Part shown: piece after piece, positions 1 through 64,000 of the stretch
Position numbering within the stretch: the first letter of the stretch is position 1
How the letters are laid out: the number at the start of each line of letters is the position of its first letter
Source: Brevibacterium pigmentatum
GTDB lineage: Bacteria > Actinomycetota > Actinomycetes > Actinomycetales > Brevibacteriaceae
Assembly (NCBI RefSeq): GCF_011617465.1
Contig: NZ_CP050153.1
Span: 2,480,001 to 2,544,000, forward strand
DNA: 64,000 bases
Reading direction: 5' to 3'
Notes under the pieces: model-generated
Seen by the model: only the letters and a program-made list of their open reading frames with translations
Database searches by the model: none
Told to the model about the DNA's origin: nothing
Made by a program: the position numbers and the translations under genes

Positions 1-123
1 GATGAGCTGGAAGGACGCCGGAAGCACCATCGAACCCCAGGCCCGGTGGATGTGGACGCGACGGGATTCCATCGGCTGTCGCAGTGCTTCGAGGACGTCG
101 CGGGAGAATTCGGGAGCTTCGTC
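1..123 (-). pseudogene. comM: comM (yifB) 3' fragment, left of island
   Basis: Read on the minus strand, these bases encode D-E-A-P-E-F-S-R-D-V-L-E-A-L-R-Q-P-M-E. This is the segment directly after the Walker B Asp of ComM/YifB Mg-chelatase-like AAA+ ATPases, and it continues off the left edge of the window. It has no start of its own. It is the downstream half of the gene whose 5' half ends at 24108 on the same strand; the two halves join in frame if 124-24107 is removed. ComM is a hexameric helicase that promotes branch migration during natural transformation. Split at Walker B, neither half should hydrolyse ATP. Confidence 0.93.
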
Positions 124-133
124 GATTTAACTT
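124..133 (+). repeat. Island left terminal inverted repeat
   Basis: GATTTAACTT, reading inward from the left comM junction. It is the exact inverted counterpart of AAGTTAAATC at 24098-24107. Beyond these ten bases the two ends diverge, although both nearby regions contain ACACGTC/GACGTGT-type motifs that could be recombinase binding sites. Confidence 0.8.
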
Positions 134-254
134 ACTCGAAGGTTGTGTGTAGAGCTTTGACCTGGAACAACACGTCGCACACACTTGCACGACAAGCGCA
201 CAGGCGTCTCACCTGAGTAGCACAACTTTAGTTACCCGCCGCTGACAGCCGAAT

Positions 255-551
255 TTACGACTTTCCCAGCGCCTTGCGCATGTTCTCGACGGCCTCAGGT
301 ACTCCCGGCGCGAACGTGATGTCCTGCCCACCCACGCGCCCGGTGAACTCCCGCAACGGCCGCAAACTCGTGATGATCTTCTTCAACGACGCCCCAGTCG
401 CGGCCTGCATAAATCTCGACACGGCCAACGCGGTAGACACGACAGTCAGGTGCGCCTCAGAAGTAGGTATGTGGCGACTTACTGGAGAGCTATGTGGCGG
501 CCCGACAATTGAGAGCAGTAGCTGTGTCAGTATGTTTGGGCATGAAGCCAC
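255..551 (-). pseudogene. Transposase C-terminal remnant (IS1634/IS4-like)
   Basis: The last ~70 residues (E-A-H-L-T-V-V, A-L-A-V-S-R-F-M-Q, S-L-K-K-I-I-T-S-L-R-P-L-R) resemble the conserved C-terminus of IS1634-family DDE transposases. The catalytic region is missing, and the first ~25 residues do not fit the family. It is a decayed IS fragment in the left flank of the island. Family assignment is from motif memory. Confidence 0.55.
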
Positions 552-1755
552 TCGGGCTGAGGTCGGGGACGCGGCGCTTGCCTCAGGCGTTACAGAGACT
601 GAAGCGGGTGGTTGACGAAGGGAGCGCCTTCGACGACGGCGACGGCTGGGTTGACAGCCAGGAAGATCTTGCCGCTCGGCGTGTTCGACTAAGTGGTCAG
701 CCCGTTAGGCATGTCCCAGACGATGCATAATTGCCCAAGCTTCTAGATGAGATTGAGGATTCCTGATATCGAAGTTCGTGTAGTAGGCGGTGCACCAGCC
801 TTGCCAAAAGTCGTGGTCGATATCTTGCCCCCACGTCGACACCCGCGGACATCCGATGTGCTCTATGCTTCGTCCTGAAGCTCGCCGCAAGTAGGGGGCT
901 GCATTTGTGCGGAATCGTGGGCCTGACCGGGCCAAGAGAGACCGGATGTGCGCAAGGGGCACTCCGTAGGCAACCGATTCGGATCCATAATGTGCTCTGT
1001 CTTTGGAATGAGGGGAGCGGCGCGTCCCTTCGTACGAGATACTGAGATAAGTAGTAGCGTCCTAGTGGGCATAGCGTTGGCGAAGCGCAGAGACTCGCGT
1101 CCTATGACAATTATCGGGCGTGCCGTAATTGAGAGTGTAGGTCCGGTCTGGGCTCACCGGACTCGAAGAGAAGTCTGGCAACGTAGTGGGCGAAGTTTCG
1201 AACTCCTAGTGCCGATTCCCGCAGATGCTGGAGTCTGCTGTTAACGGCCCCGATTAGGCCACCTGACGTCCCGGCTGGGTGAAGATCGCGAAAACATCAG
1301 CGGCTGGACTCTATAGAGTCCAGCCGCCTGAGCTGCCCAGCCCTGGTGGCTGCCTCGCTGTCAGGGCGTCGACGACCGGCTGGAGGAGCTTCACACCGTC
1401 TCCGCGGTCGATGGTGTTCTAGGCGCTGACGCTGTCTGGGCGGATGGTGAAGTCCAGGTGCCTTTGAAAGTGCTCAAGCTTCGGTCTGCGAAAAGTTTCG
1501 TGATCCCCTCTTGCCGCCTGGCGGTGATCAGACTGGCAACCGTAGGCGGAGCCCTAGTCCGCGTGTCCGACGTGATTGCGGGCGATCCTGCGGACAGCGG
1601 TGCTACGGACCAGCCGTCTACCGTTCCGTCGGCACCAGTCGTGGACGGTGATTGGGGCAGAACTCGAGGACCTTTGTGCCTGGTGATGTACTGCCACTAA
1701 AGTTGTGGAACTCAGGTCAGATACACGCGCAACGACGCATCAGCGCTTCGCTTCC
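552..1755. other. Gene-free degenerate stretch in island left flank
   Basis: About 1.2 kb with no convincing gene. All open frames are short, lack ribosome binding sites and show no codon bias. On the minus strand around 1370-1450 a short stretch (D-R-G-D-G-V-K-L-L-Q-P-V-V-D-A-L) looks protein-like but is interrupted by stops. I read this as remnants of inserted elements. The only clear structure is the palindrome at 1301-1326. Confidence 0.6.
1301..1326. terminator. Perfect 26-bp palindrome (hairpin)
   Basis: Two 13-nt arms, CGGCTGGACTCTA and its exact complement, with no spacer. It lies in gene-free debris with no T tract on either side. It could be an old IS-associated terminator or an operator. 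Confidence 0.5.
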
Positions 1756-2763
1756 CTATCTAGAGGTTATCTCTACCGAGTGAGTAACGACTTCTGATGG
1801 AAGAAAGCGCACACCGTTTAGTACCTGGGCAACAATCTCGACCGCGCGCGCCCCGAAATCTGCGGCGCGAAGATTCACTGCCACGACGGATTCATTCGCA
1901 TCGGCGGCATATGCGCTGCTAACAAGCGAACCTATCGCGATATCGGTATTTGGATTTCGTCCGGATTTCGTGATCTCAACAAGTGCACGTTGGGCAAATC
2001 CCTGTGGACCAAACACAATTCCACCGATCTGAGGGTCGGTGACGATTCTCCGGACGACGGAATGAATCTCATGGTCACTAGCGGTGATCGGTAACGGGTG
2101 CTCACTCGGCCCCACGTCGAATTCATGACAGTAGTCACGATATCCGTCGCACATGTCTTTTGTCGCTGAAGACTGAAACTTTGCATCGCTGCAGACAAGC
2201 GCAATCCGACCGTGACCGCGTTGATGCAGTAGACCGGCAACCTTCGCCGCCGTTCCACGATGGTCCGCTTGGACCGTTGCATCAACTTGCGACTGCTTCG
2301 GGCCCAAAACCCGCCCAGCAGTCACCACTGGTAGATCCGAGTCGATAAATGCCGCTAGCGCCGGATCATCGCCAATCGGGTCGACGACGATGACCGCGTC
2401 CACCTGGGGTAAGGCCCCGGCAGTCGTGCTCGGATCTCGAGCGATCAGAAGCAGATCGCAGTCGATTTGGGCCGCTGCAGCCGTCGCACCGTGTGCGAAT
2501 TCCATAAAGTAGCCGAAGCTGCGTACCTGCAGGGGGATGTAGAGCCCGATCGCATTCGACCGTCCGCTCCGGAGCCCTCGGGCGATTCGATTTCCCCTAT
2601 ACCCGAGTTCTTTCGCAGCTTGCTGCACTCGATCTCTCGTCGCAGCTGACATCCGGCCGCGACCAGCCAGCGCGTCGGAGACGGTGGTTTTGGAGAGACC
2701 CAGGTGGGTCGCGAGTCCCACTAGCGTCGGGCGCGGCGGTCCGGTTCTATCGCCTCGGGGCAT
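1756..2763 (-). CDS. LacI-family transcriptional regulator
   Basis: 335-aa DNA-binding regulator. Residues 9-60 form the LacI helix-turn-helix plus hinge helix (T-L-V-G-L-A-T-H-L-G-L-S-K-T-T-V-S-D-A-L-type motif, then R-G-L-R-S-G-R-S-N-A-I-G), followed by a periplasmic-binding-protein-like ligand domain ending in V-T-H-S-V-E-I. The frame stays open well upstream, but HTH homology and typical family length favour Met at 2763; Met at 2796 is a near alternative. It is divergent from the symporter/amidohydrolase genes, and CG-centred palindromes lie between them, so it probably controls those genes. The ligand is unknown; an amine or its acetyl derivative would fit the context. Confidence 0.9.
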   Translation of the reverse strand: MPRGDRTGPPRPTLVGLATHLGLSKTTVSDALAGRGRMSAATRDRVQQAAKELGYRGNRIARGLRSGRSNAIGLYIPLQVRSFGYFMEFAHGATAAAAQIDCDLLLIARDPSTTAGALPQVDAVIVVDPIGDDPALAAFIDSDLPVVTAGRVLGPKQSQVDATVQADHRGTAAKVAGLLHQRGHGRIALVCSDAKFQSSATKDMCDGYRDYCHEFDVGPSEHPLPITASDHEIHSVVRRIVTDPQIGGIVFGPQGFAQRALVEITKSGRNPNTDIAIGSLVSSAYAADANESVVAVNLRAADFGARAVEIVAQVLNGVRFLPSEVVTHSVEITSR

Positions 2764-2854
2764 GGAAATGTCGTCGTTGTCTCTCGTGGTGAGCATTAGC
2801 ACCCGCTGGGGAGTAGTCCATGTGATCAACTTACATCGACTTTCAGATGCAACC

Positions 2855-2905
2855 TTGACTTTGGGTGTGATGTAGGTAACGTTTGAGCCATGCCGGAACG
2901 TTCCG
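2855..2905 (+). promoter_or_regulatory. Symporter promoter with candidate LacI operators
   Basis: TTGACT (2855-2860) and TAACGT (2877-2882) with 16-bp spacing make a plausible sigma-70-type promoter. Two AACGTT cores 19 bp apart overlap it: one at 2878-2883 on the -10 box, and one within the perfect palindrome CGGAACGTTCCG at 2894-2905. Central CG palindromes are typical LacI-family operators. Having the second in the 5' leader supports the downstream translation start at 2956. Confidence 0.5.
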
Positions 2906-2955
2906 TCACTGTTGATAAGCGTCGGCAACTCCATGTTTCTCGGAAGGGTCCCTTC

Positions 2956-3177
2956 ATGAACTTCGACATTCGGCCGCCAACCCGCATTGCACGAACCGCC
3001 ATAGTTTGGGTCGTAATCATCGACTTCGCACTCCTCCTGTTTCCACCGCTGCATTGGAGCCTGGCTAGCCTCAATCCAGCCTATGCCCTGATCTCCCTCG
3101 TGCTTTCGAGCGCAATCGTCACCGCATCGTTGCCTCTTATCAGTCACATCAATCGCAGAGCGGAAGGTGAAGCATGA
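2956..3177 (+). CDS. Small two-helix membrane partner of symporter
   Basis: 73-aa protein with two hydrophobic segments (about residues 12-32 and 41-62) and a basic end. GGAAGG eight bases before the ATG at 2956 selects this start over the ATG at 2890, which would place the candidate operator inside the coding sequence. The last four bases overlap the symporter start (ATGA), so the two are translationally coupled. Short two-TM proteins of this kind (DUF485/DUF3311-like) commonly precede sodium:solute symporters. I could not assign the exact family. Its role is probably assembly or stability of the transporter. Confidence 0.75.
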   Translation: MNFDIRPPTRIARTAIVWVVIIDFALLLFPPLHWSLASLNPAYALISLVLSSAIVTASLPLISHINRRAEGEA

Positions 3178-4688
3178 ATATCCTCATCGGCTACGGTGGC
3201 GTCCTGGTCCTGTTCTTGCTCATCGTTTTCGTCCTCGAGCGAAGCAGAAGGGCAAAGGCGACGACTAACTTCAGCGAGTACGCCACCGCTGGGCGCTCGT
3301 TCGGCTCGTTCTATTCCACAATGGCCTTCGTCAACACCTGGCTGCCTGGCACAATCTTCATTTCGTTCGCAGGATTGGCCGCGTCATCCGGTTTGGTCGG
3401 GTACTACTTCGTTCCCTACTCACTCATTGCCGTGCTGCTGATGTTCTTCCTCGCCAAGCCTGTCCACATGTGGGGAAAGAAATTCGATCTGCGGACCCAA
3501 GCCGACCTTCTCGGCTTCCGATATGGGTCCAATTCCGTAAGATTCACCGCCGCAGTAATCGGGATTGTCGCTTCCCTTCCTTGGGTGGTGCTCGGCATGC
3601 AATCGCTGACCTACGTGTTCTCCTTCCTCTCCTTCGGATTGGTTCCCGCAACAGTAGCCGTCTACATAGGCATCGCAGTGATCATCGTCAGGCAGATCTG
3701 GACGGTAAGATTCGGCGCCCGAGGCCTTGTGGTCAGCGACATGGTTCAAGGAATCGTCGCCTATGGAATCGGCACGGTGCTTGCTGTAGGCCTCATCATC
3801 TGGCTGGCGGCCCACGATCACGGCGTCTCGGAGGTAGACCCTTCGTTCTTCTCTCTGCCCGATCCCGGCAGTGACCTCGGTGGCCTCTACTTCTTTTGCA
3901 TCGTCCTCACCGGCGGACTGGGCGCCTGGAGTTGGCCCGACATCTTCATCCGATTGTTCACCTCGAAGAGCACAACGGTCATCAGAAAGTCTGCGGTCCA
4001 AGCGGCTCCGATCATCTTCTTTTTCGGAACAGCAGTCACCATCGCGGCAATTTTGGCCTCGACACTCCCGGGAGTCGCCGAATCCAGCGACCTGGTGTGG
4101 CTAATCGCCGCGGAAAATGGCGGTCCCATCATCTTGACCCTGGCCGGCCTCTGCGTCATCGCAGGAACGATGGGAAATGTCGGCGGCAACCTTCAGGCGC
4201 TGGGCACCCAAACAGCAAACGACATCGTCGGTGTCGTTCGGAGGAAGCGGATCACCTCTGCGTTAGTCGGCAAGATCTCAGTCGCGGTCCTGTGCGCAGT
4301 CTCCGCAATCTTCGCGATCGCCACCGCCGAAGTCTCGAATGGTCTTATCCGTCTGGCACTCCTATCCTACGAAGGCATTGTGCAACTGGCTCCCACTCTG
4401 TTTCTAGGCGTGTTCTGGAAGCGCGGTACCCCAGCAGCTGCAGTGTCCGCAATGGTCACCGGATTCGTCACCGCTTCGATCTTGGCCGCGATTTACCCGA
4501 CTTCGATTCCATGGCTCGAAGGCATCACCCCTGGCATCGCTGGCCTGTTCGTCAATGTGGTCGTCTATCTGGCCGTCTCGTTCATTCGGCCGAACCGCAC
4601 TAGCGAAAACGCCCGAATCGACGGAGTCTTCGCTCATCTCAAATCGGACGCAGGCGCTCCACAACCTGTTCGTGAACGGGAGACCTGA
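3174..4688 (+). CDS. Sodium:solute symporter (SSS family)
   Basis: 504-aa polytopic membrane protein with about 13 hydrophobic helices. It has the SSS pattern: an early variable helix, A-T-A-G-R-S-F-G-S-F near residue 40, and repeated G-A/N-G motifs in the sodium-site helices (A-G-T-M-G-N-V-G-G-N-L-Q near residue 330). It starts inside the 2956 gene and is followed 64 bp later by the amidohydrolase. It likely imports an organic solute with Na+. The genes around it suggest a polyamine, acetylpolyamine or related amine, but specificity cannot be read from sequence. Confidence 0.88.
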   Translation: MNILIGYGGVLVLFLLIVFVLERSRRAKATTNFSEYATAGRSFGSFYSTMAFVNTWLPGTIFISFAGLAASSGLVGYYFVPYSLIAVLLMFFLAKPVHMWGKKFDLRTQADLLGFRYGSNSVRFTAAVIGIVASLPWVVLGMQSLTYVFSFLSFGLVPATVAVYIGIAVIIVRQIWTVRFGARGLVVSDMVQGIVAYGIGTVLAVGLIIWLAAHDHGVSEVDPSFFSLPDPGSDLGGLYFFCIVLTGGLGAWSWPDIFIRLFTSKSTTVIRKSAVQAAPIIFFFGTAVTIAAILASTLPGVAESSDLVWLIAAENGGPIILTLAGLCVIAGTMGNVGGNLQALGTQTANDIVGVVRRKRITSALVGKISVAVLCAVSAIFAIATAEVSNGLIRLALLSYEGIVQLAPTLFLGVFWKRGTPAAAVSAMVTGFVTASILAAIYPTSIPWLEGITPGIAGLFVNVVVYLAVSFIRPNRTSENARIDGVFAHLKSDAGAPQPVRERET

Positions 4689-4752
4689 ACGCTCCAGTAT
4701 GTTCGCCGCAGACTAACGTCCAACGCTCAATCACACCGCCGAAAGGAACACC

Positions 4753-5898
4753 ATGGCAACCACCACTCCAGCTGTTCGAAAGACCGGTTACATCTGGCAC
4801 GAGATCTTCGCCTGGCACGACACAGGAACGCGAGCCGGATTCCCCTACCCCACCGAGTACGCCCAGCCCTACCGCACATTTGAGAACTCAGAGTCCAAAT
4901 CTCGTCTCGCTGGCCTGGTGGAAGTCTCGGGCCTCCTTGACCAACTAGTGCGGATCAAAGCCGAACCCGCATCACAAGAAGCCATACTGGCGATACACGA
5001 GGCGGACTACATCAAGCGAATTAAGAAGGAAAGCGCCACGCTCGGAGGCGACGGCGGAGACGGAACTACTCCGTTCGGCCACGGAAGCTATGATATCGCA
5101 CGACTCGCAGCAGGTGGAACGATTGCCGCTACCGATGCAGTGATGCGAGGGGACGTCGACAACGCCTACGCGCTCGTGCGTCCACCCGGACACCATGCCG
5201 AACGCGGGAATGGCATCGGGTTCTGCCTGCTCGCCAATGTGCCGATTGCGATCGAGCACGCGCGTCGCGAATACGGCGTAGAACGCGTGCTCATCGTCGA
5301 CTATGACGTCCACCACGGCAACGGCGCTCAGTCAATATACTGGGACGACCCCAATACAGTAACTCTTTCAATTCATCAGCAGCGCCTCTTCCCTCCGCAA
5401 GGCGGCGAGCTGGAGGAAACCGGCGGAGATGAGGCGCGTGGCAGCTGCATCAACGTCCCGCTTCCCGCGGGCTGCGGGAATCAAGCCTACCTCGAGGCAA
5501 TTGATCGAGTGGTGGCACCAGCCGCCGCAGCGATGAAGCCCGATCTGATCATGGTCTCGAGTGGTTTCGACCCCGGGGTACTCGATCCGCTCGGCCACAT
5601 GACTGTCACATCACAGGGATTTCACGCCATCGCGACGAGACTTGTCGAGATCGCAGACAGCGTGTGCTCGGGACGGGTCGTGTTTTCTCATGAAGGCGGA
5701 TACTCTCCGGTCCAGGTCCCGTTCTGCGGCCTGGCGGTCCTGCAAGCTCTTTCCGGTGCTCAAACCGATGTCGAAGACCCGTTCAAAATCTATGAGGGGC
5801 TTCCCTCTCACGAAATTCAGCCCTGGCAACGAAGCATAATTGATAAGGCCAACTCCTTGGCTGAACATCTCAGTGGCAGGTGGGGCACTCCGGTCTAG
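4753..5898 (+). CDS. Acetylpolyamine amidohydrolase / class II HDAC-like
   Basis: 381-aa zinc hydrolase of the arginase/deacetylase fold, expected to remove acetyl groups from N-acetylated amines in the cytoplasm. Catalytic features are complete: P-P-G-H-H-A with H147/H148, zinc ligands D185 and H187 (D-Y-D-V-H-H-G-N-G) and D273 (S-G-F-D), and the transition-state Tyr317 (H-E-G-G-Y). A GAAAGGA ribosome site precedes the ATG. The gene lies between the symporter and a copper amine oxidase. That context favours an acetylpolyamine substrate over protein lysines; acetoin-utilisation-type enzymes share the fold. Confidence 0.85.
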   Translation: MATTTPAVRKTGYIWHEIFAWHDTGTRAGFPYPTEYAQPYRTFENSESKSRLAGLVEVSGLLDQLVRIKAEPASQEAILAIHEADYIKRIKKESATLGGDGGDGTTPFGHGSYDIARLAAGGTIAATDAVMRGDVDNAYALVRPPGHHAERGNGIGFCLLANVPIAIEHARREYGVERVLIVDYDVHHGNGAQSIYWDDPNTVTLSIHQQRLFPPQGGELEETGGDEARGSCINVPLPAGCGNQAYLEAIDRVVAPAAAAMKPDLIMVSSGFDPGVLDPLGHMTVTSQGFHAIATRLVEIADSVCSGRVVFSHEGGYSPVQVPFCGLAVLQALSGAQTDVEDPFKIYEGLPSHEIQPWQRSIIDKANSLAEHLSGRWGTPV

Positions 5899-5900
5899 CG

Positions 5901-5943
5901 CCGTGAGCCACACGGTTCACGGCCACATTCGCAACGAATGTGG
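5901..5943 (+). terminator. Two tandem hairpins after the amidohydrolase gene
   Basis: The first hairpin (5901-5922) pairs CCGTGAGCC with GGTTCACGG around ACAC, with one G-U pair. The second (5923-5943) pairs CCACATTC perfectly with GAATGTGG around GCAAC. They abut with no gap, starting 3 bp after the stop codon. There is no T tract. They probably terminate the LacI-controlled unit or protect its 3' end. Confidence 0.55.
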
Positions 5944-5976
5944 GCCGACCTTCCACCCGCCAGACGGCGATCCACA

Positions 5977-6003
5977 TTTAAACATTAACAGTAACTATTA
6001 TTG
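5977..6003 (+). promoter_or_regulatory. Shared control motif upstream of amine oxidase
   Basis: TTTAAACATTAACAGTAAC followed by TATTATTG. It matches 24 of 27 bases at 10307-10333 upstream of the APC permease. It sits ~80 bp before the amine oxidase start, in an AT-rich stretch that differs from its surroundings. It is a candidate binding site for the FadR-type GntR regulator encoded between the two sites. Confidence 0.6.
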
Positions 6004-6080
6004 CTTAAGGCTGTTTGGTGGTTTACGGTAGTACCAACCCCGCGTGACTGCGGCCATGCACAAAGAAGTGAGGAAACACC

Positions 6081-8084
6081 ATGAAAACAGTCCCCGACGC
6101 AACACATACCCACGGGAAGCGCATCAGCACCCCTCTTGAAGTTACCCATCCTCTCGACCCTTTGACCGCGACAGAGATCGATCAGGTGCGCGCAGTCCTC
6201 GAGGAGGCAGGCCACCTGGGCAGGGAGGTGCGCGTAGCGTCATTGTTACCCAAAGACCCCCCGAAAGCACTGGTCGCGCAGTGGCAGGTCGGACAGCCGA
6301 TGGAGCGCCGCGCACTCGTCACGCTTCTCAACCGCAGCAGTGGAGAAGCTCACGAGGTCACCATCAATTTGGCCACCTCCCAGGTCGACCTGATCACCCC
6401 GCTGAAAACCGGCGAAGCCCCCTACGGACAACCGCAAATTCTCGAAGAGGAATATACGGGCATAGACGACATCGTCAAGTCATCTCCCGAATGGCAACAG
6501 GCGATGAAGCGCCGCGGCCTCGAAGACCACATCGACACGTGCTACTGCACGCCATTGGCGCCGGGCTATTTTCCCGGACGCGACGACGAAGTCGGGCATC
6601 GTGTAGTGCGATCGCTGACCTATTTAATTCCGAACCCAGGGGACAACCCCTGGGCACACCCTGTCGAAGGCCTGCTTGCCCTGGTCAATCTGACCGAACA
6701 GCGAGTTGTCAGTGTCGAAGACAGGGGCGATGTTCCGGTTCCAATGAAACACGGCAACTATGGGCTCGACGCTCAAGGTCCCGCACGGACGTCTCTCAAA
6801 CCGATTGAGATCTCCCAGCCGGAGGGGCCCAGCTTCTCTGTGAATGGCAACGAAGTTTCATGGGAGGACTGGAACTTCCGAGTAGGGTTCAACGCCAAGG
6901 AGGGACTTGTTCTCAACCTCGTCAGCTTTGCAGATCAGGGCGAGCAGCGCCCCGTCCTCACTCGAGCCAGCATTCCAGAAATGATCGTTCCCTACGGTGA
7001 CACGCACCATACCCGCTACTGGATCAGCTACTTCGACGCCGGGGAATACCTGCTGGGACAGAACGCGAATTCTCTTGAGCTGGGCTGCGACTGCTTGGGC
7101 GTTATTCACTACTTCGATGCATTTGTCGCCGACGGGAACTGCTCCCCTCAGAAGATTCCGCAGGCCGTCTGCATGCACGAAGAGGACTACGGCGTGCAAT
7201 GGCGCCACACCGACCACCGAGGCAGAAGCGAAGTCCGTCGCAGCCGCCGGCTCGTAGTCAGCTACTTCGCGACCGTAGGCAACTACGACTACGGCTTCTT
7301 CTGGTACTTCTACCTCGACGGTTCGATCCAGTTCGAAGCGAAAGCAACCGGCATCGTGTTCGCAGGCGCGAACTATCCCGGCACCAAGGATCCTCACGGA
7401 ACCGAACTGTCACCAGGAATATTCACCCCAATCCACCAGCACATCTTCAGCGCGCGACTCGATGCCGCCATCGACGGTGAAGACAACACCGTTCATCAGA
7501 TCGATCTGCAACCCATTCCCACGGGAGAGGACAACCCCTTTGGAAATGCGTTCACCTGGAACGAACTCCAACTGACTTCGGAGTCAGAAGCGCAGAAGAA
7601 CGCCAAGAATGAAGTGAACCGGGTGTGGGAGGTTCGCAGTTCCCACAGGACCAACCACGTCGGCAAACCCACTGCCTATTGGCTGCATCCAGAGGGCAAA
7701 GCCACTCTTCTGGCACAGCCGGATTCCACAGTGTTCGCGCGAGGCAACTTCGCAACCAAACACCTGTGGGTCACTCAATACGCAGAAGACGAGCTGTATC
7801 CCGCCGGAGACTATCCGAATCAGCATGAGGGATGGGCTGGCCTGCCGTCCTGGACCAAAGCCGATCGCAGTCTCGATAAAGAAGACATCGTACTCTGGCA
7901 CAATTTCGGCTTCACCCACATTCCTCGCACTGAGGATTGGCCGGTGATGCCTGTTGACTACTCCGGATTCTGGTTCAAACCGCACGGCTTCCTCGATGAA
8001 AATCCAACGATGGACCTTCCCTCGACCGTTGAGTCACGGAGGTCGGACGACTCCGCGGAACAGTCGTGCTGCTCCAACGACTAG
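6081..8084 (+). CDS. Copper-containing primary amine oxidase
   Basis: 667-aa quinoprotein oxidising R-CH2-NH2 to aldehyde, NH3 and H2O2. Tyr402 in N-Y-D-Y is the residue self-processed to topaquinone. D319 in Y-F-D-A-G-E-Y is the likely catalytic base. H452 and H454 (H-Q-H) plus H613 (F-T-H-I) are the copper ligands. The length matches bacterial and actinobacterial members. No signal peptide is visible, so a cytoplasmic location is likely. A GTGAGGAAA ribosome site lies before the ATG. Expected substrates are mono- or polyamines released by the upstream amidohydrolase; tyramine or phenethylamine are alternatives. The C-terminal tail is Cys/Ser-rich. Confidence 0.95.
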   Translation: MKTVPDATHTHGKRISTPLEVTHPLDPLTATEIDQVRAVLEEAGHLGREVRVASLLPKDPPKALVAQWQVGQPMERRALVTLLNRSSGEAHEVTINLATSQVDLITPLKTGEAPYGQPQILEEEYTGIDDIVKSSPEWQQAMKRRGLEDHIDTCYCTPLAPGYFPGRDDEVGHRVVRSLTYLIPNPGDNPWAHPVEGLLALVNLTEQRVVSVEDRGDVPVPMKHGNYGLDAQGPARTSLKPIEISQPEGPSFSVNGNEVSWEDWNFRVGFNAKEGLVLNLVSFADQGEQRPVLTRASIPEMIVPYGDTHHTRYWISYFDAGEYLLGQNANSLELGCDCLGVIHYFDAFVADGNCSPQKIPQAVCMHEEDYGVQWRHTDHRGRSEVRRSRRLVVSYFATVGNYDYGFFWYFYLDGSIQFEAKATGIVFAGANYPGTKDPHGTELSPGIFTPIHQHIFSARLDAAIDGEDNTVHQIDLQPIPTGEDNPFGNAFTWNELQLTSESEAQKNAKNEVNRVWEVRSSHRTNHVGKPTAYWLHPEGKATLLAQPDSTVFARGNFATKHLWVTQYAEDELYPAGDYPNQHEGWAGLPSWTKADRSLDKEDIVLWHNFGFTHIPRTEDWPVMPVDYSGFWFKPHGFLDENPTMDLPSTVESRRSDDSAEQSCCSND

Positions 8085-8136
8085 CACCCGGACCGATTCC
8101 TGGCCGTCGACCATGACTACGCTCCTTGAGGGAACA

Positions 8137-8676
8137 ATGGTGGCGTCATCTGGTGCCTGCCTCGCGGGGGCAGTCACGGCCCGAAATCTGCGAGCGATAG
8201 TTCCGTCTCTAATAATGTTCGTGTCGATGTTCGATACTGTTCTCTGGCACCAGATACCACCGGCAGTGTGGTCAGGTCTGCTTCTCGTTGCTTCCTTTGT
8301 CATCATTTCGGAGCTGCGCGCGGTTCGCATCACGAACCCGATTGCGAAGACTCATCCTGAGGCGACACCACACTCCCCCGACGCTCGCCAGGAGCGTCGC
8401 CGGCTGCTTGTCATGATTCCGACCTACGTCACGATGGCTTGGCTGGTGCTCGTCCATTCTCACGGCGACAGCAATATTCACACTGCCACCGGGCATGCAC
8501 ATCATGCCGGGCCTGGACTTGCACCGATCCTCACGGTTGCGTGGCTGCTTGCAACAATTTCAACCATTCAAGCGATCGCTTCAGCGCGTCAGCACCAGTT
8601 CTGGTCAGCCGTCGAATCGGCAGCGATGGCCGCCATGCTCGCGAGCATGCTCATCCCGTTCCTCGGGGTGTGGTGA
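8137..8676 (+). CDS. His-rich membrane protein, unknown function
   Basis: 179-aa protein (203 if a GTG-independent upstream in-frame ATG at 8113 is used, 187 aa). The 8137 start is preferred because GAGGG lies five bases upstream. It has four or five hydrophobic helices and a central loop with H-S-H-G-D, a second H-T, then G-H-A-H-H-A-G-P-G. Clustered His near helices suggests metal binding. Its place directly after the copper amine oxidase suggests copper supply or handling, which is inference only. I recognise no named family. It is followed 20 bp later by the gntR gene. Confidence 0.65.
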   Translation: MVASSGACLAGAVTARNLRAIVPSLIMFVSMFDTVLWHQIPPAVWSGLLLVASFVIISELRAVRITNPIAKTHPEATPHSPDARQERRRLLVMIPTYVTMAWLVLVHSHGDSNIHTATGHAHHAGPGLAPILTVAWLLATISTIQAIASARQHQFWSAVESAAMAAMLASMLIPFLGVW

Positions 8677-8696
8677 CCACGCAGAACAGGAAAAGA

Positions 8697-9548
8697 ATGA
8701 GCCTCGGTTCGGGACTACGGTCAAACTTCACTGACGCTGGATATGCTGACACCATGGGTGAAGACAACACAGGCGCGCCGAACATGGTCTCTCCCCGATC
8801 TCTCGACATGATGTTGCAGGTCGGGACCAACTTTCCTGACGATTCCATGAGTCTTGCAGAACAAATTATGCATCGCTTCGAAGCCGCACTCAGCATAGGC
8901 ATCCTCAGCCGCGGAGACCGTCTTCCTCCCGAGTCCGATCTGGCCGAACATCTTGGAGTCTCTCCGCTGACCCTCCGCCATGGTTTGCACATGCTGCGCC
9001 AGAGAGGCCTGGTCGCAACCCGGCGCGGACGAGGCGGCGGGAGCTATATCAGCGGCCAGGTCATCGACCAGAACGAGAACACCGAACTGCGGTTGCAGCA
9101 GATCGACACGGACGGGCTTCGCGATCTTTTCGATCTGGCGGCCAGCGCGGGCCGCGCAGCGGCACGACTCGGCGCGATGCGCACGGACGCGAGCGAAGTG
9201 GCCGGAATGCGAGCATGGAACGAACATTTCCTCAAGGAGACAACCAATGCGGGCCTACGGCGGGCAGACAGTCGATTCCACATCGAGCTCGGCGTCCTCG
9301 CGCAGTCGCCGCAGCTGACTTCGCTACTCGTGCGGGTGCAGTCAGAACTCGCCCCGATGACTTGGTGGGAAAAACAGATCGCCGAGCGCAAATCCACCGC
9401 CTACGACGAACACAACAGCATTATTGATGCAATCGCCTCGGGCAATCATGAGGAAGCCGAGTCACTTACCACCAAACACATCGAGAAGGAACAGGTGTAT
9501 GCGATCGAACATCACCTACGCCTCCTGATGACGGAGAAAGAATTGTGA
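8697..9548 (+). CDS. GntR-family regulator, FadR/FCD-type
   Basis: 283-aa transcription factor. A winged helix-turn-helix lies at about residues 50-115 (S-L-A-E-Q-I-M-H-R-F, G-D-R-L-P-P-E-S-D-L-A-E-H-L-G-V-S), followed by an all-helical FCD ligand domain (R-A-D-S-R-F-H, D-E-H-N-S-I-I-D-A-I, E-A-E-S-L-T-T-K-H-I-E). AGGA six bases before ATG 8697 supports this start; ATG 8754 is possible. The stop overlaps the following Cache-protein start (GTGA), so the two are coupled. It probably controls the amine oxidase and permease through the motifs at 5977 and 10307. Confidence 0.88.
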   Translation: MSLGSGLRSNFTDAGYADTMGEDNTGAPNMVSPRSLDMMLQVGTNFPDDSMSLAEQIMHRFEAALSIGILSRGDRLPPESDLAEHLGVSPLTLRHGLHMLRQRGLVATRRGRGGGSYISGQVIDQNENTELRLQQIDTDGLRDLFDLAASAGRAAARLGAMRTDASEVAGMRAWNEHFLKETTNAGLRRADSRFHIELGVLAQSPQLTSLLVRVQSELAPMTWWEKQIAERKSTAYDEHNSIIDAIASGNHEEAESLTTKHIEKEQVYAIEHHLRLLMTEKEL

Positions 9549-10243
9549 GATCAGAGCGGAATCATAAATTTCTCGCCGACACAGCAGACACCATCGCCGA
9601 GCGAGTCGACTCAGTGTTCGCGTCGCTGGAAGCGCTCCGCGACGCTGCGCTACCCATCTTCGATGCGCCTCGGGTCAGACACGAAGATCTTGCGGTGCTC
9701 GAACCGAGTGTCGCTGACATCATTGGGGACCACGATGGCCTTCTCACTGGGGCAGGCGTTGCGGTCTCGCCTGGGGCGCTGTCGAACACCTCGGCATGGA
9801 TGCAATCCTGGCATGTCTCGGCCTCCGGTCTTCGATTCACTCGTCACAGTCTCAATCCGTCGTCCGTTGACTTCTACAACTACACAGAAATGCCTTGGTA
9901 CCAGCAGCCACGAGCGACACGAGAGGCCTATATCTCGGGCCCCTATATGGACTTCGGCGGAACCGACTCACGGATCATCACCGCCGCCCTGCCCGTGGAC
10001 AGCTGGAACGACAGCACAAGCGTGGTGGCTGCGGATCTGTCTCTGCCCAGTTTCGAACGCATCCTGCTGAGCACGATTCACACGTTTGATCCTGAAACCG
10101 CGCTCATCTCCCCCAGCGGCCGAGTCATCGCCACCAATTCCGCCTCCATTGCCGCCGCTGGCAAGACCACGCGAGATCCAAAATCCAGAGTTCGGATTCC
10201 TGCGCTGAGAGTGCAATGCTCGTGGGAACTGTGCTCCTTCTGA
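9545..10243 (+). CDS. Cache-domain small-molecule sensor protein
   Basis: 232 aa starting at a GTG that overlaps the gntR stop. Residues ~85-200 resemble a dCache ligand pocket: Y-N-Y-T-E-M-P-W-Y-Q-Q-P, then Y-I-S-G-P-Y-M-D-F-G-G, then I-I-T-A-A-L-P-V, and later T-A-L-I-S-P-S-G-R-V-I-A-T-N. There is no transmembrane helix, signal peptide or output domain, so it may act in the cytoplasm, perhaps with the coupled GntR protein. The final 30 residues look less conserved; a late frameshift is possible but not shown. Confidence 0.72.
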   Translation: MRSERNHKFLADTADTIAERVDSVFASLEALRDAALPIFDAPRVRHEDLAVLEPSVADIIGDHDGLLTGAGVAVSPGALSNTSAWMQSWHVSASGLRFTRHSLNPSSVDFYNYTEMPWYQQPRATREAYISGPYMDFGGTDSRIITAALPVDSWNDSTSVVAADLSLPSFERILLSTIHTFDPETALISPSGRVIATNSASIAAAGKTTRDPKSRVRIPALRVQCSWELCSF

Positions 10244-10306
10244 CCCACTGACCGCGCAGGCACAACATTGCCACCGAGAATAGTGGTGCGAGAACATCCG
10301 CGTGAG

Positions 10307-10341
10307 TTTAAACATTAATAGTAACGACTATTGAATAGTCG
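10307..10341 (+). promoter_or_regulatory. Shared control motif and 17-bp palindrome before APC permease
   Basis: TTTAAACATTAATAGTAAC then GACTATTG matches the site at 5977 (24 of 27 positions). It runs into the perfect palindrome CGACTATT-G-AATAGTCG at 10325-10341. The permease ATG is 77 bp downstream. A palindrome joined to a shared direct motif suggests an operator plus promoter element of the amine regulon. Confidence 0.6.
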
Positions 10342-10417
10342 TTCGCGCCGCACTATTCTGAACTCACTGAACCATTCGCTCGGCAGTCGCTGCCTCACAA
10401 CACAAGGACGTGTTTCC

Positions 10418-11848
10418 ATGACTGGTCAACGAAACGTCGAACTGGAAAAGACATTGGGCGTAGCGTCAATCGTCCTCTTCGGCCTCGCCTACATGGGTCC
10501 CCTAATCATCATCGGGATGTTCGGGATCATCGCTAACGCCAGCCAAGGCGCCGCGGCAGGGTCCATGTTCATCGCAACCGTGGCCATCCTCTTCACAGCA
10601 CTCAGCTATGCACGTATGGCCCGCCACTACCCGATGTCCGGCTCTGGTTACACCTACGTCCGCAAGACCATCGGCCCGAAATCGGGCTTCATGGTCGGAT
10701 GGTGTCTCCTCCTGGACTATGTTTTCATCCCGCTCGTCATCTGGCTGGTTGGAGCGGAGTACCTCTACGCTCAGTTCCCAGAAATACCTAAGGCCGTCTG
10801 GCTACTCATCTTCGTTGCCGTCACCACAGCGATCAATCTCGTCGGGATCAAAGTGGCCGACCGTGCCAACATGATCGTCATCAGTTTTCAAGTCGTCATC
10901 CTGGCGCTCTACTTCATTCTCTCTCTGACCAGCATCATCAACGACGGCGGCGCCAGTCGGCTGATCGATCCAGAGCCGTTCATCGGTGTCCAGCAGGAGC
11001 TCGGTCCGATTGCTAGCGGTGCCGCCGTCGCAGCGTATGTGTTCCTCGGCTACGACGCCGTCACGACACTTTCCGAAGAGACAAAAGACGCCGCCAAGAA
11101 CATTCCGCGCGGAATCGTGCTCGTAGCACTCGTCGGCGGAGCCATCTTCGTCGTCATGGCATTCCTGATGGCCCTCATCCTCCCTGGAGGCCAGCTAGAG
11201 AATGCTGAAGCGGCCGGATCTCAGATCGCACTGACGATCGGCGGACAAGTCTTCGCAGCATTCTTCCTCGCTGCCCTTGTCGCCCAGCAGTTCAATGCCG
11301 GAATCGCCGCACAGGCAAGTTCGGCCCGGCTCCTGTTCGCTATGGGTCGAGACGGCATCTTCCCACGATCGTTCTTCGGCTACGTCTCCAGAAAGTTCCG
11401 CACGCCCAGCCTCAATATCATTCTCTGCGGCGTCATCGGACTCGGCGCGGTCTTCCTCTCGCTCCAGACTTCCACTTCGTTCATCAACTTCGGAGCTTTC
11501 GTCGGATTCACGATGGTCAATGTCGCGGTAATCGCCTACTACGTCCGCCACCGCGCCGAGAGGCTAAACCGCTTCCTCTACATTGTGCTCCCGGCCATCG
11601 GTGCAATCGTCGACCTCTACCTTCTCGTCAATCTCGACAATCTCGCGAAGCTGGTAGGCGGCTCGTGGCTTCTACTGGGTCTGATCTATCTCGCCGTCCT
11701 CACGCGTGGCTTTACTCGAAAAGCACCCGAACTCGGTGCCAACACCACCGCCGAGTGGCCGTCGCCCGCCGAGTCCAACAGCGGCGAAGAAGAGAAGTCC
11801 ACCAAGGTCAGCCCTGAACCTTCCGCCCCTGCAACAGACGTCAACTGA
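10418..11848 (+). CDS. APC-family amine/amino-acid permease
   Basis: 476-aa membrane protein with 12 hydrophobic helices and the APC signature early on (V-L-F-G-L-A-Y-M-G-P, then S-Y-A-R-M-A-R-H-Y-P-M-S-G-S-G-Y-T-Y). The ATG at 10418 is chosen because AAGGA lies upstream and it matches the family N-terminus; an in-frame TTG at 10331 is inside the regulatory motif. The polar C-terminal tail is Ser/Glu-rich. It resembles PuuP-type putrescine or ethanolamine importers and lies 34 bp before the aldehyde dehydrogenase gene. The substrate is inferred to be an amine. Confidence 0.88.
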   Translation: MTGQRNVELEKTLGVASIVLFGLAYMGPLIIIGMFGIIANASQGAAAGSMFIATVAILFTALSYARMARHYPMSGSGYTYVRKTIGPKSGFMVGWCLLLDYVFIPLVIWLVGAEYLYAQFPEIPKAVWLLIFVAVTTAINLVGIKVADRANMIVISFQVVILALYFILSLTSIINDGGASRLIDPEPFIGVQQELGPIASGAAVAAYVFLGYDAVTTLSEETKDAAKNIPRGIVLVALVGGAIFVVMAFLMALILPGGQLENAEAAGSQIALTIGGQVFAAFFLAALVAQQFNAGIAAQASSARLLFAMGRDGIFPRSFFGYVSRKFRTPSLNIILCGVIGLGAVFLSLQTSTSFINFGAFVGFTMVNVAVIAYYVRHRAERLNRFLYIVLPAIGAIVDLYLLVNLDNLAKLVGGSWLLLGLIYLAVLTRGFTRKAPELGANTTAEWPSPAESNSGEEEKSTKVSPEPSAPATDVN

Positions 11849-11882
11849 CCTCAGAACGAGTTCAATTCGAGAAAGGAAAACA

Positions 11883-13304
11883 ATGAGCAGTTTCGACCGC
11901 TTCTACATCAACGGAGACTGGGTTCCTGCCGGTTCAGCTCACGAGCGCCTTCCGGTGCTCAATCCCACCACGGAGGAGGCAATCGCTGAAGTCGCCCTGG
12001 CCTCCAAAGATGACATCGACCGCGCAGTCGACGCTGCGCAGCGGGCACTGCCAAGCTGGTCGTCAACAGAACCGAAAAAGCGAGCCCAGTATCTGCACGC
12101 GATCGCCGACGCAATTGAGCAGAACGTTGACGGCATCGCCGCAGTCCTGACCGAAGATGTCGGAGTGCCCACCAAGTTTGCTCAAGATGTGCAAGTCGGT
12201 TGGACCATCCAATATTTCAGGGACGCGGCAAATGCTCTCTCAGACATCGAATTCGAATCCGCGTATGGAGATTCGGCCATTGTCAGGCGGGAACCTGTCG
12301 GGGTCGTCGCGGCAATCACTCCCTGGAACTTCCCGCTCATGCAGTCGGCAGCAAAAGTTGCTCCGGCACTGGCCGCCGGATGCACCGTTGTACTCAAACC
12401 ATCCGAAGTAGCGCCTCTCAGCCTATTCTCTTTGGCCGAGATCGCCTCCGAGGTCGGGTTGCCGGCGGGAGTTCTCAACATCGCCACCGGGTATGGGCCC
12501 GAGATTGGAGAGCATCTCGTGTGCCACCCGGGTGTCAACGCCGTGTCATTCACCGGATCAACTCGCGCAGGAACCAGGATCGCCGCACTTGCCGCAGCTG
12601 ATGTGAAACGGGTAACGCTAGAACTCGGAGGCAAATCTGCCGGTGTTGTACTTCCCGGAGCCGACATCGAACAAGCCGCCCGAGCAACGCTCCTCGATTG
12701 TTACCTGAATTCAGGGCAGAAATGTGTTGCCCAGACCCGACTCCTAGTGCCGCGGTCGCAACTCGAAGCAGCCGAATCAACAACGAAGGCAGTGGCGCAG
12801 AAACTCACTGTCGGCGATCCCGCGGACCCTTCGGTCGACGTCGGACCCGTTGTCTCAGCTGCTCAGCTGGCTCGCGTCCGTGACCATATCATTCGAGCAG
12901 AAGAATCCGGTGCACAGCTGATCGTCGGTGGTGCGGACTCGCCAGCCAACCTCGGCCGCGGGTACTTCGTCCGCCCGACCGTCTTCAGCTCGGTAACAAC
13001 CGACATGCCCCTCGCTCAAGAAGAGGTGTTCGGCCCGGTGCTTGCCATACTTCCCTATGACACCGTTGACGAAGCGATCGAAATTGCAAACGACTCCGAG
13101 TACGGACTGGGCGGTGGAGTGTGGGCCAAGACACGCGATGAGGGTATCGCCATCGCCCGAAAGATCCGTACGGGCCAAGTTGCCATCAACGGTGCAATCC
13201 CGACCCCCGACCTCCCGTTTGGAGGATTCAAGAAGTCAGGGTACGGCAGGGAAGGCGGAGCCTACGCAGTTAACGAGTTCTTGGAAATTAAAACCATATA
13301 CTAA
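11883..13304 (+). CDS. NAD(P)-dependent aldehyde dehydrogenase
   Basis: 473-aa ALDH-superfamily enzyme oxidising aldehydes to acids. N149 (T-P-W-N-F), the Rossmann motif F-T-G-S-T-R-A-G (~223-230), general base E247 (L-E-L-G-G-K) and nucleophile C281 (S-G-Q-K-C) are all present. The ATG follows GAAAGGA. With the amine oxidase it would complete conversion of an amine to a carboxylate; 4-aminobutanal or phenylacetaldehyde-type substrates are plausible. It is the last gene of the module and ends just before an IS remnant. Confidence 0.93.
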   Translation: MSSFDRFYINGDWVPAGSAHERLPVLNPTTEEAIAEVALASKDDIDRAVDAAQRALPSWSSTEPKKRAQYLHAIADAIEQNVDGIAAVLTEDVGVPTKFAQDVQVGWTIQYFRDAANALSDIEFESAYGDSAIVRREPVGVVAAITPWNFPLMQSAAKVAPALAAGCTVVLKPSEVAPLSLFSLAEIASEVGLPAGVLNIATGYGPEIGEHLVCHPGVNAVSFTGSTRAGTRIAALAAADVKRVTLELGGKSAGVVLPGADIEQAARATLLDCYLNSGQKCVAQTRLLVPRSQLEAAESTTKAVAQKLTVGDPADPSVDVGPVVSAAQLARVRDHIIRAEESGAQLIVGGADSPANLGRGYFVRPTVFSSVTTDMPLAQEEVFGPVLAILPYDTVDEAIEIANDSEYGLGGGVWAKTRDEGIAIARKIRTGQVAINGAIPTPDLPFGGFKKSGYGREGGAYAVNEFLEIKTIY

Positions 13305-13332
13305 TCAACTCTTCATTGGTCGGAAACGAGAA

Positions 13333-13746
13333 TGTCAAGCCCCGGGTTTCGTAGCGGCTCCTTTTCTTGGTTTCCTAAGCAGCCGCCAGTTCTGTCGTGG
13401 ACTGGTTGATCCATTCGGAATGGACCTCGAACGGTGGTCGGTACCCGATCCCAGAGTGCAGTCGGGTCTGGTTGTACCAAGCCACCCACTTCGACGTCTC
13501 CGCCATCACCTCAATCAACCCCGACCACACCTTCCGGTCGATAAGCTCGGCCTTGTAGACCGAGTTCAGCGCCTCCGCCATTGCGTTGTCATACGAGTCC
13601 CCAGGCGACCCCACAGTTGCCACGACCTCTGACTCCGCCAGGGTCTCGCCACAGCGAATCGACCGGAATTGCACCCCGCGATCCGAGTGATGCGCCAGCC
13701 CGGAGGCGCCCCAATCGTCATCACTGTATCCCATAGCGGTACTCAC
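13333..13746 (-). pseudogene. IS3-family transposase C-terminal remnant
   Basis: ~120 aa of an OrfB-type integrase core: H-H-S-D-R-G-V-Q-F, then G-S-P-G-D-S-Y-D-N-A-M-A-E-A (the catalytic Glu region), then Y-N-Q-T-R-L-H-S-G-I-G-Y. The first DDE Asp and all upstream sequence are absent, so it is inactive. The IS end probably starts near TGTCAAGCCCC at 13333. It is only distantly related to the intact element at 17636. Bases 13747-13862 hold nothing I can name. Confidence 0.85.
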
Positions 13747-13862
13747 GAGTCATCCCCAGCCGGGGGAGGGAGGCGAAGGAACAAACGGTTCGAATCCAAA
13801 GTTGCTGAAACCCCGAAACATCAGCAGATAATCAAATTATCCACTATGTCTCGCAAAGTTGT

Positions 13863-15473
13863 TCATGATTCAGAGGAAATCAAACAGTTATAACCGCCAA
13901 ACACTGACGAACCAACAATCCTCAAATTGATAACAGGACCAAAGACGTGGTCGAAATATACCGTTTTCACAGTATTGGATTCCCAAACAGGAAAGGATAA
14001 GACTGCAGTCGGCATAGTCTGCTGCAATGGATGCTTAAATCTGTGCTGCGGGGAAGACAGTCCGACCCTTTGAATTGATCCGTCCGCGTTCACGGCTACT
14101 GTCTCGCCATGCACTTCAGCACCATGCAACTTAGGACCGTGCCAAGTCAATTCCAGTTGCGTGGACCCTTCTCCCCGTACACCAACCACCGTCACCAACG
14201 GCTCAGGATCACACACCGGGCGAGCCTCAAGAGCAACCCCCAGCTGATCAGATGCCCTACCTTCAACTAAGTGAACTCGAGGATGTAGCGCGGTACCGTC
14301 GGAATCCTGATGCCGTGCATGCTTCCCGATCAGTTCAGGCAGAAAGCGTTGAGAACCTTCTTTTCCAACCGGCTCATACATAAACGGTTCAAAGCTAACG
14401 TCCAGAACATTCATCGTTCGTCTAGAATCGCCAGCGATCCAGTCACGAAGCAAAGCATTGATATGGGAATCGCCGAATGAATACCCGACGACCACGAGGT
14501 GGTTCGACCTGCGCAATGCAACGCGAGCAGCATAGTTCAGCTCAAGAGTCGGCCCATCGGTACCTAGTTTGTCACGGTCTCCGACTACAATCCAGGGCAA
14601 GGACCTCGATTCGTTTTCAAGATCCTGTGATGATACGACGTTCAGCGCTTTCGGCATCGTAGTCAAATACGAACCCGCAACTTGCTCTATCTCACGCCAG
14701 TCCAAAGACCCATGCAGTTTCAACAAATTTAGAACTCGGTCCTCGGCAGGAAAACTCAACTCCTCGCCGGGAGTCCAGGTATCGATACCGCGATTCACCT
14801 TGATCTTATCGAGAGCAGCAGCCTCTACTGTGAGATCGTAATTCAGAGTAATTACGTCAAGCCCACCGGTCTGTGATCGAGCCAGATCGATGATCGGTTC
14901 CAGATACTCAACGTTGCCGTGCTCGTAAAGTATCTTAGCTAGCTCACGCAAAACAAATCGTTCAGCACCCCGAAAAGAATCTCGAAGGTCGGGCTTTAGT
15001 TCCGAAGCAGCGATCTGCGCGATCGAATCACTAATTGACCGATGGGTGGCAATAGAAAACCTATCTAACGCTTCGGCGATTGAAGCCACCAATTGCTTAG
15101 TTTCTCGAAGTTTAAATCGCGATCCCTTGAACTCGTTAAACGCTGTTAACCAATTTCCAACAAACGGCGCAACCTCGTGATCGTCACGTACTTGAAGCAG
15201 ACGCAATGAAGATATAAGGGTCTCAATGTTCACAGCAAGCTGCGGATCGCGTCCGCGTAAACCCTGGTAACCAGCCATGGCGCCATAGACTGCATTTAAG
15301 ACTCTCGTCCACTCGCTAAGTTCCCAAGGGTCGCTCCCCGAGTTCGCCCTTGCCAATATCTGAGAAGCAAGTTGCGAAGTTACGGGTAAACCTGCATCTA
15401 CAGATGCACCTGCTCCGAGCAAAACGGCAACTTTCCCCGAATCATTCGATTCGACGCCAGTCTCTTGCCACAT
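13863..15473 (-). CDS. SIR2-domain protein, probable NAD-hydrolysing defence effector
   Basis: 536 aa. The N-terminal ~340 residues form a SIR2-like NAD-binding fold: L-L-G-A-G-A-S (18-24), T-L-N-Y-D (209-213), L-H-G-S with H254, and V-V-G-Y-S-F-G-D-S-H-I (328-338). The C-terminal ~190 residues match nothing I recognise. SIR2 NADases act in several anti-phage abortive-infection systems (Thoeris ThsA, DSR, SIR2-HerA). No partner such as HerA, TIR or prokaryotic Argonaute is adjacent. The base composition is clearly AT-richer than the core, and the gene sits in a cluster of decayed defence-like genes. The defence role is inferred. Confidence 0.78.
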   Translation of the reverse strand: MWQETGVESNDSGKVAVLLGAGASVDAGLPVTSQLASQILARANSGSDPWELSEWTRVLNAVYGAMAGYQGLRGRDPQLAVNIETLISSLRLLQVRDDHEVAPFVGNWLTAFNEFKGSRFKLRETKQLVASIAEALDRFSIATHRSISDSIAQIAASELKPDLRDSFRGAERFVLRELAKILYEHGNVEYLEPIIDLARSQTGGLDVITLNYDLTVEAAALDKIKVNRGIDTWTPGEELSFPAEDRVLNLLKLHGSLDWREIEQVAGSYLTTMPKALNVVSSQDLENESRSLPWIVVGDRDKLGTDGPTLELNYAARVALRRSNHLVVVGYSFGDSHINALLRDWIAGDSRRTMNVLDVSFEPFMYEPVGKEGSQRFLPELIGKHARHQDSDGTALHPRVHLVEGRASDQLGVALEARPVCDPEPLVTVVGVRGEGSTQLELTWHGPKLHGAEVHGETVAVNADGSIQRVGLSSPQHRFKHPLQQTMPTAVLSFPVWESNTVKTVYFDHVFGPVINLRIVGSSVFGGYNCLISSES

Positions 15474-15616
15474 CGTGATGTCCTAACGCTTAGTAAATCA
15501 ACTCAATACTTCACTGCTCTTCCCGTTTCGAGAATCATCCACTTCTTCGAATACGATAAAGCAAAGCCAGTTCAAGGGCCGACTAGAGACTTCACCCCTG
15601 ACTCCCAAATACCAAC

Positions 15617-16282
15617 TCAACCTATGACGTAGCTCGAGGAGACCTTATAGTCACCGGGCTTTTCACTAAGTTGGCCATCGATTGTTCGCTCCCACCGAAG
15701 CCCATTAGTGTCAGTGAACGTGATCCCAATGCCTATCGGTCCGGCTCGCCATCCCCCTTCTACCCACTCTGAGCTCCCGTCGTCGTTCTGCTCTAGAGAC
15801 TTGACGACCCCATCCTGGTTGGGCAGATTCCAAGACAAATCTATGCTCTTCACCTCGGCACGCTGTGAGTTGATAAATGCACTCATTCCAGAATGACGTT
15901 CGGGGGAACCCATGGGCGGCAACGTTCCGCCGATAATGTCGTTCTGATTATTCGGTGCGATGAAACTAAGCACCGCATTATAAACAGGTTGATTACTGGC
16001 GTTGAACACCCGCACCTCGAACGAATCCAAGACGTCCTTCGTTAGCCACGCCGAAATTTGCGAAGCTTGTTCGCGTCGTTTCTCCCGGCCGCGCTCGGTT
16101 GCTTCAGACTCAAGCGCATCCACTTGATCCTGAGCAGACTTCATCTGCTGGAACGCGTATGTAGCTGCGAAAGCAGCTGCACAAAACGCGAGGAACGTCG
16201 ATACAGCCGAAATCCAATCTGGTACAGACCCATATTCCCATGCCGATGTATCGACGTTCAAAAACGCGTAATGAAAGATCAT
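15617..16282 (-). CDS. Membrane-anchored coiled-coil protein, unknown function
   Basis: 221 aa. One hydrophobic helix at about residues 24-45 (W-I-S-A-V-S-T-F-L-A-F-C-A-A-A-F-A-A) is followed by a charged helical stretch rich in Gln/Glu/Arg (50-75) and a C-terminal β-rich domain (~80-221). The start lies 6 bp past the stop of the helicase remnant, so they probably share a transcript; the SIR2 gene follows after ~140 bp. Small membrane proteins of this layout occur in phage-defence loci, but I do not recognise the family. Confidence 0.6.
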   Translation of the reverse strand: MIFHYAFLNVDTSAWEYGSVPDWISAVSTFLAFCAAAFAATYAFQQMKSAQDQVDALESEATERGREKRREQASQISAWLTKDVLDSFEVRVFNASNQPVYNAVLSFIAPNNQNDIIGGTLPPMGSPERHSGMSAFINSQRAEVKSIDLSWNLPNQDGVVKSLEQNDDGSSEWVEGGWRAGPIGIGITFTDTNGLRWERTIDGQLSEKPGDYKVSSSYVIG

Positions 16283-16288
16283 CCAATA

Positions 16289-17161
16289 TCAGTCCCCGGA
16301 ACTACTCGCGGAAATTATGTTCAACGACGGCAGCGCATCGACAATCCTCATAGTCTCCAAGGACAACGTGACGATCCGGGCAAGAAGATCAAAAACGTAA
16401 CGCGGATCCCCTACCTCGCGCGCCCAACCGTTAGCGTCGTTGACGATGCCGACCTTCGCCTGAGCCATCCACTCGCGTAACGTTTGAGAAAGTAGTTGGA
16501 TCGGGGGCACTAAGAACAAGACTGTGCCGCCCTTACCGACTTGATCCTCGGCAATCTTTAGCGAGGTGAAAGTCTTACCTGTGCCGCAGGCCATGATCAA
16601 CTTACCTCGATCATTGTCCGGCAGACCTTTGCGAACATCATTGATAGCAGCAATTCGGTGACGGCGCGGTTGGTGGGCTGTTGCCAGCTCAACGTGGTCC
16701 GGTGCCGACCATGAGTACTTGGTCCAATCAATCCTCGCATCGTCGAGAACACCGATATCAATTCGCTGTGCTACGTCTTCAAGCGTCTCTTCGGCGTTAC
16801 CGGTCCATCCTGACGCTGTATCAAAGATGTAACGCTCGGTCCACTTACTGCCCGCGCAGGACGCGATGAACTTGTCGATTTCAGCTTTGGACACCTTTTG
16901 CTCTGGAGCATAGAACTTGCACTGGATGGCAGCCAGACCTTCGCCATCACGACGTTCGGCAACTATGTCGATACCGGTGTCAGTGCGGTTCCCACGATTG
17001 GGCCATTCAGACCACAACCAAACATTCTCGAACCTTGCTGTCCACTCCGGCTCATTGGATTGATAGGCCTTGATCAAACCTTCAAACCGGTCGCCCTTGT
17101 CTCGTGCATCGAGAGCAGACGAGCTGAGGCTATCTAGGAGGCTACGAATCGACATCGGCAT
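16289..17161 (-). pseudogene. Mrr-like nuclease/DEAD helicase gene with large internal deletion
   Basis: 290-aa open frame. Residues 1-~150 are a restriction-endonuclease-like domain (D-T-G-I-D-I-V-A-E, then A-I-Q-C-K-F-Y, a PD-(D/E)xK pattern). Residues ~180-230 start a superfamily 2 helicase (A-C-G-T-G-K-T Walker A, L-V-P-P-I-Q-L-L). It then jumps to G-I-V-N-D-A-N-G-W and D-P-R-Y-V-F-D-L-L-A-R-I-V-T-L-S-L-E-T, a segment I associate with the extreme C-terminus of large (>1500 aa) restriction helicases. The middle, including the other helicase motifs, is gone. The frame is preserved but it cannot be a working helicase. Confidence 0.7.
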
Positions 17162-17704
17162 GACGTCAGTATCTCAGGTACGTGACACAAATACTGCACT
17201 AGCCACTTATTGGCGGTGATTTGAACCGAGAACCACAGTTGCCCCCTGGCAGAGCCAGAACGAGCTAAGCGAAGCAGTTACTCGGACGGTTCTTTGGTGT
17301 CTCTTCCCTAGGCAACTGAATGTCATCTCATGGCCCAATTGTGCGGTCGTCCCAAACTACGTGCCACCAAAGACAGCAGCGCAACGCTTCAGCCTAGGTC
17401 GAAGTGTGCAGCAAAAGTGTGGCCAAGACTAGCCTCGGTCATGCCACACAGGAGATAAGAGATCATCCAAACTGACGCCAAATGCTCGTGCTAGCTTGAG
17501 CCAAGTCCTTAGGTCCCCGTTGAACTTCCCACTTGAGATATTCAAAAGTGTATTTCGCGAAACCCCGCTTCGCTCGACCAGCATGTCAAAAGTCATGTTC
17601 GCGTCATGACGTGCGACATTGAGAATCACGCGAAGGGGACTGATGCAGGGTTTGGGGACATCTGATCTGGCTTGTTCACAGGCAAGCCTGGAAGGATTGA
17701 CACC

Positions 17705-18013
17705 ATGCCACAGCCCTATCCGAAAGAGTTCCGCGACGACGTCGTCCGCGTCGCCTTGAACCGCGACGAGAAGACCACGATCGCCCAGATCGCCAAGGAC
17801 TTCGGCGTCCACGAAGGCACCATCGCGAAATGGCTCCGCCAAGCAGACATCGATGCCGGCAACAAGCCCGGAAACACCACGGACGAGTCCGCCGAGCTGC
17901 GCGAGCTGCGACGTCGAACCCGTCTGCTCGAACAGGAGAACGAGGTCCTGCGCAGGGCTGCCGCCTACCTGTCGCAGGCGAATCTGCCGTCAAAAGGCTC
18001 TACCCGCTCGTGA
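17705..18013 (+). CDS. IS3-family transposase OrfA
   Basis: 102-aa protein with an N-terminal helix-turn-helix (F-R-D-D-V-V-R-V-A, I-A-Q-I-A-K-D-F-G-V-H-E-G-T-I-A-K-W-L) and a C-terminal leucine-zipper-like helix (E-L-R-E-L-R-R-R-T-R-L-L-E-Q-E-N-E-V-L-R-R-A). It binds the IS ends. GGAAGGA lies 8 bases before the ATG. An AAAAG run at 17992-17996, near the end of the gene, is where ribosomes could slip -1 into orfB and give L-P-S-K then R-L-Y-P-L-V. Confidence 0.93.
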   Translation: MPQPYPKEFRDDVVRVALNRDEKTTIAQIAKDFGVHEGTIAKWLRQADIDAGNKPGNTTDESAELRELRRRTRLLEQENEVLRRAAAYLSQANLPSKGSTRS

Positions 18014-18897
18014 GAGAGCTCGCCGCCGACGGGATCCCCGTGGCGGTGTCGTGCCGGGTTCTCAAGCTCTCCCGCCAGCCCTACTACCGATGGCTGGCGG
18101 CCCCTGTCCCCGAAGCCGAGGTGAATGAGGCGTATCGGGCCAACGCCCTCTTCGACGCCCACCGAGACGACCCCGAGTTCGGGTACCGGTATCTTGCCGA
18201 CGAAGCTGAGATCGCCGGCGAGCCCATGGCGGTACGCACCGCATGGCGGCTGTGCTCGGATAACGCCTGGTTCTCGGTCTTCGGCAAGGCCCGGGCCAAG
18301 AATGGGAAGAAGCCCGGCCCACCTGTTCACGACGACTTGTGTGTCGTTACCGACGCCGATGGGCGCACCCGCCACGAGTTCCGGGCCGATGGACCGAATC
18401 AGCTGTGGCTAACCGATATCACTGAGCATCGCACCGATGAGGGCAAGCTGTACATGTGCGCGATCAAGGATATCTACTCCTCGCGGATCGTCGGCTACTC
18501 CATCGGGGCCCGAATGAAGGCGCGCTTGGCCGTTGATGCCCTCGAGATGGCTGTGGCCCGTCGCGGTGGTGACGTGGCCGGATGCGTGGTCCATAGCGAT
18601 CGCGGCAGCCAATTCCGGTCGAAGAAATTCACCCGCGCATTGGCCCGCCACGGCATCGTCGGGTCAATGGGCCGCGTCGGCGCGGCTGGCGATAATGCGG
18701 CTATGGAGAGCTTCTTCGCTCTGTTGCAGAGGAATGTCCTCGACCGTCGCCGGTGGGCGAGCCGAGAGCAGTTGAGGCTCGCGATCGTGACGTGGATTGA
18801 GCGGACGTATCACCGACGTCGGCGGCAAGCTCGGTTGGGTCGTTTGACACCTGTTGAGTACGAAACAATTATTGAGTCACCTGCAGTCGCAGCGTGA
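17992..18897 (+). CDS. IS3-family transposase OrfB (made by -1 frameshift)
   Basis: About 300 aa of DDE integrase in frame -1 relative to orfA, read from the AAAAG slip site. It has the HTH_21-like region (V-A-V-S-C-R-V-L-K-L-S-R-Q-P-Y-Y-R-W-L) and catalytic residues in W-L-T-D-I-T-E, H-S-D-R-G-S-Q-F and A-M-E-S-F-F-A-L-L. No good independent start codon lies near the true beginning, so expression as an OrfAB fusion is expected. It ends 34 bp from the right inverted repeat. Confidence 0.92.
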   Translation, partial: KRLYPLVRELAADGIPVAVSCRVLKLSRQPYYRWLAAPVPEAEVNEAYRANALFDAHRDDPEFGYRYLADEAEIAGEPMAVRTAWRLCSDNAWFSVFGKARAKNGKKPGPPVHDDLCVVTDADGRTRHEFRADGPNQLWLTDITEHRTDEGKLYMCAIKDIYSSRIVGYSIGARMKARLAVDALEMAVARRGGDVAGCVVHSDRGSQFRSKKFTRALARHGIVGSMGRVGAAGDNAAMESFFALLQRNVLDRRRWASREQLRLAIVTWIERTYHRRRRQARLGRLTPVEYETIIESPAVAA

Positions 18898-19088
18898 CAC
18901 CCCGATTGTCACCTCTCTCTGCACCAGTCCCAAGTTGGGACATATCTGGTTCATTCGGTCCAAGGTTCACTCATACAGACCACCTAGGTTCTAGCCGAAT
19001 CACAGCCCAAGACCTTGTACTTTCTAGTAGAATTCGACTAGGAACTCGCAGTCCTGTCCCGTCTCTAAGAGGATGGAAGTGCCTCAAG

Positions 19089-19562
19089 ATGCACCCGAGA
19101 CCTCACCTCAGCAACGATTCCTCAGACGCATCGCGTTCGAAACTCAATGAAGAACAACACTTCTGCGCTCGATTGCGGCACGATGTCCAGTGGGATAGTT
19201 TGCCCACGGCGGTACAGCGTTTGGGCAACGAAGCACGTGGCACGATGGAGCTAGTTGAAGGTCTTCTATCGCAGCCCGCACCGAATTCACCAACCTTCTG
19301 GACCGTCTCTAGCCCGATTCCCATGAAGGGTGCTGACGGCCTGGTTCAGGTCAAATATGTACCTCACAAGACTATTCAGTGGGGAGGCGACGACAACCTG
19401 ATCTTTCTAAATGACTTTCCCGGAGCTTCTGGCACCGATGTTCTGCGTGCGGTAGCAACTGTGACGGACCTACATGGTTCGATTTGGGCGGTTGACTTCT
19501 CATATGAGGTACGTTGGTATCAGATATTGCCAGAATCCGTCAGGCGGAAGATTATATTTTAG
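19089..19562 (+). CDS. Hypothetical protein in island
   Basis: 157 aa from the ATG at 19089; the frame is open back to the IS end, so the start is uncertain. The N-terminal ~60 residues are polar and probably unstructured. The second half looks like a folded αβ domain (T-F-W-T-V-S-S-P-I-P, W-G-G-D-D-N-L-I-F-L-N-D-F-P-G, L-H-G-S-I-W-A-V-D-F-S-Y-E-V). I recognise no family. It is the only plus-strand gene between the IS3 element and the recombinase trio and may be cargo or a gene 5'-truncated by the rearrangements. Confidence 0.5.
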   Translation: MHPRPHLSNDSSDASRSKLNEEQHFCARLRHDVQWDSLPTAVQRLGNEARGTMELVEGLLSQPAPNSPTFWTVSSPIPMKGADGLVQVKYVPHKTIQWGGDDNLIFLNDFPGASGTDVLRAVATVTDLHGSIWAVDFSYEVRWYQILPESVRRKIIF

Positions 19563-19664
19563 TGGATCAGCGCTACTAATGTAGCTACGTTTAAGCTCCC
19601 GCCTCATGGCGCGTTCTCAGCGCGCCACGAGCCTCATTGCGACGATCGCAGAGATTAGATTCGG

Positions 19665-20255
19665 TTACCGATCATGCTCACGAGCCTGCTCCTCATTCCT
19701 GGCTCGTAAGTCAAGAATTTCAACTTCAAGCTGCGAAATACGCTTTTCCCGGAATCGCATTAAGTCCCGAACAGCCTCCAGCTGTCGCTCATTTGACTCC
19801 GCTTTTTCCTGCATCATCTCCAGTTCACCAGACTTCTCTATAAGCAACTCGTGTAACGCCTTCACACCACCGGGAGGAAGTCCCATATCCAACTCCCTGA
19901 CATGGTGAAACTGCTCGGCTAGAGTCTTTCGGAGGGCAACAATTTCTCGTCGAAGACGAGCGACTTCAGATTCCGAGTTTTTAGCTCGCGTTAGAAGATC
20001 CGCATGGCTCTCCACGTGGCATCGTTCACGACTACCTACCTGTCGCCTCTGCTGCCTCGAATACCTAGCAACAAGCTCTGCAGCCTCTTCATTTTGGTAT
20101 AAGAACGAACGTGAAACCTCGGCCATTCGCGCTAGATCCGAGATCGATGCCTGCGAACCACGAGCGGTCTCTCGGCTGATAATTCTACTCAAAGTAGCGA
20201 GCCTGACCTTCAATAACTCTTGGCGTGCGTTATGAGCGTTCGACAGGCTCACCAT
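19665..20255 (-). CDS. tnpC: TnpC-like accessory protein (DUF6262-type)
   Basis: 196 aa. The N-terminus has a helix-turn-helix-like stretch (A-S-I-S-D-L-A-R-M-A-E-V-S-R-S-F-L-Y-Q-N), followed by a long coiled coil from ~85 to the end (repeated E/L/R heptads such as E-S-E-V-A-R-L-R-R-E-I-V-A-L-R). In Tn554 the third transposition gene, tnpC, is a small protein that affects orientation and frequency of insertion; small HTH/coiled-coil proteins fill that slot in related trios. The start overlaps the tnpB stop by 26 bp, so it is co-translated with the recombinases. Confidence 0.75.
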   Translation of the reverse strand: MVSLSNAHNARQELLKVRLATLSRIISRETARGSQASISDLARMAEVSRSFLYQNEEAAELVARYSRQQRRQVGSRERCHVESHADLLTRAKNSESEVARLRREIVALRKTLAEQFHHVRELDMGLPPGGVKALHELLIEKSGELEMMQEKAESNERQLEAVRDLMRFREKRISQLEVEILDLRARNEEQAREHDR

Positions 20256-22833
20256 CTACCCCTCTGAGGCGCTCTTCTGCCACCTCGTACCCATGGTTCC
20301 AGATCGGACGGAAGAAGTTCTGTGGACGTCGCATATCCAAATTGCTTGCCTCCTCAAGCAGGCCATTTTCTCGTAATGCAACTTCGAGACCCTTTAGTGC
20401 CCTGTTCAACGGCTCTACCACTTCGTGCATGTACTCACGTGCTGAATCCGAAGGAGCCGCTTCGGCCAGTATTAGCCATTGTTCGCGTTTACGACGCCAA
20501 TACACTAAGTCCGCCCCAGTCATTACAAAGTGTTTACAGCCAGAGCAGTTCAGCTTCCAAGGACACTCGCCACCGCGCACCACAGGCTGATACAGACAAA
20601 GTCCGCCCTCAGTCGGACTGCTAGATTTCATCAGATCTATGTGCGTCAAGGTAGAAGTCTGCACTGTGCTGCCGCCTTCACCCGCTGGGTGAACTCGTTC
20701 CTTGGTAGCTGCACCAGGATGGTTTGCCCCGGGGCCATCCACCCATACCTGCATCAGAGTCCTCTCCAAATCCTCATTAGCAATATGAACATAGTGCTCG
20801 GTCATCCGCTCACTCACATGCCCGAGAAAATGCTTGATGTGAGTGGTGGAGGCACCAGCACGGAGAAGTCTCGTGGCGATGGTATGTCGCGCTTGATGAT
20901 TGACAACGGGCCCGAGGTCGAGAGAGGTTATCCAGTCCCTGAACGCGGAACTGTATCCCCCGTAAGAGATACTCTTTAGGCAGTGCGGATTCCGAACATT
21001 TGACGGGAAGAGAGCAACTTTCGCTTCATCCTCGGCCGTCAGCGAGCGACCAAGCCTAGCCTCAATTCGTGATCGGGAGATCACCTGTCTTCCTTGTAGT
21101 CGCTGATACAGGACTTCTGGGATAGGGATCGACGTCTCCCCTAGACCGACCTTCGTTTCCGAAAACTTCAATACCTTTGTGCCGCGCAGCTCCTGCAAAC
21201 AGTCAAATCTAAGCCGAATGATTTCGCTTGCACGACGACCGGTATAGAGAATCGTTTCCCAAACGTCTCGAAGTCCAAGTTTGGAGGCATCAAAATTCTG
21301 CTCAAAAGCATCAAGGTTGGCGGCATCGCAGACGGCTCTGTAGGTATCGTCACTTAGAGGCGCACGCCGCTGCGGCCCTGTGTTGATGGTTCCGAATGGA
21401 AACTCGACGACAAACTCCCTCGATAACCCCGTGCTTTCATCTTGGAAATTGTCAACCATGTGTCGCAGGATCTGTCTAGCGCCGTTTAGTACATATCTAT
21501 AGGTATTGGCTGTGATTCTCGCAGATGAACCATCACTGTTTTTTAAGGCTCTCGATGGAAGCCCCTTCTGCATACGCCGACGATAATCCCGAACAAAACT
21601 TTGCGCATCACTGGCAGTCAATTCAGCTGGTCGGTGTCCGCGAAACTGACTGTGCTGCTCTAGGAAAGCGCCAAGCTCTATGGCGCTTCGGCGAGTGGTA
21701 TCAAGTATCGCCCTTACACGAGGCGGATTGGGGCCTTCTATACGAAAGCGAAGATAGTCCCATGCAGCATCTCGCAACCACCGCTGTGGAATCATTCTCA
21801 AATCTACAGTGCCCAGCATACCGGGAATGCTGTGGCCAAAGTGATCAAGGTAAAGAATCCCTTCTTCTTTCGAGGATTCCACGTCGGAGTAGAATACGCG
21901 CAAATAGGTTACGATACCGCGCGCAATGACATCAGCTCTGGAATCGTTCATTCCAAGTGATCGAACCTGGCCGATGCCGACCTCCAAATCCATGAAGGAA
22001 GAAATACGTCTATTCACCATCAACTCAATTAACTTGCGCATAGGAGTCATGTCCCATTTTGTCCCGTCGGGATCCTCAGTTCGAGCTTGAATGGCATATC
22101 TAAGTTCCCAGGATGCAAGCGACTCCATGCCCTTAAGGTTCAAAGTTCCGTTGGTTACGGCGACTCCGGCCTTAACACGCCAACGATCCAAGGTGCCACC
22201 ACGTTTCAAGGGGACACGTGTGATCTCTCCGCGAGCGTCTCTGTGCCCCCAGTTTTGTCCCAAGCCAATGTTCAGTGAGTTTCCTGCCCGTTGGAATGCA
22301 GACAGATGGGGAAGGCATAGTCCTATCGGGTGTGAGGCGGTCGCCTCACAACGCGATACCACGCACACTCCAAACGACGGGAGAGCGCATTGACTACTCA
22401 ACCACCGCTCGTACGCCTCGATATCGTCCGAATCAATCCCTGAGCGCTGCAGAATCCATCGATGTCGAAGGCACACCTCCGACTTCTTGCCGTCAGTTGG
22501 ACGTCCAGGACAGATTCTGCACGGTTGTCCGGTAAGTCGTAGTCCTGTGACAGGATTCTGCGCGCTCTCAGCGAATTTGATCTCACTGTCGAATCCCGCA
22601 GTTCGACGAAATTCTCGCAAATGGGTGTGACAAAGCTTGTTACTAGCTACCCGCTTGGATGAGCACCCCACAACGATGCAACACCAATAAAACGGCGGCG
22701 CATCACCTTTGAAGCTGATCACTTCGGCCAAAAGGTGCGAGTCAAGTTCGACCGCCTTCAGCTTCAGTATCTTGGTCTCTGTGGGACTAACGTCCGGCAG
22801 GGCCCTCGACTGGCTCGTACCATTGTTATGCAT
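20230..22833 (-). CDS. tnpB: TnpB-like large tyrosine recombinase
   Basis: 867 aa. The N-terminal 190 residues have three Cys/His clusters that look like small zinc fingers (C-C-I-V-V-G-C ... C-H-T-H; C-R-I-C ... C-L-R-H; C-V-V-S-R-C ... C-L-P-H). A core-binding region lies at ~370-490. The catalytic domain carries R533/R534 (Y-T-G-R-R-A-S-E-I), H646-x-x-R649, H672 and nucleophile Y681. The C-terminal ~150 residues include another Cys cluster (C-P-W-K-L-N-C-S-G-C-K-H). This matches Tn554 TnpB-type recombinases, which act with TnpA. It overlaps tnpA by 8 bp. Confidence 0.88.
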   Translation of the reverse strand: MHNNGTSQSRALPDVSPTETKILKLKAVELDSHLLAEVISFKGDAPPFYWCCIVVGCSSKRVASNKLCHTHLREFRRTAGFDSEIKFAESAQNPVTGLRLTGQPCRICPGRPTDGKKSEVCLRHRWILQRSGIDSDDIEAYERWLSSQCALPSFGVCVVSRCEATASHPIGLCLPHLSAFQRAGNSLNIGLGQNWGHRDARGEITRVPLKRGGTLDRWRVKAGVAVTNGTLNLKGMESLASWELRYAIQARTEDPDGTKWDMTPMRKLIELMVNRRISSFMDLEVGIGQVRSLGMNDSRADVIARGIVTYLRVFYSDVESSKEEGILYLDHFGHSIPGMLGTVDLRMIPQRWLRDAAWDYLRFRIEGPNPPRVRAILDTTRRSAIELGAFLEQHSQFRGHRPAELTASDAQSFVRDYRRRMQKGLPSRALKNSDGSSARITANTYRYVLNGARQILRHMVDNFQDESTGLSREFVVEFPFGTINTGPQRRAPLSDDTYRAVCDAANLDAFEQNFDASKLGLRDVWETILYTGRRASEIIRLRFDCLQELRGTKVLKFSETKVGLGETSIPIPEVLYQRLQGRQVISRSRIEARLGRSLTAEDEAKVALFPSNVRNPHCLKSISYGGYSSAFRDWITSLDLGPVVNHQARHTIATRLLRAGASTTHIKHFLGHVSERMTEHYVHIANEDLERTLMQVWVDGPGANHPGAATKERVHPAGEGGSTVQTSTLTHIDLMKSSSPTEGGLCLYQPVVRGGECPWKLNCSGCKHFVMTGADLVYWRRKREQWLILAEAAPSDSAREYMHEVVEPLNRALKGLEVALRENGLLEEASNLDMRRPQNFFRPIWNHGYEVAEERLRGVDGEPVERS

Positions 22834-23965
22834 TGGTGTTCCACACTTCCGCTAGAGCGGCTTCAAAGACTGAACTCCCCAAATCCGGATGACCATACAC
22901 CTGTTCCACCATCTGGGCGCTTTGCCAACCGCCTGCCGCACTCGCAATATGCGTATCTTGCGACGCTTCTAACACACGATGAGCAAATCTGTGCCGAAAC
23001 TCATGTGGGTTAACCTCACGGAGATCAGCTCTTCGGCAGAGCCTCCTAAGAACGCCCCTAACGCCGTGGGTGCCGATTGGCTCGCCTAGATTTTTGTTGT
23101 CCATCCTCCTGAGAAGAAATCCACTCGTGTTAGCCCATTCGGAAGTTTGAAGATCAAAGTACGCATGAACCATGTCTGGGCTAACCCGCCGCACTTGACC
23201 GCCTTGGACTATTCCATTTTTGGTAGACCAGGCATGCTTCACCTTTACCCTCGCCCTATTGGGCGCATATTCTTTATGGCAAATATGCACGTGAGGAGAA
23301 TCGCAATCTCCACATGGAGCGTCATCTTGCAGATGTATCTCTGAATATTTGACTCCGCAAATCTCGCCCACCCGAAATCCAGCGTCACGCAACCATACAA
23401 TTATGAGCTTGTCGCGGGGATTTGCTGCAACCGCCAGAAGTGAATCAATCTCCGAATCTGATACCCACGAAGGAGAAACAGTATAGTTTCGTACACCCTT
23501 CAAAGCGGAAAGACGCACAGCTGGGCGACTCAGATGCCCCAACATCTTCCTATCGATCCTACTTCTCGTTTCATACGTCGGAGAGGACTTGGAAAGCGAG
23601 GCGGAACTTCGACCAGTTGCAATCAAATACTTGTAAAATTCCGACAGACACGTAGCACTGACATTAATGGTCGAGGTCGAGGGCACCCCTTTGGAATAGG
23701 GCAAATCTCCGCGCTTCAAAAGAAACATGTAGCGTTCAAGATCAGGGTTCTCGATTTCGCGGACGTTCTTTCCCCATGCTTCAATGCAACGCAGGTGTTT
23801 GACTAACAAATACGCATAAGTCCGCGCCGTTCCCGAAGAATATCTTCTTAGAAATTCCTCGGCATCAGAATGCACTTTTCCGGAAGAATCGACAACCGTG
23901 TACGAATAGCCCAAGTCTATGTTTCCGACTTGCTGTACTCGAGTCACACCTGTGATCAACTGCAT
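22826..23965 (-). CDS. tnpA: TnpA-like tyrosine recombinase
   Basis: 379 aa. A SAM-like DNA-binding domain (~30-130; T-A-R-T-Y-A-Y-L-L-V-K-H-L) precedes the catalytic domain with R198 (D-A-G-F-R-V-G-E-I), a Cys-rich insert (C-G-D-C-D-S-P-H-V-H-I-C-H, ~218-230), H321-x-x-R324, W347 in place of the second His, and Y357. This is the Tn554 TnpA layout. Its start lies ~130 bp inside the right end of the island, so tnpA-tnpB-tnpC form one operon transcribed away from the junction. Confidence 0.9.
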   Translation of the reverse strand: MQLITGVTRVQQVGNIDLGYSYTVVDSSGKVHSDAEEFLRRYSSGTARTYAYLLVKHLRCIEAWGKNVREIENPDLERYMFLLKRGDLPYSKGVPSTSTINVSATCLSEFYKYLIATGRSSASLSKSSPTYETRSRIDRKMLGHLSRPAVRLSALKGVRNYTVSPSWVSDSEIDSLLAVAANPRDKLIIVWLRDAGFRVGEICGVKYSEIHLQDDAPCGDCDSPHVHICHKEYAPNRARVKVKHAWSTKNGIVQGGQVRRVSPDMVHAYFDLQTSEWANTSGFLLRRMDNKNLGEPIGTHGVRGVLRRLCRRADLREVNPHEFRHRFAHRVLEASQDTHIASAAGGWQSAQMVEQVYGHPDLGSSVFEAALAEVWNTNA

Positions 23966-24074
23966 GATTAATACCGCCTTCGCGCTAGTGGAATAGCGCT
24001 CAGCGGCGGACCGACCAGGCGAACGGGTATCCGCCTAGTTGGAGACTAGTGTGACTCATGCTACCTCACACACG

Positions 24075-25127
24075 TCAAACACGTGTTCCAACTGCGCAAG
24101 TTAAATCCATGAACAGAACCCCGCGGTGGGCGCGGCTCAGTACTCCTACCGTTCCGGGTCTGCGTCCGCCGATGAGCGCCGAGGCGGTGCTGCGGTGATG
24201 GGGCGCCTCGAACGGGGGCCGGTGATCGAGTCCGTCGCTGCCGTCGAGTTCTCCGCGCAGGGAGCGGACTGTGGCGACTTCGACGGCTTCCTCATCGTCG
24301 AGCGGCGGCAGAATTCCGGGCAGGCATTGAGCCAGGAGGGTCTTGCCGGCTCCGGGCGTGCCGCGCATGAGCAGGTTATGGCCGCCCGCGGCGGCGACTT
24401 CGAGACCGAAACGCCCTTCGGCCTGTCCCTGGACTTCGGAGAGATCGTGGAGTTCCGGGGAGACGGGAACAGGTCGGTCCATTTCAAGGACTGGAGGCAG
24501 TTCGGGCACGGCCATCGATCCTCCGCAGACATTGACCACTTCGGCCAGAGAGGCGACCGGGAGCACTCTTGCCCGTCCGATGAGCCGTGCCTCGTCGGCA
24601 TTGCCGATGGGGACGACGAAACGATCGAATCCGGCCTGCAGCGCGGTGTGCAGGGACGGGAGCACGCCGGTGACGGGACGGATCCTGCCGTCGAGCCCGA
24701 TCTCACCGCAGTGGATGACGGCACCGGTGTCGTCATCGGTGATCAGCGACAGTGCTCTGAGCACGGCGACGGCAATGCCGAGGTCGAATCCGGTGCCGAT
24801 CTTCGGCACTGTTCCAGGGGTGAGGTTGATCGTCAGGTGTTCGGTGGCGACGGGTTTCCCGAGGTAGGCAAGGGCTGCCCGCAGTCGCTTGCGTGATTCG
24901 CTCACCGACGCATCCGGCAATCCGACGATGTCGATTCCCGGCAGTCCGGCACTCACGCTGGCTTCGATCGACACGATCTTCCCGGTCAGCCCCCACAGTG
25001 CCACGGCAGAGGCCCGCCCGATGATATGCGCCGAGGATGTGGGTTCGCCATCGTCGGCCTCGGCTGGCTCGATCGGCTCCGGCAGATCGACCGGGGGATC
25101 CTCCCGACCCGGTGTCTCCTCACTCAT
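24075..25127 (-). pseudogene. comM: comM (yifB) 5' part, truncated by island
   Basis: 350-aa frame, of which the first ~340 residues are ComM. There is a ChlI-like N-terminal domain (G-L-T-G-K-I-V-S-I-E-A-S-V-S-A-G-L-P-G-I, G-L-P-D-A-S-V-S-E-S) and the start of an AAA+ domain with Walker A G-T-P-G-A-G-K-T. It breaks at F-M-D in Walker B and ends with nine island-encoded residues. The remainder is at 1-123. The start overlaps yraN by 4 bp, the usual yraN-comM-dprA order. Loss of ComM would be expected to reduce integration of transformed heterologous DNA. Confidence 0.95.
24098..24107 (-). repeat. Island right terminal inverted repeat
   Basis: AAGTTAAATC on the plus strand (GATTTAACTT inward on minus), touching the comM 5' half at 24108. 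The start of tnpA, the first recombinase gene, lies about 130 bp inside this end, as expected for an integrase module beside its attachment site. Confidence 0.8.
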
Positions 25128-25561
25128 GAGTCGACCTGGATGTTCGGGCAGTGGAAGTACTGAACGCGCGGTTCCATGATGATCCCAAGCGCATCGATGC
25201 GCGTTGAGGGAAAGTATTCGTCTTGACCGCTCAGCCAGATCCCTGCGAGTATGCGGATCCGGGCAAGCTTTGTGCGGGTCACGGCCTCCAACGGTGATCC
25301 CAGCATTGCGGTGCGCCGCGTCTTCACCTCGACGAATACCGCGGTGTCACCGTCGCGGGCGATGATGTCGAGCTCACCTCGAGCGCACCGGAAGTTGCGT
25401 TCGAGAACGACCAGACCGGCGTCTTCGAGGAACTCCGCGGCGAGGTCCTCTCCACTGCTGCCGAGCGCCTGCTTGCGCAGGCCCTTGGTGGTCCTCGTGT
25501 TCTTCCCCGTGCGTGTCCGACCAGACGTGCGTGTCCGACCAGGTGTTCGTATCCGTCCCAT
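25124..25561 (-). CDS. yraN: YraN/UPF0102 family nuclease-like protein
   Basis: 145 aa. The core (~33-140) has the restriction-endonuclease-like pattern of UPF0102: L-G-S-S-G-E-D-L-A-A-E-F-L, C-A-R-G-E-L-D-I-I-A-R-D, V-F-V-E-V-K-T-R-R. The first ~30 residues are Arg/Thr-rich repeats (G-R-T-R-T-type) of low complexity, so the true start may be Leu/Gly further in. Function is unproven; a role in DNA processing is suggested by its constant linkage to comM and dprA. It ends 4 bp into the comM start. Confidence 0.88.
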   Translation of the reverse strand: MGRIRTPGRTRTSGRTRTGKNTRTTKGLRKQALGSSGEDLAAEFLEDAGLVVLERNFRCARGELDIIARDGDTAVFVEVKTRRTAMLGSPLEAVTRTKLARIRILAGIWLSGQDEYFPSTRIDALGIIMEPRVQYFHCPNIQVDS

Positions 25562-25693
25562 GTCGGTCAGATGAACACGGTGACAGTAATCAGGGGAAGA
25601 ACAGAAAAACGGCCTGTGGAAGAGCGTTGCTCATCCACAGGCTGCTGACGGTCAAGTCACGGCTACGTCCACAGCGATCGGCGCAGGAGTGCC

Positions 25694-26011
25694 TCAGCCG
25701 CGGATGGCCGTCGGCGGTTCGAGATCGGACTTCGCGATCTCCTCGATGTTGACGTCCTTGAACGTCAGCACGTGCACGGTCTTGATGAACCGTGACGACC
25801 GGTAGCTGTCCCAGACCCAGGCGTCGCGCAAGGTGAGTTCGAAGTACACGTCGCCGGCGTCGTTGTGAGCCTTGAGGTCGACGTGGTTGGCCAGGTAGAA
25901 CCGGCGTTCGGTCTCGACGACATAGGCGAAGAGCCCGACGACGTCCCGGTATTCCTTGTACAGCGCAAGCTCGAGTTGTGCTTCGTAGTCGTCAAGATCA
26001 TCGGCACTCAT
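25694..26011 (-). CDS. DUF2469 family protein
   Basis: 105-aa acidic protein (M-S-A-D-D-L-D-D-Y-E-A-Q-L-E-L-A-L-Y-K-E-Y-R-D-V-V type N-terminus) conserved across Actinobacteria and almost always found next to rnhB. The start overlaps the rnhB stop (ATGA), which fixes it against a longer upstream frame. Function is unknown. There is no signal peptide, membrane segment or obvious active site. Confidence 0.88.
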   Translation of the reverse strand: MSADDLDDYEAQLELALYKEYRDVVGLFAYVVETERRFYLANHVDLKAHNDAGDVYFELTLRDAWVWDSYRSSRFIKTVHVLTFKDVNIEEIAKSDLEPPTAIRG

Positions 26012-26826
26012 GACAGGCCCTCCTTCGCTCCTGTGTCCACGCTCAGGCGGAAGCTTCTCCGGTGGTGGATACTGGGTCCGAGTTCGGTGATGCCCTGCCG
26101 GTGCTTCACCGTCCCGTATCCGACGTTTGATTCCCAACCATAGTGCGGATGGGCTTCGGCCAGCGCGATCATCGTCTCGTCGCGTGCCACTTTCGCCACG
26201 ATGCTCGCTGCCGCGATCGCCGGAACGGAGCCGTCGCCTTTGACCACGGTGCGCACCGGCGGCAGTTCGAGGTCGGCACAGTCACCGAATATCCCCAAGG
26301 TGTCGAGGGTGAGTGGGGCCGAGAGCCAATCGTGGCGACCGTCGAGGAGGACCATCGTCCGCTCCGTAAATCCCCTCGCCGAGGCGGCTTCCCCGCTCCC
26401 CTCGGAACCGCCGGAGCCGTCAGAACCGGCCAGAGCGTTCCCGGTAGACCCGGCGGCGGACCCTGCGCCCACCCATTCGCCGAGCATCGAGAGCATGGCG
26501 CGACGTCCGGCGAGGTTGAGCGCCATCGTCATCCCCACCTCGTCGAGTTCGGCGGGGGTCGTCGACCCCACTGCCGCGGCGGTCGCCCACGATCGCACGC
26601 GATCAGTGGCCTCCTGCCTCGACTGCGCGCTCAGCTGCTTTGAATCATGGATGCCGGCGGGCACCTCGGCGGCAATGAGAGCGCGCAGGTCGAAGAGGGC
26701 GACACCGACGCTGACGGGTCCGGCCAGCGCCCCGCGGCCCACCTCGTCGACACCGATGACGAAGTCGAATCCCTCGCTGAGAAGTCCTCGTTCGACGCTG
26801 AGGTCGGTCAGTCCACGTGCAGCCAT
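26008..26826 (-). CDS. rnhB: Ribonuclease HII
   Basis: 272 aa. It cleaves RNA in RNA-DNA hybrids and at misincorporated ribonucleotides. The signature G-V-D-E-V-G-R-G-A-L-A-G-P supplies the first two acidic metal ligands. D-S-K-Q-L follows near residue 60, and A-A-S-I-V-A-K-V-A-R-D near 215. A Gly/Ser/Ala/Glu low-complexity insert at ~120-155 makes it longer than the usual 200-230 aa. The ATG overlaps the lepB stop by one base (TGATG), so the genes are coupled. Confidence 0.95.
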   Translation of the reverse strand: MAARGLTDLSVERGLLSEGFDFVIGVDEVGRGALAGPVSVGVALFDLRALIAAEVPAGIHDSKQLSAQSRQEATDRVRSWATAAAVGSTTPAELDEVGMTMALNLAGRRAMLSMLGEWVGAGSAAGSTGNALAGSDGSGGSEGSGEAASARGFTERTMVLLDGRHDWLSAPLTLDTLGIFGDCADLELPPVRTVVKGDGSVPAIAAASIVAKVARDETMIALAEAHPHYGWESNVGYGTVKHRQGITELGPSIHHRRSFRLSVDTGAKEGLS

Positions 26827-27533
26827 CAGTTCCCGGTGACTCCTGCTGGGGTGTCCGGAACGTCCGCGAAGACCTCATCGGGGGTCGAGACCCAGCTGAA
26901 GTGCTTGAACGGCCAGTTGATGAGGAACACGGTGCCGACCACGTCATCTTCGGAAACGTAGGGGTCCGTGTCCGTGTGATACCGCGAGTCGGCCGAGTTG
27001 CTGCGGTTGTCGCCCATCACCCAGTAGTGGCCTTCGGGCACGGTGACTTCGAATTCGACGTCCGAGGGTGCGGTGCCCTCATCGAGGTAGGTCTCGTCGA
27101 TCGGTTCGCCGTTGACCATCAGGCGGCCTTCGGCGTCGCAGCACTTGATCGTGTCACCGCCGACGCCGATGACGCGTTTGATCAGCTGATTTCCCGAATC
27201 CGAGGGCGCCAGGCCGATGAATTCGAGGATCGGGTTCGGTGTGTACTCGGCGGTCTCGGCGGCCGAGAGCCAATGATCCGGGTCGTCGAAGACGATGATG
27301 TCGCCGCGATCAGCGGGTCCGAAGCGGTGCGCCATCTGGTTGACGAGCACCCGGTCATCGACCTGGAGGGTGGTCATCATGGACTCGGACGGAATGTAGA
27401 AAGCGCGGACGACCCACGTCTTCAGCGCCGTCGAGATGAGCAGGGCGACGACGATGATCGCCAGGGTCTCCAGCAGCCCGCGCGCAAACCGTTTCGAGGT
27501 GGATGGCGGGGAAGCTTCGGATTCGCTTGTCAT
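26826..27533 (-). CDS. lepB: Signal peptidase I (first copy)
   Basis: 235-aa membrane serine protease that removes signal peptides. An N-terminal helix (~18-42) is followed by the catalytic Ser motif (Y-I-P-S-E-S-M-M-T-T-L), then V-N-Q-M, the catalytic Lys motif (I-K-R-V-I-G-V-G-G-D-T) and the C-terminal box G-D-N-R-S-N-S-A-D-S-R-Y. The ATG at 27533 gives the normal short cytoplasmic N-terminus. It lies ~160 bp after a second, divergent signal peptidase gene. Confidence 0.94.
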   Translation of the reverse strand: MTSESEASPPSTSKRFARGLLETLAIIVVALLISTALKTWVVRAFYIPSESMMTTLQVDDRVLVNQMAHRFGPADRGDIIVFDDPDHWLSAAETAEYTPNPILEFIGLAPSDSGNQLIKRVIGVGGDTIKCCDAEGRLMVNGEPIDETYLDEGTAPSDVEFEVTVPEGHYWVMGDNRSNSADSRYHTDTDPYVSEDDVVGTVFLINWPFKHFSWVSTPDEVFADVPDTPAGVTGN

Positions 27534-27694
27534 TCGTTCGCTTTCACATCGGACCAGGACTGCGGCTGTGGACTGAACCGAGCGTATCAGCACAACTGTC
27601 GCCGAACACTCAGCCGCAATGCAGTTCCGTGCGAACGCTCAGAACTCCTCACAGACACTCAGTCGAGGACGATCGCCCTCGCCGAGGCGGGCGC

Positions 27695-28318
27695 TCAGTC
27701 GATCGAGGAACCGTGCCTGATGACCGGGCCGATGACCCGGTCGGTGGGGATGTATCCCCCACCGGGCCGTCCCAACAGCGACCGCGAATCGGCGGAGTCA
27801 TTGCGGTTGTCGCCCATCACCCACATCGTGCCCTCGGGGACTTCGATGGAGAACTCCACTGCCGAGGCGGGGGTGGGGGCATAGTCTTCGTTCAAAGGTT
27901 TGCCGTTGAGGAGCAGACGCCCCTTCGCGTCGCAGCACTCCAAGGTGTCACCGCCGACGGCGATGACGCGTTTGACGTAGTAGACGTCACGGGGGCCGAG
28001 TCCGACCCAGGATCCGATCTTCTGCAGCGGAGTGGGCAGCGCATCGTCGACGAACGATCCGCGGCCGTCGAAGACGACGATGTCTCCGCGTTGGAGTTCT
28101 CCGCGCAGGGCGTCCGGTCGCCACACTGTGATCGAGTCGTCGACTTTCAGGGTCGGCTCCATCGAGGCGCTCGGAATGGTGAAGCGCTGGATGACGAATC
28201 CGCGGATCGATCCGCCGAGGACGACGATGATGACGACGATCGCCGCGATCGTCTTCCAGAACCGTGCCGAAGACAGAAGACGCGACCCGAAGGTCGCGTC
28301 TTCATGTCTGTTCGGCAC
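27695..28318 (-). CDS. lepB: Signal peptidase I (second copy)
   Basis: ~207 aa with the same architecture as its neighbour: a TM helix near the N-terminus (F-W-K-T-I-A-A-I-V-V-I-I), I-P-S-A-S-M-E-P-T-L (catalytic Ser), Y-V-K-R-V-I-A-V-G-G-D-T (catalytic Lys) and G-D-N-R-N-D-S-A-D-S-R. The start is uncertain: GTG 28318 has GGGAG about ten bases upstream, and GTG 28336 is an alternative. The frame further upstream only mirrors rplS. Tandem signal peptidases with different substrate ranges are common in Actinobacteria. Confidence 0.88.
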   Translation of the reverse strand: MPNRHEDATFGSRLLSSARFWKTIAAIVVIIVVLGGSIRGFVIQRFTIPSASMEPTLKVDDSITVWRPDALRGELQRGDIVVFDGRGSFVDDALPTPLQKIGSWVGLGPRDVYYVKRVIAVGGDTLECCDAKGRLLLNGKPLNEDYAPTPASAVEFSIEVPEGTMWVMGDNRNDSADSRSLLGRPGGGYIPTDRVIGPVIRHGSSID

Positions 28319-28349
28319 CGTGTGATCATCTCCCACAGCGCCGGGCAAA

Positions 28350-28691
28350 TCAGGCCTTTTCGCGGATGCGAGCAGCCTTGCCGCGCAGTTCGCGCAGGTA
28401 GTACAGCTTCGCACGGCGCACGGCACCGCGGGTGAGGACCTCGATCTTGTCGACGTTGGGCGAGTGCACCGGGAAGGTACGCTCCACACCGACGCCGAAG
28501 CTGATCTTACGAACGGTGAAGGTCTCGCGGACGCCGTCGCCCTGGCGACGGATGACGATTCCCTTGAAGACCTGGATACGCGAGCGCGAACCTTCGATCA
28601 CCTTGACGTGAACGTTGAGGGTGTCGCCCGGACGGAATTCGGGAACGTCAGACTTCAGCGAGGCTGCATCTACAACATCGAGCTTCTGCAT
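28350..28691 (-). CDS. rplS: 50S ribosomal protein L19
   Basis: 113 aa, full length for L19. Recognisable by [25 protein letters not shown] and the C-terminal [16 protein letters not shown]19 lies at the 30S-50S interface. The ATG at 28691 is preceded by GGAG. There is a ~170-bp leader between trmD and rplS containing the hairpin at 28818. Confidence 0.97.
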
Positions 28692-28817
28692 TGTGGTTTC
28701 TCCTGTGGCCTCTGCTTCAGGTCGAGGACACGCATATCGGACCGGTGAACCGGCAGCTGGATCGTCTGTCGGGATCTCTCCCCTTCGACCCGCCGATCGA
28801 AGCGACGGGCCACCGTG

Positions 28818-28848
28818 GGCACTCATCCCCCTGAAGCAGGTGAGTGCC
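28818..28848 (-). promoter_or_regulatory. Hairpin in trmD-rplS spacer
   Basis: GGCACTCA pairs exactly with TGAGTGCC across a 15-nt loop, 15 bp past the trmD stop codon and ~130 bp before rplS. No T tract follows. It may be a partial terminator or attenuator letting rplS be expressed at a level different from trmD. Confidence 0.45.
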
Positions 28849-28863
28849 AACAAACGCGACGCT

Positions 28864-29742
28864 CTATTCTGTCACGGTTGAGCGCTCAGACTCAAACCGC
28901 TCGAGCGCCGCCAGATCGTCCTTGTTCAGGTCATTGAGCTTCTCGAGCAGATCCGGTCTGACCTCGGCGGTGCGTTCGAGACGTCGGTCACGTCGCCAGC
29001 GTGCGATCGCGGCGTGGTTGCCGCTGAGCAGGATCTCGGGAACTTCGCGTCCGCGCCAGGTCGACGGCTTCGTGTAGATGGGGTATTCGAGCAGTCCGTC
29101 TTCGTGACTCTCCTCGGTCAGCGACTCGGGATTGCCGATGACACCGGGGATGAGGCGGCTGACGGCTTCGATCATCACCATCGAGGCGACTTCACCACCG
29201 TTGAGGACGTAGTCGCCGATGCTCATGGGCAACAGGTCAAAGTGCTCTCCCGCCCAGTCGATGACGCGTTGGTCGATTCCCTCGTAGCGTCCGCAGGCGA
29301 AGACGAGGTGGTCGCGACCGGCGAGGTCTTCGGCGATGCGCTGGTCGAACACCTGCCCGGCGGGGCTGGGCACGATGAGCGTCGGTCTGGGTCCAGCCGC
29401 GGCACCGTCAACCAGGCCGCGATCAGGGCTGTCACCATCCTCGGCGCTTCCCCGTCCCGTGAGGATGTGCTCGAGGGCCAGGGCCCAGGGTTCGGCCTTC
29501 ATGACCATTCCCGCTCCCCCGCCGTAGGGCGAGTCATCGACGGTGTTGTGCCGGTCGAAGGTGAAGTCGCGCAGGTCGTGGACATCCAGGCGCAGGTGCC
29601 CGCGGTCGACGGCTTTGCCGATGAGCGAGAGCTGCAGCCCGGCGAGGTATTCGGGGAAGATCGAGACGACGTCGATCGACATCTGCGGGCCGGCCGCCTC
29701 GGTGGGGGTGTCGTTGTCGGTCATCGGGGACGGTTCGCTCAT
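28864..29742 (-). CDS. trmD: tRNA (guanine37-N1)-methyltransferase
   Basis: 292 aa. It methylates G37 of tRNAs reading CNN codons using SAM through a trefoil-knot fold. Seen are [35 protein letters not shown] and [12 protein letters not shown]. An acidic ~20-residue N-terminal extension and a small insert (~95-110) lengthen it. The start overlaps the rimM stop (ATGA). Confidence 0.96.
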
Positions 29743-30239
29743 TCGGCGTCGAAGAGGCCGGCGGGCGGGGTGACGCTGATGCGGCCGGAGTCGATGTCGA
29801 CGTCGGGCACGATCGCGCTGACGAAGGGGATGAGGACGACGTGACCGGCGGTGTGCTTCATGTGGAGCAGATCCTGGGCGATGCCGTTGGTGACGTCGAC
29901 GATTTCGCCGACGAGGGCGTCGTTCTCATACACCTTGAGTCCGATGAGGTCATCGAGGTACCAGGCGTCGGATTCGTCTTCCTCTTCGTCCGCCTCGGCG
30001 AGGATGAGGGTGTTGCGGATCTCCTCGGCGCGATTGCGATCGGGGACCTCGTCGAAGGCCAGGAGCAGACGGTCGCGGTGCCACCTCGCCGACTTCAGTG
30101 TCAGCGGTCCGATGTCGGGATCGGTGGCGAAGGTCGCTCCGGGGTTGAGCCGTTCCTCGGGTCGGTCGGTGCGCACCTCGACGGTGAATTCGCCCTTGAT
30201 TCCGTGCGGCTTGCCCAGCCGGGCGATCACCGTGTCCAT
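29739..30239 (-). CDS. rimM: 16S rRNA processing protein RimM
   Basis: 166 aa. It is an assembly factor for the 30S head that binds S19. The N-terminal β-barrel begins [14 protein letters not shown]; the C-terminal PRC barrel includes [10 protein letters not shown] and V-L-I-P-F-V. The ATG at 30239 matches the family start. A ~180-bp spacer with a strong hairpin separates it from the upstream KH-domain gene, so it may have its own promoter. Confidence 0.94.
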
Positions 30240-30368
30240 ACTGCTCCTCGAAGTCTGCTGTCTCTGTCTGTCCGGCCGATCATGCCTCCGGATGACTGCG
30301 CTTGCGCTCAGCCGGCGGACCGCCGTGTCCTGGCACCAGTGTAGTCGGCGACTGGTAAGTGAATGCAC

Positions 30369-30406
30369 GAGAGGGGATGCGGCGCATATGCACCGCATCC
30401 CCTCTC
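30369..30406 (-). terminator. Strong hairpin after rpsP-KH genes
   Basis: A perfect 14-bp stem, GAGAGGGGATGCGG with CCGCATCCCCTCTC, around a 10-nt loop. It begins 11 bp past the stop of the KH-domain gene and precedes rimM on the same strand. It lacks a U tract, as is common for actinobacterial terminators. Confidence 0.75.
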
Positions 30407-30417
30407 GGATGTTGGAA

Positions 30418-30648
30418 TTACGCCTCGATGAGGTCCACTCGCACCGACTCACGGCCGGCCAGCGAGTTCATCACGGTGCGCAGGGCCTTGGCGGTCCTGC
30501 CTGCACGGCCGATGACCCGACCGAGGTCTTCGGGGTGAACCCGGACCTCGAGGGTCGTGCCGCGCTGCGAAGAACGCGAACGAACGGAGACGTCGTCGGG
30601 ATGATCGACGATTCCGCGGACCAGATGTTCGAGCGAATCAGGCAACAT
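30418..30648 (-). CDS. khpA: KH-domain RNA-binding protein (KhpA-like)
   Basis: 76 aa, a single KH domain with the G-R-A-G-R-T form of the GxxG loop (V-I-G-R-A-G-R-T-A-K-A-L-R). It binds RNA. Homologues partner with KhpB/EloR in some Gram-positives and influence cell elongation and RNA turnover. It starts 1-2 bp after rpsP, the standard rpsP-khpA-rimM order. Confidence 0.93.
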   Translation of the reverse strand: MLPDSLEHLVRGIVDHPDDVSVRSRSSQRGTTLEVRVHPEDLGRVIGRAGRTAKALRTVMNSLAGRESVRVDLIEA

Positions 30649-30649
30649 C

Positions 30650-31093
30650 TCAGGCTTCAGCGCTTTCTTCAGCAGCCTCAGGTGCGGCTTCGGCTGCTTC
30701 CTCGGCCGGAGCCTCGGCAGCCTCAGCGGACTTGCCGCCCTTCTGCGTGATGGCTTCCTTGATCACCGATTCGGCGTTGGGGGCCACGTAGGCTTCCTTC
30801 TCCGGCTGCGGCTTCACGGTGTTGACCGCTTCACCCTCGCCCTTGAACTTCTGCCAGTCACCGGTGAGCTTGAGCAGGGCCCTGACCTGGTCGCTCGGCT
30901 GAGCACCGACGGAGAGCCAGTACTGAGCGCGCTCGGAATCGATCTCGATGACCGAAGGCTCGCGGGTCGGGTGGTAGATGCCGATCTGCTCGATGGCCTT
31001 ACCGTCACGACGGGTCTTCGAATCAGCGACGACGACGCGGTAGAAGGGTGCACGGATCTTGCCCATGCGGGTCAGACGAATTTTGACTGCCAC
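30650..31093 (-). CDS. rpsP: 30S ribosomal protein S16
   Basis: 147 aa. The conserved S16 body ([31 protein letters not shown]) is followed by an Ala/Glu-rich tail from ~112, typical of actinobacterial S16. The GTG start at 31093 is chosen from the family N-terminus, with AAAGGAG eleven bases before it. Confidence 0.96.
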
Positions 31094-31250
31094 TTTAGTG
31101 GTGTCTCCTTTTGTGTTCTGTGTGCACAGCTGTACCAGAAGAATCGTGGGGTTGATCTGCTGGAAGCCGCGGCTCGGACTATCACTTCGGCGCGGATGAG
31201 AGGGCCCGGACCGAGAGCAAAAGTACAAGAGTCAATTGTGCCAGAAGGCG

Positions 31251-32870
31251 CTACTTCTTGCCACCTGGGAAGATTCCGCCGAAGCCCTTGGGCAGGTTCG
31301 CCGGATCGAATTCCTCGTCCTTGCCCAGATCGACTCCGCCGAAGGCCGAACCGACCTGATCCTGGGTCTTGCCCGCCTTCTTGTCGGCCAGCGCCTGCGC
31401 TTCCTGCGCACGCTTGGCCGGGTTGCCCGACTGACCGCCCTTGCGGCCCTTCTTCTTCCCTGCGGGTTTCTTCTTCTTTCCACCCGCAGCACCAGGCATT
31501 CCGCCCATTCCGGGCATCTGCGGCATCCCGCCGCCACCGGGCATTCCGGGCATGCCGCCGCCACCGCGGGTCATCGACCGCATCATCTTCTGCGCCTGAG
31601 TGAAGCGCTCCATGAGCTGGTTGACCGCGGTGACCGTGGTGCCGGCGCCCTTGGCGATGCGGGCGCGACGGGAGCCGTTGAGGATCTTCGGGTTGGAGCG
31701 CTCCTGGGGTGTCATCGATCTCACAATCGCTTCGACCCGGTCGACCTCACGCTCGTCGAAGTTCGCCAGCTGCTCCTTATACTGACTCATGCCGGGCATC
31801 ATGCCCAGCATCTTCTTCATCGAGCCCATCTTCTTCAGGCCCGCCATCTGCGTGAGGAAGTCGTTGAGGTCGAAGTCCTCGCCGGATTCGACCTTCTTCT
31901 TGAGCTTCTCGGTCTCTTTTTCGTCGAAGTTCTTCTCGGCCTGCTCGATGAGCGTCATGATGTCGCCCATGTCGAGGATCCGATCGGCCATCCGGTCCGG
32001 ATGGAACTGTTCGAAGTCCTTCATCGATTCGCCAGTCGAGGCGAACATGATCGGCTTTCCGGTCACCTCGGCGACGGACAGCGCGGCACCGCCGCGGGAG
32101 TCACCGTCGAGCTTCGAGAGCACGACTCCGGTGAAGTCGACGCCGTGGAGGAACGCCTCGGCGGTCTTCACCGCGTCCTGACCGATCATCGCGTCGATGA
32201 CGAAGAGGACTTCGTCGGGCTTGACCGCGGTGCGGATGTCCGCGGCCTGCTGCATGAGCTCCTCGTCGATGCCGAGGCGGCCAGCCGTATCGACGATGAC
32301 GACGTCGTGGAGTTTGGACTTCGCGACTTCGATCGAATCGGTGGCGACCTGGATCGGATCGCCCACACCGTTGCCCGGCTCCGGGGCGTAGACCACGGCG
32401 CCGGCACGTTCGCCGACGATCTGGAGCTGGTTGACGGCGTTGGGACGCTGCAGGTCGGCCGCGACGAGCATCGGCCGGTGGCCCTCGGACTTCAGCCAGT
32501 GGGCGAGCTTTCCGGCCAGGGTGGTCTTACCGGCACCCTGGAGGCCGGCGAGCATGATGACCGTCGGCGGACGCTTGGCGAAGTTGAGGCGACGGGTCTG
32601 ACCGCCGAGGATGCCGACGAGTTCGTCATTGACGATCTTGACGACCTGCTGGCCGGGATTGAGTGCGCCCGAGACCTCCTCGGACAGGGCGCGTTCCCGG
32701 ATCCGGCCGGTGAAGGCACGCACGACAGGCAGGGCGACGTCGGCGTCGAGCAGGGCACGTCGGATCTCACGAATGGTGGCATCGACGTCGGCTTCGGACA
32801 GCCGGCCCTTCCCGCGCAGATTCTTGAAAGTCGCGGTGAGCCTGTCGGACAGAGAGTTAAACACGTACAA
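31251..32870 (-). CDS. ffh: Signal recognition particle protein Ffh
   Basis: 539 aa. It is the SRP GTPase that binds signal sequences and 4.5S RNA. It has the N domain, then the G domain with G-L-Q-G-A-G-K-T-T (~106), D-T-A-G-R-L-G-I-D (~190) and K-L-D-G-D-S-R-G-G, then the Met-rich M domain ending in repeats of G-G-M-P-G-M-P and a Lys-rich tail. The partner receptor FtsY is encoded 2 kb away on the same strand. A large open frame on the opposite strand is a high-GC mirror and not a gene. Confidence 0.97.
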   Translation of the reverse strand: MYVFNSLSDRLTATFKNLRGKGRLSEADVDATIREIRRALLDADVALPVVRAFTGRIRERALSEEVSGALNPGQQVVKIVNDELVGILGGQTRRLNFAKRPPTVIMLAGLQGAGKTTLAGKLAHWLKSEGHRPMLVAADLQRPNAVNQLQIVGERAGAVVYAPEPGNGVGDPIQVATDSIEVAKSKLHDVVIVDTAGRLGIDEELMQQAADIRTAVKPDEVLFVIDAMIGQDAVKTAEAFLHGVDFTGVVLSKLDGDSRGGAALSVAEVTGKPIMFASTGESMKDFEQFHPDRMADRILDMGDIMTLIEQAEKNFDEKETEKLKKKVESGEDFDLNDFLTQMAGLKKMGSMKKMLGMMPGMSQYKEQLANFDEREVDRVEAIVRSMTPQERSNPKILNGSRRARIAKGAGTTVTAVNQLMERFTQAQKMMRSMTRGGGGMPGMPGGGGMPQMPGMGGMPGAAGGKKKKPAGKKKGRKGGQSGNPAKRAQEAQALADKKAGKTQDQVGSAFGGVDLGKDEEFDPANLPKGFGGIFPGGKK

Positions 32871-33102
32871 GCCTTCTTCACGATGGTTTGGTCGACTCTC
32901 TAGACTAGCAACTCACCCGGGGCCGGCTGAAACTGCGCATGCTGACAAAGCACCCTGAACCCCCTCACCGAGGCGGCCCACCCTCGGACGTCACCTCGGC
33001 GAGGCGGGCGCCTCAGCATGCCGCCGAGGCAGGCACCCCTCACCGTTAGTGCTTCACCCGATGCTCACTGGCAGATCATCCCGGCAGTCGCAAACCCTCG
33101 CG

Positions 33103-33175
33103 TTGCACCAAGTCTGATTACGCCGAAAGGTGAGGGATCCCCGAGCGCCTGTAGGAGATACCGCCAGCGGTGAGT
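33103..33175 (+). repeat. Interspersed structured repeat, copy A
   Basis: Begins TTGCAcC and includes TGAGGGAT, GAGCGCCTGTAGGAG and CCGCC. Over about 70 positions it aligns with copy B, including identical TGAGGGAT and GCCTGTAGGA blocks in the same order. Its second hairpin is the weakest of the three copies (GCG/CGC only). Confidence 0.6.
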
Positions 33176-33316
33176 GATGCTCGCCCGCCGGAGAGGTGTC
33201 TCTGGTCGGCGCTGAGGTGGCGTCGATGAGTATTGACGTCGCGAAAACGCCAATGCACGGGCATCGTTTTCCCGACCAGAATCAGGCACCCCCATCGGTG
33301 GTCACACACCACCTCG

Positions 33317-33389
33317 TTGCAGCGGGGTGATGTGTGGCGACCGATGAGGGATGCGGAGCTGCCTGTAGGAAGCAGCAGCAAGGGGAAGA
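33317..33389 (+). repeat. Interspersed structured repeat, copy B
   Basis: Contains TTGCAGCGG, GCGACCGATGAGGGATG and CTGTAGGAAGC. Two hairpins are visible: CACACCACCTCG/CGGGGTGATGTG around TTGCAG (from 33305) and GCTGC/GCAGC around CTGTAGGAA (33358-33376). Confidence 0.65.
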
Positions 33390-33500
33390 GCTGCCGCCAA
33401 TGATGACGAGTTCCGAGAAGTGACCTGTGGCAAGCGACCTTCGGGGCGTTGCCCGGCAGGCACCTGCCACCGGCCGCCGGAGGTGCGGAGTGCCCTGCGG

Positions 33501-34721
<1,221 letters not shown>

Positions 34722-34743
34722 GTCGTCTCCCATCTGTCGAAGT

Positions 34744-34811
34744 CGGTTCCGTACCGAACCGTGTCGGTTCCTGAACGAACCGCGCAGAGACAGTTTCCAT
34801 GACACATGTCA
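34744..34811 (-). promoter_or_regulatory. Tandem palindromic operators upstream of amt
   Basis: Two copies of CGGTTC-N6-GAACCG at 34744-34761 and 34765-34782 are spaced exactly 21 bp apart (two helical turns). A further perfect palindrome TGACACATGTCA lies at 34800-34811. They begin ~23 bp before the amt ATG, a position suited to repression or start-site control. The sequence is not the classic AmtR box, and I do not recognise the regulator. Confidence 0.6.
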
Positions 34812-34903
34812 CAGTGATGCTTCGGTCATGTTTCGTGCATATGACGAGCCGGGCCCCACCCAGCAGAGACAAGGGTGAGACCCAGCAGAATCAGTGTGCG
34901 GAA

Positions 34904-36046
34904 TCAGTCGAGCAGCGCGTCGACGAACCCTTCTGCGGTGAATGGTGCGAGGTCGTCCGCACCTTCGCCGAGGCCGATGAGCTTGACCGGCACTCCGAGT
35001 TCGCGCTGCACGGCGACGACGATTCCGCCCTTCGCGGTCCCGTCGAGCTTGGTGAGCACGATTCCGGTGATGTCGACCGCCTCGGCGAAGACCTTCGCCT
35101 GCTGCATGCCGTTCTGTCCGGTGGTCGCGTCGAGGACGAGGAGCACTTCGTCGATCTCGTGGCCCTCCCCCAGCGGGCGGGTGGCCACTCGCTTGACCTT
35201 GCCGAGCTCATCCATGAGTCCGCGCTTGTTCTGCAGACGTCCGGCGGTGTCGATGAGGACGACATCGGTGCCATCGGCCTGGCCCTGTTCGACGGCCGAA
35301 TAGGCCACCGAGGCAGGGTCGGCGCCCTCTTCCTTCCGGACGGTTTCGACGCCGACGCGTTCACCCCAGGTGGCCAGCTGTTCGGCAGCGGCGGCACGGA
35401 AGGTGTCCGCGGCACCGAGCAGCACGGTCTTGTCCTCGGCGACGAGCACGCGGGCGATCTTGCCCACCGTCGTCGTCTTCCCGGCACCGTTGACTCCGAC
35501 GACGAGGATGACGGAGGGGTCATCGCCCTTGCCGGTGTCGGCAAGGGAGCGATCCATCGTCGGGTCGACGAGTGTGATGAGCTCTTCGCGCAGCAGGCCG
35601 CGGACCTCTTCGGGGTCCCGGGTGCCGAGCACCTTGACGCGTTCGCGCAGGCGGTCGACGAGTTCGGTCGTCGGTTCGACACCGACGTCGGCGAGGATGA
35701 GCGTGTCCTCGATCTCCTCCCAGGCGGACTCGTCGAGGTTGTCGCGTGAGAGCAGGTTGAGCAGTCCGCGTCCGAGCCCCGAATTCGACTTCGCCAGGCG
35801 TTCGCGCAGGCGGACGAGGCGGCTGGCCGGTTCGGTGGGAACCTCGGAACCGCGTGCTTCGGCTTTGTCCTTCTCGACCGCCTCGGCGACGTCATCGATG
35901 CTCAGCTCACCGGTGACCTCCGCATCGATGCCGCGCTTGTCGTCGAGGCCCTTCTTGCGGGCGTTGACGCGCAGGGAGATGCCCACGCCGACGACGATTG
36001 CGAACACGATCGCCGCGACGATGAGCAAGATGATCGGCTGATCCAT
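34904..36046 (-). CDS. ftsY: SRP receptor FtsY
   Basis: 380 aa. It is the GTPase that docks SRP-ribosome complexes at the membrane. An N-terminal TM helix (I-I-L-L-I-V-A-A-I-V-F-A-I-V) replaces the long acidic A domain of E. coli. The NG domain has G-V-N-G-A-G-K-T-T-T-V-G-K, D-T-A-G-R-L-Q-N-K and K-L-D-G-T-A-K-G-G. It follows the smc and small membrane protein genes on the same strand. Confidence 0.96.
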   Translation of the reverse strand: MDQPIILLIVAAIVFAIVVGVGISLRVNARKKGLDDKRGIDAEVTGELSIDDVAEAVEKDKAEARGSEVPTEPASRLVRLRERLAKSNSGLGRGLLNLLSRDNLDESAWEEIEDTLILADVGVEPTTELVDRLRERVKVLGTRDPEEVRGLLREELITLVDPTMDRSLADTGKGDDPSVILVVGVNGAGKTTTVGKIARVLVAEDKTVLLGAADTFRAAAAEQLATWGERVGVETVRKEEGADPASVAYSAVEQGQADGTDVVLIDTAGRLQNKRGLMDELGKVKRVATRPLGEGHEIDEVLLVLDATTGQNGMQQAKVFAEAVDITGIVLTKLDGTAKGGIVVAVQRELGVPVKLIGLGEGADDLAPFTAEGFVDALLD

Positions 36047-36207
36047 GGTTCTTCCGTCCTCCTTTGAGTGCCGCCGTTCGGGCCGCCGGCACTCGAGTTC
36101 CCGGACTCTTCCGGTGGTGTCTGTGTGGCGGTGAGCGCGCCGGAATCAGACGGCGCGATCTCCGTTGTCCGCGGCCCCGACCACTCGAGGCTGCGTGGAT
36201 CTTGAGG

Positions 36208-36609
36208 TCAGGACCCCCGGCTGCCGAAGAGCAGCCCGGCGGTGGTCTTCCACCCGGTTCCCGACTCGGGGATCTTCCAGTGGCGGGTGCGCGGGCGCAC
36301 CGTGATGAGCGAGGGGGCCGCATGGCGTCGGGGCTGGGGGCGCAGCACATAGGAGTGATCGCGGATCGCGGTCACCGCCGCCTGTTCCCTGGTCGCCAGG
36401 TGCGAGGTGCCGTCGTCGTGGCCGAAGAATTCGTGGACTTCGTCGTCGTAGCCGGTCCACTCGGGCGGCAGACGGAATCGCTGCACGTCGGAGGAGTATC
36501 GCAGGCGTCCTTCGGCGCGCAGGCCGGGCAGAGCCACGAGGAGGACGACGACGAGTGCCAGGGCGAAGGAGATCGCGAGTCCGACGATGACGACAAGTAC
36601 CGAATTCAT
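36208..36609 (-). CDS. Small membrane protein, unknown
   Basis: 133 aa. One strong N-terminal TM helix (S-V-L-V-V-I-V-G-L-A-I-S-F-A-L-A-L-V-V-V) is followed by a ~100-residue polar, Arg/His-rich cytoplasmic part (R-F-R-L-P-P-E-W-T-G-Y-D-D-E-V-H-E-F-F-G). It is located between smc and ftsY, and an uncharacterised membrane protein at this position occurs in related actinobacteria. I see no catalytic motif. Confidence 0.7.
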   Translation of the reverse strand: MNSVLVVIVGLAISFALALVVVLLVALPGLRAEGRLRYSSDVQRFRLPPEWTGYDDEVHEFFGHDDGTSHLATREQAAVTAIRDHSYVLRPQPRRHAAPSLITVRPRTRHWKIPESGTGWKTTAGLLFGSRGS

Positions 36610-36847
36610 GCCCTCGAGCCACCTCGCAGTACAGCAGCCTCGGCCATGGACGTCTCGCTCCTCACGTTCTTCGAATACCTGTGTCTCGGCCCAAGTCTAT
36701 AGTCCTCGGCCACGACAATTGTGCTCGCCCGCCGCACGGCAGTTGCAAAATTCCCTGGGACTGTCCTGGGCATCACTGCCAAACAGCCTTGTGCTCCCGC
36801 GGCAGGCCCGTGACCTCAGGTGCGTCGTCCGGAATATCGACGGTGGT

Positions 36848-39800
36848 TCACGGGATCCGCTGCGATATGACTTTCGACACTCCGTCGCCGTGCATCGTCA
36901 CTCCGTAGAGGGCATCGGCGATTTCCATCGTCCGCTTCTGGTGGGTGATGACGATGAGCTGCGATGAGTCCTGCAGCTCCTTGAACACCGTGAGCAGACG
37001 CGAGAGGTTGAGATCGTCGAGTGCCGCTTCGACCTCGTCCATGACGTAGAACGGGCTCGGCCGTGCTTTGAAGATCGCGACCAGCATGGCCACGGCCACT
37101 AGCGACCGCTCCCCGCCGGAGAGCAGAGACAGTCGTTTGACCTTCTTGCCGGCCGGGCGGGCGTGGACATCGACGCCGGTGGTGAGCATATCGTTCGGGT
37201 CCGTCAGGCTCAGTGCGCCCTCACCTCCGGGGAAGAGGCGGGAGAAGATGTCCTCGAACTCCCGCGCCGTATCCGCATAGGCTTCGGCGAAGACGCGTTC
37301 GACGTGCCGGTCGACCTCCTCGACAAGCTGCATGAGGTCCTTGCGCGAGGATTCGATGTCCGCGATCTGCTTCTCGAGGAACTGATGCCGTTCCTTCAGC
37401 GCCTCGTATTCCTCGAGCGCGAGCGGATTGACCGTGCCGATGCGCTTGAGCTGCGACGCCGCCTGCTTCTGCCGCTTCTCCACCTCGGCGCGCACATACG
37501 GACGATCCTCCCCGTCCTCGTCGAAGGACGGAACCGGCAGATGCGGCCCGAATTCGTCGATGAGACGGTCGATGCCCAGCCCCGTCTCCTCCTCCGATCG
37601 GTGCGCGATCTCCTCGAGTCGAAGCCGGAAACGTTCTTTCGCGAGTTCGGCTTCGGCCGCGGCGTCCTTGAGCTTCTGCAGCTGGGTTCGCGTCGACCCC
37701 AATTCCTCGCCGAGGCGGCCCTTCTCTTCGCGCAGACCGCCGCGTTCGTCAACGAGGACCTGGATCGCCTCACCGAGTTCGGCCACCGTGGAGGTGGCGA
37801 GCTCCGCGGCTTCGGCCGCGGTTTCGGCGATGAGCTGCACCGAGCCGGCCGCGCGCTTCTTCTTCGCGATCGTGCGCTGCGCCTGCTCCCGCGCTGCCTC
37901 TTCGGCCTTCGCCGCCCGCAGGAGGGAGTCCACCCGATCGCCTAAGAACCGGGCCCGGTCGGCAGCCGACCGGTGGCTGATGCGGGCTTCGACGAGGTCT
38001 TCCGAGGATTGGGCGACCTGTGCGCTCAGTTCGTCCCGCGCGGCGGTATCGACGACCTCGTCGACCTCGGCAGCTCCGGCCAGGGCTGCCGCGGCCGACT
38101 GAGAGTCGCGCTCGGCGGCCGCGAGGCGGGATTCGAGTTCGGTGGCATTCTCTTCTGCACGCTGCAGACGGGTGCGGGCCACACCGATATCACCGGTGAT
38201 GCGCGAGACCTCCTCGGCCGCGGCCATGATCTTCGCATCCGAGGAGTGAAGAGCATCGAGGGCTGCGGCTGATTCATCACGTGCCGCGGTCAGGCGCGGT
38301 TCGAGTTCCCTCAAGGAGGCGTCGAGCTTGCCCGCCCGAGCTTCGAGGTCGGAGATGAGGGAATGAGTGTCCTCGAGCGCGGTCTGCGAGGCCAGGCGTG
38401 TGCCCGAGGCGGTCCGGGCGCGGCTGATCCGGGTCGCGGTGAGCACTTCACCGTGGACGGTGACGGCGGTGAGTTCGGGCCGAGCTTCCGTCAGCTCGAT
38501 TCCGGTGCGCGCATCGGGGACGCAGACGACACCATTCAGCGCCCGGGCCAGCAGAACGCGCAGTTCGGGGACGTCGCTGTCGACGACGTCGGAGAGCCAG
38601 CGCAGGCCTTCCACCGCAGGCAGCGCGGGCAGGGTCGGCAGTGCGTCGAGGGCACTCCCGCCGCCCTTCCCGGACGATGCTTCGGCACCGGCGGGGATCG
38701 TCAGAGACACGTTCGTGTCCTCGCCGAGGTGGTCGAGCACTGCCAGCGCCACTTCGCTGTCATCGACGATGACACCAGACACCGTCGTCGACAGGGCCGC
38801 TGCCGCGGCCATCTCGAACCCGTGGTCGACGCTCAGCCGTTCGGTCACGGCCGTGCGAACTCCCGGCAGCTCCGCATTGACGATGTCTTCGAGGTCGGCT
38901 TCCAGAGCGGTGCCCAGGGCCAGGGCCTCCGCGCGGGCCTTCGCCGAGGACAGTTCGGAGGCGACCTTTGCCCGCTGTTCCTGCAGCTCGGTGCGTTCGG
39001 TCTCCAGCTTCTCGAGCTTCTCCTGCGCGGCCTCGTAGGCGGAGTCGAGTTCGGTCTCTCCGGCTTCGACGTCTTCGACACCGGTCTCGGCGGTTTCGAG
39101 TTCCCGGCTGCGCTCGGTGATGCGAGCGGAGACGGTTTCGATCTCCGTCTGGTTGGCTTCGATCCGAGACTTGAGGTCGGTGATCCGCTCGGCCGCTTGG
39201 GTCTGCTTCGACTGCAGAGCCGAACGGTTCTTCACCGCCTCGGTGATGGCGATCTGTGCGGCCTTGACCTCGTCCTCGGCAGTCTTCAGAGCTTGGGTGA
39301 GCTCTTCCTTCCGCTGCTGGCTGGCCTCGAGTGCGGTCGTCTTCTCGGTCACGGCCGCCTCGGCGTCGCCCAGCTCACCGCGGAACCGTTCGGCCTGTGC
39401 GCGCAGCTCTTCGGGTGACTTCGCTTCCCTCTGACCCAGGCTCGTGACCTCGGAGAGCAGATGGGAGCGTTTGTCCTGGGCACGTTGGCTCAGTCCTTGG
39501 GCGCGCACGATCTGCGTCTGTGTCCGCGACTCCGCGGTGCGTTGGACTTCGAGTTCGGAGTCGAGTTCGGACAGACGGGCTTCGATCTCGGAGAGTCGCG
39601 CCTCGGTACGGGTGCGGCGGTGGTCGAGCTCGGCGATGCGGTCGCTGTGATCTTCGCCGTCGCTGGATGAGGCGAGCGAAGACTGCATCCGCACGGCATC
39701 GTCGGCGAGCAGCCTGGCGGTGGCGTCGCGCAGAGTCGCTTGGACGGTCGCGGCTTTCGCTGCCGCTTCGGCCTGCCGCCCCAGGGGCCCCAACTGGCGG

Positions 39801-40396
39801 TTGAGTTCGGTGCGCAGGTCGGTGAGCCGGTCGAGGTTCGTCTGCAGTCCGGTGAGTTTGCGGACCGCTTTGTCCTTGCGCCGTCGGTGTTTGAGCACCC
39901 CGGCGGCCTCTTCGATGAAGCTGCGCCTCTCCAGCGGGTCGGCGTGGAGGATCGCGTCGAGGCGGCCCTGACCGACGATGACGTGCATCTCCTTGCCCAG
40001 GCCGGAATCATTGAGCAGCTCTTGGATGTCGAGCAGTCTGGCCGGGGCACCGTTGACGGCGTATTCGGATCCCCCGGTGCGGAAGAGGGTCCGCGAGATG
40101 GTCACCTCGGTGTAGTCGACGGGGATGGCTCCGTCGGTGTTGTCGATGGTCAGAGTCACCTCGGCGCGTCCCAGAGCCTGACGTTTCGAGGTTCCGGCGA
40201 AGATGACGTCGTCCATCTTTCCGCCGCGCAGATTCTTCGCACCCTGCTCGCCCATCACCCAGGACAGGGCGTCGACGACGTTGGACTTGCCCGAGCCGTT
40301 GGGTCCGACGACGCAGGTGATTCCCGGCTCGAATCGGAGGGTCGTCGCCGAGGCGAAGGACTTGAATCCCCGCAGTGTCAGGCTTTTGAGATGCAT
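36848..40396 (-). CDS. smc: Chromosome segregation protein SMC
   Basis: 1182 aa. It is a condensin ATPase. The N-terminal head has G-P-N-G-S-G-K-S-N (Walker A), two long coiled coils flank a hinge at ~510-660, and the C-terminal head has L-S-G-G-E-R-S-L and V-M-D-E-V-E-A-A-L-D-D. Met at 40396 (M-H-L-K-S-L-T-L-R-G-F-K-S-F) fits the family start and has GGGAG five bases upstream. Upstream and divergent is a tRNA-Asn gene. Confidence 0.96.
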   Translation of the reverse strand: MHLKSLTLRGFKSFASATTLRFEPGITCVVGPNGSGKSNVVDALSWVMGEQGAKNLRGGKMDDVIFAGTSKRQALGRAEVTLTIDNTDGAIPVDYTEVTISRTLFRTGGSEYAVNGAPARLLDIQELLNDSGLGKEMHVIVGQGRLDAILHADPLERRSFIEEAAGVLKHRRRKDKAVRKLTGLQTNLDRLTDLRTELNRQLGPLGRQAEAAAKAATVQATLRDATARLLADDAVRMQSSLASSSDGEDHSDRIAELDHRRTRTEARLSEIEARLSELDSELEVQRTAESRTQTQIVRAQGLSQRAQDKRSHLLSEVTSLGQREAKSPEELRAQAERFRGELGDAEAAVTEKTTALEASQQRKEELTQALKTAEDEVKAAQIAITEAVKNRSALQSKQTQAAERITDLKSRIEANQTEIETVSARITERSRELETAETGVEDVEAGETELDSAYEAAQEKLEKLETERTELQEQRAKVASELSSAKARAEALALGTALEADLEDIVNAELPGVRTAVTERLSVDHGFEMAAAAALSTTVSGVIVDDSEVALAVLDHLGEDTNVSLTIPAGAEASSGKGGGSALDALPTLPALPAVEGLRWLSDVVDSDVPELRVLLARALNGVVCVPDARTGIELTEARPELTAVTVHGEVLTATRISRARTASGTRLASQTALEDTHSLISDLEARAGKLDASLRELEPRLTAARDESAAALDALHSSDAKIMAAAEEVSRITGDIGVARTRLQRAEENATELESRLAAAERDSQSAAAALAGAAEVDEVVDTAARDELSAQVAQSSEDLVEARISHRSAADRARFLGDRVDSLLRAAKAEEAAREQAQRTIAKKKRAAGSVQLIAETAAEAAELATSTVAELGEAIQVLVDERGGLREEKGRLGEELGSTRTQLQKLKDAAAEAELAKERFRLRLEEIAHRSEEETGLGIDRLIDEFGPHLPVPSFDEDGEDRPYVRAEVEKRQKQAASQLKRIGTVNPLALEEYEALKERHQFLEKQIADIESSRKDLMQLVEEVDRHVERVFAEAYADTAREFEDIFSRLFPGGEGALSLTDPNDMLTTGVDVHARPAGKKVKRLSLLSGGERSLVAVAMLVAIFKARPSPFYVMDEVEAALDDLNLSRLLTVFKELQDSSQLIVITHQKRTMEIADALYGVTMHGDGVSKVISQRIP

Positions 40397-40483
40397 ATTG
40401 GCTCCCAGCATATCCGCAGGCGGCGGCAAGATCCCGAATCTTTTGGTAGAGTTTCTCCTCGTGCGTAGGCGACTGCGCTGTTT

Positions 40484-40556
40484 TCCTCCGTAGCTCAGTT
40501 GGCAGAGCATTCGACTGTTAATCGAAGGGTCGCTGGTTCGAGCCCAGCCGGGGGAG
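40484..40556 (+). tRNA. tRNA-Asn (GTT)
   Basis: 73-nt cloverleaf: acceptor TCCTCCG/CGGGGGA with one T-G pair, D-arm TAGCTCAGTTGGCAGAGCA, anticodon loop CTGTTAA with GTT at 40517-40519, and T-arm GCTGG-TTCGAGC-CCAGC. CCA is not encoded. It is followed immediately by a strong terminator. Confidence 0.97.
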
Positions 40557-40562
40557 CTGGAA

Positions 40563-40590
40563 GGGGCCCTGTCGTGCGCGGCAGGGCCCC
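40563..40590 (+). terminator. Terminator after tRNA-Asn
   Basis: GGGGCCCTG pairs with CAGGGCCCC around a 10-nt loop, followed by TCATCATTT, a weak T-rich tail. It lies 7 bp after the mature tRNA end. Confidence 0.85.
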
Positions 40591-40837
40591 TCATCATTTA
40601 ACGCCCCGTGGGGCGGTGAAGCACAGCGAAAGGCGACCGATGGGGGTCCGAGAAGAGGGATTTCCGACCATCTTCGCCCGTGTTCTGTCATGATCATGAG
40701 TGAGAAGTGTTCGGGTGCACTCGGCTCGGATTCCTTCGGCCACCTGTCCGATGCAGTCCATTCAAGGAAGGAACGCCGAGGCGGCAGCCCGTTCTCATCT
40801 GCTCCACTGAGGACCCGCGCCTGATCGGCCCGATCAT

Positions 40838-42664
40838 ATGAGCAGTGAACACACTAAGACTCAGGAGCTCATCGAGCACCTGAAGCATCCGACGACCGCA
40901 CTCAAGCCCTTCAAACGTGAAGGTTTGGACAAGGTCGTGTTCTTTGCGGCAGGCATCCTGGCCGTCGCGTTCGTCGTCTGGGGCTTCGTCTCCCCCGACA
41001 GCCTCGGTGCGGTGGCGGGCACGCTGCTGACCGGCGTGATGGACAACTTCGGGTGGCTCTTCGTCATCGCCGCCACGGTCTTCACGATCTTCGTCATCGT
41101 CGTCGCCGTCAGCAAGTTCGGACGGATTCCGCTGGGCAAGGACGATGAGAAGCCGGAGTTCAAGACCTCCTCGTGGATCGCGATGATGTTCGCCACCGGC
41201 ATGGGCATCGGCCTCGTCTTCTCCGCGGTCGGCGAACCCCTGTTCTTCTACATGTCGCCTCCCCCGAACACCGTCGACGGGTCCACGCCTCAGGCGATGG
41301 GCACGTCCATGGGCACGACGCTGTTCCACTGGACGCTCTACCCGTGGGCGATGTACGCCATCGTCGGCCTGGGTGTGGCCTACGGTTCGTTCCGTCTGGG
41401 TCGTTCGCAGCTGTTCTCGTCGATGTTCACCCCGCTGTTCGGCGAACGCGCCGTCAACGGAATCGGCGGCAAGGTCATCAACATCCTTGCGATCCTCGCG
41501 ACTCTGTTCGGCTCGGCCTGCTCGCTGGGCTTGGGCGCCATCCAGATCGGCGGCGGCATCGAGTCCGCAGGCATCATGTCCGATGTCTCCTCACCGGTCC
41601 TCGTCATCATCATCGCGATCCTCACCGCCGCCTTCGTCGCCTCGGCGGTCTCGGGTGTGGAGAAGGGCATCCAGTGGCTGTCGAACATCAACATGGTGCT
41701 CGCGGTCATCGTCGCCCTCATCGTCTTCATCGGCGGACCGACGCTGTTCATCCTCAACGTCATCCCCTCCTCGGTGGGTGCGTTCATCCAGGATCTGCCG
41801 CAGCTGGCCTCCCGGACGGCCGCCGACGGTCAGGGCGTCAATGAGTGGCTGTCGTCGTGGACGGTCTTCTACTGGGCATGGTGGGTGTCATGGTCGCCCT
41901 TCGTCGGTCTGTTCATCGCGCGCATCTCGCGTGGTCGCACCGTCCGTCAGTTCGTCACCGGCGTGCTCATCGTTCCCTCCGTCGTCTCGACCATATGGTT
42001 CGCGATCTTCGGCGGCGGTGCCATCGGCATCCAGGAGCGCGCCGAGCGCGGCGAGGGCACGGTCCAGGCGCTGGCGAAGGTCGTCGACGGCGAGCCGGAC
42101 ATCAACATGGACACGATCCTGTTCGACCTCCTCGGCGCTCTGCCTCTGCCGAACCTCATCGCGATCATCCTCATGATCGTCACGGTCATCCTCATTGCGA
42201 TCTTCTTCGTCACCGGCGCGGATTCCGCGTCGATCGTCATGGGCACCCTGTCGGCCAACGGCATGCAGGAGCCGGGCAAGGGTCTCGTGATCTTCTGGGG
42301 CACCGCGACCGGTGCCGTGGCTGCGGTCATGCTCTTGGCGGGTGGAACTGACCCCGCTGAGGCGCTCGACGGGCTGAAGAACATCACGATCGTCTCCGCC
42401 CTGCCGTTCGTCATCGTCATGCTGCTGCTGTGCGTGGCTGTCTGGAAGGACCTGTCGAAGGATCCGCTCATCATCCAGGAGCAGCTGGCCGCGCACGTGC
42501 TCGAGTCCTCGGTGGCAACCGCGGTCAACGAGTACGACGGCGAGGTCTTCGGCCTCGAAACCTCCGAACTCGAAATCGAGGACGAGGACGAGGACGAGAA
42601 TGCGGACAAGGACAAGGCCGAGTCGGACACGAAGTCCAAGAACGAGGACTCCCCGAAGGCCTAA
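40838..42664 (+). CDS. BCCT-family betaine/choline transporter
   Basis: 608-aa membrane protein with 12 helices that imports glycine betaine, choline or carnitine using Na+ or H+. The family Trp box is clear (W-T-V-F-Y-W-A-W-W-V-S-W-S-P-F-V-G-L-F-I-A) with G-M-G-I-G-L-V-F near residue 120. The C-terminal ~50 residues are extremely acidic then Lys-rich (E-D-E-D-E-D-E-N-A-D-K-D-K), a tail that in BetP-type proteins senses osmotic state. It likely serves osmoprotection. Confidence 0.94.
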   Translation: MSSEHTKTQELIEHLKHPTTALKPFKREGLDKVVFFAAGILAVAFVVWGFVSPDSLGAVAGTLLTGVMDNFGWLFVIAATVFTIFVIVVAVSKFGRIPLGKDDEKPEFKTSSWIAMMFATGMGIGLVFSAVGEPLFFYMSPPPNTVDGSTPQAMGTSMGTTLFHWTLYPWAMYAIVGLGVAYGSFRLGRSQLFSSMFTPLFGERAVNGIGGKVINILAILATLFGSACSLGLGAIQIGGGIESAGIMSDVSSPVLVIIIAILTAAFVASAVSGVEKGIQWLSNINMVLAVIVALIVFIGGPTLFILNVIPSSVGAFIQDLPQLASRTAADGQGVNEWLSSWTVFYWAWWVSWSPFVGLFIARISRGRTVRQFVTGVLIVPSVVSTIWFAIFGGGAIGIQERAERGEGTVQALAKVVDGEPDINMDTILFDLLGALPLPNLIAIILMIVTVILIAIFFVTGADSASIVMGTLSANGMQEPGKGLVIFWGTATGAVAAVMLLAGGTDPAEALDGLKNITIVSALPFVIVMLLLCVAVWKDLSKDPLIIQEQLAAHVLESSVATAVNEYDGEVFGLETSELEIEDEDEDENADKDKAESDTKSKNEDSPKA

Positions 42665-42677
42665 AACGCATTGACTA

Positions 42678-42733
42678 CTACCTGACGGCGGCCCAGCTAC
42701 CTCGCGCGAGGTTGCTGGGCCGCCGTCAGGTAG
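42678..42733 (+). terminator. Very long hairpin after BCCT gene
   Basis: A perfect 20-bp stem joins 42678-42697 with 42714-42733. The loop itself pairs further (ACCTCG/CGAGGT), giving a nearly continuous 56-nt palindrome with one T-T mismatch. It begins 13 bp past the BCCT stop and ends 24 bp before the next ATG, so it probably blocks read-through. Confidence 0.85.
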
Positions 42734-42757
42734 TTCTGAGGAAATGGAAGTCGACAG

Positions 42758-43255
42758 ATGCACAGAGTGATCAGGCGCGAGGGGAACATCTCGAAGTTCA
42801 TCGGTTGGATGCTGGTCGTCATGGCGATACTCGCGTTCATCACGGTGATCCTCTTGGCGATCTTCGCCGATCCCATACTTCTCATCTTCCTCTTCGGCCC
42901 GGTCATCCTTCTCATCGGCGCGTGGGTGAATTTCCACATGGGTGCACGCGCCCGGCTGGAGATCACGCCCGAGGAGTTCATCTGGTGCGGCTTCACCGGC
43001 AGACCCCGACGGATTGCGTGGCGGGATCTCGACCGCATCCTCATCCCTGCCCCTGGTTCTCGTTATCGGCTGGCGGCGGCCGCGGGTCTCAGAGACGGTC
43101 GGATCGTCGAAATCGACTCACTGTGGCTGTCTCCGACGAACCCCGCGAACGTACTCGCGCCGCCCGACCACACCGAGGCGCAACGGGCCCTCATCGACGG
43201 CCACAAAGCCTATTTGGCACGAGCGTCCGCTCAGACCCATTCCCCCATGCGCTGA
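42758..43255 (+). CDS. Two-TM bacterial PH-domain-like protein
   Basis: 165 aa. Two adjacent TM helices (~13-37, ~40-60) precede a β-rich domain (A-R-L-E-I-T-P-E-E-F-I-W-C-G-F, R-I-A-W-R-D-L-D-R-I-L-I-P) that fits the bacterial PH fold (bPH2-like). Function is unknown; such proteins are often envelope-associated. GGAAATGGAAG precedes the ATG weakly. It is isolated by the hairpin upstream and a repeat copy downstream. Confidence 0.72.
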   Translation: MHRVIRREGNISKFIGWMLVVMAILAFITVILLAIFADPILLIFLFGPVILLIGAWVNFHMGARARLEITPEEFIWCGFTGRPRRIAWRDLDRILIPAPGSRYRLAAAAGLRDGRIVEIDSLWLSPTNPANVLAPPDHTEAQRALIDGHKAYLARASAQTHSPMR

Positions 43256-43293
43256 TCGCAGGAGTCCTTCACCACTGGTGTCGTGTCACCCCG

Positions 43294-43374
43294 ATGCAGC
43301 GGTGCACATTGCCGCCGTTGATGAATGATGGCGCACTGACGGTAGGAAGCGCCGCGAATGGGAGGAACTAGGAG
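43294..43374 (+). repeat. Interspersed structured repeat, copy C
   Basis: Contains ATGCAGCGG, GCCGTTGATGAATGATGG and GGTAGGAAGC, aligning with copies A and B 10 kb away. The second hairpin is GGCGC/GCGCC (43330-43353), where copy B has GCTGC/GCAGC. The stem is kept while its bases change. It lies in the spacer between the converging PH-like gene and mutM. Confidence 0.6.
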
Positions 43375-43403
43375 CTGCGGTGCGTTGACTGATCCGCGGT
43401 GCG

Positions 43404-44318
43404 TTACCGGTACCGCGGCGGCTTCTGACAGTTCGGGCAGAAGTGAGAGCCCCGCCCGCCGACGGTGATCTTGACGATCTCCGTCCCGCAGCGCACGCAT
43501 TCCTGTCCTCCGCGCCCGTAGACGAGCAGAGCCCGGTCGAAGTAACCGGATTCGCCGTTGACGTTGACGTAGAGAGCGTCGAAGCTCGTGCCGCCCACGG
43601 CCAGGGCATCGCTCATCACCTTCGTCGCGGATTCGAGAACCTCGACGAGGCGGCTCTTCCGTGTCCGCGCCGACACCGCCAGAGGGTGGACTCCCGCCCG
43701 GAACAGTGCCTCATCGGCGTAGATGTTCCCGATCCCGCTGACGAGCGTCTGATCGAGCAGCGCGGCCTTGATCGCCGTGCGCTTCTTCGCCAGGTCCGCC
43801 ACGACCCGTTCCGGATCGAACGCGGGCTCGAGCGGATCGGCAGCGATATGCACCGCCGAGGCGGGGACGAGCCGACCGTAGCCGTGCACAAGAGGTTGGA
43901 CGCCGATATGGCCGAAGATCCGTTGGTCGACGAAGCGCAGTTCGCGTTCGCTGTCGAGGTGGAGAATCGCCCGAGTGTGCCGATGGATCTCCTCGCCGGG
44001 CGAGTGGATGCGCAGCTGGCCGCTCATACCCAGATGCACGAGGATGCCGAGTTCGGGCCTCGGCGTCGACTGCCCGGAAGTGACGGCATTCCCCTCCCCC
44101 AGGCTCAGCCACATGAACTTCCCGCGCCGTTCGGCACGAAGGATGTGCGCCCCGGTCACAGCCGAAACGAACCCGGAGACCGCGGACGGATCGATGCGCC
44201 GCTGGGACGTCGTGCCCAGAATTCGGGGATCGGCCACCTCGGCGCCGGTGATCGTGGTTCCGGCCGTCCATTCGTCGACGCCGCGACGAACGCTTTCGAC
44301 CTCGGGAAGCTCAGGCAT
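43404..44318 (-). CDS. mutM: Formamidopyrimidine-DNA glycosylase
   Basis: 304 aa. It excises 8-oxoguanine and formamidopyrimidines and has AP-lyase activity. The N-terminal P-E-L-P-E-V-E provides the catalytic Pro1/Glu2. R-R-G-K-F-M-W-L holds the conserved Lys, the H2TH motif includes G-I-G-N-I-Y-A-D-E-A-L, and the C-terminal zinc finger is C-V-R-C-G ... C-P-N-C. It follows rnc on the same strand with ~95 bp between them. Confidence 0.96.
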   Translation of the reverse strand: MPELPEVESVRRGVDEWTAGTTITGAEVADPRILGTTSQRRIDPSAVSGFVSAVTGAHILRAERRGKFMWLSLGEGNAVTSGQSTPRPELGILVHLGMSGQLRIHSPGEEIHRHTRAILHLDSERELRFVDQRIFGHIGVQPLVHGYGRLVPASAVHIAADPLEPAFDPERVVADLAKKRTAIKAALLDQTLVSGIGNIYADEALFRAGVHPLAVSARTRKSRLVEVLESATKVMSDALAVGGTSFDALYVNVNGESGYFDRALLVYGRGGQECVRCGTEIVKITVGGRGSHFCPNCQKPPRYR

Positions 44319-44412
44319 CAGGACATCGCCCCTTCAGTCAGCAAGGAAGACCACAGCGAAGAACCTGTCGGCGAAGAAGACCCCAGCAATGGACCCACCG
44401 GCAGAGGCGAAC

Positions 44413-45117
44413 TCAGCGCCGGTAGTCCGGGTAGATGGTGCGGATGGCTTTGACGGCCACCTCGGCGGCCGCGGCTTCGGCGGCCTTCTTCGAGGATCCG
44501 TCGCCGGCGCCCCAGTTGTTCGCACCGAGCATCGCGGTGGCGGTGAAGACCATGGCGTGGTCGGGCCCGGACGAGGTGATCTCGTAGCTCACGGTGCCGA
44601 GGTCGAGGTCGGCAGCGGCCTCCTGCAGGGTGGTCTTGAAGTCCATCCCCGCGCCGAGGTTGACCGCGTCGTCGAGCATTCCGTCGATGAGACGGTGGAC
44701 GAAGGCGAAGGCCTCTTCGCGTCCGCGGGAGACGAAGGTCGCGCCGATGAGGGCCTCGACGGTGTCGGCGAGGATCGAGTCCTTGTTCCGGCCTCCGGTC
44801 AGCTCCTCACCCTTGCCCAGCAGGATGTGCTCGCCGATTCCGTGCCGGCGGGCGATCGATGCCAGCGCCCGCGTGTTGACGACGGCCGAACGCATCTTGG
44901 CCAACTGGCCTTCGGGCAGATCCGGGTTGTCGTAGAACAGCGACTCAGTGGCCACAAGGCCGAGAACGGAGTCGCCGAGGAATTCGAGGCGCTCATTGGT
45001 GGGGATGCCACCGGCCTCGAAGGCGAATGAGCGGTGCGTGAGCGCGAGACGAAAAGTCTCGGGATCAATATCGATCCCGAGACTCTTCTTCAGTGCTGCT
45101 GTGGTGTCAGTGTCCAC
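44413..45117 (-). CDS. rnc: Ribonuclease III
   Basis: 234 aa. It cleaves double-stranded RNA in rRNA and mRNA processing. Signature N-E-R-L-E-F-L-G-D-S-V-L-G-L lies near residue 42 with downstream catalytic D/E in D-T-V-E-A-L-I-G-A. The C-terminal dsRBD includes G-D-G-S-S-K-K-A-A-E-A-A-A. The GTG start at 45117 is 4 bp after the rpmF stop and matches family length. The open frame above it is the rpmF mirror. Confidence 0.94.
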   Translation of the reverse strand: MDTDTTAALKKSLGIDIDPETFRLALTHRSFAFEAGGIPTNERLEFLGDSVLGLVATESLFYDNPDLPEGQLAKMRSAVVNTRALASIARRHGIGEHILLGKGEELTGGRNKDSILADTVEALIGATFVSRGREEAFAFVHRLIDGMLDDAVNLGAGMDFKTTLQEAAADLDLGTVSYEITSSGPDHAMVFTATAMLGANNWGAGDGSSKKAAEAAAAEVAVKAIRTIYPDYRR

Positions 45118-45121
45118 AGTC

Positions 45122-45325
45122 TCAGACGTCAGCGACCTTGCGGCCCTTGTACTCGAGGTACAGCGGGGTGCCGGCTGCGTCTTCGACGACCTTGGCCTGG
45201 TGGGGGCGCGAGTACACAACGCGACCGTTCTCCACAGTCTTGACCAGGTTCGGAGCCTTGGCCTTCCACTGCGAACGACGGTGGCGGGTGTTGCTGCGCG
45301 ACAATTTACGCTTCGGAACAGCCAC
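45122..45325 (-). CDS. rpmF: 50S ribosomal protein L32
   Basis: 67 aa, starting [17 protein letters not shown]. It lacks the zinc-binding Cys residues of C+ L32 proteins, so this is the zinc-independent form. It lies between DUF177 and rnc, the standard order. Confidence 0.96.
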
Positions 45326-45327
45326 GT

Positions 45328-45846
45328 CTAGCTCTCTTTCTTCTCTTCCAACAGATTCTTCAATGATGCGAACGGCGATTCGGATTCGTCCTCGTCCACC
45401 TCGAGGTCCTCCCCCAGGGTGTAGCTGAACTCCTCGCTCTCATCCCGTGAGGGATTGAACGGCAGAGCCATCACGACGGCGTCTCTGATCGCGGGCTCGA
45501 GGTCGAGCTGATCCCGGTCGATGACGTAGGAGTCCTCGTCCCCTTCGGCCTGCTCATAGACGTACATCTCCTGGATGTCCACATCTATAGGCAGCTCGAT
45601 GGGTTCGAGCGTCCTCGCGTCTTCGCCGCGGGCCGTCGCCGAGACTGTCCCCGACACGTAGATCCCCTCCGACACACTCTCGAACATCAGCTCGAGCGTC
45701 AGTGGTGAACCTTCCGCAACCCCGATCACTTCGATCTTGAGATCCGCTGGAGCCGACAAGGTGGTGTTCACCCGTTCCCACTCACCCGGCTGACCGAGCA
45801 ATCCCATGGATCTGAGATCATAGACGAATTCAGATCTGTTCTTCAT
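45328..45846 (-). CDS. yceD: DUF177/YceD family protein
   Basis: 172 aa, acidic. It is known to be linked with rpmF and to affect 23S rRNA levels or processing in some bacteria and chloroplasts. Conserved elements seen are [16 protein letters not shown] and the acidic C-terminal half. The ATG at 45846 has GGAGG seven bases before it. Its stop is 2 bp before the L32 start. The Cys pair found in some members is absent. Confidence 0.9.
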
Positions 45847-45984
45847 GCCCTGTCCTCCTGGTGCGTTTGAGGATGTCGCTCCTGCGTTCACACGCGACTC
45901 ACCATTCTAATCATCTTGGGCGGCCATTACCAATCGATCCGGAACCGCACCGCCAGTGTTCCTCGTCACCACCACCGTTCCTCG

Positions 45985-47172
45985 TCACCATCGTTCGTGA
46001 TGATTGCGCCAGGTCACTCCCCCGGCGATGATGAGCAGCGCCCCGGACATCGTGAACACGATCCCGGAGCCGGCGACCACCGTGAGCGCCGAGGCGGCCG
46101 ATGGGATGGCGACCTGGCTGAGTCGGTTGCCCGCCAAGCGGATCGAGAGCACCGCAGCCCGATTCTTCGCATCGGCCAGCGCGGACACCCAGGACATGGT
46201 CAGCGGCTGGGTGAGCCCGAAGCAGAACCCAGCGACCGTGAGCAGCACACCGAGCATCCACGGCTGGCTGAACACGGGGATGAGGACGACGCTGATGCCG
46301 GCCATCGCCGAGGCGGTCCACAACAGAGACAGGTCCCGCCACCTGGCCGTGAGGCTTCCGATGAAGAGCCGTGAGATCACCGAGGCAAGGGTGCGCAGTG
46401 CGAGCAGCCACGTCACCGTGGTCACCGACAGTCCGTTCTGCTGACCGATGAGCGGCAGGTAGGCGGTCATCAGGTCGACGGCGGCGAGCGTGGCCATGGA
46501 CGCGAAGATCGCCGGCTTCATCCCCCGCAGCGACAGCAGCGCCCACGGCGACTGTGCGCCTTCGGCCGCGTCGGCGCGGGAGACGTGCGGAGTCCTGCCG
46601 CGGAGCATGACGATGACGGCAGCGATGAGAGTGAGCGCGGAGACCGCGGTCATGAACCACAGCGCGTTCGTGATTGCCGTATCGCCGGAGGTGGCATCGG
46701 CGACCATTCCCGCCAGGGGCAGTCCGACGGTCTGGCCGATCGAGACGCCGAGGGTGAGGTGGCCGAACTTCGAGGTCATCTGCGCCGCCGGGAAGCTCTG
46801 CGGGATGAGCGCTTGGGAGGCGACCGTGGTCAGCAGCTGCCCGACGCCGAGGCTCATCGTGGCGATGAGGAGCACGCCGAGGTTGGGCGCCACGGCCGCA
46901 AGCGCGACGGGCAGCACCGACAGCACTGTCCCCGTCCACAGCACCGCGGTGGCGTAGCCCCGATCGACGAGGCGGCCGACGAAGAGAGCGGTGAGCAGCG
47001 GAACGAGGGAGTACACGGCCGTCATCAGGCCGAGGACGACTCCCGTTCCGCCGAGTTCGAGGGTTCGGTAGGAGATGAGAACGCGGACGCCGTTGTAGGT
47101 GGCGTGCGCGAGCACGGTGTGGATGACGAGGCCTGGGAACCAGGCCCGGTTCGCTGGAGTTGCCGGGCCCAT
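45985..47172 (-). CDS. MFS transporter
   Basis: 395 aa with 12 predicted helices and the MFS loop motif between helices 2 and 3 (F-V-G-R-L-V-D-R-G-Y-A). The substrate is unknown; drug or sugar efflux-type members look similar. It starts 3 bp after the coaD stop on the same strand, so it is co-transcribed, and it separates coaD from the DUF177-rpmF-rnc group that is normally next. Just past its stop, the 14-mer GTTCCTCGTCACCA occurs twice near 45960-45990. Confidence 0.88.
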   Translation of the reverse strand: MGPATPANRAWFPGLVIHTVLAHATYNGVRVLISYRTLELGGTGVVLGLMTAVYSLVPLLTALFVGRLVDRGYATAVLWTGTVLSVLPVALAAVAPNLGVLLIATMSLGVGQLLTTVASQALIPQSFPAAQMTSKFGHLTLGVSIGQTVGLPLAGMVADATSGDTAITNALWFMTAVSALTLIAAVIVMLRGRTPHVSRADAAEGAQSPWALLSLRGMKPAIFASMATLAAVDLMTAYLPLIGQQNGLSVTTVTWLLALRTLASVISRLFIGSLTARWRDLSLLWTASAMAGISVVLIPVFSQPWMLGVLLTVAGFCFGLTQPLTMSWVSALADAKNRAAVLSIRLAGNRLSQVAIPSAASALTVVAGSGIVFTMSGALLIIAGGVTWRNHHERW

Positions 47173-47175
47173 CCC

Positions 47176-47685
47176 TCAGCGGGCGCCGTCGTCGACGGCG
47201 GCATCGCCTTGCAGGGCCGCCAGCACCGAGGTGGGGACGAGGCCTTCGATGTCTCCGCCGTTCGCGTGGACTTCCTTGATGAGTGAGGAGGAGACGTGTT
47301 CGAACTTCGGATCGCCGGGGACGAAGATCGTCTCGAGTTCGGTCAGGTGCTTGTTCATCAGGGCCATCGGCAGTTCGTAGGCGAAGTCGGTGCCCGAACG
47401 CAATCCCTTGACGACGGCGGGAGCGCCGATCTTCGCGCAGTAGTCAACGAGGAGGCCTCCCGGCACAAGGTCGATCGTGACGTTGCGCGCCTCCCGAGTG
47501 CGTTCGTCGTCGGCCAGGGAACGGCGGATGAGGTCCGCGCGGACCTCCGGGTCGAAGCGACCGGACTTCGAGGGGTTGTGGACGACCGCCACGACGACCT
47601 CTTCGAACATCCGAGAGCTGCGGGCGATGATATCGAGATGACCCATGGTGATCGGGTCATAGGAACCGGGGCAGACGACCTTCAT
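47176..47685 (-). CDS. coaD: Phosphopantetheine adenylyltransferase
   Basis: 169 aa. It adenylates 4'-phosphopantetheine in CoA synthesis, an essential step. The nucleotidyltransferase motif is G-S-Y-D-P-I-T-M-G-H (T/HxGH), with the C-terminal P-x-F-E-H-V-S-S-S-L-I-K-E-V type ATP-site motif. Its ATG overlaps the stop of the GntR regulator by 4 bp, an unusual coupling. Confidence 0.96.
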   Translation of the reverse strand: MKVVCPGSYDPITMGHLDIIARSSRMFEEVVVAVVHNPSKSGRFDPEVRADLIRRSLADDERTREARNVTIDLVPGGLLVDYCAKIGAPAVVKGLRSGTDFAYELPMALMNKHLTELETIFVPGDPKFEHVSSSLIKEVHANGGDIEGLVPTSVLAALQGDAAVDDGAR

Positions 47686-48467
47686 GCCCTCATCGTATCG
47701 TTCGGACGCTCACGCAGCTGCAGCCACTGATCGTCGGCGGGTGTCTCGTCGTCGTGGCCTTTGACCACCTGAGCTTCGAAACCGTCTTCGGGTCCGTGCA
47801 GACGCGAGGCCGCTTCGGCCATGATCCGGGCGACGATCGCCAGCGAACGGGGTTCGTCACCGGCGGCGACCGCCTCGGCGAGTTTGCGGTGGCTGTCGAT
47901 GAGGTCGCACCGGACCTCGTAGCCGCGCTGATCGGACAGCGACAGCAGCCGGGTGTGGACCATTGAGACCTTCATGAGGTCGGTCAGCCGCGCCGATCCG
48001 GAGCACGCGACGATCGCGTGGTGGAAGTTGAGGTCGGCATCGCCGATCGTGCGCGCAACGTTTTCCTCGATGGCGTGTTCGAGCTCCCGCAGCGCCTGGC
48101 GGATCCGTGACGTGGACCGCCCCTGCCGGACGATGAGCTTGACCGCCTGAGATTCGGTCGCCTCGCGAACGGCGTAGACGTCGTCGATGTCTGCGGTGCG
48201 CATCCTCCGCACATGCACGCCACGTCCGGGAGCATGCGTCATCACGCCTTCGCTGATGAGACGCTGCAGAGCCTCCCGCAGGGACGGTCGCGACACCTCG
48301 AGCAGCTCGGCCGTGCGCACCTCGTTGATCGACTGACCGGGCTCGAGCGAACCGGAATAGATGGCGTTGCGGATCTGGTCGACGATGAGGTCGATCGTCG
48401 AAGCGCGGACCACTTTGCGCAGCACCGGGAGCTCGGAAGTCGGAGGATTCGTCACGGTCACGATCAT
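47682..48467 (-). CDS. GntR-family (FCD) regulator next to ehu genes
   Basis: 261 aa. It has a winged HTH (I-V-D-Q-I-R-N-A-I-Y-S-G-S-L-E-P-G-Q-S-I-N-E, L-L-E-V-S-R-P-S-L-R-E-A-L-Q-R-L) and an FCD helical domain with metal-site-like residues (D-L-N-F-H-H-A-I-V, D-S-H-R-K-L). It is divergent from the ABC transporter genes, with palindromes in the shared region. It probably represses the transporter and possibly itself; the ligand may be an ectoine derivative. Confidence 0.88.
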   Translation of the reverse strand: MIVTVTNPPTSELPVLRKVVRASTIDLIVDQIRNAIYSGSLEPGQSINEVRTAELLEVSRPSLREALQRLISEGVMTHAPGRGVHVRRMRTADIDDVYAVREATESQAVKLIVRQGRSTSRIRQALRELEHAIEENVARTIGDADLNFHHAIVACSGSARLTDLMKVSMVHTRLLSLSDQRGYEVRCDLIDSHRKLAEAVAAGDEPRSLAIVARIMAEAASRLHGPEDGFEAQVVKGHDDETPADDQWLQLRERPNDTMRA

Positions 48468-48472
48468 ATAAC

Positions 48473-48517
48473 GTTGTCAGACAGTGTGACATTCGGACAA
48501 CATAAGTATTGAATACT
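48473..48517 (+). promoter_or_regulatory. Operator/promoter region between gntR and ehuB
   Basis: TGTCAGACA (48475-48483) is palindromic and close to the FCD-regulator consensus TnGTnnnACnA. A wider repeat pairs GTTGTC (48473-48478) with GACAAC (48496-48501). AGTATTGAATACT (48505-48517) is a perfect 13-bp palindrome that may overlap the -10 region. All lie within 100 bp of both divergent starts. Confidence 0.55.
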
Positions 48518-48571
48518 GTTCCAGAGACGCACGTCACGTTGATGTGTCGACGTTCAAGGAAGGAACAGCAC

Positions 48572-49450
48572 ATGAAACTCAAAGGACTGGCCGCCGCGAC
48601 ATCGATTCTCGCGCTGACGCTGACTCTCGGTGCCTGCGGCGGAAGCGACTCCGACGAGTCCGCTCTGCAGAAGGCCATCGACGAAGGAAAGATCTCTGTC
48701 GGCTTCGCTGGTGAAGCCCCGTACAGCTTCGAAGAGGGCGGCGAACTCCAAGGAGCGTCGGTCGCTCTGGCGAAAGCCGTGTTCAAGGAGCTCGGCGTCG
48801 AGGACGTCGAAGGCGTCAACACCGAGTTCGGCTCTCTCATCCCCGGCCTCAATGCCGATCGCTTCGATGCGATCTCGGCCGGCATGTCGATCCTGCCCGA
48901 CCGCTGCGAACAGGCGTCCTTCGGTGACCCCGAGTTCATGTACACCACTGCCCTGATGACCAAGGAAGGCAAGCTCGACGGGATGAAGAATCTCGACGAC
49001 GTCAAGGAGAAGGGCGTCAAGCTCGCCACCATGACCGGCGCCATCGAATCCGACTACGCCAAGGACCTCGGCATCAAGACCCAGCAGGTCGGCACCCCGC
49101 AGGACGGCATGGACGCCGTGACCACCGGTCGCGCCGATGTCTTCGCGCTCACCGCCATCTCGCTCAACTGGATGGCGAAGAACAGCGAGGACTCCGGTGT
49201 CGAGGTCAGCGATTCCTTCGTCCAGGAGATCGACGGAGTGCCGCAGGTCGGTGCCGGTGCCACGGTATTCCGCAGCGATGACGAGGAACTGCGCGACGAA
49301 TGGAACAAGGGCCTGGAGAAGATCGTCTCCGACGAGAAGGCCTACCTCGACGTCGTCGGCGACTACGGATTCACGAAGGAAGAGCGCCCCGACGGTTCGA
49401 TCACGACCGATCAGCTGTGCAAGGGCGAACTTCCCACCGCTGATTCCTGA
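48572..49450 (+). CDS. ehuB: ABC transporter solute-binding lipoprotein, ectoine-type
   Basis: 292 aa. The signal peptide ends in a lipobox (T-L-G-A-C), giving a membrane-anchored lipoprotein. The polar-amino-acid binding fold shows the pattern I associate with EhuB: V-G-F-A-G-E-A-P-Y-S-F, T-E-F-G-S-L-I-P-G-L-N-A-D-R-F-D-A-I-S-A-G-M and a following D-R-C-E-Q. AAGGAAGGA precedes the ATG at 48572. It is first in ehuBCDA. Ectoine/hydroxyectoine is the likely ligand but another polar amino acid is possible. Confidence 0.85.
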   Translation: MKLKGLAAATSILALTLTLGACGGSDSDESALQKAIDEGKISVGFAGEAPYSFEEGGELQGASVALAKAVFKELGVEDVEGVNTEFGSLIPGLNADRFDAISAGMSILPDRCEQASFGDPEFMYTTALMTKEGKLDGMKNLDDVKEKGVKLATMTGAIESDYAKDLGIKTQQVGTPQDGMDAVTTGRADVFALTAISLNWMAKNSEDSGVEVSDSFVQEIDGVPQVGAGATVFRSDDEELRDEWNKGLEKIVSDEKAYLDVVGDYGFTKEERPDGSITTDQLCKGELPTADS

Positions 49451-49470
49451 GTCGGTTCCTCCCAAGCACC

Positions 49471-50217
49471 ATGAATGACAATGTCACGACGTTGCTGAAC
49501 TTCCTCCCACAGGTGTGGGAGGGAGTTCAGACAACCATCATCCTCACGGTGGCCGGCAGCATCGGCGCCGTCATCATCGCCCTCATCCTCGGTCTGACGA
49601 TGACGTCGCCGAGCGCCTGGCTGCGCGTTCCGGCCCGCATCGTGGTCGAGTTCTTCCGCGGCACCTCGCTGCTCGTGCAGCTCTTCTGGCTGTTCTACGT
49701 TCTCCCGCTCCTCGGCGTCGATTTCGACCCCATGGCCTGCGGTGTCGCTGCTCTGGCACTGAACTACGGAGCCTATTCCGCCGAGGTGGTCCGCTCGTCG
49801 ATCAAGACAGTGGCCCCCGGCCAGTGGGAGGCTGCGATCGCGCTGAGCCTCTCCCCCACCCGCCGCATGATCCGCGTGATCTTCCCGCAGGCGTGGGCAC
49901 TGATGATTCCGTCCTTGGCGACGCTGCTCATCCAGCTGCTCAAGGGCACGGCGGTCGTCTCCTTCATCACGCTCTCCGACCTCACCGACAAGACCGAACA
50001 GCTGCGCCAGGCGACCGGCGACACGATGTTCGCCTATTCGATCAGCCTCCTCATCTACTTCGCACTGGCGTGGCTGCTCCAGGAGTTCATGAACTTCCTC
50101 GAACGCAGGGCCACCGCCGCTCTGGGCCGCAGACGCCCGAACTCGCGCACCGATCGTCGCGAGGCCAGGCACACGGCCCGGGCCGATGCGGCACGCGCGA
50201 AGGCAGGTGACCTCTGA
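49471..50217 (+). CDS. ehuC: ABC transporter permease (EhuC-like)
   Basis: 248 aa with five to six helices. The His/Glu/Gln-type permease domain has F-F-R-G-T-S-L-L-V-Q-L and the coupling-loop EAA-type motif (G-Q-W-E-A-A-I-A-L-S-L-S-P-T-R-R-M). The C-terminal tail is Arg/Ala-rich. It shares its stop/start region with ehuD (overlap at 50217). Confidence 0.9.
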   Translation: MNDNVTTLLNFLPQVWEGVQTTIILTVAGSIGAVIIALILGLTMTSPSAWLRVPARIVVEFFRGTSLLVQLFWLFYVLPLLGVDFDPMACGVAALALNYGAYSAEVVRSSIKTVAPGQWEAAIALSLSPTRRMIRVIFPQAWALMIPSLATLLIQLLKGTAVVSFITLSDLTDKTEQLRQATGDTMFAYSISLLIYFALAWLLQEFMNFLERRATAALGRRRPNSRTDRREARHTARADAARAKAGDL

Positions 50218-50873
50218 TGTGGAATTGGGAATTCGCCGCCGAGGCGCTGCCGATCCTGCTCCGCGGGTTCGTCAACACTCTCATCGCCACCGTCGTCGGC
50301 ACCGTCATCGCCGCCATCCTCGGCCTCATCCTGGCCGTGGCCATCCGTGGTCTGCCACGCTGGATCAATTGGCTCGTCCGCCTCATCGTGGCGTTCATCC
50401 GCAACACTCCGCTGGTCGTCCAGCTGCTGTTCGTCTACTACGCGTTCGCCGACATTCCGGGTCTGGTCAATGTGCCTGCGCTCGTCATCGGCTTCATCGT
50501 CATCGGCATCCACTATTCGACGTACATGTCCGAAAGCTACCGGGCCGGGATCGACTCGGTGCCGCCGGGCCAGTTCGAGGCCGCTACTGCGCTGTCGCTG
50601 CCGCCGGTGCGCACCTTCACCGCGATCGTGCTGCCGCAGGCTCTGCGGGCGACCATTCCGTCGCTGGGCAATTACGCGGTCGCGATGTTCAAGGACACCC
50701 CATTCCTGTTCGCGATCTCCGTCGTCGAGCTCGTCACCGCGGCGAAGGAATTCGGCGGATCGACCTTCGCCTACACGGAAGCCTTCACTCTGGCGGGAAT
50801 CATCTTCCTCATCGCCAGCTACCCGACCTCACTGCTCATTCAGAGATTGGATCGACGCCTTGCCTCCTACTGA
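50217..50873 (+). CDS. ehuD: ABC transporter permease (EhuD-like)
   Basis: 218 aa, the partner permease, with F-I-R-N-T-P-L-V-V-Q-L and coupling loop P-P-G-Q-F-E-A-A-T-A-L-S-L-P. It forms a heterodimer with EhuC. It overlaps the probable TTG start of the ATPase gene by 14 bp. Confidence 0.9.
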   Translation: MWNWEFAAEALPILLRGFVNTLIATVVGTVIAAILGLILAVAIRGLPRWINWLVRLIVAFIRNTPLVVQLLFVYYAFADIPGLVNVPALVIGFIVIGIHYSTYMSESYRAGIDSVPPGQFEAATALSLPPVRTFTAIVLPQALRATIPSLGNYAVAMFKDTPFLFAISVVELVTAAKEFGGSTFAYTEAFTLAGIIFLIASYPTSLLIQRLDRRLASY

Positions 50874-51666
50874 GAACACCCCCACTGCACCGTCCGCCTC
50901 GGCGACCCCGGCGATCGAGTTCAAAGACGTGGAGAAGAGCTTCGGGCCGACCACCGTGCTCAAGAATCTCAACTTCACGGTAGCTCCCGGCGAACGCGTC
51001 ACCCTCATCGGACCCAGCGGTTCGGGCAAGACGACGATCCTGCGCCTGGTGATGACCCTCGAAGAACTCACCGGCGGATATATCTATGTCGACGGGAAAC
51101 CGCTGACCTTCGAAGAGCGCGACGGCAAACGCGTCGAGCTGCCGAAGAAGCGCACGCGTGAGATGACCACGCGCATCGGCATGGTCTTCCAGCAGTTCAA
51201 CCTGTTCCCGAACATGACTGTGCTCGAGAACATCATCGAAGCGCCCGTCCATGTGCTCGGCAAGTCCAAGGCCGAAGCGAGCAAGGAAGCCAAGGAGCTG
51301 CTCGAACGGGTGGGCCTGGCCGACAAGGCCGATGCTCATCCGACTCGCCTCTCCGGCGGTCAGCAGCAGCGCGTGGCGATCGCCCGTGCACTGGCGATGA
51401 GCCCGGAGATCCTCCTCCTCGACGAGGTCACCTCGGCCCTCGACCCCGAGCTTGTCGGAGACGTGCTCGGAGTGCTGCGCGATATCGCCGAGACTACGGA
51501 CATCACGATGCTGCTGGTCACGCACGAGATGCAGTTCGCCCGCGATGTCTCACACCGTGTGATGATGTTCGACGGCGGTCAGGTGCTCGAAGAGGGTCCG
51601 CCGGACCAGATCTTCAACAACCCGCAGCACGAGCGCACCCGCTCGTTCCTCTCCAGCGTGCTCTAG
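50860..51666 (+). CDS. ehuA: ABC transporter ATPase (EhuA-like)
   Basis: ~268 aa. Walker A is G-P-S-G-S-G-K-T-T; the signature is L-S-G-G-Q-Q-Q-R-V-A-I-A-R; Walker B is E-I-L-L-L-D-E-V-T-S-A-L-D. A ~20-residue insert (R-D-G-K-R-V-E-L-P-K-K-R) lies after Walker A. A TTG at 50860 is the best-placed start, since no ATG precedes the conserved A-I-E-F-K-D-V-E-K; a later GTG is possible. The TAG stop overlaps the convergent rsmD stop (shared CTAG). Confidence 0.88.
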   Translation: MPPTENTPTAPSASATPAIEFKDVEKSFGPTTVLKNLNFTVAPGERVTLIGPSGSGKTTILRLVMTLEELTGGYIYVDGKPLTFEERDGKRVELPKKRTREMTTRIGMVFQQFNLFPNMTVLENIIEAPVHVLGKSKAEASKEAKELLERVGLADKADAHPTRLSGGQQQRVAIARALAMSPEILLLDEVTSALDPELVGDVLGVLRDIAETTDITMLLVTHEMQFARDVSHRVMMFDGGQVLEEGPPDQIFNNPQHERTRSFLSSVL

Positions 51667-52265
51667 TCAGCCGCGGGCTGGTCCGAGTCAGGCTCCCCGA
51701 CGAGCTGGACGAAGTGGATCGCAGTCTCGCCGAAGGTCTTCGCCCGGAAGACTTCGAGGCCCTCCGGCATCGTCGGCTCCGGCGAGCGTGCGGCGCGTTC
51801 GACGACGACGATGGACTCCATGTCCAAGTGCGTGCTCAGCCGGCTGAGGATCTGCGTGACCGCGTCCTCACCCAGCGGGTAGGGCGGGTCCATGAACACG
51901 AGGTCGAAGACCCGTGACTCCGGGTGGCTGGGTCCGGGCAGTCCGGACAGGAAGTGGAGCACGTCCCCGGCGTGGACCGTCGCGGAGTGATCGAGGCCGA
52001 GCTTGTCCGCGTTGGATTCCAGGGCTCGCAACGAGGCCAGGGAGGAATCGACGAAATCGACCTGCGCGGCGCCCCGGGACATCGCTTCGAAGCCAAGGCC
52101 ACCGGAACCGGCGAAGAGGTCGAGGACATTCGCGGCCTGCAGCACTCCGTAGCCGTCGAGCATGGAGAACAATGATTCCTTGACACGGTCGGACGTCGGC
52201 CGGGTATTCGCCCCCGACGGGGAGGTCAGTCTGGCCCCTTTGTGCGCTCCGGCGATGATTCTCAT
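51663..52265 (-). CDS. rsmD: 16S rRNA (guanine966-N2)-methyltransferase RsmD
   Basis: 200 aa. It starts M-R-I-I-A-G-A-H-K-G-A, with SAM motif V-L-D-L-F-A-G-S-G-G-L-G-F-E and catalytic D-P-P-Y. It methylates G966 in the 30S head. It is 10 bp after recG on the same strand. In many actinobacteria coaD follows directly; here the ehu cluster and its regulator intervene. Confidence 0.94.
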   Translation of the reverse strand: MRIIAGAHKGARLTSPSGANTRPTSDRVKESLFSMLDGYGVLQAANVLDLFAGSGGLGFEAMSRGAAQVDFVDSSLASLRALESNADKLGLDHSATVHAGDVLHFLSGLPGPSHPESRVFDLVFMDPPYPLGEDAVTQILSRLSTHLDMESIVVVERAARSPEPTMPEGLEVFRAKTFGETAIHFVQLVGEPDSDQPAAD

Positions 52266-52275
52266 GTCTGTCTCC

Positions 52276-54423
52276 TCAGCCTGCCTCGATGAAGTGGGCG
52301 TCGTCCTCGGGCAGGACGCGCCTGATGAAGGCCTTGAGTGCAGGCACCGCTTCAAGAGTCGGGTCGATGGTCACGATCTGCTCGGCGATCGTCTTCGCTT
52401 CGGCCACGATCTCGGAGTCGCGGAGGATCGACAGGTGCCGCAGTGAGGATCCGCCCCACTGGGACCCGCTGAGCACATCGCCTTCGCCCCGGGCGTCGAG
52501 GTCGTATTCGGCCAGGGCGAACCCGTCCAGAGTCTCGGCCACGGCCTGCAGCCTCCCGTAGCTCTCGTCCGTCTCGCTCATCTCGGTGAGCAGGAAGCAC
52601 ATGGCCGAGCTGCCGTCACGGCCGACGCGTCCACGCAGCTGGTGCAGCTGAGCGACGCCGAAGTTCTCGGCTTCGATGATGACCATCATCGTGGCCCGCG
52701 CGACATCGACGCCGACCTCGATGACCGTCGTCGAGACGAGAATCTCGATATCGCCCCTGACGAAGTCCGCGAGCACCCGGTCCTTCTCCGCGGCGGACAT
52801 CCGCCCGTGCAGCAGGCCGAACTTCTTGCCGGAAAGCTCCGGGGTCTCCTGCAGCTTCCGCGTGATGTCTTCGATCCCCTGCTTCTGACCGAGCGCCTCC
52901 CCGGATTCCGGATCTTCGATGTCCATCGGTTCGATCCGCGGGAAGACGACGAAGACTCCCCTCCCGTCTTCGACGGTCTGTCGCATGAGCTCCCGCACCC
53001 GGGCATACCAGTTCGGTTGGTCGACGATCGGCACCACATGCGTGGCGATGTCCTTCGGACCCGCCGGCATCTCGTCGAGCGTCGAGATATCGAGGTCGGC
53101 GAAGACCGTCATCGCCACCGTGCGCGGAATCGGAGTCGCCGACATCACGAGAGTATGCGGGGTCGTCTCCCCGCCCTTGGCGCGCATCGCCTCACGCTGT
53201 TCGACACCGAAGCGGTGCTGCTCATCGACGACGATGAGACCGAGGTCGGCGAACATCGTCGACGCCGACAGCAGCGCATGCGTGCCGACGACGATGTCGA
53301 TGTTCCCGGTGACGAGGTCGAGGGCGAGTTCACGACGGTCCTTCGCAGGCATCGACCCGGTCATCAGAGCCACCGTCACCTGATCGTCGTCGGAGAGCAG
53401 CGGCGACAGCGCCATCTGTTCGTCGAGGAGGCTCTGGATGGAATGGAAATGCTGAGCGGCGAGCACCTCGGTGGGGGCGAGCATCGCGGCCTGGGCACCA
53501 GAATCGACCGCGGTGAGCATGGCCCGCAGAGCCACGAGGGTCTTACCGGAACCGACGTCACCGTGCAGGAGCCGGTGCATCGGCCGATCGGCGGCCATGT
53601 CCTCGGCGATCTCCTCGCCGACCCGGACCTGGGAGGCGGTGAGGGTGTAGGGCAGGTCGTCATCGAAGCGGCGGCTCTTCGCCCCTTGGGTGAGCAGCGG
53701 TGTCGCCTTCTCCGCGGCCAAAGTCGCCTTGCGGGAGGCGAATTCGGTCTGCAGGGCGAGCGCTTCCTCCCACTTCCACCGCAGCCGGGCCCGTTCGACA
53801 TCCTCGATCTTCCGCGGCCGGTGCATGTCCTCGAGCGCGGTGCGCAGATCCGGGAGTTCGTGGGCCTCCCGCAGCCCTTTCGGCAGCGGGTCCTCGAACT
53901 CTTCGTCCCCGGCGACGGTGAGCAGGGTCTTGATCGAACTCCACAACCGGGACTGCGCGATGCCCTTGACGGCAGGGTAGATGGGGAACGGGGAATTGAG
54001 GTCCTCGGGAGTCCATTCGTGGTCATCCTCGGTGCGGTTGAGCCACACCGGCGACGCCAGGGTCAGCTGCCCGCGGAACGATTCGACCTTGCCGCCGAAG
54101 ACGACGGTCAGCCCCGGCTTCAGCGACTTCTCCAACCAGTACTGGTTGAAGAACGCGATCTTCATCGACTGCTTCCCGTCGTGGACGATGACCTCGGTGA
54201 TGGTGCCTTTCCGCTGCTTCATCCGCCGCGTCTCCACCCGGATGACTTCGGCCTGGATGATGGCGGTCTCTCCCAGAGGCAGTTCGCCGAGTTCCGTGCG
54301 CTCCCCGGGCACAAGGTAGCGCCGGGGGAAGAAACGCAACAGGTCGGTGACCGTATACACCCCGCGTTTGGAGAGGTGAGTGCGGTCGGCCTTGCGGAAG
54401 TTGTCTTCGAGACGGGTCGTCAT
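52276..54423 (-). CDS. recG: ATP-dependent DNA helicase RecG
   Basis: 715 aa. It remodels stalled replication forks and Holliday junctions. It has an N-terminal wedge/OB domain (F-F-N-Q-Y-W-L-E-K-S-L), Walker A H-G-D-V-G-S-G-K-T, Walker B V-D-E-Q-H-R-F-G-V-E-Q-R, S-A-T-P-I-P-R-T, and motif VI Q-L-R-G-R-V-G-R. It overlaps the preceding DAK2 gene by 4 bp. Large open frames on the opposite strand here are mirrors. Confidence 0.96.
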   Translation of the reverse strand: MTTRLEDNFRKADRTHLSKRGVYTVTDLLRFFPRRYLVPGERTELGELPLGETAIIQAEVIRVETRRMKQRKGTITEVIVHDGKQSMKIAFFNQYWLEKSLKPGLTVVFGGKVESFRGQLTLASPVWLNRTEDDHEWTPEDLNSPFPIYPAVKGIAQSRLWSSIKTLLTVAGDEEFEDPLPKGLREAHELPDLRTALEDMHRPRKIEDVERARLRWKWEEALALQTEFASRKATLAAEKATPLLTQGAKSRRFDDDLPYTLTASQVRVGEEIAEDMAADRPMHRLLHGDVGSGKTLVALRAMLTAVDSGAQAAMLAPTEVLAAQHFHSIQSLLDEQMALSPLLSDDDQVTVALMTGSMPAKDRRELALDLVTGNIDIVVGTHALLSASTMFADLGLIVVDEQHRFGVEQREAMRAKGGETTPHTLVMSATPIPRTVAMTVFADLDISTLDEMPAGPKDIATHVVPIVDQPNWYARVRELMRQTVEDGRGVFVVFPRIEPMDIEDPESGEALGQKQGIEDITRKLQETPELSGKKFGLLHGRMSAAEKDRVLADFVRGDIEILVSTTVIEVGVDVARATMMVIIEAENFGVAQLHQLRGRVGRDGSSAMCFLLTEMSETDESYGRLQAVAETLDGFALAEYDLDARGEGDVLSGSQWGGSSLRHLSILRDSEIVAEAKTIAEQIVTIDPTLEAVPALKAFIRRVLPEDDAHFIEAG

Positions 54424-56051
54424 TCGACCCCCATGATCACGAGCACCCCGGGGTCTCTGGCATCGATGTCCTGGAAGTGGACGGTCCCATGTGACTTCTG
54501 GATCCAGTCCCGCAGATGGTCGAGGACCTCCGGTGCGCAGTCGGGTCCGTGGACGACGGTGAGCAGCTCTCCCCCGGCCCCGAGCAGCCGATCGGCGAGC
54601 TTCTCGACCAAGGTCCGCAGCTCCGTGCTCTGAGTCTTCGCTCTGCCCTCGATGAACACCCGGTAGAACTGCGCCGGATGAGCCGCCACAGCCGTGACCA
54701 GACCAGAACCCGTGCCCTGCCCGAAACCTGCACCAGCCGCCGCGCGGACTTCCCCATCCTCATGGACGACCGGCAGCATCCCTGTCGGCGGGTCGGAGGC
54801 GAGCTGATCGGCCGAGTAGATCGTGCCCACCCTGGTGCCCGCGGCCGCTTCGGTCATGTCCGCAAAGATCTCCCCCGCCGGTGCGAAGGGATCGTAGACG
54901 GCCAGGGCCGAGAGCAGGGTGGCGACGTTGCGGGAGCGCACGACATACGCGCCCAGCCCGGTCAGGGACTTCAGCGCCGAGGTGGAGCTGGGGATGACGA
55001 TGACCGCCCGGTCCTCGGCGGCGATGAGTTCGGACATCGTCTCGAACAGGTCCCCCACCACCGGGGTCAGCGCCGTGGCTCCGTTGAGCGCGGTGTGCAT
55101 GAGCAGTCCCGTGCCCTTGACCAGGGCGATGAGCTTCGTCTCGCCCTCCTCCTCGTGCATGCGCAGGTCTTCCATATCGAGCCGAGCGATCCCAAACTCG
55201 CCGAGGCGGTCGATGACGGTCGCGGCGGTCGCTTCGTCGGCGACATGGACGTGGACCTTGGCCGCGTTGATGACGATGGAGGTTCCGCCGAGGCGGTCGA
55301 GTTCGTCGCCGAGCGAGTCGGTGGGTTCGGTGGCGAGGACGGCGACGATCTCGAGTTCGTCGGCGGTGGCTTCGTGGATGATCTTCGGTGCGCGGGCCAC
55401 CTCGGCGAGCATCGAATCCTGCGGTGTGCGGCCGGTGACGGTGGCGTAGAGGAGGTCGAAGAGTTCGACGATTCCCGTCGATCCGGCGTCGACGACCTCG
55501 GCCTCGCGCAGCACGGTGAGCTGTCCGGTGGTCTCACGCAGGGCGGATCGGGAGCGTTCCCGCACGGCCGCGATGACCTCGAGCAGGTCTGCTCCGTCGT
55601 CGGCGCGCTCACGGGCTTCGGTGGCCATGGCGTCGAGGACGGTGAGCATGGTGCCGTCGACGGGACGGGCGACGGCGGCCCGGGCACGGTCGGACGCGGT
55701 CTCCAGGGCGGTGGCCATCGCGTCGGCGGTGGCGACGGTGACTCCGGCCAGGGCATCGGCGACTCCCTGCAGGGCGACGGCGAGGATGAGTCCGGAGTTG
55801 CCCCGGGCGCCGCGTCCGGCTCCGGCAGCGAGTGCCGCGATGACGTGCGGGAGGGTGACCGGTCCGGTGAGCTCTTCCACTGCGAGGTAGGCGGCACGCA
55901 GGGTGTGGTACATGTTCGTGCCGGTGTCGCCGTCGGGGACGGGGAAGACGTTGAGCTCGTCGATCTCGGTGCGCTCCTTGCGCAGCCGGTCGACGGCGCG
56001 GCGGGCCCAGCGTGCGGCCAGACGACCGTTGAGGCTGATGGCGTTGCTCAT
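54420..56051 (-). CDS. DAK2/DegV-type kinase (FakA-like)
   Basis: 543 aa. The N-terminal DhaL-type kinase domain has N-V-F-P-V-P-D-G-D-T-G-T-N-M (metal/nucleotide site) and G-A-R-G-N-S-G. The middle and C-terminal domains match YloV/FakA, the ATP-binding subunit of fatty-acid kinase that acts with FakB (DegV) partners. No fakB is in the window. The ATG at 56051 is 1 bp past the thiL stop. Confidence 0.88.
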   Translation of the reverse strand: MSNAISLNGRLAARWARRAVDRLRKERTEIDELNVFPVPDGDTGTNMYHTLRAAYLAVEELTGPVTLPHVIAALAAGAGRGARGNSGLILAVALQGVADALAGVTVATADAMATALETASDRARAAVARPVDGTMLTVLDAMATEARERADDGADLLEVIAAVRERSRSALRETTGQLTVLREAEVVDAGSTGIVELFDLLYATVTGRTPQDSMLAEVARAPKIIHEATADELEIVAVLATEPTDSLGDELDRLGGTSIVINAAKVHVHVADEATAATVIDRLGEFGIARLDMEDLRMHEEEGETKLIALVKGTGLLMHTALNGATALTPVVGDLFETMSELIAAEDRAVIVIPSSTSALKSLTGLGAYVVRSRNVATLLSALAVYDPFAPAGEIFADMTEAAAGTRVGTIYSADQLASDPPTGMLPVVHEDGEVRAAAGAGFGQGTGSGLVTAVAAHPAQFYRVFIEGRAKTQSTELRTLVEKLADRLLGAGGELLTVVHGPDCAPEVLDHLRDWIQKSHGTVHFQDIDARDPGVLVIMGVE

Positions 56052-56052
56052 G

Positions 56053-57060
56053 TCACTTCCCGAAATGGCTGAAACCGCTCGCCGGCACGGGTGTGCCGTC
56101 GAGGCTGACATCGTGTCCGGTGCGGACCCGTCCGATTCTCCGCCAGCCTACTCCAGGGGCCGGACGCGACGGCGCAGACGCGGCGAAGCCGTGGTCCTCT
56201 CCCCCGTCGAGGACCCAGGACAGGGCCAGATCCTCCGCTGTCGCAGCCGTCCCATTCGCCGCCCGCGCATCGAGCACGAATTCGGCCGCCGGCAGCAGCG
56301 TGCCGATGAGGTCGGCCAGCAGAGCCCTATCGAGCTCGATGCCCACCCCCGAGGCGGTCGCCACCCGGGCGAGGTCGAGGCTGAGTCCGTCGGAGACGTC
56401 GATCATCGCAGACGCGCTGATCGTCCGCAGTGCACCGTAGTCCGGCCGTGGGGCCAATTGAGTCTCGATGAGGGGACTCAGTTCCGGGCCGGCGGTCTCG
56501 CGTCGCAAGCCAGCGAAGAGCAGGTCGAGCCCGGCGGCCGCCTGTCCGACCGTCCCGGCCAGATAGAGAGAATCCCCGGGCTGGGCACCGGAACGCAGAA
56601 TCGCGGAACCCTCCGGCACCGTTCCGAGTGCGGTGATGGCGATGACAATGAGTGTCGATGACGACAGATCGCCCCCGATGATCGGCACCGTGCACTCCAA
56701 CGCGGCACCTGCCCGCTCCGCTTCGTCGAAGAGCCCGGAGTACAGCGCTTCGAGGTCGGCGATATCCGTGTCATCGGGAACGGCCAGGGACACGAGCAGT
56801 CCGTGCGGGACCGCGCCCATGGCGCAGACATCGGCAAGATTCTGGGCCGCGGCCTTGCGTCCGAGCAGCTCCCAGTCCAACCAGTCGCGGGTGAAGTCCT
56901 CGTTCTCCACGAGCATGTCCGCGGTCGAGACGAGTCGACCCTCCGGTGCGGTCACCGCCGCATCGTCTCCGGGTCCGACGATCACGTGCGCGGGCTCGGG
57001 GTTGCGGGTGAGCAGGCGGGAGACGATGTGTGATTCGCCAAGTTCGGACAGTCGGGTCAT
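56053..57060 (-). CDS. thiL: Thiamine-monophosphate kinase
   Basis: 335 aa. It phosphorylates TMP to TPP. It has G-P-G-D-D-A-A-V near the N-terminus, M-L-V-E-N-E-D-F, then G-G-D-L-S-S-S, and V-L-D-G-G-E-D-H-G-F near the C-terminus, the AIR-synthase/ThiL fold signature. It is divergent from the DUF3515 gene, with only 32 bp between their starts. Confidence 0.94.
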   Translation of the reverse strand: MTRLSELGESHIVSRLLTRNPEPAHVIVGPGDDAAVTAPEGRLVSTADMLVENEDFTRDWLDWELLGRKAAAQNLADVCAMGAVPHGLLVSLAVPDDTDIADLEALYSGLFDEAERAGAALECTVPIIGGDLSSSTLIVIAITALGTVPEGSAILRSGAQPGDSLYLAGTVGQAAAGLDLLFAGLRRETAGPELSPLIETQLAPRPDYGALRTISASAMIDVSDGLSLDLARVATASGVGIELDRALLADLIGTLLPAAEFVLDARAANGTAATAEDLALSWVLDGGEDHGFAASAPSRPAPGVGWRRIGRVRTGHDVSLDGTPVPASGFSHFGK

Positions 57061-57092
57061 GGCTCCAGGTTATCGGGAGATACGGTAGTCCT

Positions 57093-57617
57093 ATGAGATC
57101 TCGCCCTGCTTCGACGCGCCGTTCTCCGCGTCCCGCGCACCGTCGTCGTTCTCTCACCTTCGTCGCCCTGGCCGCGGTGGTCACGGGTCTCGCGGTGACC
57201 GGATGTTCGCGCACCGTCATCGTCGAACCGGCCAAGGATGCGGCGGATCCGAAGTGTGCCGACATCCTGCTCACCCTGCCGGATGAGATCTCGGGTGAGA
57301 AGGCACGTACGACCTCCTCGCAGGGCACGAAGGCCTGGGGCGATCCCAACGTCGCGGTGCTGCGCTGCGGAGTCACTCCTCCCGGGCCGACGACGGATCA
57401 GTGCGTGAGCGTGTCCGGGGTCGATTGGATCTCGAAGCCGGTCGAGGACGATGATTCGACGTGGAGGTTCACCAGCTACGGGCGCACGCCGGCCGTCGAG
57501 GTGCTCGTCAACCGCAAGGCCGAGTCAGGCAATGACGTGCTCGCCGCGATCTCACCGACCCTGTCGAAGTTCCCTCCGGAGAACGAGTGCGTCGGCGCCG
57601 AGGACATCGCCGGCTAG
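57093..57617 (+). CDS. DUF3515 family lipoprotein
   Basis: 174 aa. After an Arg-rich start (S-T-R-R-S-P-R-P-A-H-R-R-R) there is a TM/signal helix ending in a lipobox (V-T-G-C-S), so it is a secreted lipoprotein. The DUF3515 domain (C-A-D-I-L-L-T-L-P, V-L-R-C-G-V, D-W-I) is actinobacterial and typically lies beside ddl and thiL. Function is unknown. Confidence 0.88.
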   Translation: MRSRPASTRRSPRPAHRRRSLTFVALAAVVTGLAVTGCSRTVIVEPAKDAADPKCADILLTLPDEISGEKARTTSSQGTKAWGDPNVAVLRCGVTPPGPTTDQCVSVSGVDWISKPVEDDDSTWRFTSYGRTPAVEVLVNRKAESGNDVLAAISPTLSKFPPENECVGAEDIAG

Positions 57618-57679
57618 AGCCTGCCCACGACGTCCGCGCTTGGTTCGCAGCGCCCGTGGCGACTCCGCCGCCTACCAGC

Positions 57680-58795
57680 TCACTTCGCGCGGGAGTGATC
57701 GATCAGAGCGATCGAGATGAGTTCCCCGATGAGCTCGGAGTACTCGAGCCCCGACTGCGCCCACATGAATGGGTACGCCGAGGTGGGGGTGAACCCGGGC
57801 AGGGTGTTGAGTTCGTTGACGACGACGTCCCCGGAATCCGTGACGAAGGTGTCGACGCGGGCGAGCCCGGTGCAGTCGAAGAGACGGAACACCGAGGCGG
57901 CCACTTCCTGAACCCGGGCTGTCACCGTCTCGTCGAGATCGGCCGGACAGGTGACCTCTGCAGCAGCGAGGTCGAGGTACTTGGCGTCGAAATCATAGAA
58001 GGAGTGGTCTCCGCTCACCCGGATCTCCCCCGGCTTGGACACGCGCAGATCCGTGTCAAAGACGGAGCCGAGCACGGCGCATTCGACCTCACGACCGCTG
58101 ACCTCGGGTTCGACGATGACCTTGGAGTCGTGTTCGAACGCCCCGAGCAGCGCGGCTTCGAGGTCGGCCGCCTCGGCGACGCGGCTGACGCCCATGGACG
58201 ATCCGGCGCGGGCGGGCTTGACGAACACGGGCAGGCCGAGCCCTGACACACGGCTCTCCGCCTCCGCGCGGTCTGCGGCCCACATCGTCTCGGTCACGAG
58301 CTCCCACGGGCAGGTGGGGACTCCGGCGTGGGCCATGAGTGACTTCGTGTAGTGCTTGTCCATGCTCGCTGCGGAGGAGAACACTCCGGAGCCGACGAAG
58401 GCGGTGCTGCTGAGTTCGAACAGTCCCTGCAGGGTTCCGTCCTCACCGAAGCGTCCGTGCAGGAGCGGGAAGAACACGTCGACCGAACCCAGTTCGGTGT
58501 AGTTGCCCTCGGCGTCGCGGTGCAGCAGCGGTGCCCCGTCGGCGGAGACCGGTGGGATCACCTCGGTGCCGTTGTCGGTGACTTCGGGCATGGCCTGCGG
58601 ATCGAAGCGCATGCTCGCCCAGTCGTCGACGACCCGCCACACGCCGGTCTTCGTGATGCCGATCGGCAGGACGTCGAAGGCAGTGGTGTCGATGGCACCG
58701 ATCACTCCGGCCGCCGTGACGCAGCTGACGGAGTGCTCGCTCGAACGGCCTCCGAAGAGGACTGCGACAAGGGGCCGGTGATCGTTGTCTGCCAT
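57680..58795 (-). CDS. ddl: D-alanine--D-alanine ligase
   Basis: 371 aa. It makes the D-Ala-D-Ala dipeptide of peptidoglycan. It starts with V-L-F-G-G-R-S-S-E-H-S-V-S and has L-H-G-R-F-G-E-D-G-T-L-Q, V-K-P-A-R-A-G-S-S-M-G-V (ATP grasp) and V-N-E-L-N-T-L-P-G-F-T. The F/Y position after E-L-N-T-L-P-G-F fits a D-Ala rather than D-Lac ligase only weakly. It converges with the DUF3515 gene. Confidence 0.95.
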   Translation of the reverse strand: MADNDHRPLVAVLFGGRSSEHSVSCVTAAGVIGAIDTTAFDVLPIGITKTGVWRVVDDWASMRFDPQAMPEVTDNGTEVIPPVSADGAPLLHRDAEGNYTELGSVDVFFPLLHGRFGEDGTLQGLFELSSTAFVGSGVFSSAASMDKHYTKSLMAHAGVPTCPWELVTETMWAADRAEAESRVSGLGLPVFVKPARAGSSMGVSRVAEAADLEAALLGAFEHDSKVIVEPEVSGREVECAVLGSVFDTDLRVSKPGEIRVSGDHSFYDFDAKYLDLAAAEVTCPADLDETVTARVQEVAASVFRLFDCTGLARVDTFVTDSGDVVVNELNTLPGFTPTSAYPFMWAQSGLEYSELIGELISIALIDHSRAK

Positions 58796-58846
58796 GAGTT
58801 TCCTTGCTGAAGTGGTACTCCCGCGAACTGGGGTCGGACGCGGGGT

Positions 58847-58870
58847 GCGCACACCGCTTCAGGTGTGCGC
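58847..58870 (-). terminator. Hairpin between PEBP gene and ddl
   Basis: GCGCACACC pairs perfectly with GGTGTGCGC around GCTTCA, 18 bp after the PEBP stop codon (minus strand) and 52 bp before ddl. Confidence 0.7.
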
Positions 58871-58888
58871 GGACTGAAAGACTTTAGC

Positions 58889-59422
58889 TCACTTGGCCTC
58901 GAACGTGCATTCCAGCCACGCTCGTCCGATGCCCTTGAAGAACATGTTGAAGCCGGCGAAGGCCGGTGATGCGGATTCGTCGATGCCCAGCGGTTCGGCC
59001 AGGGCGGTGACGATGAAGAAGTAGCGGTGCGGTCCGTGACCCTCCGGTGGGGCGGCTCCGACGAAGCGGGGTTCGCCGGCATCGTTGCGCAGAGTCACGG
59101 CTCCGCCGGGCAGGAGGTCGGCGGCCGGGTCACCGGCGTTGGTCTCCAGGCTCGTCACGGAGGCGTCGAGGTCGGTGACGACCCAGTGCCAGAAGCCCGA
59201 ACCCGTCGGTGCGTCGGGGTCGTAGCAGGTCACGGCGAAGGCCTTGGTCTCCTCGGGGAATCCGGACCAGGACAGCTGTGGGGAGACGTCCTCACCGCCG
59301 GGCACGCCCATGGCACCGGAGAGCTGAGGGCCGGTGAGCACCCCACCGTCTTCGATGTCGGTGCTGGTCAGCGTGAAGGTCGGAAGTTCGGGAAGGTTGA
59401 AGAACGGTGAGTTGGCGCTCAT
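58889..59422 (-). CDS. YbhB/YbcL (PEBP) family protein
   Basis: 177 aa, phosphatidylethanolamine-binding/Raf-kinase-inhibitor-like fold: S-P-Q-L-S-W-S-G-F-P, C-Y-D-P-D-A-P-T-G-S-G-F-W-H-W-V (the ligand-pocket D-P-D-A-P and H-W), and G-P-H-R-Y-F-F. Its physiological role in bacteria is unclear. It lies 42 bp after gpsA, probably in the same operon. Confidence 0.9.
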   Translation of the reverse strand: MSANSPFFNLPELPTFTLTSTDIEDGGVLTGPQLSGAMGVPGGEDVSPQLSWSGFPEETKAFAVTCYDPDAPTGSGFWHWVVTDLDASVTSLETNAGDPAADLLPGGAVTLRNDAGEPRFVGAAPPEGHGPHRYFFIVTALAEPLGIDESASPAFAGFNMFFKGIGRAWLECTFEAK

Positions 59423-59464
59423 GTGTGCTCCTAATTTTCCAGCGGGTGGCCTGAGTCGTTCGGC

Positions 59465-60478
59465 TCAGGCCGGTGGTCCTTCGTGCTTACGTTTTCGAGA
59501 CAACAGCAATCCGGCGAGTTCGTCAACCTGCAGTTTTCCGCCCAGCACCGCGCAGACCGCCTCGGTGATGGGCAGGTCGACGCCGTTGCGGCGGCCGAGT
59601 GCCAGGACGGCGGGAGCGGACTTCACGCCTTCGGCTGTCTGGGAGGTGTGGGCGATGACGTCCTCGAGGCTCATCCCCTCACCGAGGTGGCGTCCGAAGG
59701 TGCGATTGCGCGACAGGGGTGAGGCGCAGGTCGCCACGAGGTCGCCGAGTCCGGCGAGCCCGGACAGAGTGTGTGCTTCGGCGCCCATGGCTGCGGCCAG
59801 GCGAGAGGTTTCAGCGAGCCCGCGGGTGATGATCGAGGCCTTCGAGTTGTCGCCGAGCTTCTGTCCGTCGGCGATGCCCACGGACAGGGCGATGATGTTC
59901 TTGATCGCACCGCCGATCTCGACGCCGACGACATCGGTGTTCGTATACGGGCGGAAGTACGCGTTCGCGCTGATCTCCGCGACCACCTCGGCGGTGGTGA
60001 TGTCGGAGGACGCGACGACGGTGGCGGTGGGCTGCCGGTCGGCGATCTCGCGGGCGAGGTTCGGGCCGGAGACGACGGCGATCTGGGATTCGTCGACCTC
60101 GGCGACCTCGGCGATGACCTCGGACATGCGTTTGCCGGTGTCGACCTCGATGCCCTTCATCAGGCTCACGAGCTTCACTCCGCGCTTCAGGTGCGGCTTC
60201 CACCGGGTGAGGTTCTCGCGCAGGGTCTGGGCGGGGACGGCGAGGACGATGACATCGGCATCGGTGACGGCGGCGATGTCGTCGTCGGTCGAGCTCAGCC
60301 CCTCGGGCAGGGTGCGCTCACCCAGGTAGCGCTCATTGGTGTGGGTGGAGTTGATCTCGTCGGCGACCTCGGGGCGTCGTGCCCACAGGGTGACGGGGAA
60401 GCCGGCGTCGGCGATGACTGCGGCGTAGGTGGTTCCCCACGATCCGGCTCCGAGGACGGTGATCTTGTCGACGCTCAT
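59465..60478 (-). CDS. gpsA: Glycerol-3-phosphate dehydrogenase [NAD(P)+]
   Basis: 337 aa. It reduces dihydroxyacetone phosphate for phospholipid synthesis. The Rossmann motif is V-L-G-A-G-S-W-G-T-T-Y, followed by V-L-A-V-P-A-Q, V-S-L-M-K-G-I-E and G-A-I-K-N-I-I-A-L-S-V-G (catalytic Lys). The start overlaps the acyltransferase stop by 4 bp, linking two consecutive steps of lipid synthesis. Confidence 0.95.
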   Translation of the reverse strand: MSVDKITVLGAGSWGTTYAAVIADAGFPVTLWARRPEVADEINSTHTNERYLGERTLPEGLSSTDDDIAAVTDADVIVLAVPAQTLRENLTRWKPHLKRGVKLVSLMKGIEVDTGKRMSEVIAEVAEVDESQIAVVSGPNLAREIADRQPTATVVASSDITTAEVVAEISANAYFRPYTNTDVVGVEIGGAIKNIIALSVGIADGQKLGDNSKASIITRGLAETSRLAAAMGAEAHTLSGLAGLGDLVATCASPLSRNRTFGRHLGEGMSLEDVIAHTSQTAEGVKSAPAVLALGRRNGVDLPITEAVCAVLGGKLQVDELAGLLLSRKRKHEGPPA

Positions 60479-61242
60479 TCGCCTGACTCCTTGCTCGTGA
60501 AACGCTGCGGCAGTTCGCGTTCGGACAGTTCGGCCACCATCGCCGCCACGGTGTTCTTCACACGCTGGGAGAGGTCTCCCAGCGTCTTCCTCTCATCCCG
60601 GTGATCCCACAGATCCGAATAGTCGACTGCGGGACCGAACGCCACGACCGTGTCGTGGCTGAAGGGGCGGAAGCGGAACTTCTTCTGTCCGCGCGGGTAG
60701 ATCGTGTTCAGTCCCCAGTGGGCGACGGGGATGATCGGGGCTCCGGTCTCCAGCGCCAGCCGGGCGGTGCCGGTCTTGAAGTGCTGAGGCCACAGCTCCG
60801 GGTCCTTCGTCAGCGTGCCCTCGGGGTAGATGACGACGGTCTGGCCGTGGGCCAGGGCGTCCTTCGCGTACTCGAGGGAGTCTCCGGCCTGCGCCGAGGC
60901 GCGCAGCACTGGGATCTGCCCGATGGTCTTGAGGATCTTGCCGAGCACCCCTGTGAACAGCGTCGACTTCGCGAGGAAGTGCGGCATCCGGCCGTTGCGC
61001 TTCAGGGCCAGTCCCACGAGGATCGGGTCGAGGTGGTTGGCGTGGTAGGCGGCGGCGATCATACCCGTGCCGGCCGGCGGCAGGTTCTCGACGCCCCGTA
61101 TGCTCATCTTCGTGGCCGTGCGCATGAGTCCGAAAGCCGCCGTGGCCGCGACGGTGCCTGCGCGGTTCTGGGAACGCACCGCTGCGGGGTCGAAGGAGAC
61201 GAGATCGTGGTCGTTCGCCTCCGGTTCGGTCACCCGGCTCAT
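60475..61242 (-). CDS. 1-acyl-sn-glycerol-3-phosphate acyltransferase
   Basis: 255 aa, PlsC family. The acyltransferase box H-A-N-H-L-D (H-X4-D) and V-I-Y-P-E-G-T-L-T are present, with F-K-T-G-T-A-R-L-A following. It acylates lysophosphatidate at the inner membrane face. The ATG at 61242 overlaps the murA stop (ATGA). Confidence 0.92.
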   Translation of the reverse strand: MSRVTEPEANDHDLVSFDPAAVRSQNRAGTVAATAAFGLMRTATKMSIRGVENLPPAGTGMIAAAYHANHLDPILVGLALKRNGRMPHFLAKSTLFTGVLGKILKTIGQIPVLRASAQAGDSLEYAKDALAHGQTVVIYPEGTLTKDPELWPQHFKTGTARLALETGAPIIPVAHWGLNTIYPRGQKKFRFRPFSHDTVVAFGPAVDYSDLWDHRDERKTLGDLSQRVKNTVAAMVAELSERELPQRFTSKESGE

Positions 61243-62555
61243 ACAGAGACCTCGGCACCGAGACCGGTGAGCTTGTCGAGGAAGTTCTCGTAGCCGCGGT
61301 TGATGAGTTCGATGCCGTGGACCTCGCTCGTGCCCTGAGCGGCCAAGGCGGCGATGAGGTGGCTGAAGCCGCCGCGCAGATCGGGAACGTCGATGCGGGT
61401 GCCCTTGAGGTCGGTGGGTCCGGAGATGACGGCCGAGTGCTGGTAGTTCCGACGGCCGAAGCGGCAGGGAGTGCCGCCGAGGCATTCGCGGTAGAGCTGG
61501 ATCTGCGCACCCATATCGCGCAGGGCGTCGGTGAAGCCGAACCGGTTCTCATACACGGTCTCGTGGATGATCGACAGCCCTTCGGCCTGAGTCATCGCGA
61601 CGACCAGCGGCTGCTGCCAGTCGGTCATGAAGCCTGGATGCACGTCGGTCTCGAGGGCAAAGGACCGGAGTTTGCCGCCAGGGTGGCGGAAGCGGATGCC
61701 GGACTCCTGCACATCGAATTCGCCGCCGATCTTGCGGAAGACGTTGAGGAAGGTGATGAGTTCAGGCTGGCTGGCGCCTTCGACGAAGATGTCTCCGCCG
61801 GTGGCCAGAGCCGCCGAGGCCCAGGACGCGGTCTCATTGCGGTCGGGCAGGGCGCGGTGGATGAACCCGCGGAGGGTGTCGACACCTTCGATGCGCACCA
61901 CACGGTCGGTGTCGACGGTGATGATCGCGCCCATCTTCTGCAGCAGAGCGATGAGATCCATGATCTCGGGCTCGATGGCCGCGCCCCGCAGCTCGGTGAC
62001 GCCTTCGGCGCGCACCGCGGTCAGCAGCACCTGTTCGGTGGCTCCGACGGAGGGATAGGGCAGTTCGACCTTGGTGCCCTGCAGGCGGCTGTGGGCCTTG
62101 AGCATGATGCCGCCGGGGGTCTTATCGACCTCGGCTCCGAACTTGCGGAGCACATCGAGGTGGAAGTTGATGGGGCGGTCGCCGATATGGCAGCCGCCGA
62201 GGTCGGGGATGAATGCCTGACCGAGGCTGTGCAGCAGCGGACCGCAGAAGAGAATCGGGATACGGGAGGAACCGGCATGGGCATCGATGTCGACGATGGA
62301 CCCCGAAGCCACATCGGCCGGATCGAGGTGGAGTTCACCGTCGGTCAGGTCACCGTCGGGACCGGAGGTGACACGCACTCCGTGGAGTTCGAGGAGTCCG
62401 GTGACGATCTCGACGTCGCGGATCTGGGGCACACCGCGCAGCACGGACGGGGTCTCACCGAGCAGAGAGGCCACCATCGCCTTGGGCACCAGATTCTTGG
62501 CGCCGCGGACTCGGACGGTGCCGTCCAGCGGATTTCCCCCACGTACTTCGAGCAT
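61239..62555 (-). CDS. murA: UDP-N-acetylglucosamine 1-carboxyvinyltransferase
   Basis: 438 aa. It catalyses the first committed step of peptidoglycan synthesis. The active-site loop retains Cys (C122 in G-G-C-H-I-G-D-R-P), so it should be fosfomycin-sensitive, unlike Asp-containing enzymes. It begins L-E-V-R-G-G-N-P-L-D-G-T-V-R-V-R-G-A-K-N. It is first in murA-plsC-gpsA. Confidence 0.95.
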   Translation of the reverse strand: MLEVRGGNPLDGTVRVRGAKNLVPKAMVASLLGETPSVLRGVPQIRDVEIVTGLLELHGVRVTSGPDGDLTDGELHLDPADVASGSIVDIDAHAGSSRIPILFCGPLLHSLGQAFIPDLGGCHIGDRPINFHLDVLRKFGAEVDKTPGGIMLKAHSRLQGTKVELPYPSVGATEQVLLTAVRAEGVTELRGAAIEPEIMDLIALLQKMGAIITVDTDRVVRIEGVDTLRGFIHRALPDRNETASWASAALATGGDIFVEGASQPELITFLNVFRKIGGEFDVQESGIRFRHPGGKLRSFALETDVHPGFMTDWQQPLVVAMTQAEGLSIIHETVYENRFGFTDALRDMGAQIQLYRECLGGTPCRFGRRNYQHSAVISGPTDLKGTRIDVPDLRGGFSHLIAALAAQGTSEVHGIELINRGYENFLDKLTGLGAEVSV

Positions 62556-62603
62556 GTTCCTCCCTGATTCCGATGATCGGATCCGGGCAGGATTCCACCC
62601 GGA

Positions 62604-62635
62604 GACGGTGCCCGCTGATTGCCGCGGGCACCGTC
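62604..62635 (-). terminator. Hairpin between leuD and murA
   Basis: A 12-bp perfect stem, GACGGTGCCCGC with GCGGGCACCGTC, around an 8-nt loop, lies between the leuD stop (62760) and murA start. It is a likely terminator for leuCD transcripts, without a U tract. Confidence 0.65.
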
Positions 62636-62759
62636 CTAGACTAACCCAGCCGACGGTCTCCCACCCATTCGCCGAGGTGGCCCCGAGGTCGCGTTCGAGC
62701 GTTTCGGTGGGCCGCCTCGGCGGAGGTCGGATCGTGGCGCTGGGTTGCCGCGGTGAGGG

Positions 62760-63359
62760 TCAGACCTTAGCGGGCAGGGTCGTGGGTTTGAAGGCGAAGC
62801 GGGAGGATTCGTAGGCGACGATCTCGTCTTCCTTGGCCAGGGTGAGGCTGATGTCGTCGTGGCCTTCGAGGAGGCGCCAGCGCGTGTAGTCGTCGATCTG
62901 GAAGGATACGGTGACGGTGTCGCACGTCACGGTCTTCTCATTGAGATCCACGGTGATCGATGTGCCGGGGTGGTTCTCGAGGATCTTCCAGATGAGTTCG
63001 ATGTCGGCCTGTTCCAGCTGGGCGGCCAGCAGGCCCTCCTTGCCGGAGTTGCCGCGGAAGATATCGCCGAAGCGCGAGGACAGGACGACGCGGAAGCCGT
63101 AGTCCTTGAGCGCCCAGACGGCGTGTTCGCGGGAGGATCCGGTGCCGAAGTCGGGGCCGGCGACGAGGACGGAGCCGTTCGCGAAGTCGGGGTCGTTGAG
63201 GACGAAGTCGTCGTTCGACCGCCAGCGGTAGAACAGGGCGTCCTCGAAGCCGGTGCGGGTGACGCGCTTGAGGAACTTGGCGGGGATGATCTGGTCGGTG
63301 TCGATGTTGGATCGGCGCAGAGGAACGCCGGTGCCGGTGTGGGTGGTGAAAGCTTCCAT
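62760..63359 (-). CDS. leuD: 3-isopropylmalate dehydratase small subunit
   Basis: 199 aa. With LeuC it isomerises isopropylmalate in leucine synthesis. It has [13 protein letters not shown] near the N-terminus and [11 protein letters not shown] (substrate-specificity loop). It starts 16 bp after leuC. Confidence 0.95.
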
Positions 63360-63375
63360 GGCTCGTCCTCCTTCT

Positions 63376-64000
63376 TCAGTCGTTCGCCGAGACGGGTGTC
63401 AGGTTCAGGGACAGGCGGCTGTCGGCCCATTCCACGGGTTCGGCATCCCGCGGCAGGTCGGCGACGTCGCCCGGTGAGGACAGGGTACCGCGCACCGCGG
63501 TGGCTGCAGCCACGAGCGGGGACACGAGGTGGGTGCGTCCGCCCTTGCCCTGGCGGCCTTCGAAGTTGCGGTTCGAGGTCGAGGCGCAGCGTTCGCCTTC
63601 TGCCAGCTGGTCCGGATTCATCCCTAAGCACATCGAGCAGCCGGCGAAGCGCCATTCGCCGCCGAAGTCCTTGAAGATGACGTCGAGGCCCTCTTCTTCG
63701 GCCTGGAGGCGGACCTTCGCGGAGCCGGGGACGACCATGAAGCGGACGTTGTCGGCTTTCCTGCGTCCGCGGACCACCTCGGCGGCGGCCCGGAGGTCTT
63801 CTATCCGGGAGTTCGTGCAGGAGCCGAGGAAGACGGTGTCGACTTCGATCTCGCGCAGCGGCGTGCCCGGGGTCAGGCCCATATAGGCCAGCGCGTTGGC
63901 CGCGGCGGCTTTGTCGTTCTCGTCGGTGAAGTCGTCGGGGCTGGGTACGCTTGCCGACAGCGGCAGGCCCTGGCCGGGGTTCGTGCCCCAGGTGACGAAG
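63376..64000 (-). CDS. leuC: 3-isopropylmalate dehydratase large subunit (C-terminal part)
   Basis: The 3' ~208 codons; the gene runs off the right edge. The frame is open from 63999 ([12 protein letters not shown]). Fe-S cluster Cys are seen in G-S-C-T-N-S-R and [10 protein letters not shown], with [14 protein letters not shown] after them, all expected for aconitase-family LeuC. Confidence 0.95.

Follow-up and report, generated by a model that had tools for sequence, protein, structure and literature searches.

Neighbouring candidate units for amide hydrolysis and amine oxidation on an island in comM of Brevibacterium pigmentatum

Genes for two transporters, an HDAC-fold amidohydrolase, a copper amine oxidase, an aldehyde dehydrogenase and two regulators lie together near the start of a 64,000-nucleotide stretch of DNA from Brevibacterium pigmentatum (the window, bases 2,480,001-2,544,000 of a 3.91-Mb single-contig genome), and we asked whether they form one pathway, what it might degrade, and on what kind of DNA it is carried. 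A first-pass annotation had described a complete acetylated-amine module on a mobile island, with import, deacetylation by an acetylpolyamine amidohydrolase-like enzyme, and oxidation of the amine and then the aldehyde. All the genes it named are intact open reading frames at the place given (LacI, SSS symporter, Hist_deacetyl-fold, CuAO, GntR/FCD, APC, and ALDH), but its parts list omitted a 73-aa protein, a His-rich membrane protein, and a dCache protein, and "complete" was too strong a word for what is an inference.

The DNA that carries these genes has a GC content of 51-59% from window position ~1 to ~24,000, compared to ~65% outside. In this genome, comM is split at ~126 and 24105, as judged from the junctions with intact comM of congeners. 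The gene is uninterrupted in the 5 of 5 congeners that were aligned, where it runs across window 126 and 24,105 without a gap of its own; because it aligns gaplessly over both break points in these five, we placed an integrated island of ~23.98 kb at window ~127-24,105. A comM match also reached the break point in 30 of 30 other congeners searched, in nearly all of them in a longer open frame than here. The C-terminal domain of comM lies on the same strand, leftwards from window ~126 and just beyond the window's left edge. At the right end of the island, overlapping genes encode two tyrosine recombinases and a DUF6262 protein. The island and its borders comprise the following features.

127..24105, no strand: island, delimited by GC content and junctions, with the inverted sequence GATTTAACTT / AAGTTAAATC at its ends
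19665..20255, minus strand: DUF6262 protein, third gene of the recombinase trio
20230..22833, minus strand: large tyrosine recombinase
22826..23965, minus strand: tyrosine recombinase
about 24,075-25,127 (junction 24105), minus strand: interrupted N-terminal part of comM/yifB, from gene comparison and junctions

The layout of this trio resembles that of Tn554 (tnpA-tnpB-tnpC). Tn554-like elements share with the island three overlapping genes, two of them for tyrosine recombinases, at one element end within a chromosomal gene; the difference is the insertion site, here comM. The insert contains recombinases and interrupts a gene that relatives have in one piece, and this anatomy confirms the predicted island as a recombinase-borne, putatively mobile one.

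The left end of the island (window 127-1750) contains no assignable open reading frame of at least 120 aa and appears decayed. A SIR2-like protein (13863-15473, minus strand) matches PADLOC models of the SIR2 partner in short Argonaute systems (5.9e-38); its gene has no recognisable Argonaute neighbour, and it may be the remnant of a defence system. At 16289-17161 (minus strand), a truncated gene encodes the N-terminal 290 aa of a large restriction enzyme (Mrr_cat_2 and ResIII domains); the PADLOC models that it matches are ~1600 aa long. An IS3-family transposase fragment (13375-13746, minus strand) directly follows the aldehyde dehydrogenase gene, and a fuller IS3 transposase open reading frame lies at 17830-18897 (plus strand); these two IS3 sequences could have helped assemble the cargo.

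The catabolic gene set is better read as two neighbouring, separately controlled units, A and B, each of a known kind. Unit A consists of a LacI regulator, a small protein, a Na+-solute symporter, and the HDAC-fold amidohydrolase (HDAH).

1756..2763, minus strand: LacI-family regulator of 335 aa, starting at 2763 or a little upstream of it
2894..2905, no strand: palindrome CGGAACGTTCCG, a putative LacI operator that the other unit A loci also have between LacI and the symporter operon
2956..3176, plus strand: small hydrophobic protein, 73 aa, probable symporter companion; its stop overlaps the symporter start
3174..4688, plus strand: sodium:solute symporter, PanF/MctP-like, SSF
4753..5898, plus strand: HDAC-fold amidohydrolase, cluster-1b HDAH-like
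5899..5943, plus strand: pair of strong tandem hairpins behind the HDAH stop codon (z -4.8, a fold that no shuffle equals), putative terminator separating unit A from unit B

The LacI start was placed nearer 2763 than 3147 because the longer open reading frame lies antisense over the small gene. Unit A recurs in congeners and in at least four other genera. With LacI, symporter, and HDAH in the same order and without unit B, it is found on a Rhodococcus qingshengii plasmid, in three congeners (L029-L031), in a sister genus within the family (L026), in two Leucobacter (L125 and L149), in Mycobacterium sp. AT1 (L126, where LacI falls beyond the contig end), and in one further genome (G1051, L256). 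All these loci have the operator core GGAACGTTCC, mostly as CCGGAACGTTCCGG, in the interval that separates LacI from the operon. Homologues of the 73-aa protein occupy the same position in L003, L026, and L031, and tblastn detected this gene in only some unit A loci. An HDAH gene adjoining a sodium symporter gene was also seen in Burkholderia vietnamiensis and Neobacillus. Since unit A lacks unit B in most genomes, it does not need unit B, and import followed by hydrolysis is a self-standing unit. An IS6 element and an amidohydrolase gene lie near unit A on the Rhodococcus plasmid. We found no DNA-level copy of the module on plasmids.

Unit B consists of a copper amine oxidase (CuAO), a membrane protein, a GntR regulator and a stand-alone dCache protein, plus an APC permease and an aldehyde dehydrogenase (ALDH).

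5977..5995, plus strand: unit B regulatory element TTTAAACATTAACAGTAAC, 19 bp, upstream of CuAO
6081..8084, plus strand: copper (topaquinone) primary-amine oxidase, AGAO-like
8113..8676, plus strand: His-rich membrane protein with a weak, sub-threshold DUF5134 match
8697..9548, plus strand: GntR/FCD regulator, start chosen by AGGAAAAGA before ATG
9545..10243, plus strand: stand-alone soluble dCache protein, putative amine sensor; its GTG start overlaps the GntR stop
10307..10325, plus strand: second copy of the unit B element TTTAAACATTAATAGTAAC, upstream of APC
10418..11848, plus strand: APC-superfamily permease
11883..13304, plus strand: NAD(P)-dependent aldehyde dehydrogenase that reaches the cut-off of none of the specific NCBIfam models shown

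The CuAO scores above the cut-offs of NF008559 (bacterial primary-amine oxidase) and PF01179, and the earlier topaquinone assignment is borne out by its TPQ motif NYDY, its HQH and C-terminal copper histidines, and its catalytic Asp. Its best match is AGAO, the phenylethylamine oxidase of Arthrobacter globiformis, with which it shares most channel residues in addition to this active site: counted along the alignment, AGAO Leu137, Trp168, Tyr296, Asp298, Tyr302, and Gly380 are conserved, as is the TPQ motif, with Tyr in place of Phe105. The AGAO channel residues as kept here suit aromatic monoamines. The two enzymes differ in that the island CuAO is less than half identical overall to the solved AGAO by alignment, and in their genomic partners. 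Two further copper amine oxidases, 44-46% identical to that of the island, are encoded outside it at genome positions 288279-290198 and 729817-731685. The membrane protein encoded directly after the CuAO has a His-rich stretch, HSHGDSNIHTATGHAHHAG, and a copper-handling role for it is possible; tblastn of the fetched loci found no homologue beside other CuAOs. The best NCBIfam match of the ALDH is aminobutyraldehyde dehydrogenase (NF010000), at 443 bits compared to a cut-off of 615, and its nearest solved structures were uninformative about substrate.

A GntR regulator with a stand-alone dCache protein is a described actinobacterial arrangement for intracellular amine sensing (PMC10104139). 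The island pair resembles the published GntR/dCache_1AM two-gene operon in combining an FCD-type GntR with a soluble dCache protein in overlapping genes; it differs in that the amine-binding motif is not fully matched and in sitting inside a CuAO operon. When compared to the PctD motif, the equivalents of F188/Y189, M215/S217, and D235 are W, Y, I, T, and D, and R103, D133, and W155 were not assignable. The island protein thus keeps several ligand-site positions and departs from the family consensus at others, and amine binding, as judged from these residues, is likely. Among the fetched loci of dCache proteins, a GntR gene was adjacent in 11 of 11 and an ALDH gene was nearby in 8; a flavin amine oxidase gene adjoins the dCache gene in one.

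The two units also carry different candidate regulatory elements. The 19-mer TTTAAACATTAAYAGTAAC has exactly two copies in the 3.9-Mb genome, one before CuAO and one before APC. No further genome copy with up to two mismatches was found, and shuffled windows are expected to contain none even when three mismatches are allowed. When the full upstream regions of CuAO and APC were aligned locally, the result was only moderately unusual, being reached by 4 of 1000 shuffles; the case for a shared element is built on the exact 19-mer and on how often it occurs in the genome. The 19-mer was not found in related CuAO or GntR-dCache loci. A perfect inverted repeat with 10-bp arms, AACGACTATTGAATAGTCGTT (10323-10343), overlaps the end of the second copy and could be a GntR operator or a terminator. 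Unit A carries the LacI palindrome alone and not the 19-bp element, and the palindrome is absent before CuAO; its two-mismatch matches are at chance level. Sigma-70-like promoters and U-tailed terminators showed no excess over shuffles. The tandem hairpins at 5899-5943 would end transcription between HDAH and CuAO. The simplest reading of these elements is that units A and B are two transcription units under different control, and the proposal of one co-regulated module is not supported, given the two operator sets and the intervening hairpins.

HDAH lies directly beside a CuAO in four other, unrelated lineages (L150, L158, L223, and L268), so the idea that these enzymes can belong together is supported. 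In 2 of 80 HDAH loci from genome contigs, the CuAO adjoins HDAH on the same strand. One is Grimontia indica (L158, 11257-18534), with the order LuxR-HDAH-CuAO-amidase-ABC transporter; it resembles the island in that CuAO directly follows HDAH on the same strand, and it differs in its regulator and transporter, its extra amidase, and a CuAO only 30% identical. Its ABC transporter is of the branched-chain type, and the locus is a second candidate N-acyl-amine pathway with another transporter. A gammaproteobacterial MAG has CuAO and then HDAH on the same strand, and two sampled actinobacterial genomes have M20 hydrolase-DUF1028-CuAO-HDAH (G624) and CuAO-HDAH with a divergent upstream gene (G956). 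These two adjacent pairs in the sampled actinobacterial genomes compare to ~0.012 expected by chance, a hand estimate from the HDAH and CuAO counts at ~1 gene per kb; because it ignores the general clustering of catabolic genes, it is evidence of association but not of a pathway. None of the four other pairs has the island's transporter and regulator; they therefore need not act on the same compound, and the pairing probably arose several times. The pairing, which had been called unusual, recurs in unrelated bacteria and is not unique; however, we found no description of an HDAH-CuAO pathway in the open-access literature searched, most subscription papers lying outside it. As to the same gene set in other genomes, unit A and the HDAH-CuAO adjacency recur, but the whole of unit B was not found elsewhere, and CuAOs of 55-66% identity within the order stand in other contexts.

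We consider it somewhat more likely than not (roughly 0.55) that the 24-kb comM island carries two adjacent catabolic units and that the amine released by unit A probably feeds unit B. Under this explanation, the LacI regulator would act at GGAACGTTCC, the Na+ symporter would import a small amide, and the cluster-1b HDAC-like amidohydrolase would split it. GntR and the cytoplasmic dCache amine sensor would control unit B through the two copies of the 19-bp element. The APC permease would take up a primary monoamine, probably an aromatic one, the AGAO-like CuAO would convert amine to aldehyde, NH3, and H2O2, and ALDH would convert the aldehyde to the acid. The substrates, the passage of the amine from unit A to unit B, and what the regulators, elements, and hairpins do are inferred parts of this explanation. 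The recurrence of HDAH-CuAO adjacency in four other lineages makes deacylation followed by amine oxidation plausible, so the reaction order first proposed remains reasonable, but not the acetylpolyamine class of its enzyme.

It is possible, though we think it rather unlikely, that two unrelated cassettes sit side by side as cargo and share no metabolite, with unit A degrading an amide whose products enter general metabolism and unit B a free biogenic amine. The separate regulatory elements and the hairpins fit such an arrangement, as does the occurrence of unit A alone in congeners and other genera; in the congeners and sister genus that have unit A, the copper amine oxidases are located elsewhere in the genome. 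The repeated HDAH-CuAO adjacency, including the two actinobacterial pairs, argues against it.

The remaining alternatives concern the hydrolase. Its metal ligands, which had been noted before, and its catalytic residues are present (PPGHHA, DVHHGNG, GFDPG, and EGGY), and it looks catalytically intact. Its best solved relatives (~300-321 bits) are FB188 HDAH, propanil hydrolase, dimethoate hydrolase, and other HDAH-type deacetylases; the best 15 are all of HDAH, PrpH, DmhA, or HdaH type, and no acetylpolyamine amidohydrolase (ApaH) is among the best 60. The alignments cover query residues 8-369, near full length, and include the N-terminal L1-loop region. Alphaproteobacterial HDAC-family comparators, whose class is not established, were left out of this comparison. 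This full-length similarity, with intact metal ligands and the catalytic His and Tyr, places the enzyme with the cluster-1b class II deacylases. It has the same metal site, catalytic Tyr, and similar length as the described members (FB188 HDAH, PA3774-type HDAH, KpHdaH, and the propanil and dimethoate hydrolases; PMC11532494), and it differs from them in lying in an operon with a symporter and LacI, beside a copper amine oxidase. At the polyamine gatekeeper position it has Leu (DPLG), which is invariant across the unit A homologues, and neither the bacterial PIS nor the HDAC10 PEG motif, as defined in PMC11532494, is present beside the catalytic Asp. Bacterial polyamine deacetylases are reported only from cluster 4, and the cluster-1b enzymes tested in that study did not deacetylate acetylpolyamines (PMC11532494). 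The cluster-1b relatives and the Leu gatekeeper argue against assigning this protein to the cluster 4 acetylpolyamine amidohydrolases (MrApaH/PA1409).

We regard as improbable the view that HDAH is a xenobiotic arylamidase or pesticide amidohydrolase of the propanil or dimethoate hydrolase type and the island a pollutant-degradation element. Those hydrolases are among its closest solved relatives but are no closer than FB188 HDAH, and the IS6 element and amidohydrolase near unit A on the Rhodococcus plasmid would suit this view, but the retention of a dedicated symporter and regulator in different genera points to a common natural substrate. Least probable is a single module for acetylated polyamines such as N-acetylputrescine, to which the HDAC fold with its intact metal site and the sub-cut-off aminobutyraldehyde dehydrogenase match of the ALDH would lend themselves, but against which stand the cluster-1b kinship and Leu gatekeeper of HDAH and the aromatic-monoamine channel of the AGAO-like CuAO.

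An N-acyl aromatic amine is a likelier substrate than an acetylpolyamine. More tentatively, and with the odds against it, a cluster-1b HDAC-like enzyme beside a CuAO might be the mark of an undescribed pathway, assembled more than once, for N-acylated aromatic amines such as N-acetyltyramine or N-acetylphenethylamine. For most class II HDAC-like enzymes of bacteria no physiological substrate is known, and such a pathway, if real, would assign a class of natural substrates to a large branch of bacterial HDACs that are now orphans. The conserved transporter-hydrolase operon, its clear operator, and the repeated pairing with an amine oxidase lead to concrete, testable substrate hypotheses, and the island illustrates the way in which integrative elements of actinobacteria carry and stack catabolic units.

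What the first reader, a model, noticed from the sequence alone, without database searches (positions are those of the whole stretch)
5977..10341. Near-identical 27-bp motif ahead of the amine oxidase and the permease
TTTAAACATTAAyAGTAAC plus a partly conserved xAxTATTG block occurs at 5977-6003 and 10307-10333, each ~80-110 bp before a start codon, and nowhere else that I found. The GntR and Cache genes lie between the two sites. This predicts a two-promoter regulon under one regulator.
Basis: seen in the sequence. Interest (0 to 1): 0.62.

Follow-up and report, generated by a model that had tools for sequence, protein, structure and literature searches.

The report
Shared switch site for amine breakdown
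A bacterium carries the same short DNA switch in front of its amine-degrading enzyme genes and its amine-uptake genes, and the switch is probably read by a regulator encoded between them that works together with an unusual amine-sensing partner protein inside the cell.

Summary
The two sites (5977 and 10307) match over 24 of 27 bases and are the only matches to the 19-bp core, within 3 mismatches, in the 3.9-Mb genome. They belong to a 31-bp element that ends in the promoter -35 box, with a -10-like hexamer exactly 17 bp further on. Every site lies beside a GntR-Cache gene pair and precedes amine- or aldehyde-oxidising or uptake genes. Three amine oxidase orthologues without the GntR lack the element. 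The fixed spacing to -35 suggests an activator. The Cache protein folds like amine chemoreceptors, and the GntR-Cache pair is in print as an intracellular amine-sensor operon (PMC10104139). I found no operator or target genes in print. New here: a candidate operator, its promoter geometry, its targets, two natural GntR-Cache fusions, and evidence that the regulator's own FCD ligand site is eroded in about 40% of pairs.

The parts
5977..6007 (+). site 1: 31-bp element TTTAAACATTAACAGTAACTATTATTGCTTA upstream of the amine oxidase operon
6001..6006 (+). predicted -35 hexamer TTGCTT inside site 1
   Evidence: 17-bp spacing to a -10-like hexamer shared with the other sites
6024..6029 (+). predicted -10 hexamer TACGGT
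   Evidence: too weak for the sigma-70 consensus scan
6081..8084 (+). copper amine oxidase, phenylethylamine-oxidase type
   Evidence: Pfam Cu_amine_oxid 5.8e-152; NCBIfam primary-amine oxidase above cut-off; nearest solved relative phenylethylamine oxidase 1av4/1rjo
8113..8676 (+). small His-rich membrane-type protein between amine oxidase and GntR; an ORF occupies the same place in B. daeguense
8754..9548 (+).
   Evidence: Pfam GntR 2.9e-12, FCD 2e-14; start by alignment with orthologue
9545..10243 (+). Cache protein without its own DNA-binding domain, overlaps the GntR stop by 4 nt; predicted intracellular amine sensor
10307..10337 (+). site 2: 31-bp element TTTAAACATTAATAGTAACGACTATTGAATA upstream of the permease operon
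10331..10336 (+). predicted -35 hexamer TTGAAT inside site 2
10354..10359 (+). predicted -10 hexamer TATTCT
10418..11848 (+). APC-superfamily permease (predicted amine or amino acid uptake)
   Evidence: Pfam AA_permease 7.1e-39
11883..13304 (+). aldehyde dehydrogenase, 34 bp after the permease (predicted same operon)
   Evidence: Pfam Aldedh 9.6e-164 (run from 11880); start read

Best explanation
The two 31-bp elements are operators of the GntR/FCD regulator encoded between them, placed directly against the -35 boxes of two promoters. P1 drives amine oxidase - membrane protein - GntR - Cache, so the regulator controls itself. P2 drives permease - aldehyde dehydrogenase. The Cache protein, made from a gene overlapping gntR, is the cytosolic amine sensor and reports to GntR, probably by direct contact. 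With amine present the GntR-Cache complex bound at about -36 to -60 recruits RNA polymerase (class II-type activation), switching on uptake, deamination and aldehyde oxidation together. Shown by sequence: the sites, their conservation, their fixed promoter spacing, their co-occurrence with GntR-Cache, the gene families, the natural fusions. Inferred: operon structure, DNA binding, GntR-Cache contact, amine as ligand, activation rather than repression.
For: Only two sites in the genome. Model R1 at E<=1 hits 3 of 57 genus genomes, 5 sites, all in this locus type. A five-site matrix over 83 loci (1.116 Mb), 80 of them without a training site, gives above the control maximum of 19.5 only the training sites, two opposite-strand (dyad) readings of them, and two new sites, R. 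koreensis L074 (31.5) and G227 L108 (22.5), both just 3' of Cache and on its strand; both regulators fall in the window's GntR clade. Spacing from the element's TTG to the best -10 is 17 bp, with the most TATAAT matches of the spacings 13-23 tested, and TAnnnT in all four window and B. daeguense promoters. The genes behind the sites are copper amine oxidase, permease and ALDH, ALDH + FAD oxidase + EutH ethanolamine-type transporter in S22, FAD amine oxidase + MFS transporter in R. koreensis, ALDH + FAD oxidase in G227. A GntR neighbours Cache in all 83 loci examined, two of them as one fused protein. The Cache model (pLDDT 88.5) matches the putrescine, histamine, choline, betaine and ethanolamine/serinol sensors above the amino-acid receptors PctC/PctA.
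Against: No binding or expression data. Dyad symmetry, expected for a GntR homodimer, is only suggestive: column-permutation p = 0.15 over 7 sites. Arthrobacter loci of the same GntR clade lack this exact element. L109-L112 pairs have reversed gene order and no match. FCD regulators are mostly known as repressors (recalled). The top Foldseek hit (3lic) has no stated ligand, and by sequence the best PDB hit is the amino-acid receptor PctA. The S22 Cache has Arg where the window has Met, so ligand class may differ among motif-bearing pairs.
Confidence: 0.62

Rival explanations
1. Same regulator and sites, but repression: GntR bound at the -35 region blocks RNA polymerase and the amine-bound Cache protein releases it.
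For: The element overlaps the -35 hexamer; FCD GntR proteins are commonly repressors (recalled). Autoregulation in the same operon suits a repressor too.
Against: The exact register to -35 is kept in six of seven promoters whose flanks are otherwise unlike, which suits contact with polymerase better than simple blocking; the -10 hexamers are poor (TACGGT, TAGCCT), as in activator-dependent promoters.
Confidence: 0.22
2. The element is read by another, unlinked regulator, and the nearness of GntR-Cache is coincidental.
For: No binding data; the core element is not found in most GntR-Cache loci.
Against: Element and this GntR type occur together in 3 of 3 genus genomes and are absent together from three genomes that keep the oxidase; the new hits in other genera again lie at a GntR-Cache pair (only GntR-Cache loci were scanned there, but whole-genome scans of 396 and 394 genomes found no strong site elsewhere). 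The LacI gene at 1756-3147 (-) is not in the conserved cassette.
Confidence: 0.12
3. The similarity is a recent copy of one promoter onto the other, or a generic strong-promoter sequence, with no regulator-specific meaning.
For: The element includes the -35 box.
Against: Flanks are dissimilar within the genome (4/31 and 8/31) and the element persists in other species and genera; no other promoter of 57 Brevibacterium genomes gave a match to the model at E<=1.
Confidence: 0.03

Closest known systems
[quoted passage not shown] passages and sections 5, 6, 10, 25 read)
   Same: Gene pair, lineage, cytosolic Cache sensor of the amine-binding fold; the window pair lies in an amine-catabolism cluster.
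   Different: In what I read, the paper notes the operon only; it gives no operator, target genes, mode of action or fusion protein. Residue-level match to its amine motif could not be fully checked here.
FCD-type GntR regulators (nearest solved relatives: a PdhR-type repressor 9jpj, 2di3; NanR 6on4)
   Same: Winged HTH plus FCD domain; the four FCD metal-site residues D/H/H/H (site recalled) are kept in the window protein.
   Different: A separate sensor protein is encoded with it; in 36 of 83 pairs the FCD site is mostly gone.
Amine chemoreceptor sensor domains McpU (putrescine), TlpQ (histamine), PctD (choline), PacA (betaine)
   Same: Fold and conserved aromatic and aspartate pocket positions.
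   Different: Those are extracytoplasmic domains of membrane receptors; this one is a stand-alone soluble protein.
Arthrobacter globiformis phenylethylamine oxidase (AGAO)
   Same: Nearest solved relative of the amine oxidase (organism name recalled).
   Different: The substrate here is unknown; the same genome has two other copper amine oxidases (46% and 44%) without the element.

Membership tests
GntR/FCD transcription regulators | N-terminal GntR winged HTH and C-terminal FCD domain | tested here: met
   Pfam GntR 2.9e-12 and FCD 2e-14, both above cut-off
GntR/FCD transcription regulators | FCD metal/ligand site Asp-x3-His...His...His (recalled) | tested here: met
   D172, H176, H220, H242 of the 8754-start protein; D/E-H-H-H complete in 35 of 83 relatives
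GntR/FCD transcription regulators | binds an inverted-repeat operator | tested here: inconclusive
   core CNTTA-N4-TAANG has 4-5 of 5 arm pairs in 5 of 7 sites, 3 and 2 in the others; whole-element symmetry p 0.15
dCache_1AM amine sensors | dCache-type fold nearest to amine receptors | tested here: met
   AF2 pLDDT 88.5; Foldseek top ten includes McpU, TlpQ, CqsR, PctD, PacA; PctC at rank 18, PctA at rank 39
dCache_1AM amine sensors | conserved pocket residues equivalent to PctD W155, F188, Y189, D235 | tested here: inconclusive
   W118 and Y119 (aromatic in 38 of 38), D164 (38 of 38) and W89 (W in 35 of 38) conserved. Equivalence of W118/Y119/D164 goes through the PctA alignment and the paper; that of W89 is indirect and one search failed to recover PctD.
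dCache_1AM amine sensors | no Arg at the amino-acid carboxylate position (PctA R126) | tested here: met
   Met116 in the window, Met in B. daeguense; but Arg in S22 and in 13 of 38 relatives
dCache_1AM amine sensors | binds amines | not testable with these tools
   needs thermal shift or ITC
class II-type activator-dependent promoter | regulator site abutting -35 at fixed spacing | tested here: met
   TTG in the same register in 6 of 7 promoters; best -10 spacing 17
class II-type activator-dependent promoter | transcription depends on the regulator | not testable with these tools
   needs expression data

The most novel reading that the evidence does not exclude
GntR/FCD plus cytosolic amine-sensing Cache is a widespread split transcription regulator of Actinobacteria in which sensing has moved from the FCD domain to a partner protein. 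It acts as a class II activator, and the 31-bp element is its first defined operator, tying the pair to amine uptake and oxidation.
Probability: 0.45. Interest if true: 0.72.

Novelty: new variant of a known kind. Interest (0 to 1): 0.52.

Why it matters
The intracellular GntR-Cache pair has been noted in many actinobacterial genomes, but I found no target genes, operator or mode of action in print. A defined operator with two promoters, an oxidase whose substrate can be assayed and a sensor of an amine-binding fold makes the system testable with one gel shift and one reporter. It would also show how a membrane-receptor sensor domain was taken into the cytosol to serve a GntR regulator, and how Brevibacterium, which matters in cheese ripening, may control biogenic amine breakdown. 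A paper on cheese Brevibacterium, including S22, reported no homologues of the Pseudomonas histamine regulators HinB and HinJ (PMC6467879, passages read).

Tried and rejected
Promoter duplication was rejected: flanks do not match, and the element is conserved in other species. A generic copper amine oxidase promoter element was rejected: the other two copper amine oxidases of the genome lack it, as do the three 65-66% orthologues without GntR.

The paralogous Brevibacterium GntR-Cache pairs (L023-L026, L029, L130) have a conserved permease-promoter sequence CTTAAACATCTARARTTGATAGTATTC with partial resemblance (scores up to 18.3, below the control maximum 19.5). It is not claimed as the same operator. 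In 8 of 10 Arthrobacter-group loci TGCAAAGATTGAAGGTAATAG lies upstream of GntR (4 mismatches or fewer, none elsewhere in those loci). It resembles the core (AAnATTnAnnGTAA) but only one copy scored (17.0, below the control maximum), so it is a lead only.

The whole-element dyad (12 of 15 arm pairs in site 1 by eye) was not significant across sites (p 0.15). Searches of 396 order and 394 class genomes with model R1 gave no further strong sites; the weak hits (E 0.03-0.5) lie in small, probably AT-rich genomes, and those genome-wide runs used stricter filters. The search for related loci with GntR alone found nothing. The PctD residue map was sought without success. One search used a pattern with one N too many, so its zero result is void. 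The first regular expression allowed no mismatches for one element and was redone.
Full report
OBSERVATION. The two copies are present as described. Within three mismatches the 19-mer occurs twice in the window (shuffle expectation 0.00) and twice in the 3.91-Mb genome.

GENES. In order: copper amine oxidase (6081-8084), a small His-rich membrane-type ORF (8113-8676), GntR/FCD (8754-9548), Cache (9545-10243, 4-nt overlap with GntR), APC permease (10418-11848), aldehyde dehydrogenase (11883-13304). The nearest solved relative of the oxidase is phenylethylamine oxidase. With these spacings I read two operons, one behind each site.

CONSERVATION. In 57 genus genomes the 19-mer (3 mismatches or fewer) hits 3: this genome, G008 and G041. 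G008 has two sites 4,339 bp apart (here 4,330), in front of its amine oxidase (77%) and its permease (74%), with GntR (58%) and Cache (48%) between. S22 has one site, between Cache and an aldehyde dehydrogenase. GntR relatives at E<=1e-20 occur in 13 of 57 genomes, but at 40% identity or more only in these three. The orthologous oxidases of G007, G050 and G051 (65-66%) have no GntR match and no element upstream. A sequence-only model of seven sites (R1) finds at E<=1 exactly these five sites in 57 genomes; all five were in its training set, so this call tests specificity, not discovery.

INDEPENDENT HITS. A matrix from the five Brevibacterium sites was run over 83 loci carrying a Cache relative (1.116 Mb), with reversed sequence as control. 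The control maximum was 19.5. Above it were the training sites, the opposite-strand readings of two of them (window site 1 and S22), and two new sites: R. koreensis (L074 6677, 31.5) and G227 (L108 6874, 22.5). Both lie just after the Cache gene on its strand. Both GntRs fall in the same clade as the window's. Behind them are an FAD amine oxidase and an MFS transporter, and an aldehyde dehydrogenase with an FAD oxidase; S22 has aldehyde dehydrogenase, FAD oxidase and a EutH-type transporter. All target sets thus fit amine or amino-alcohol oxidation.

PROMOTER GEOMETRY. In six of seven sites the element contains TTG in the same register. Counting TATAAT matches at spacings of 13-23 bp, 17 bp scores highest (22 of 42; next best 18 at 20 bp), and all four window and B. 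daeguense promoters read TAnnnT there. The G227 copy has ATG instead of TTG. A sigma-70 consensus scan did not list these promoters, so they are weak by that standard. A site whose distance to -35 does not vary, before weak promoters, fits an activator better than a repressor, but this is inference.

THE REGULATOR PAIR. All 83 Cache loci have a GntR gene next to Cache on the same strand: 79 before it (two of them one fused ORF, L113 and L160), 4 after it in one genus (for L110 and L112 the order rests on the ORF and domain table). Of the 83, 6 (L022-L026, L029) were chosen by GntR similarity, 3 are the motif genomes, and 74 were chosen by Cache similarity alone; 60 of these are among the 76 places. 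Some loci are the same organism from two collections. The other 16 places were not fetched, though several (own, S22, G056, G021, G027, G020) are covered by other loci. In 69 pairs measured on ORFs, 21 overlap by 4 nt and 12 by 8 nt. Both fused ORFs carry GntR, FCD and Cache-type domains (in L113 the Cache-type matches are just below the Pfam cut-offs). The FCD site residues (D/E-H-H-H) are complete in 35 of 83 and reduced to one or none in 36, while the Cache pocket Asp and aromatics are kept in 38 of 38 aligned. The window's pair keeps both.

THE SENSOR. The Cache model (17-sequence alignment, pLDDT 88.5) matches 3lic first, then McpU-putrescine (TM 0.78), MkcA, TlpQ-histamine, CqsR-serinol, PctD-choline and PacA-betaine; PctC comes at rank 18 and PctA at rank 39. 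By sequence the best hit is PctA, so sequence and structure rankings differ. The Arg that holds the carboxylate of amino acids in PctA is Met here. [quoted passage not shown] Full residue-by-residue membership could not be verified.

VERDICT. A real, conserved operator-like element marks two promoters of an amine uptake and oxidation cassette and very probably belongs to the GntR-Cache pair inside it. The pair is known as a genomic observation; the operator, regulon and geometry are, as far as my searches show, not described. Binding, ligand and sign of regulation remain to be tested.

Noticed in passing
window 3174-5898: An SSS-family transporter and a histone-deacetylase/acetylpolyamine-amidohydrolase-like gene lie directly upstream on the same strand; in B. 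daeguense a replicative DNA helicase-like ORF (my reading of its sequence) is there instead, so this pair is not part of the conserved cassette.
   Followed up: partly
window 1756-3147 (-): LacI-family regulator divergent from the transporter; the ORF carries about 135 extra residues before the HTH, so the first possible start is probably too early.
   Followed up: no
window 13375-13746 (-): Integrase-core (rve_3) transposase fragment right after the cassette.
   Followed up: partly
window 13863-16282 (-): SIR2_2-domain protein (536 aa) and a 221-aa protein without Pfam hit, next to the transposase remnant; SIR2 proteins occur in anti-phage systems (recalled), so this may be a defence locus.
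   Followed up: partly
L113 6149-7618; L160 6714-8204 (-): Single ORFs fusing GntR, FCD and Cache-type domains: natural fusions of the two-gene pair.
   Followed up: yes
L109-L112: One genus has the pair in reversed order (Cache before GntR); upstream of Cache in the two loci read (L109, L111) is AACTTC-N6-GAAGTT, a candidate operator of that group.
   Followed up: partly
L023-L026, L029, L130: Second GntR-Cache paralogue group in Brevibacterium with a strongly conserved permease promoter sequence (CTTAAACATCTARARTTGATAGTATTC).
   Followed up: partly
L021 10088-14286 (Brevibacterium sp. S22): The S22 pair precedes aldehyde dehydrogenase, an FAD oxidase and a EutH-type transporter, suggesting ethanolamine or another amino alcohol as substrate.
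   Followed up: partly
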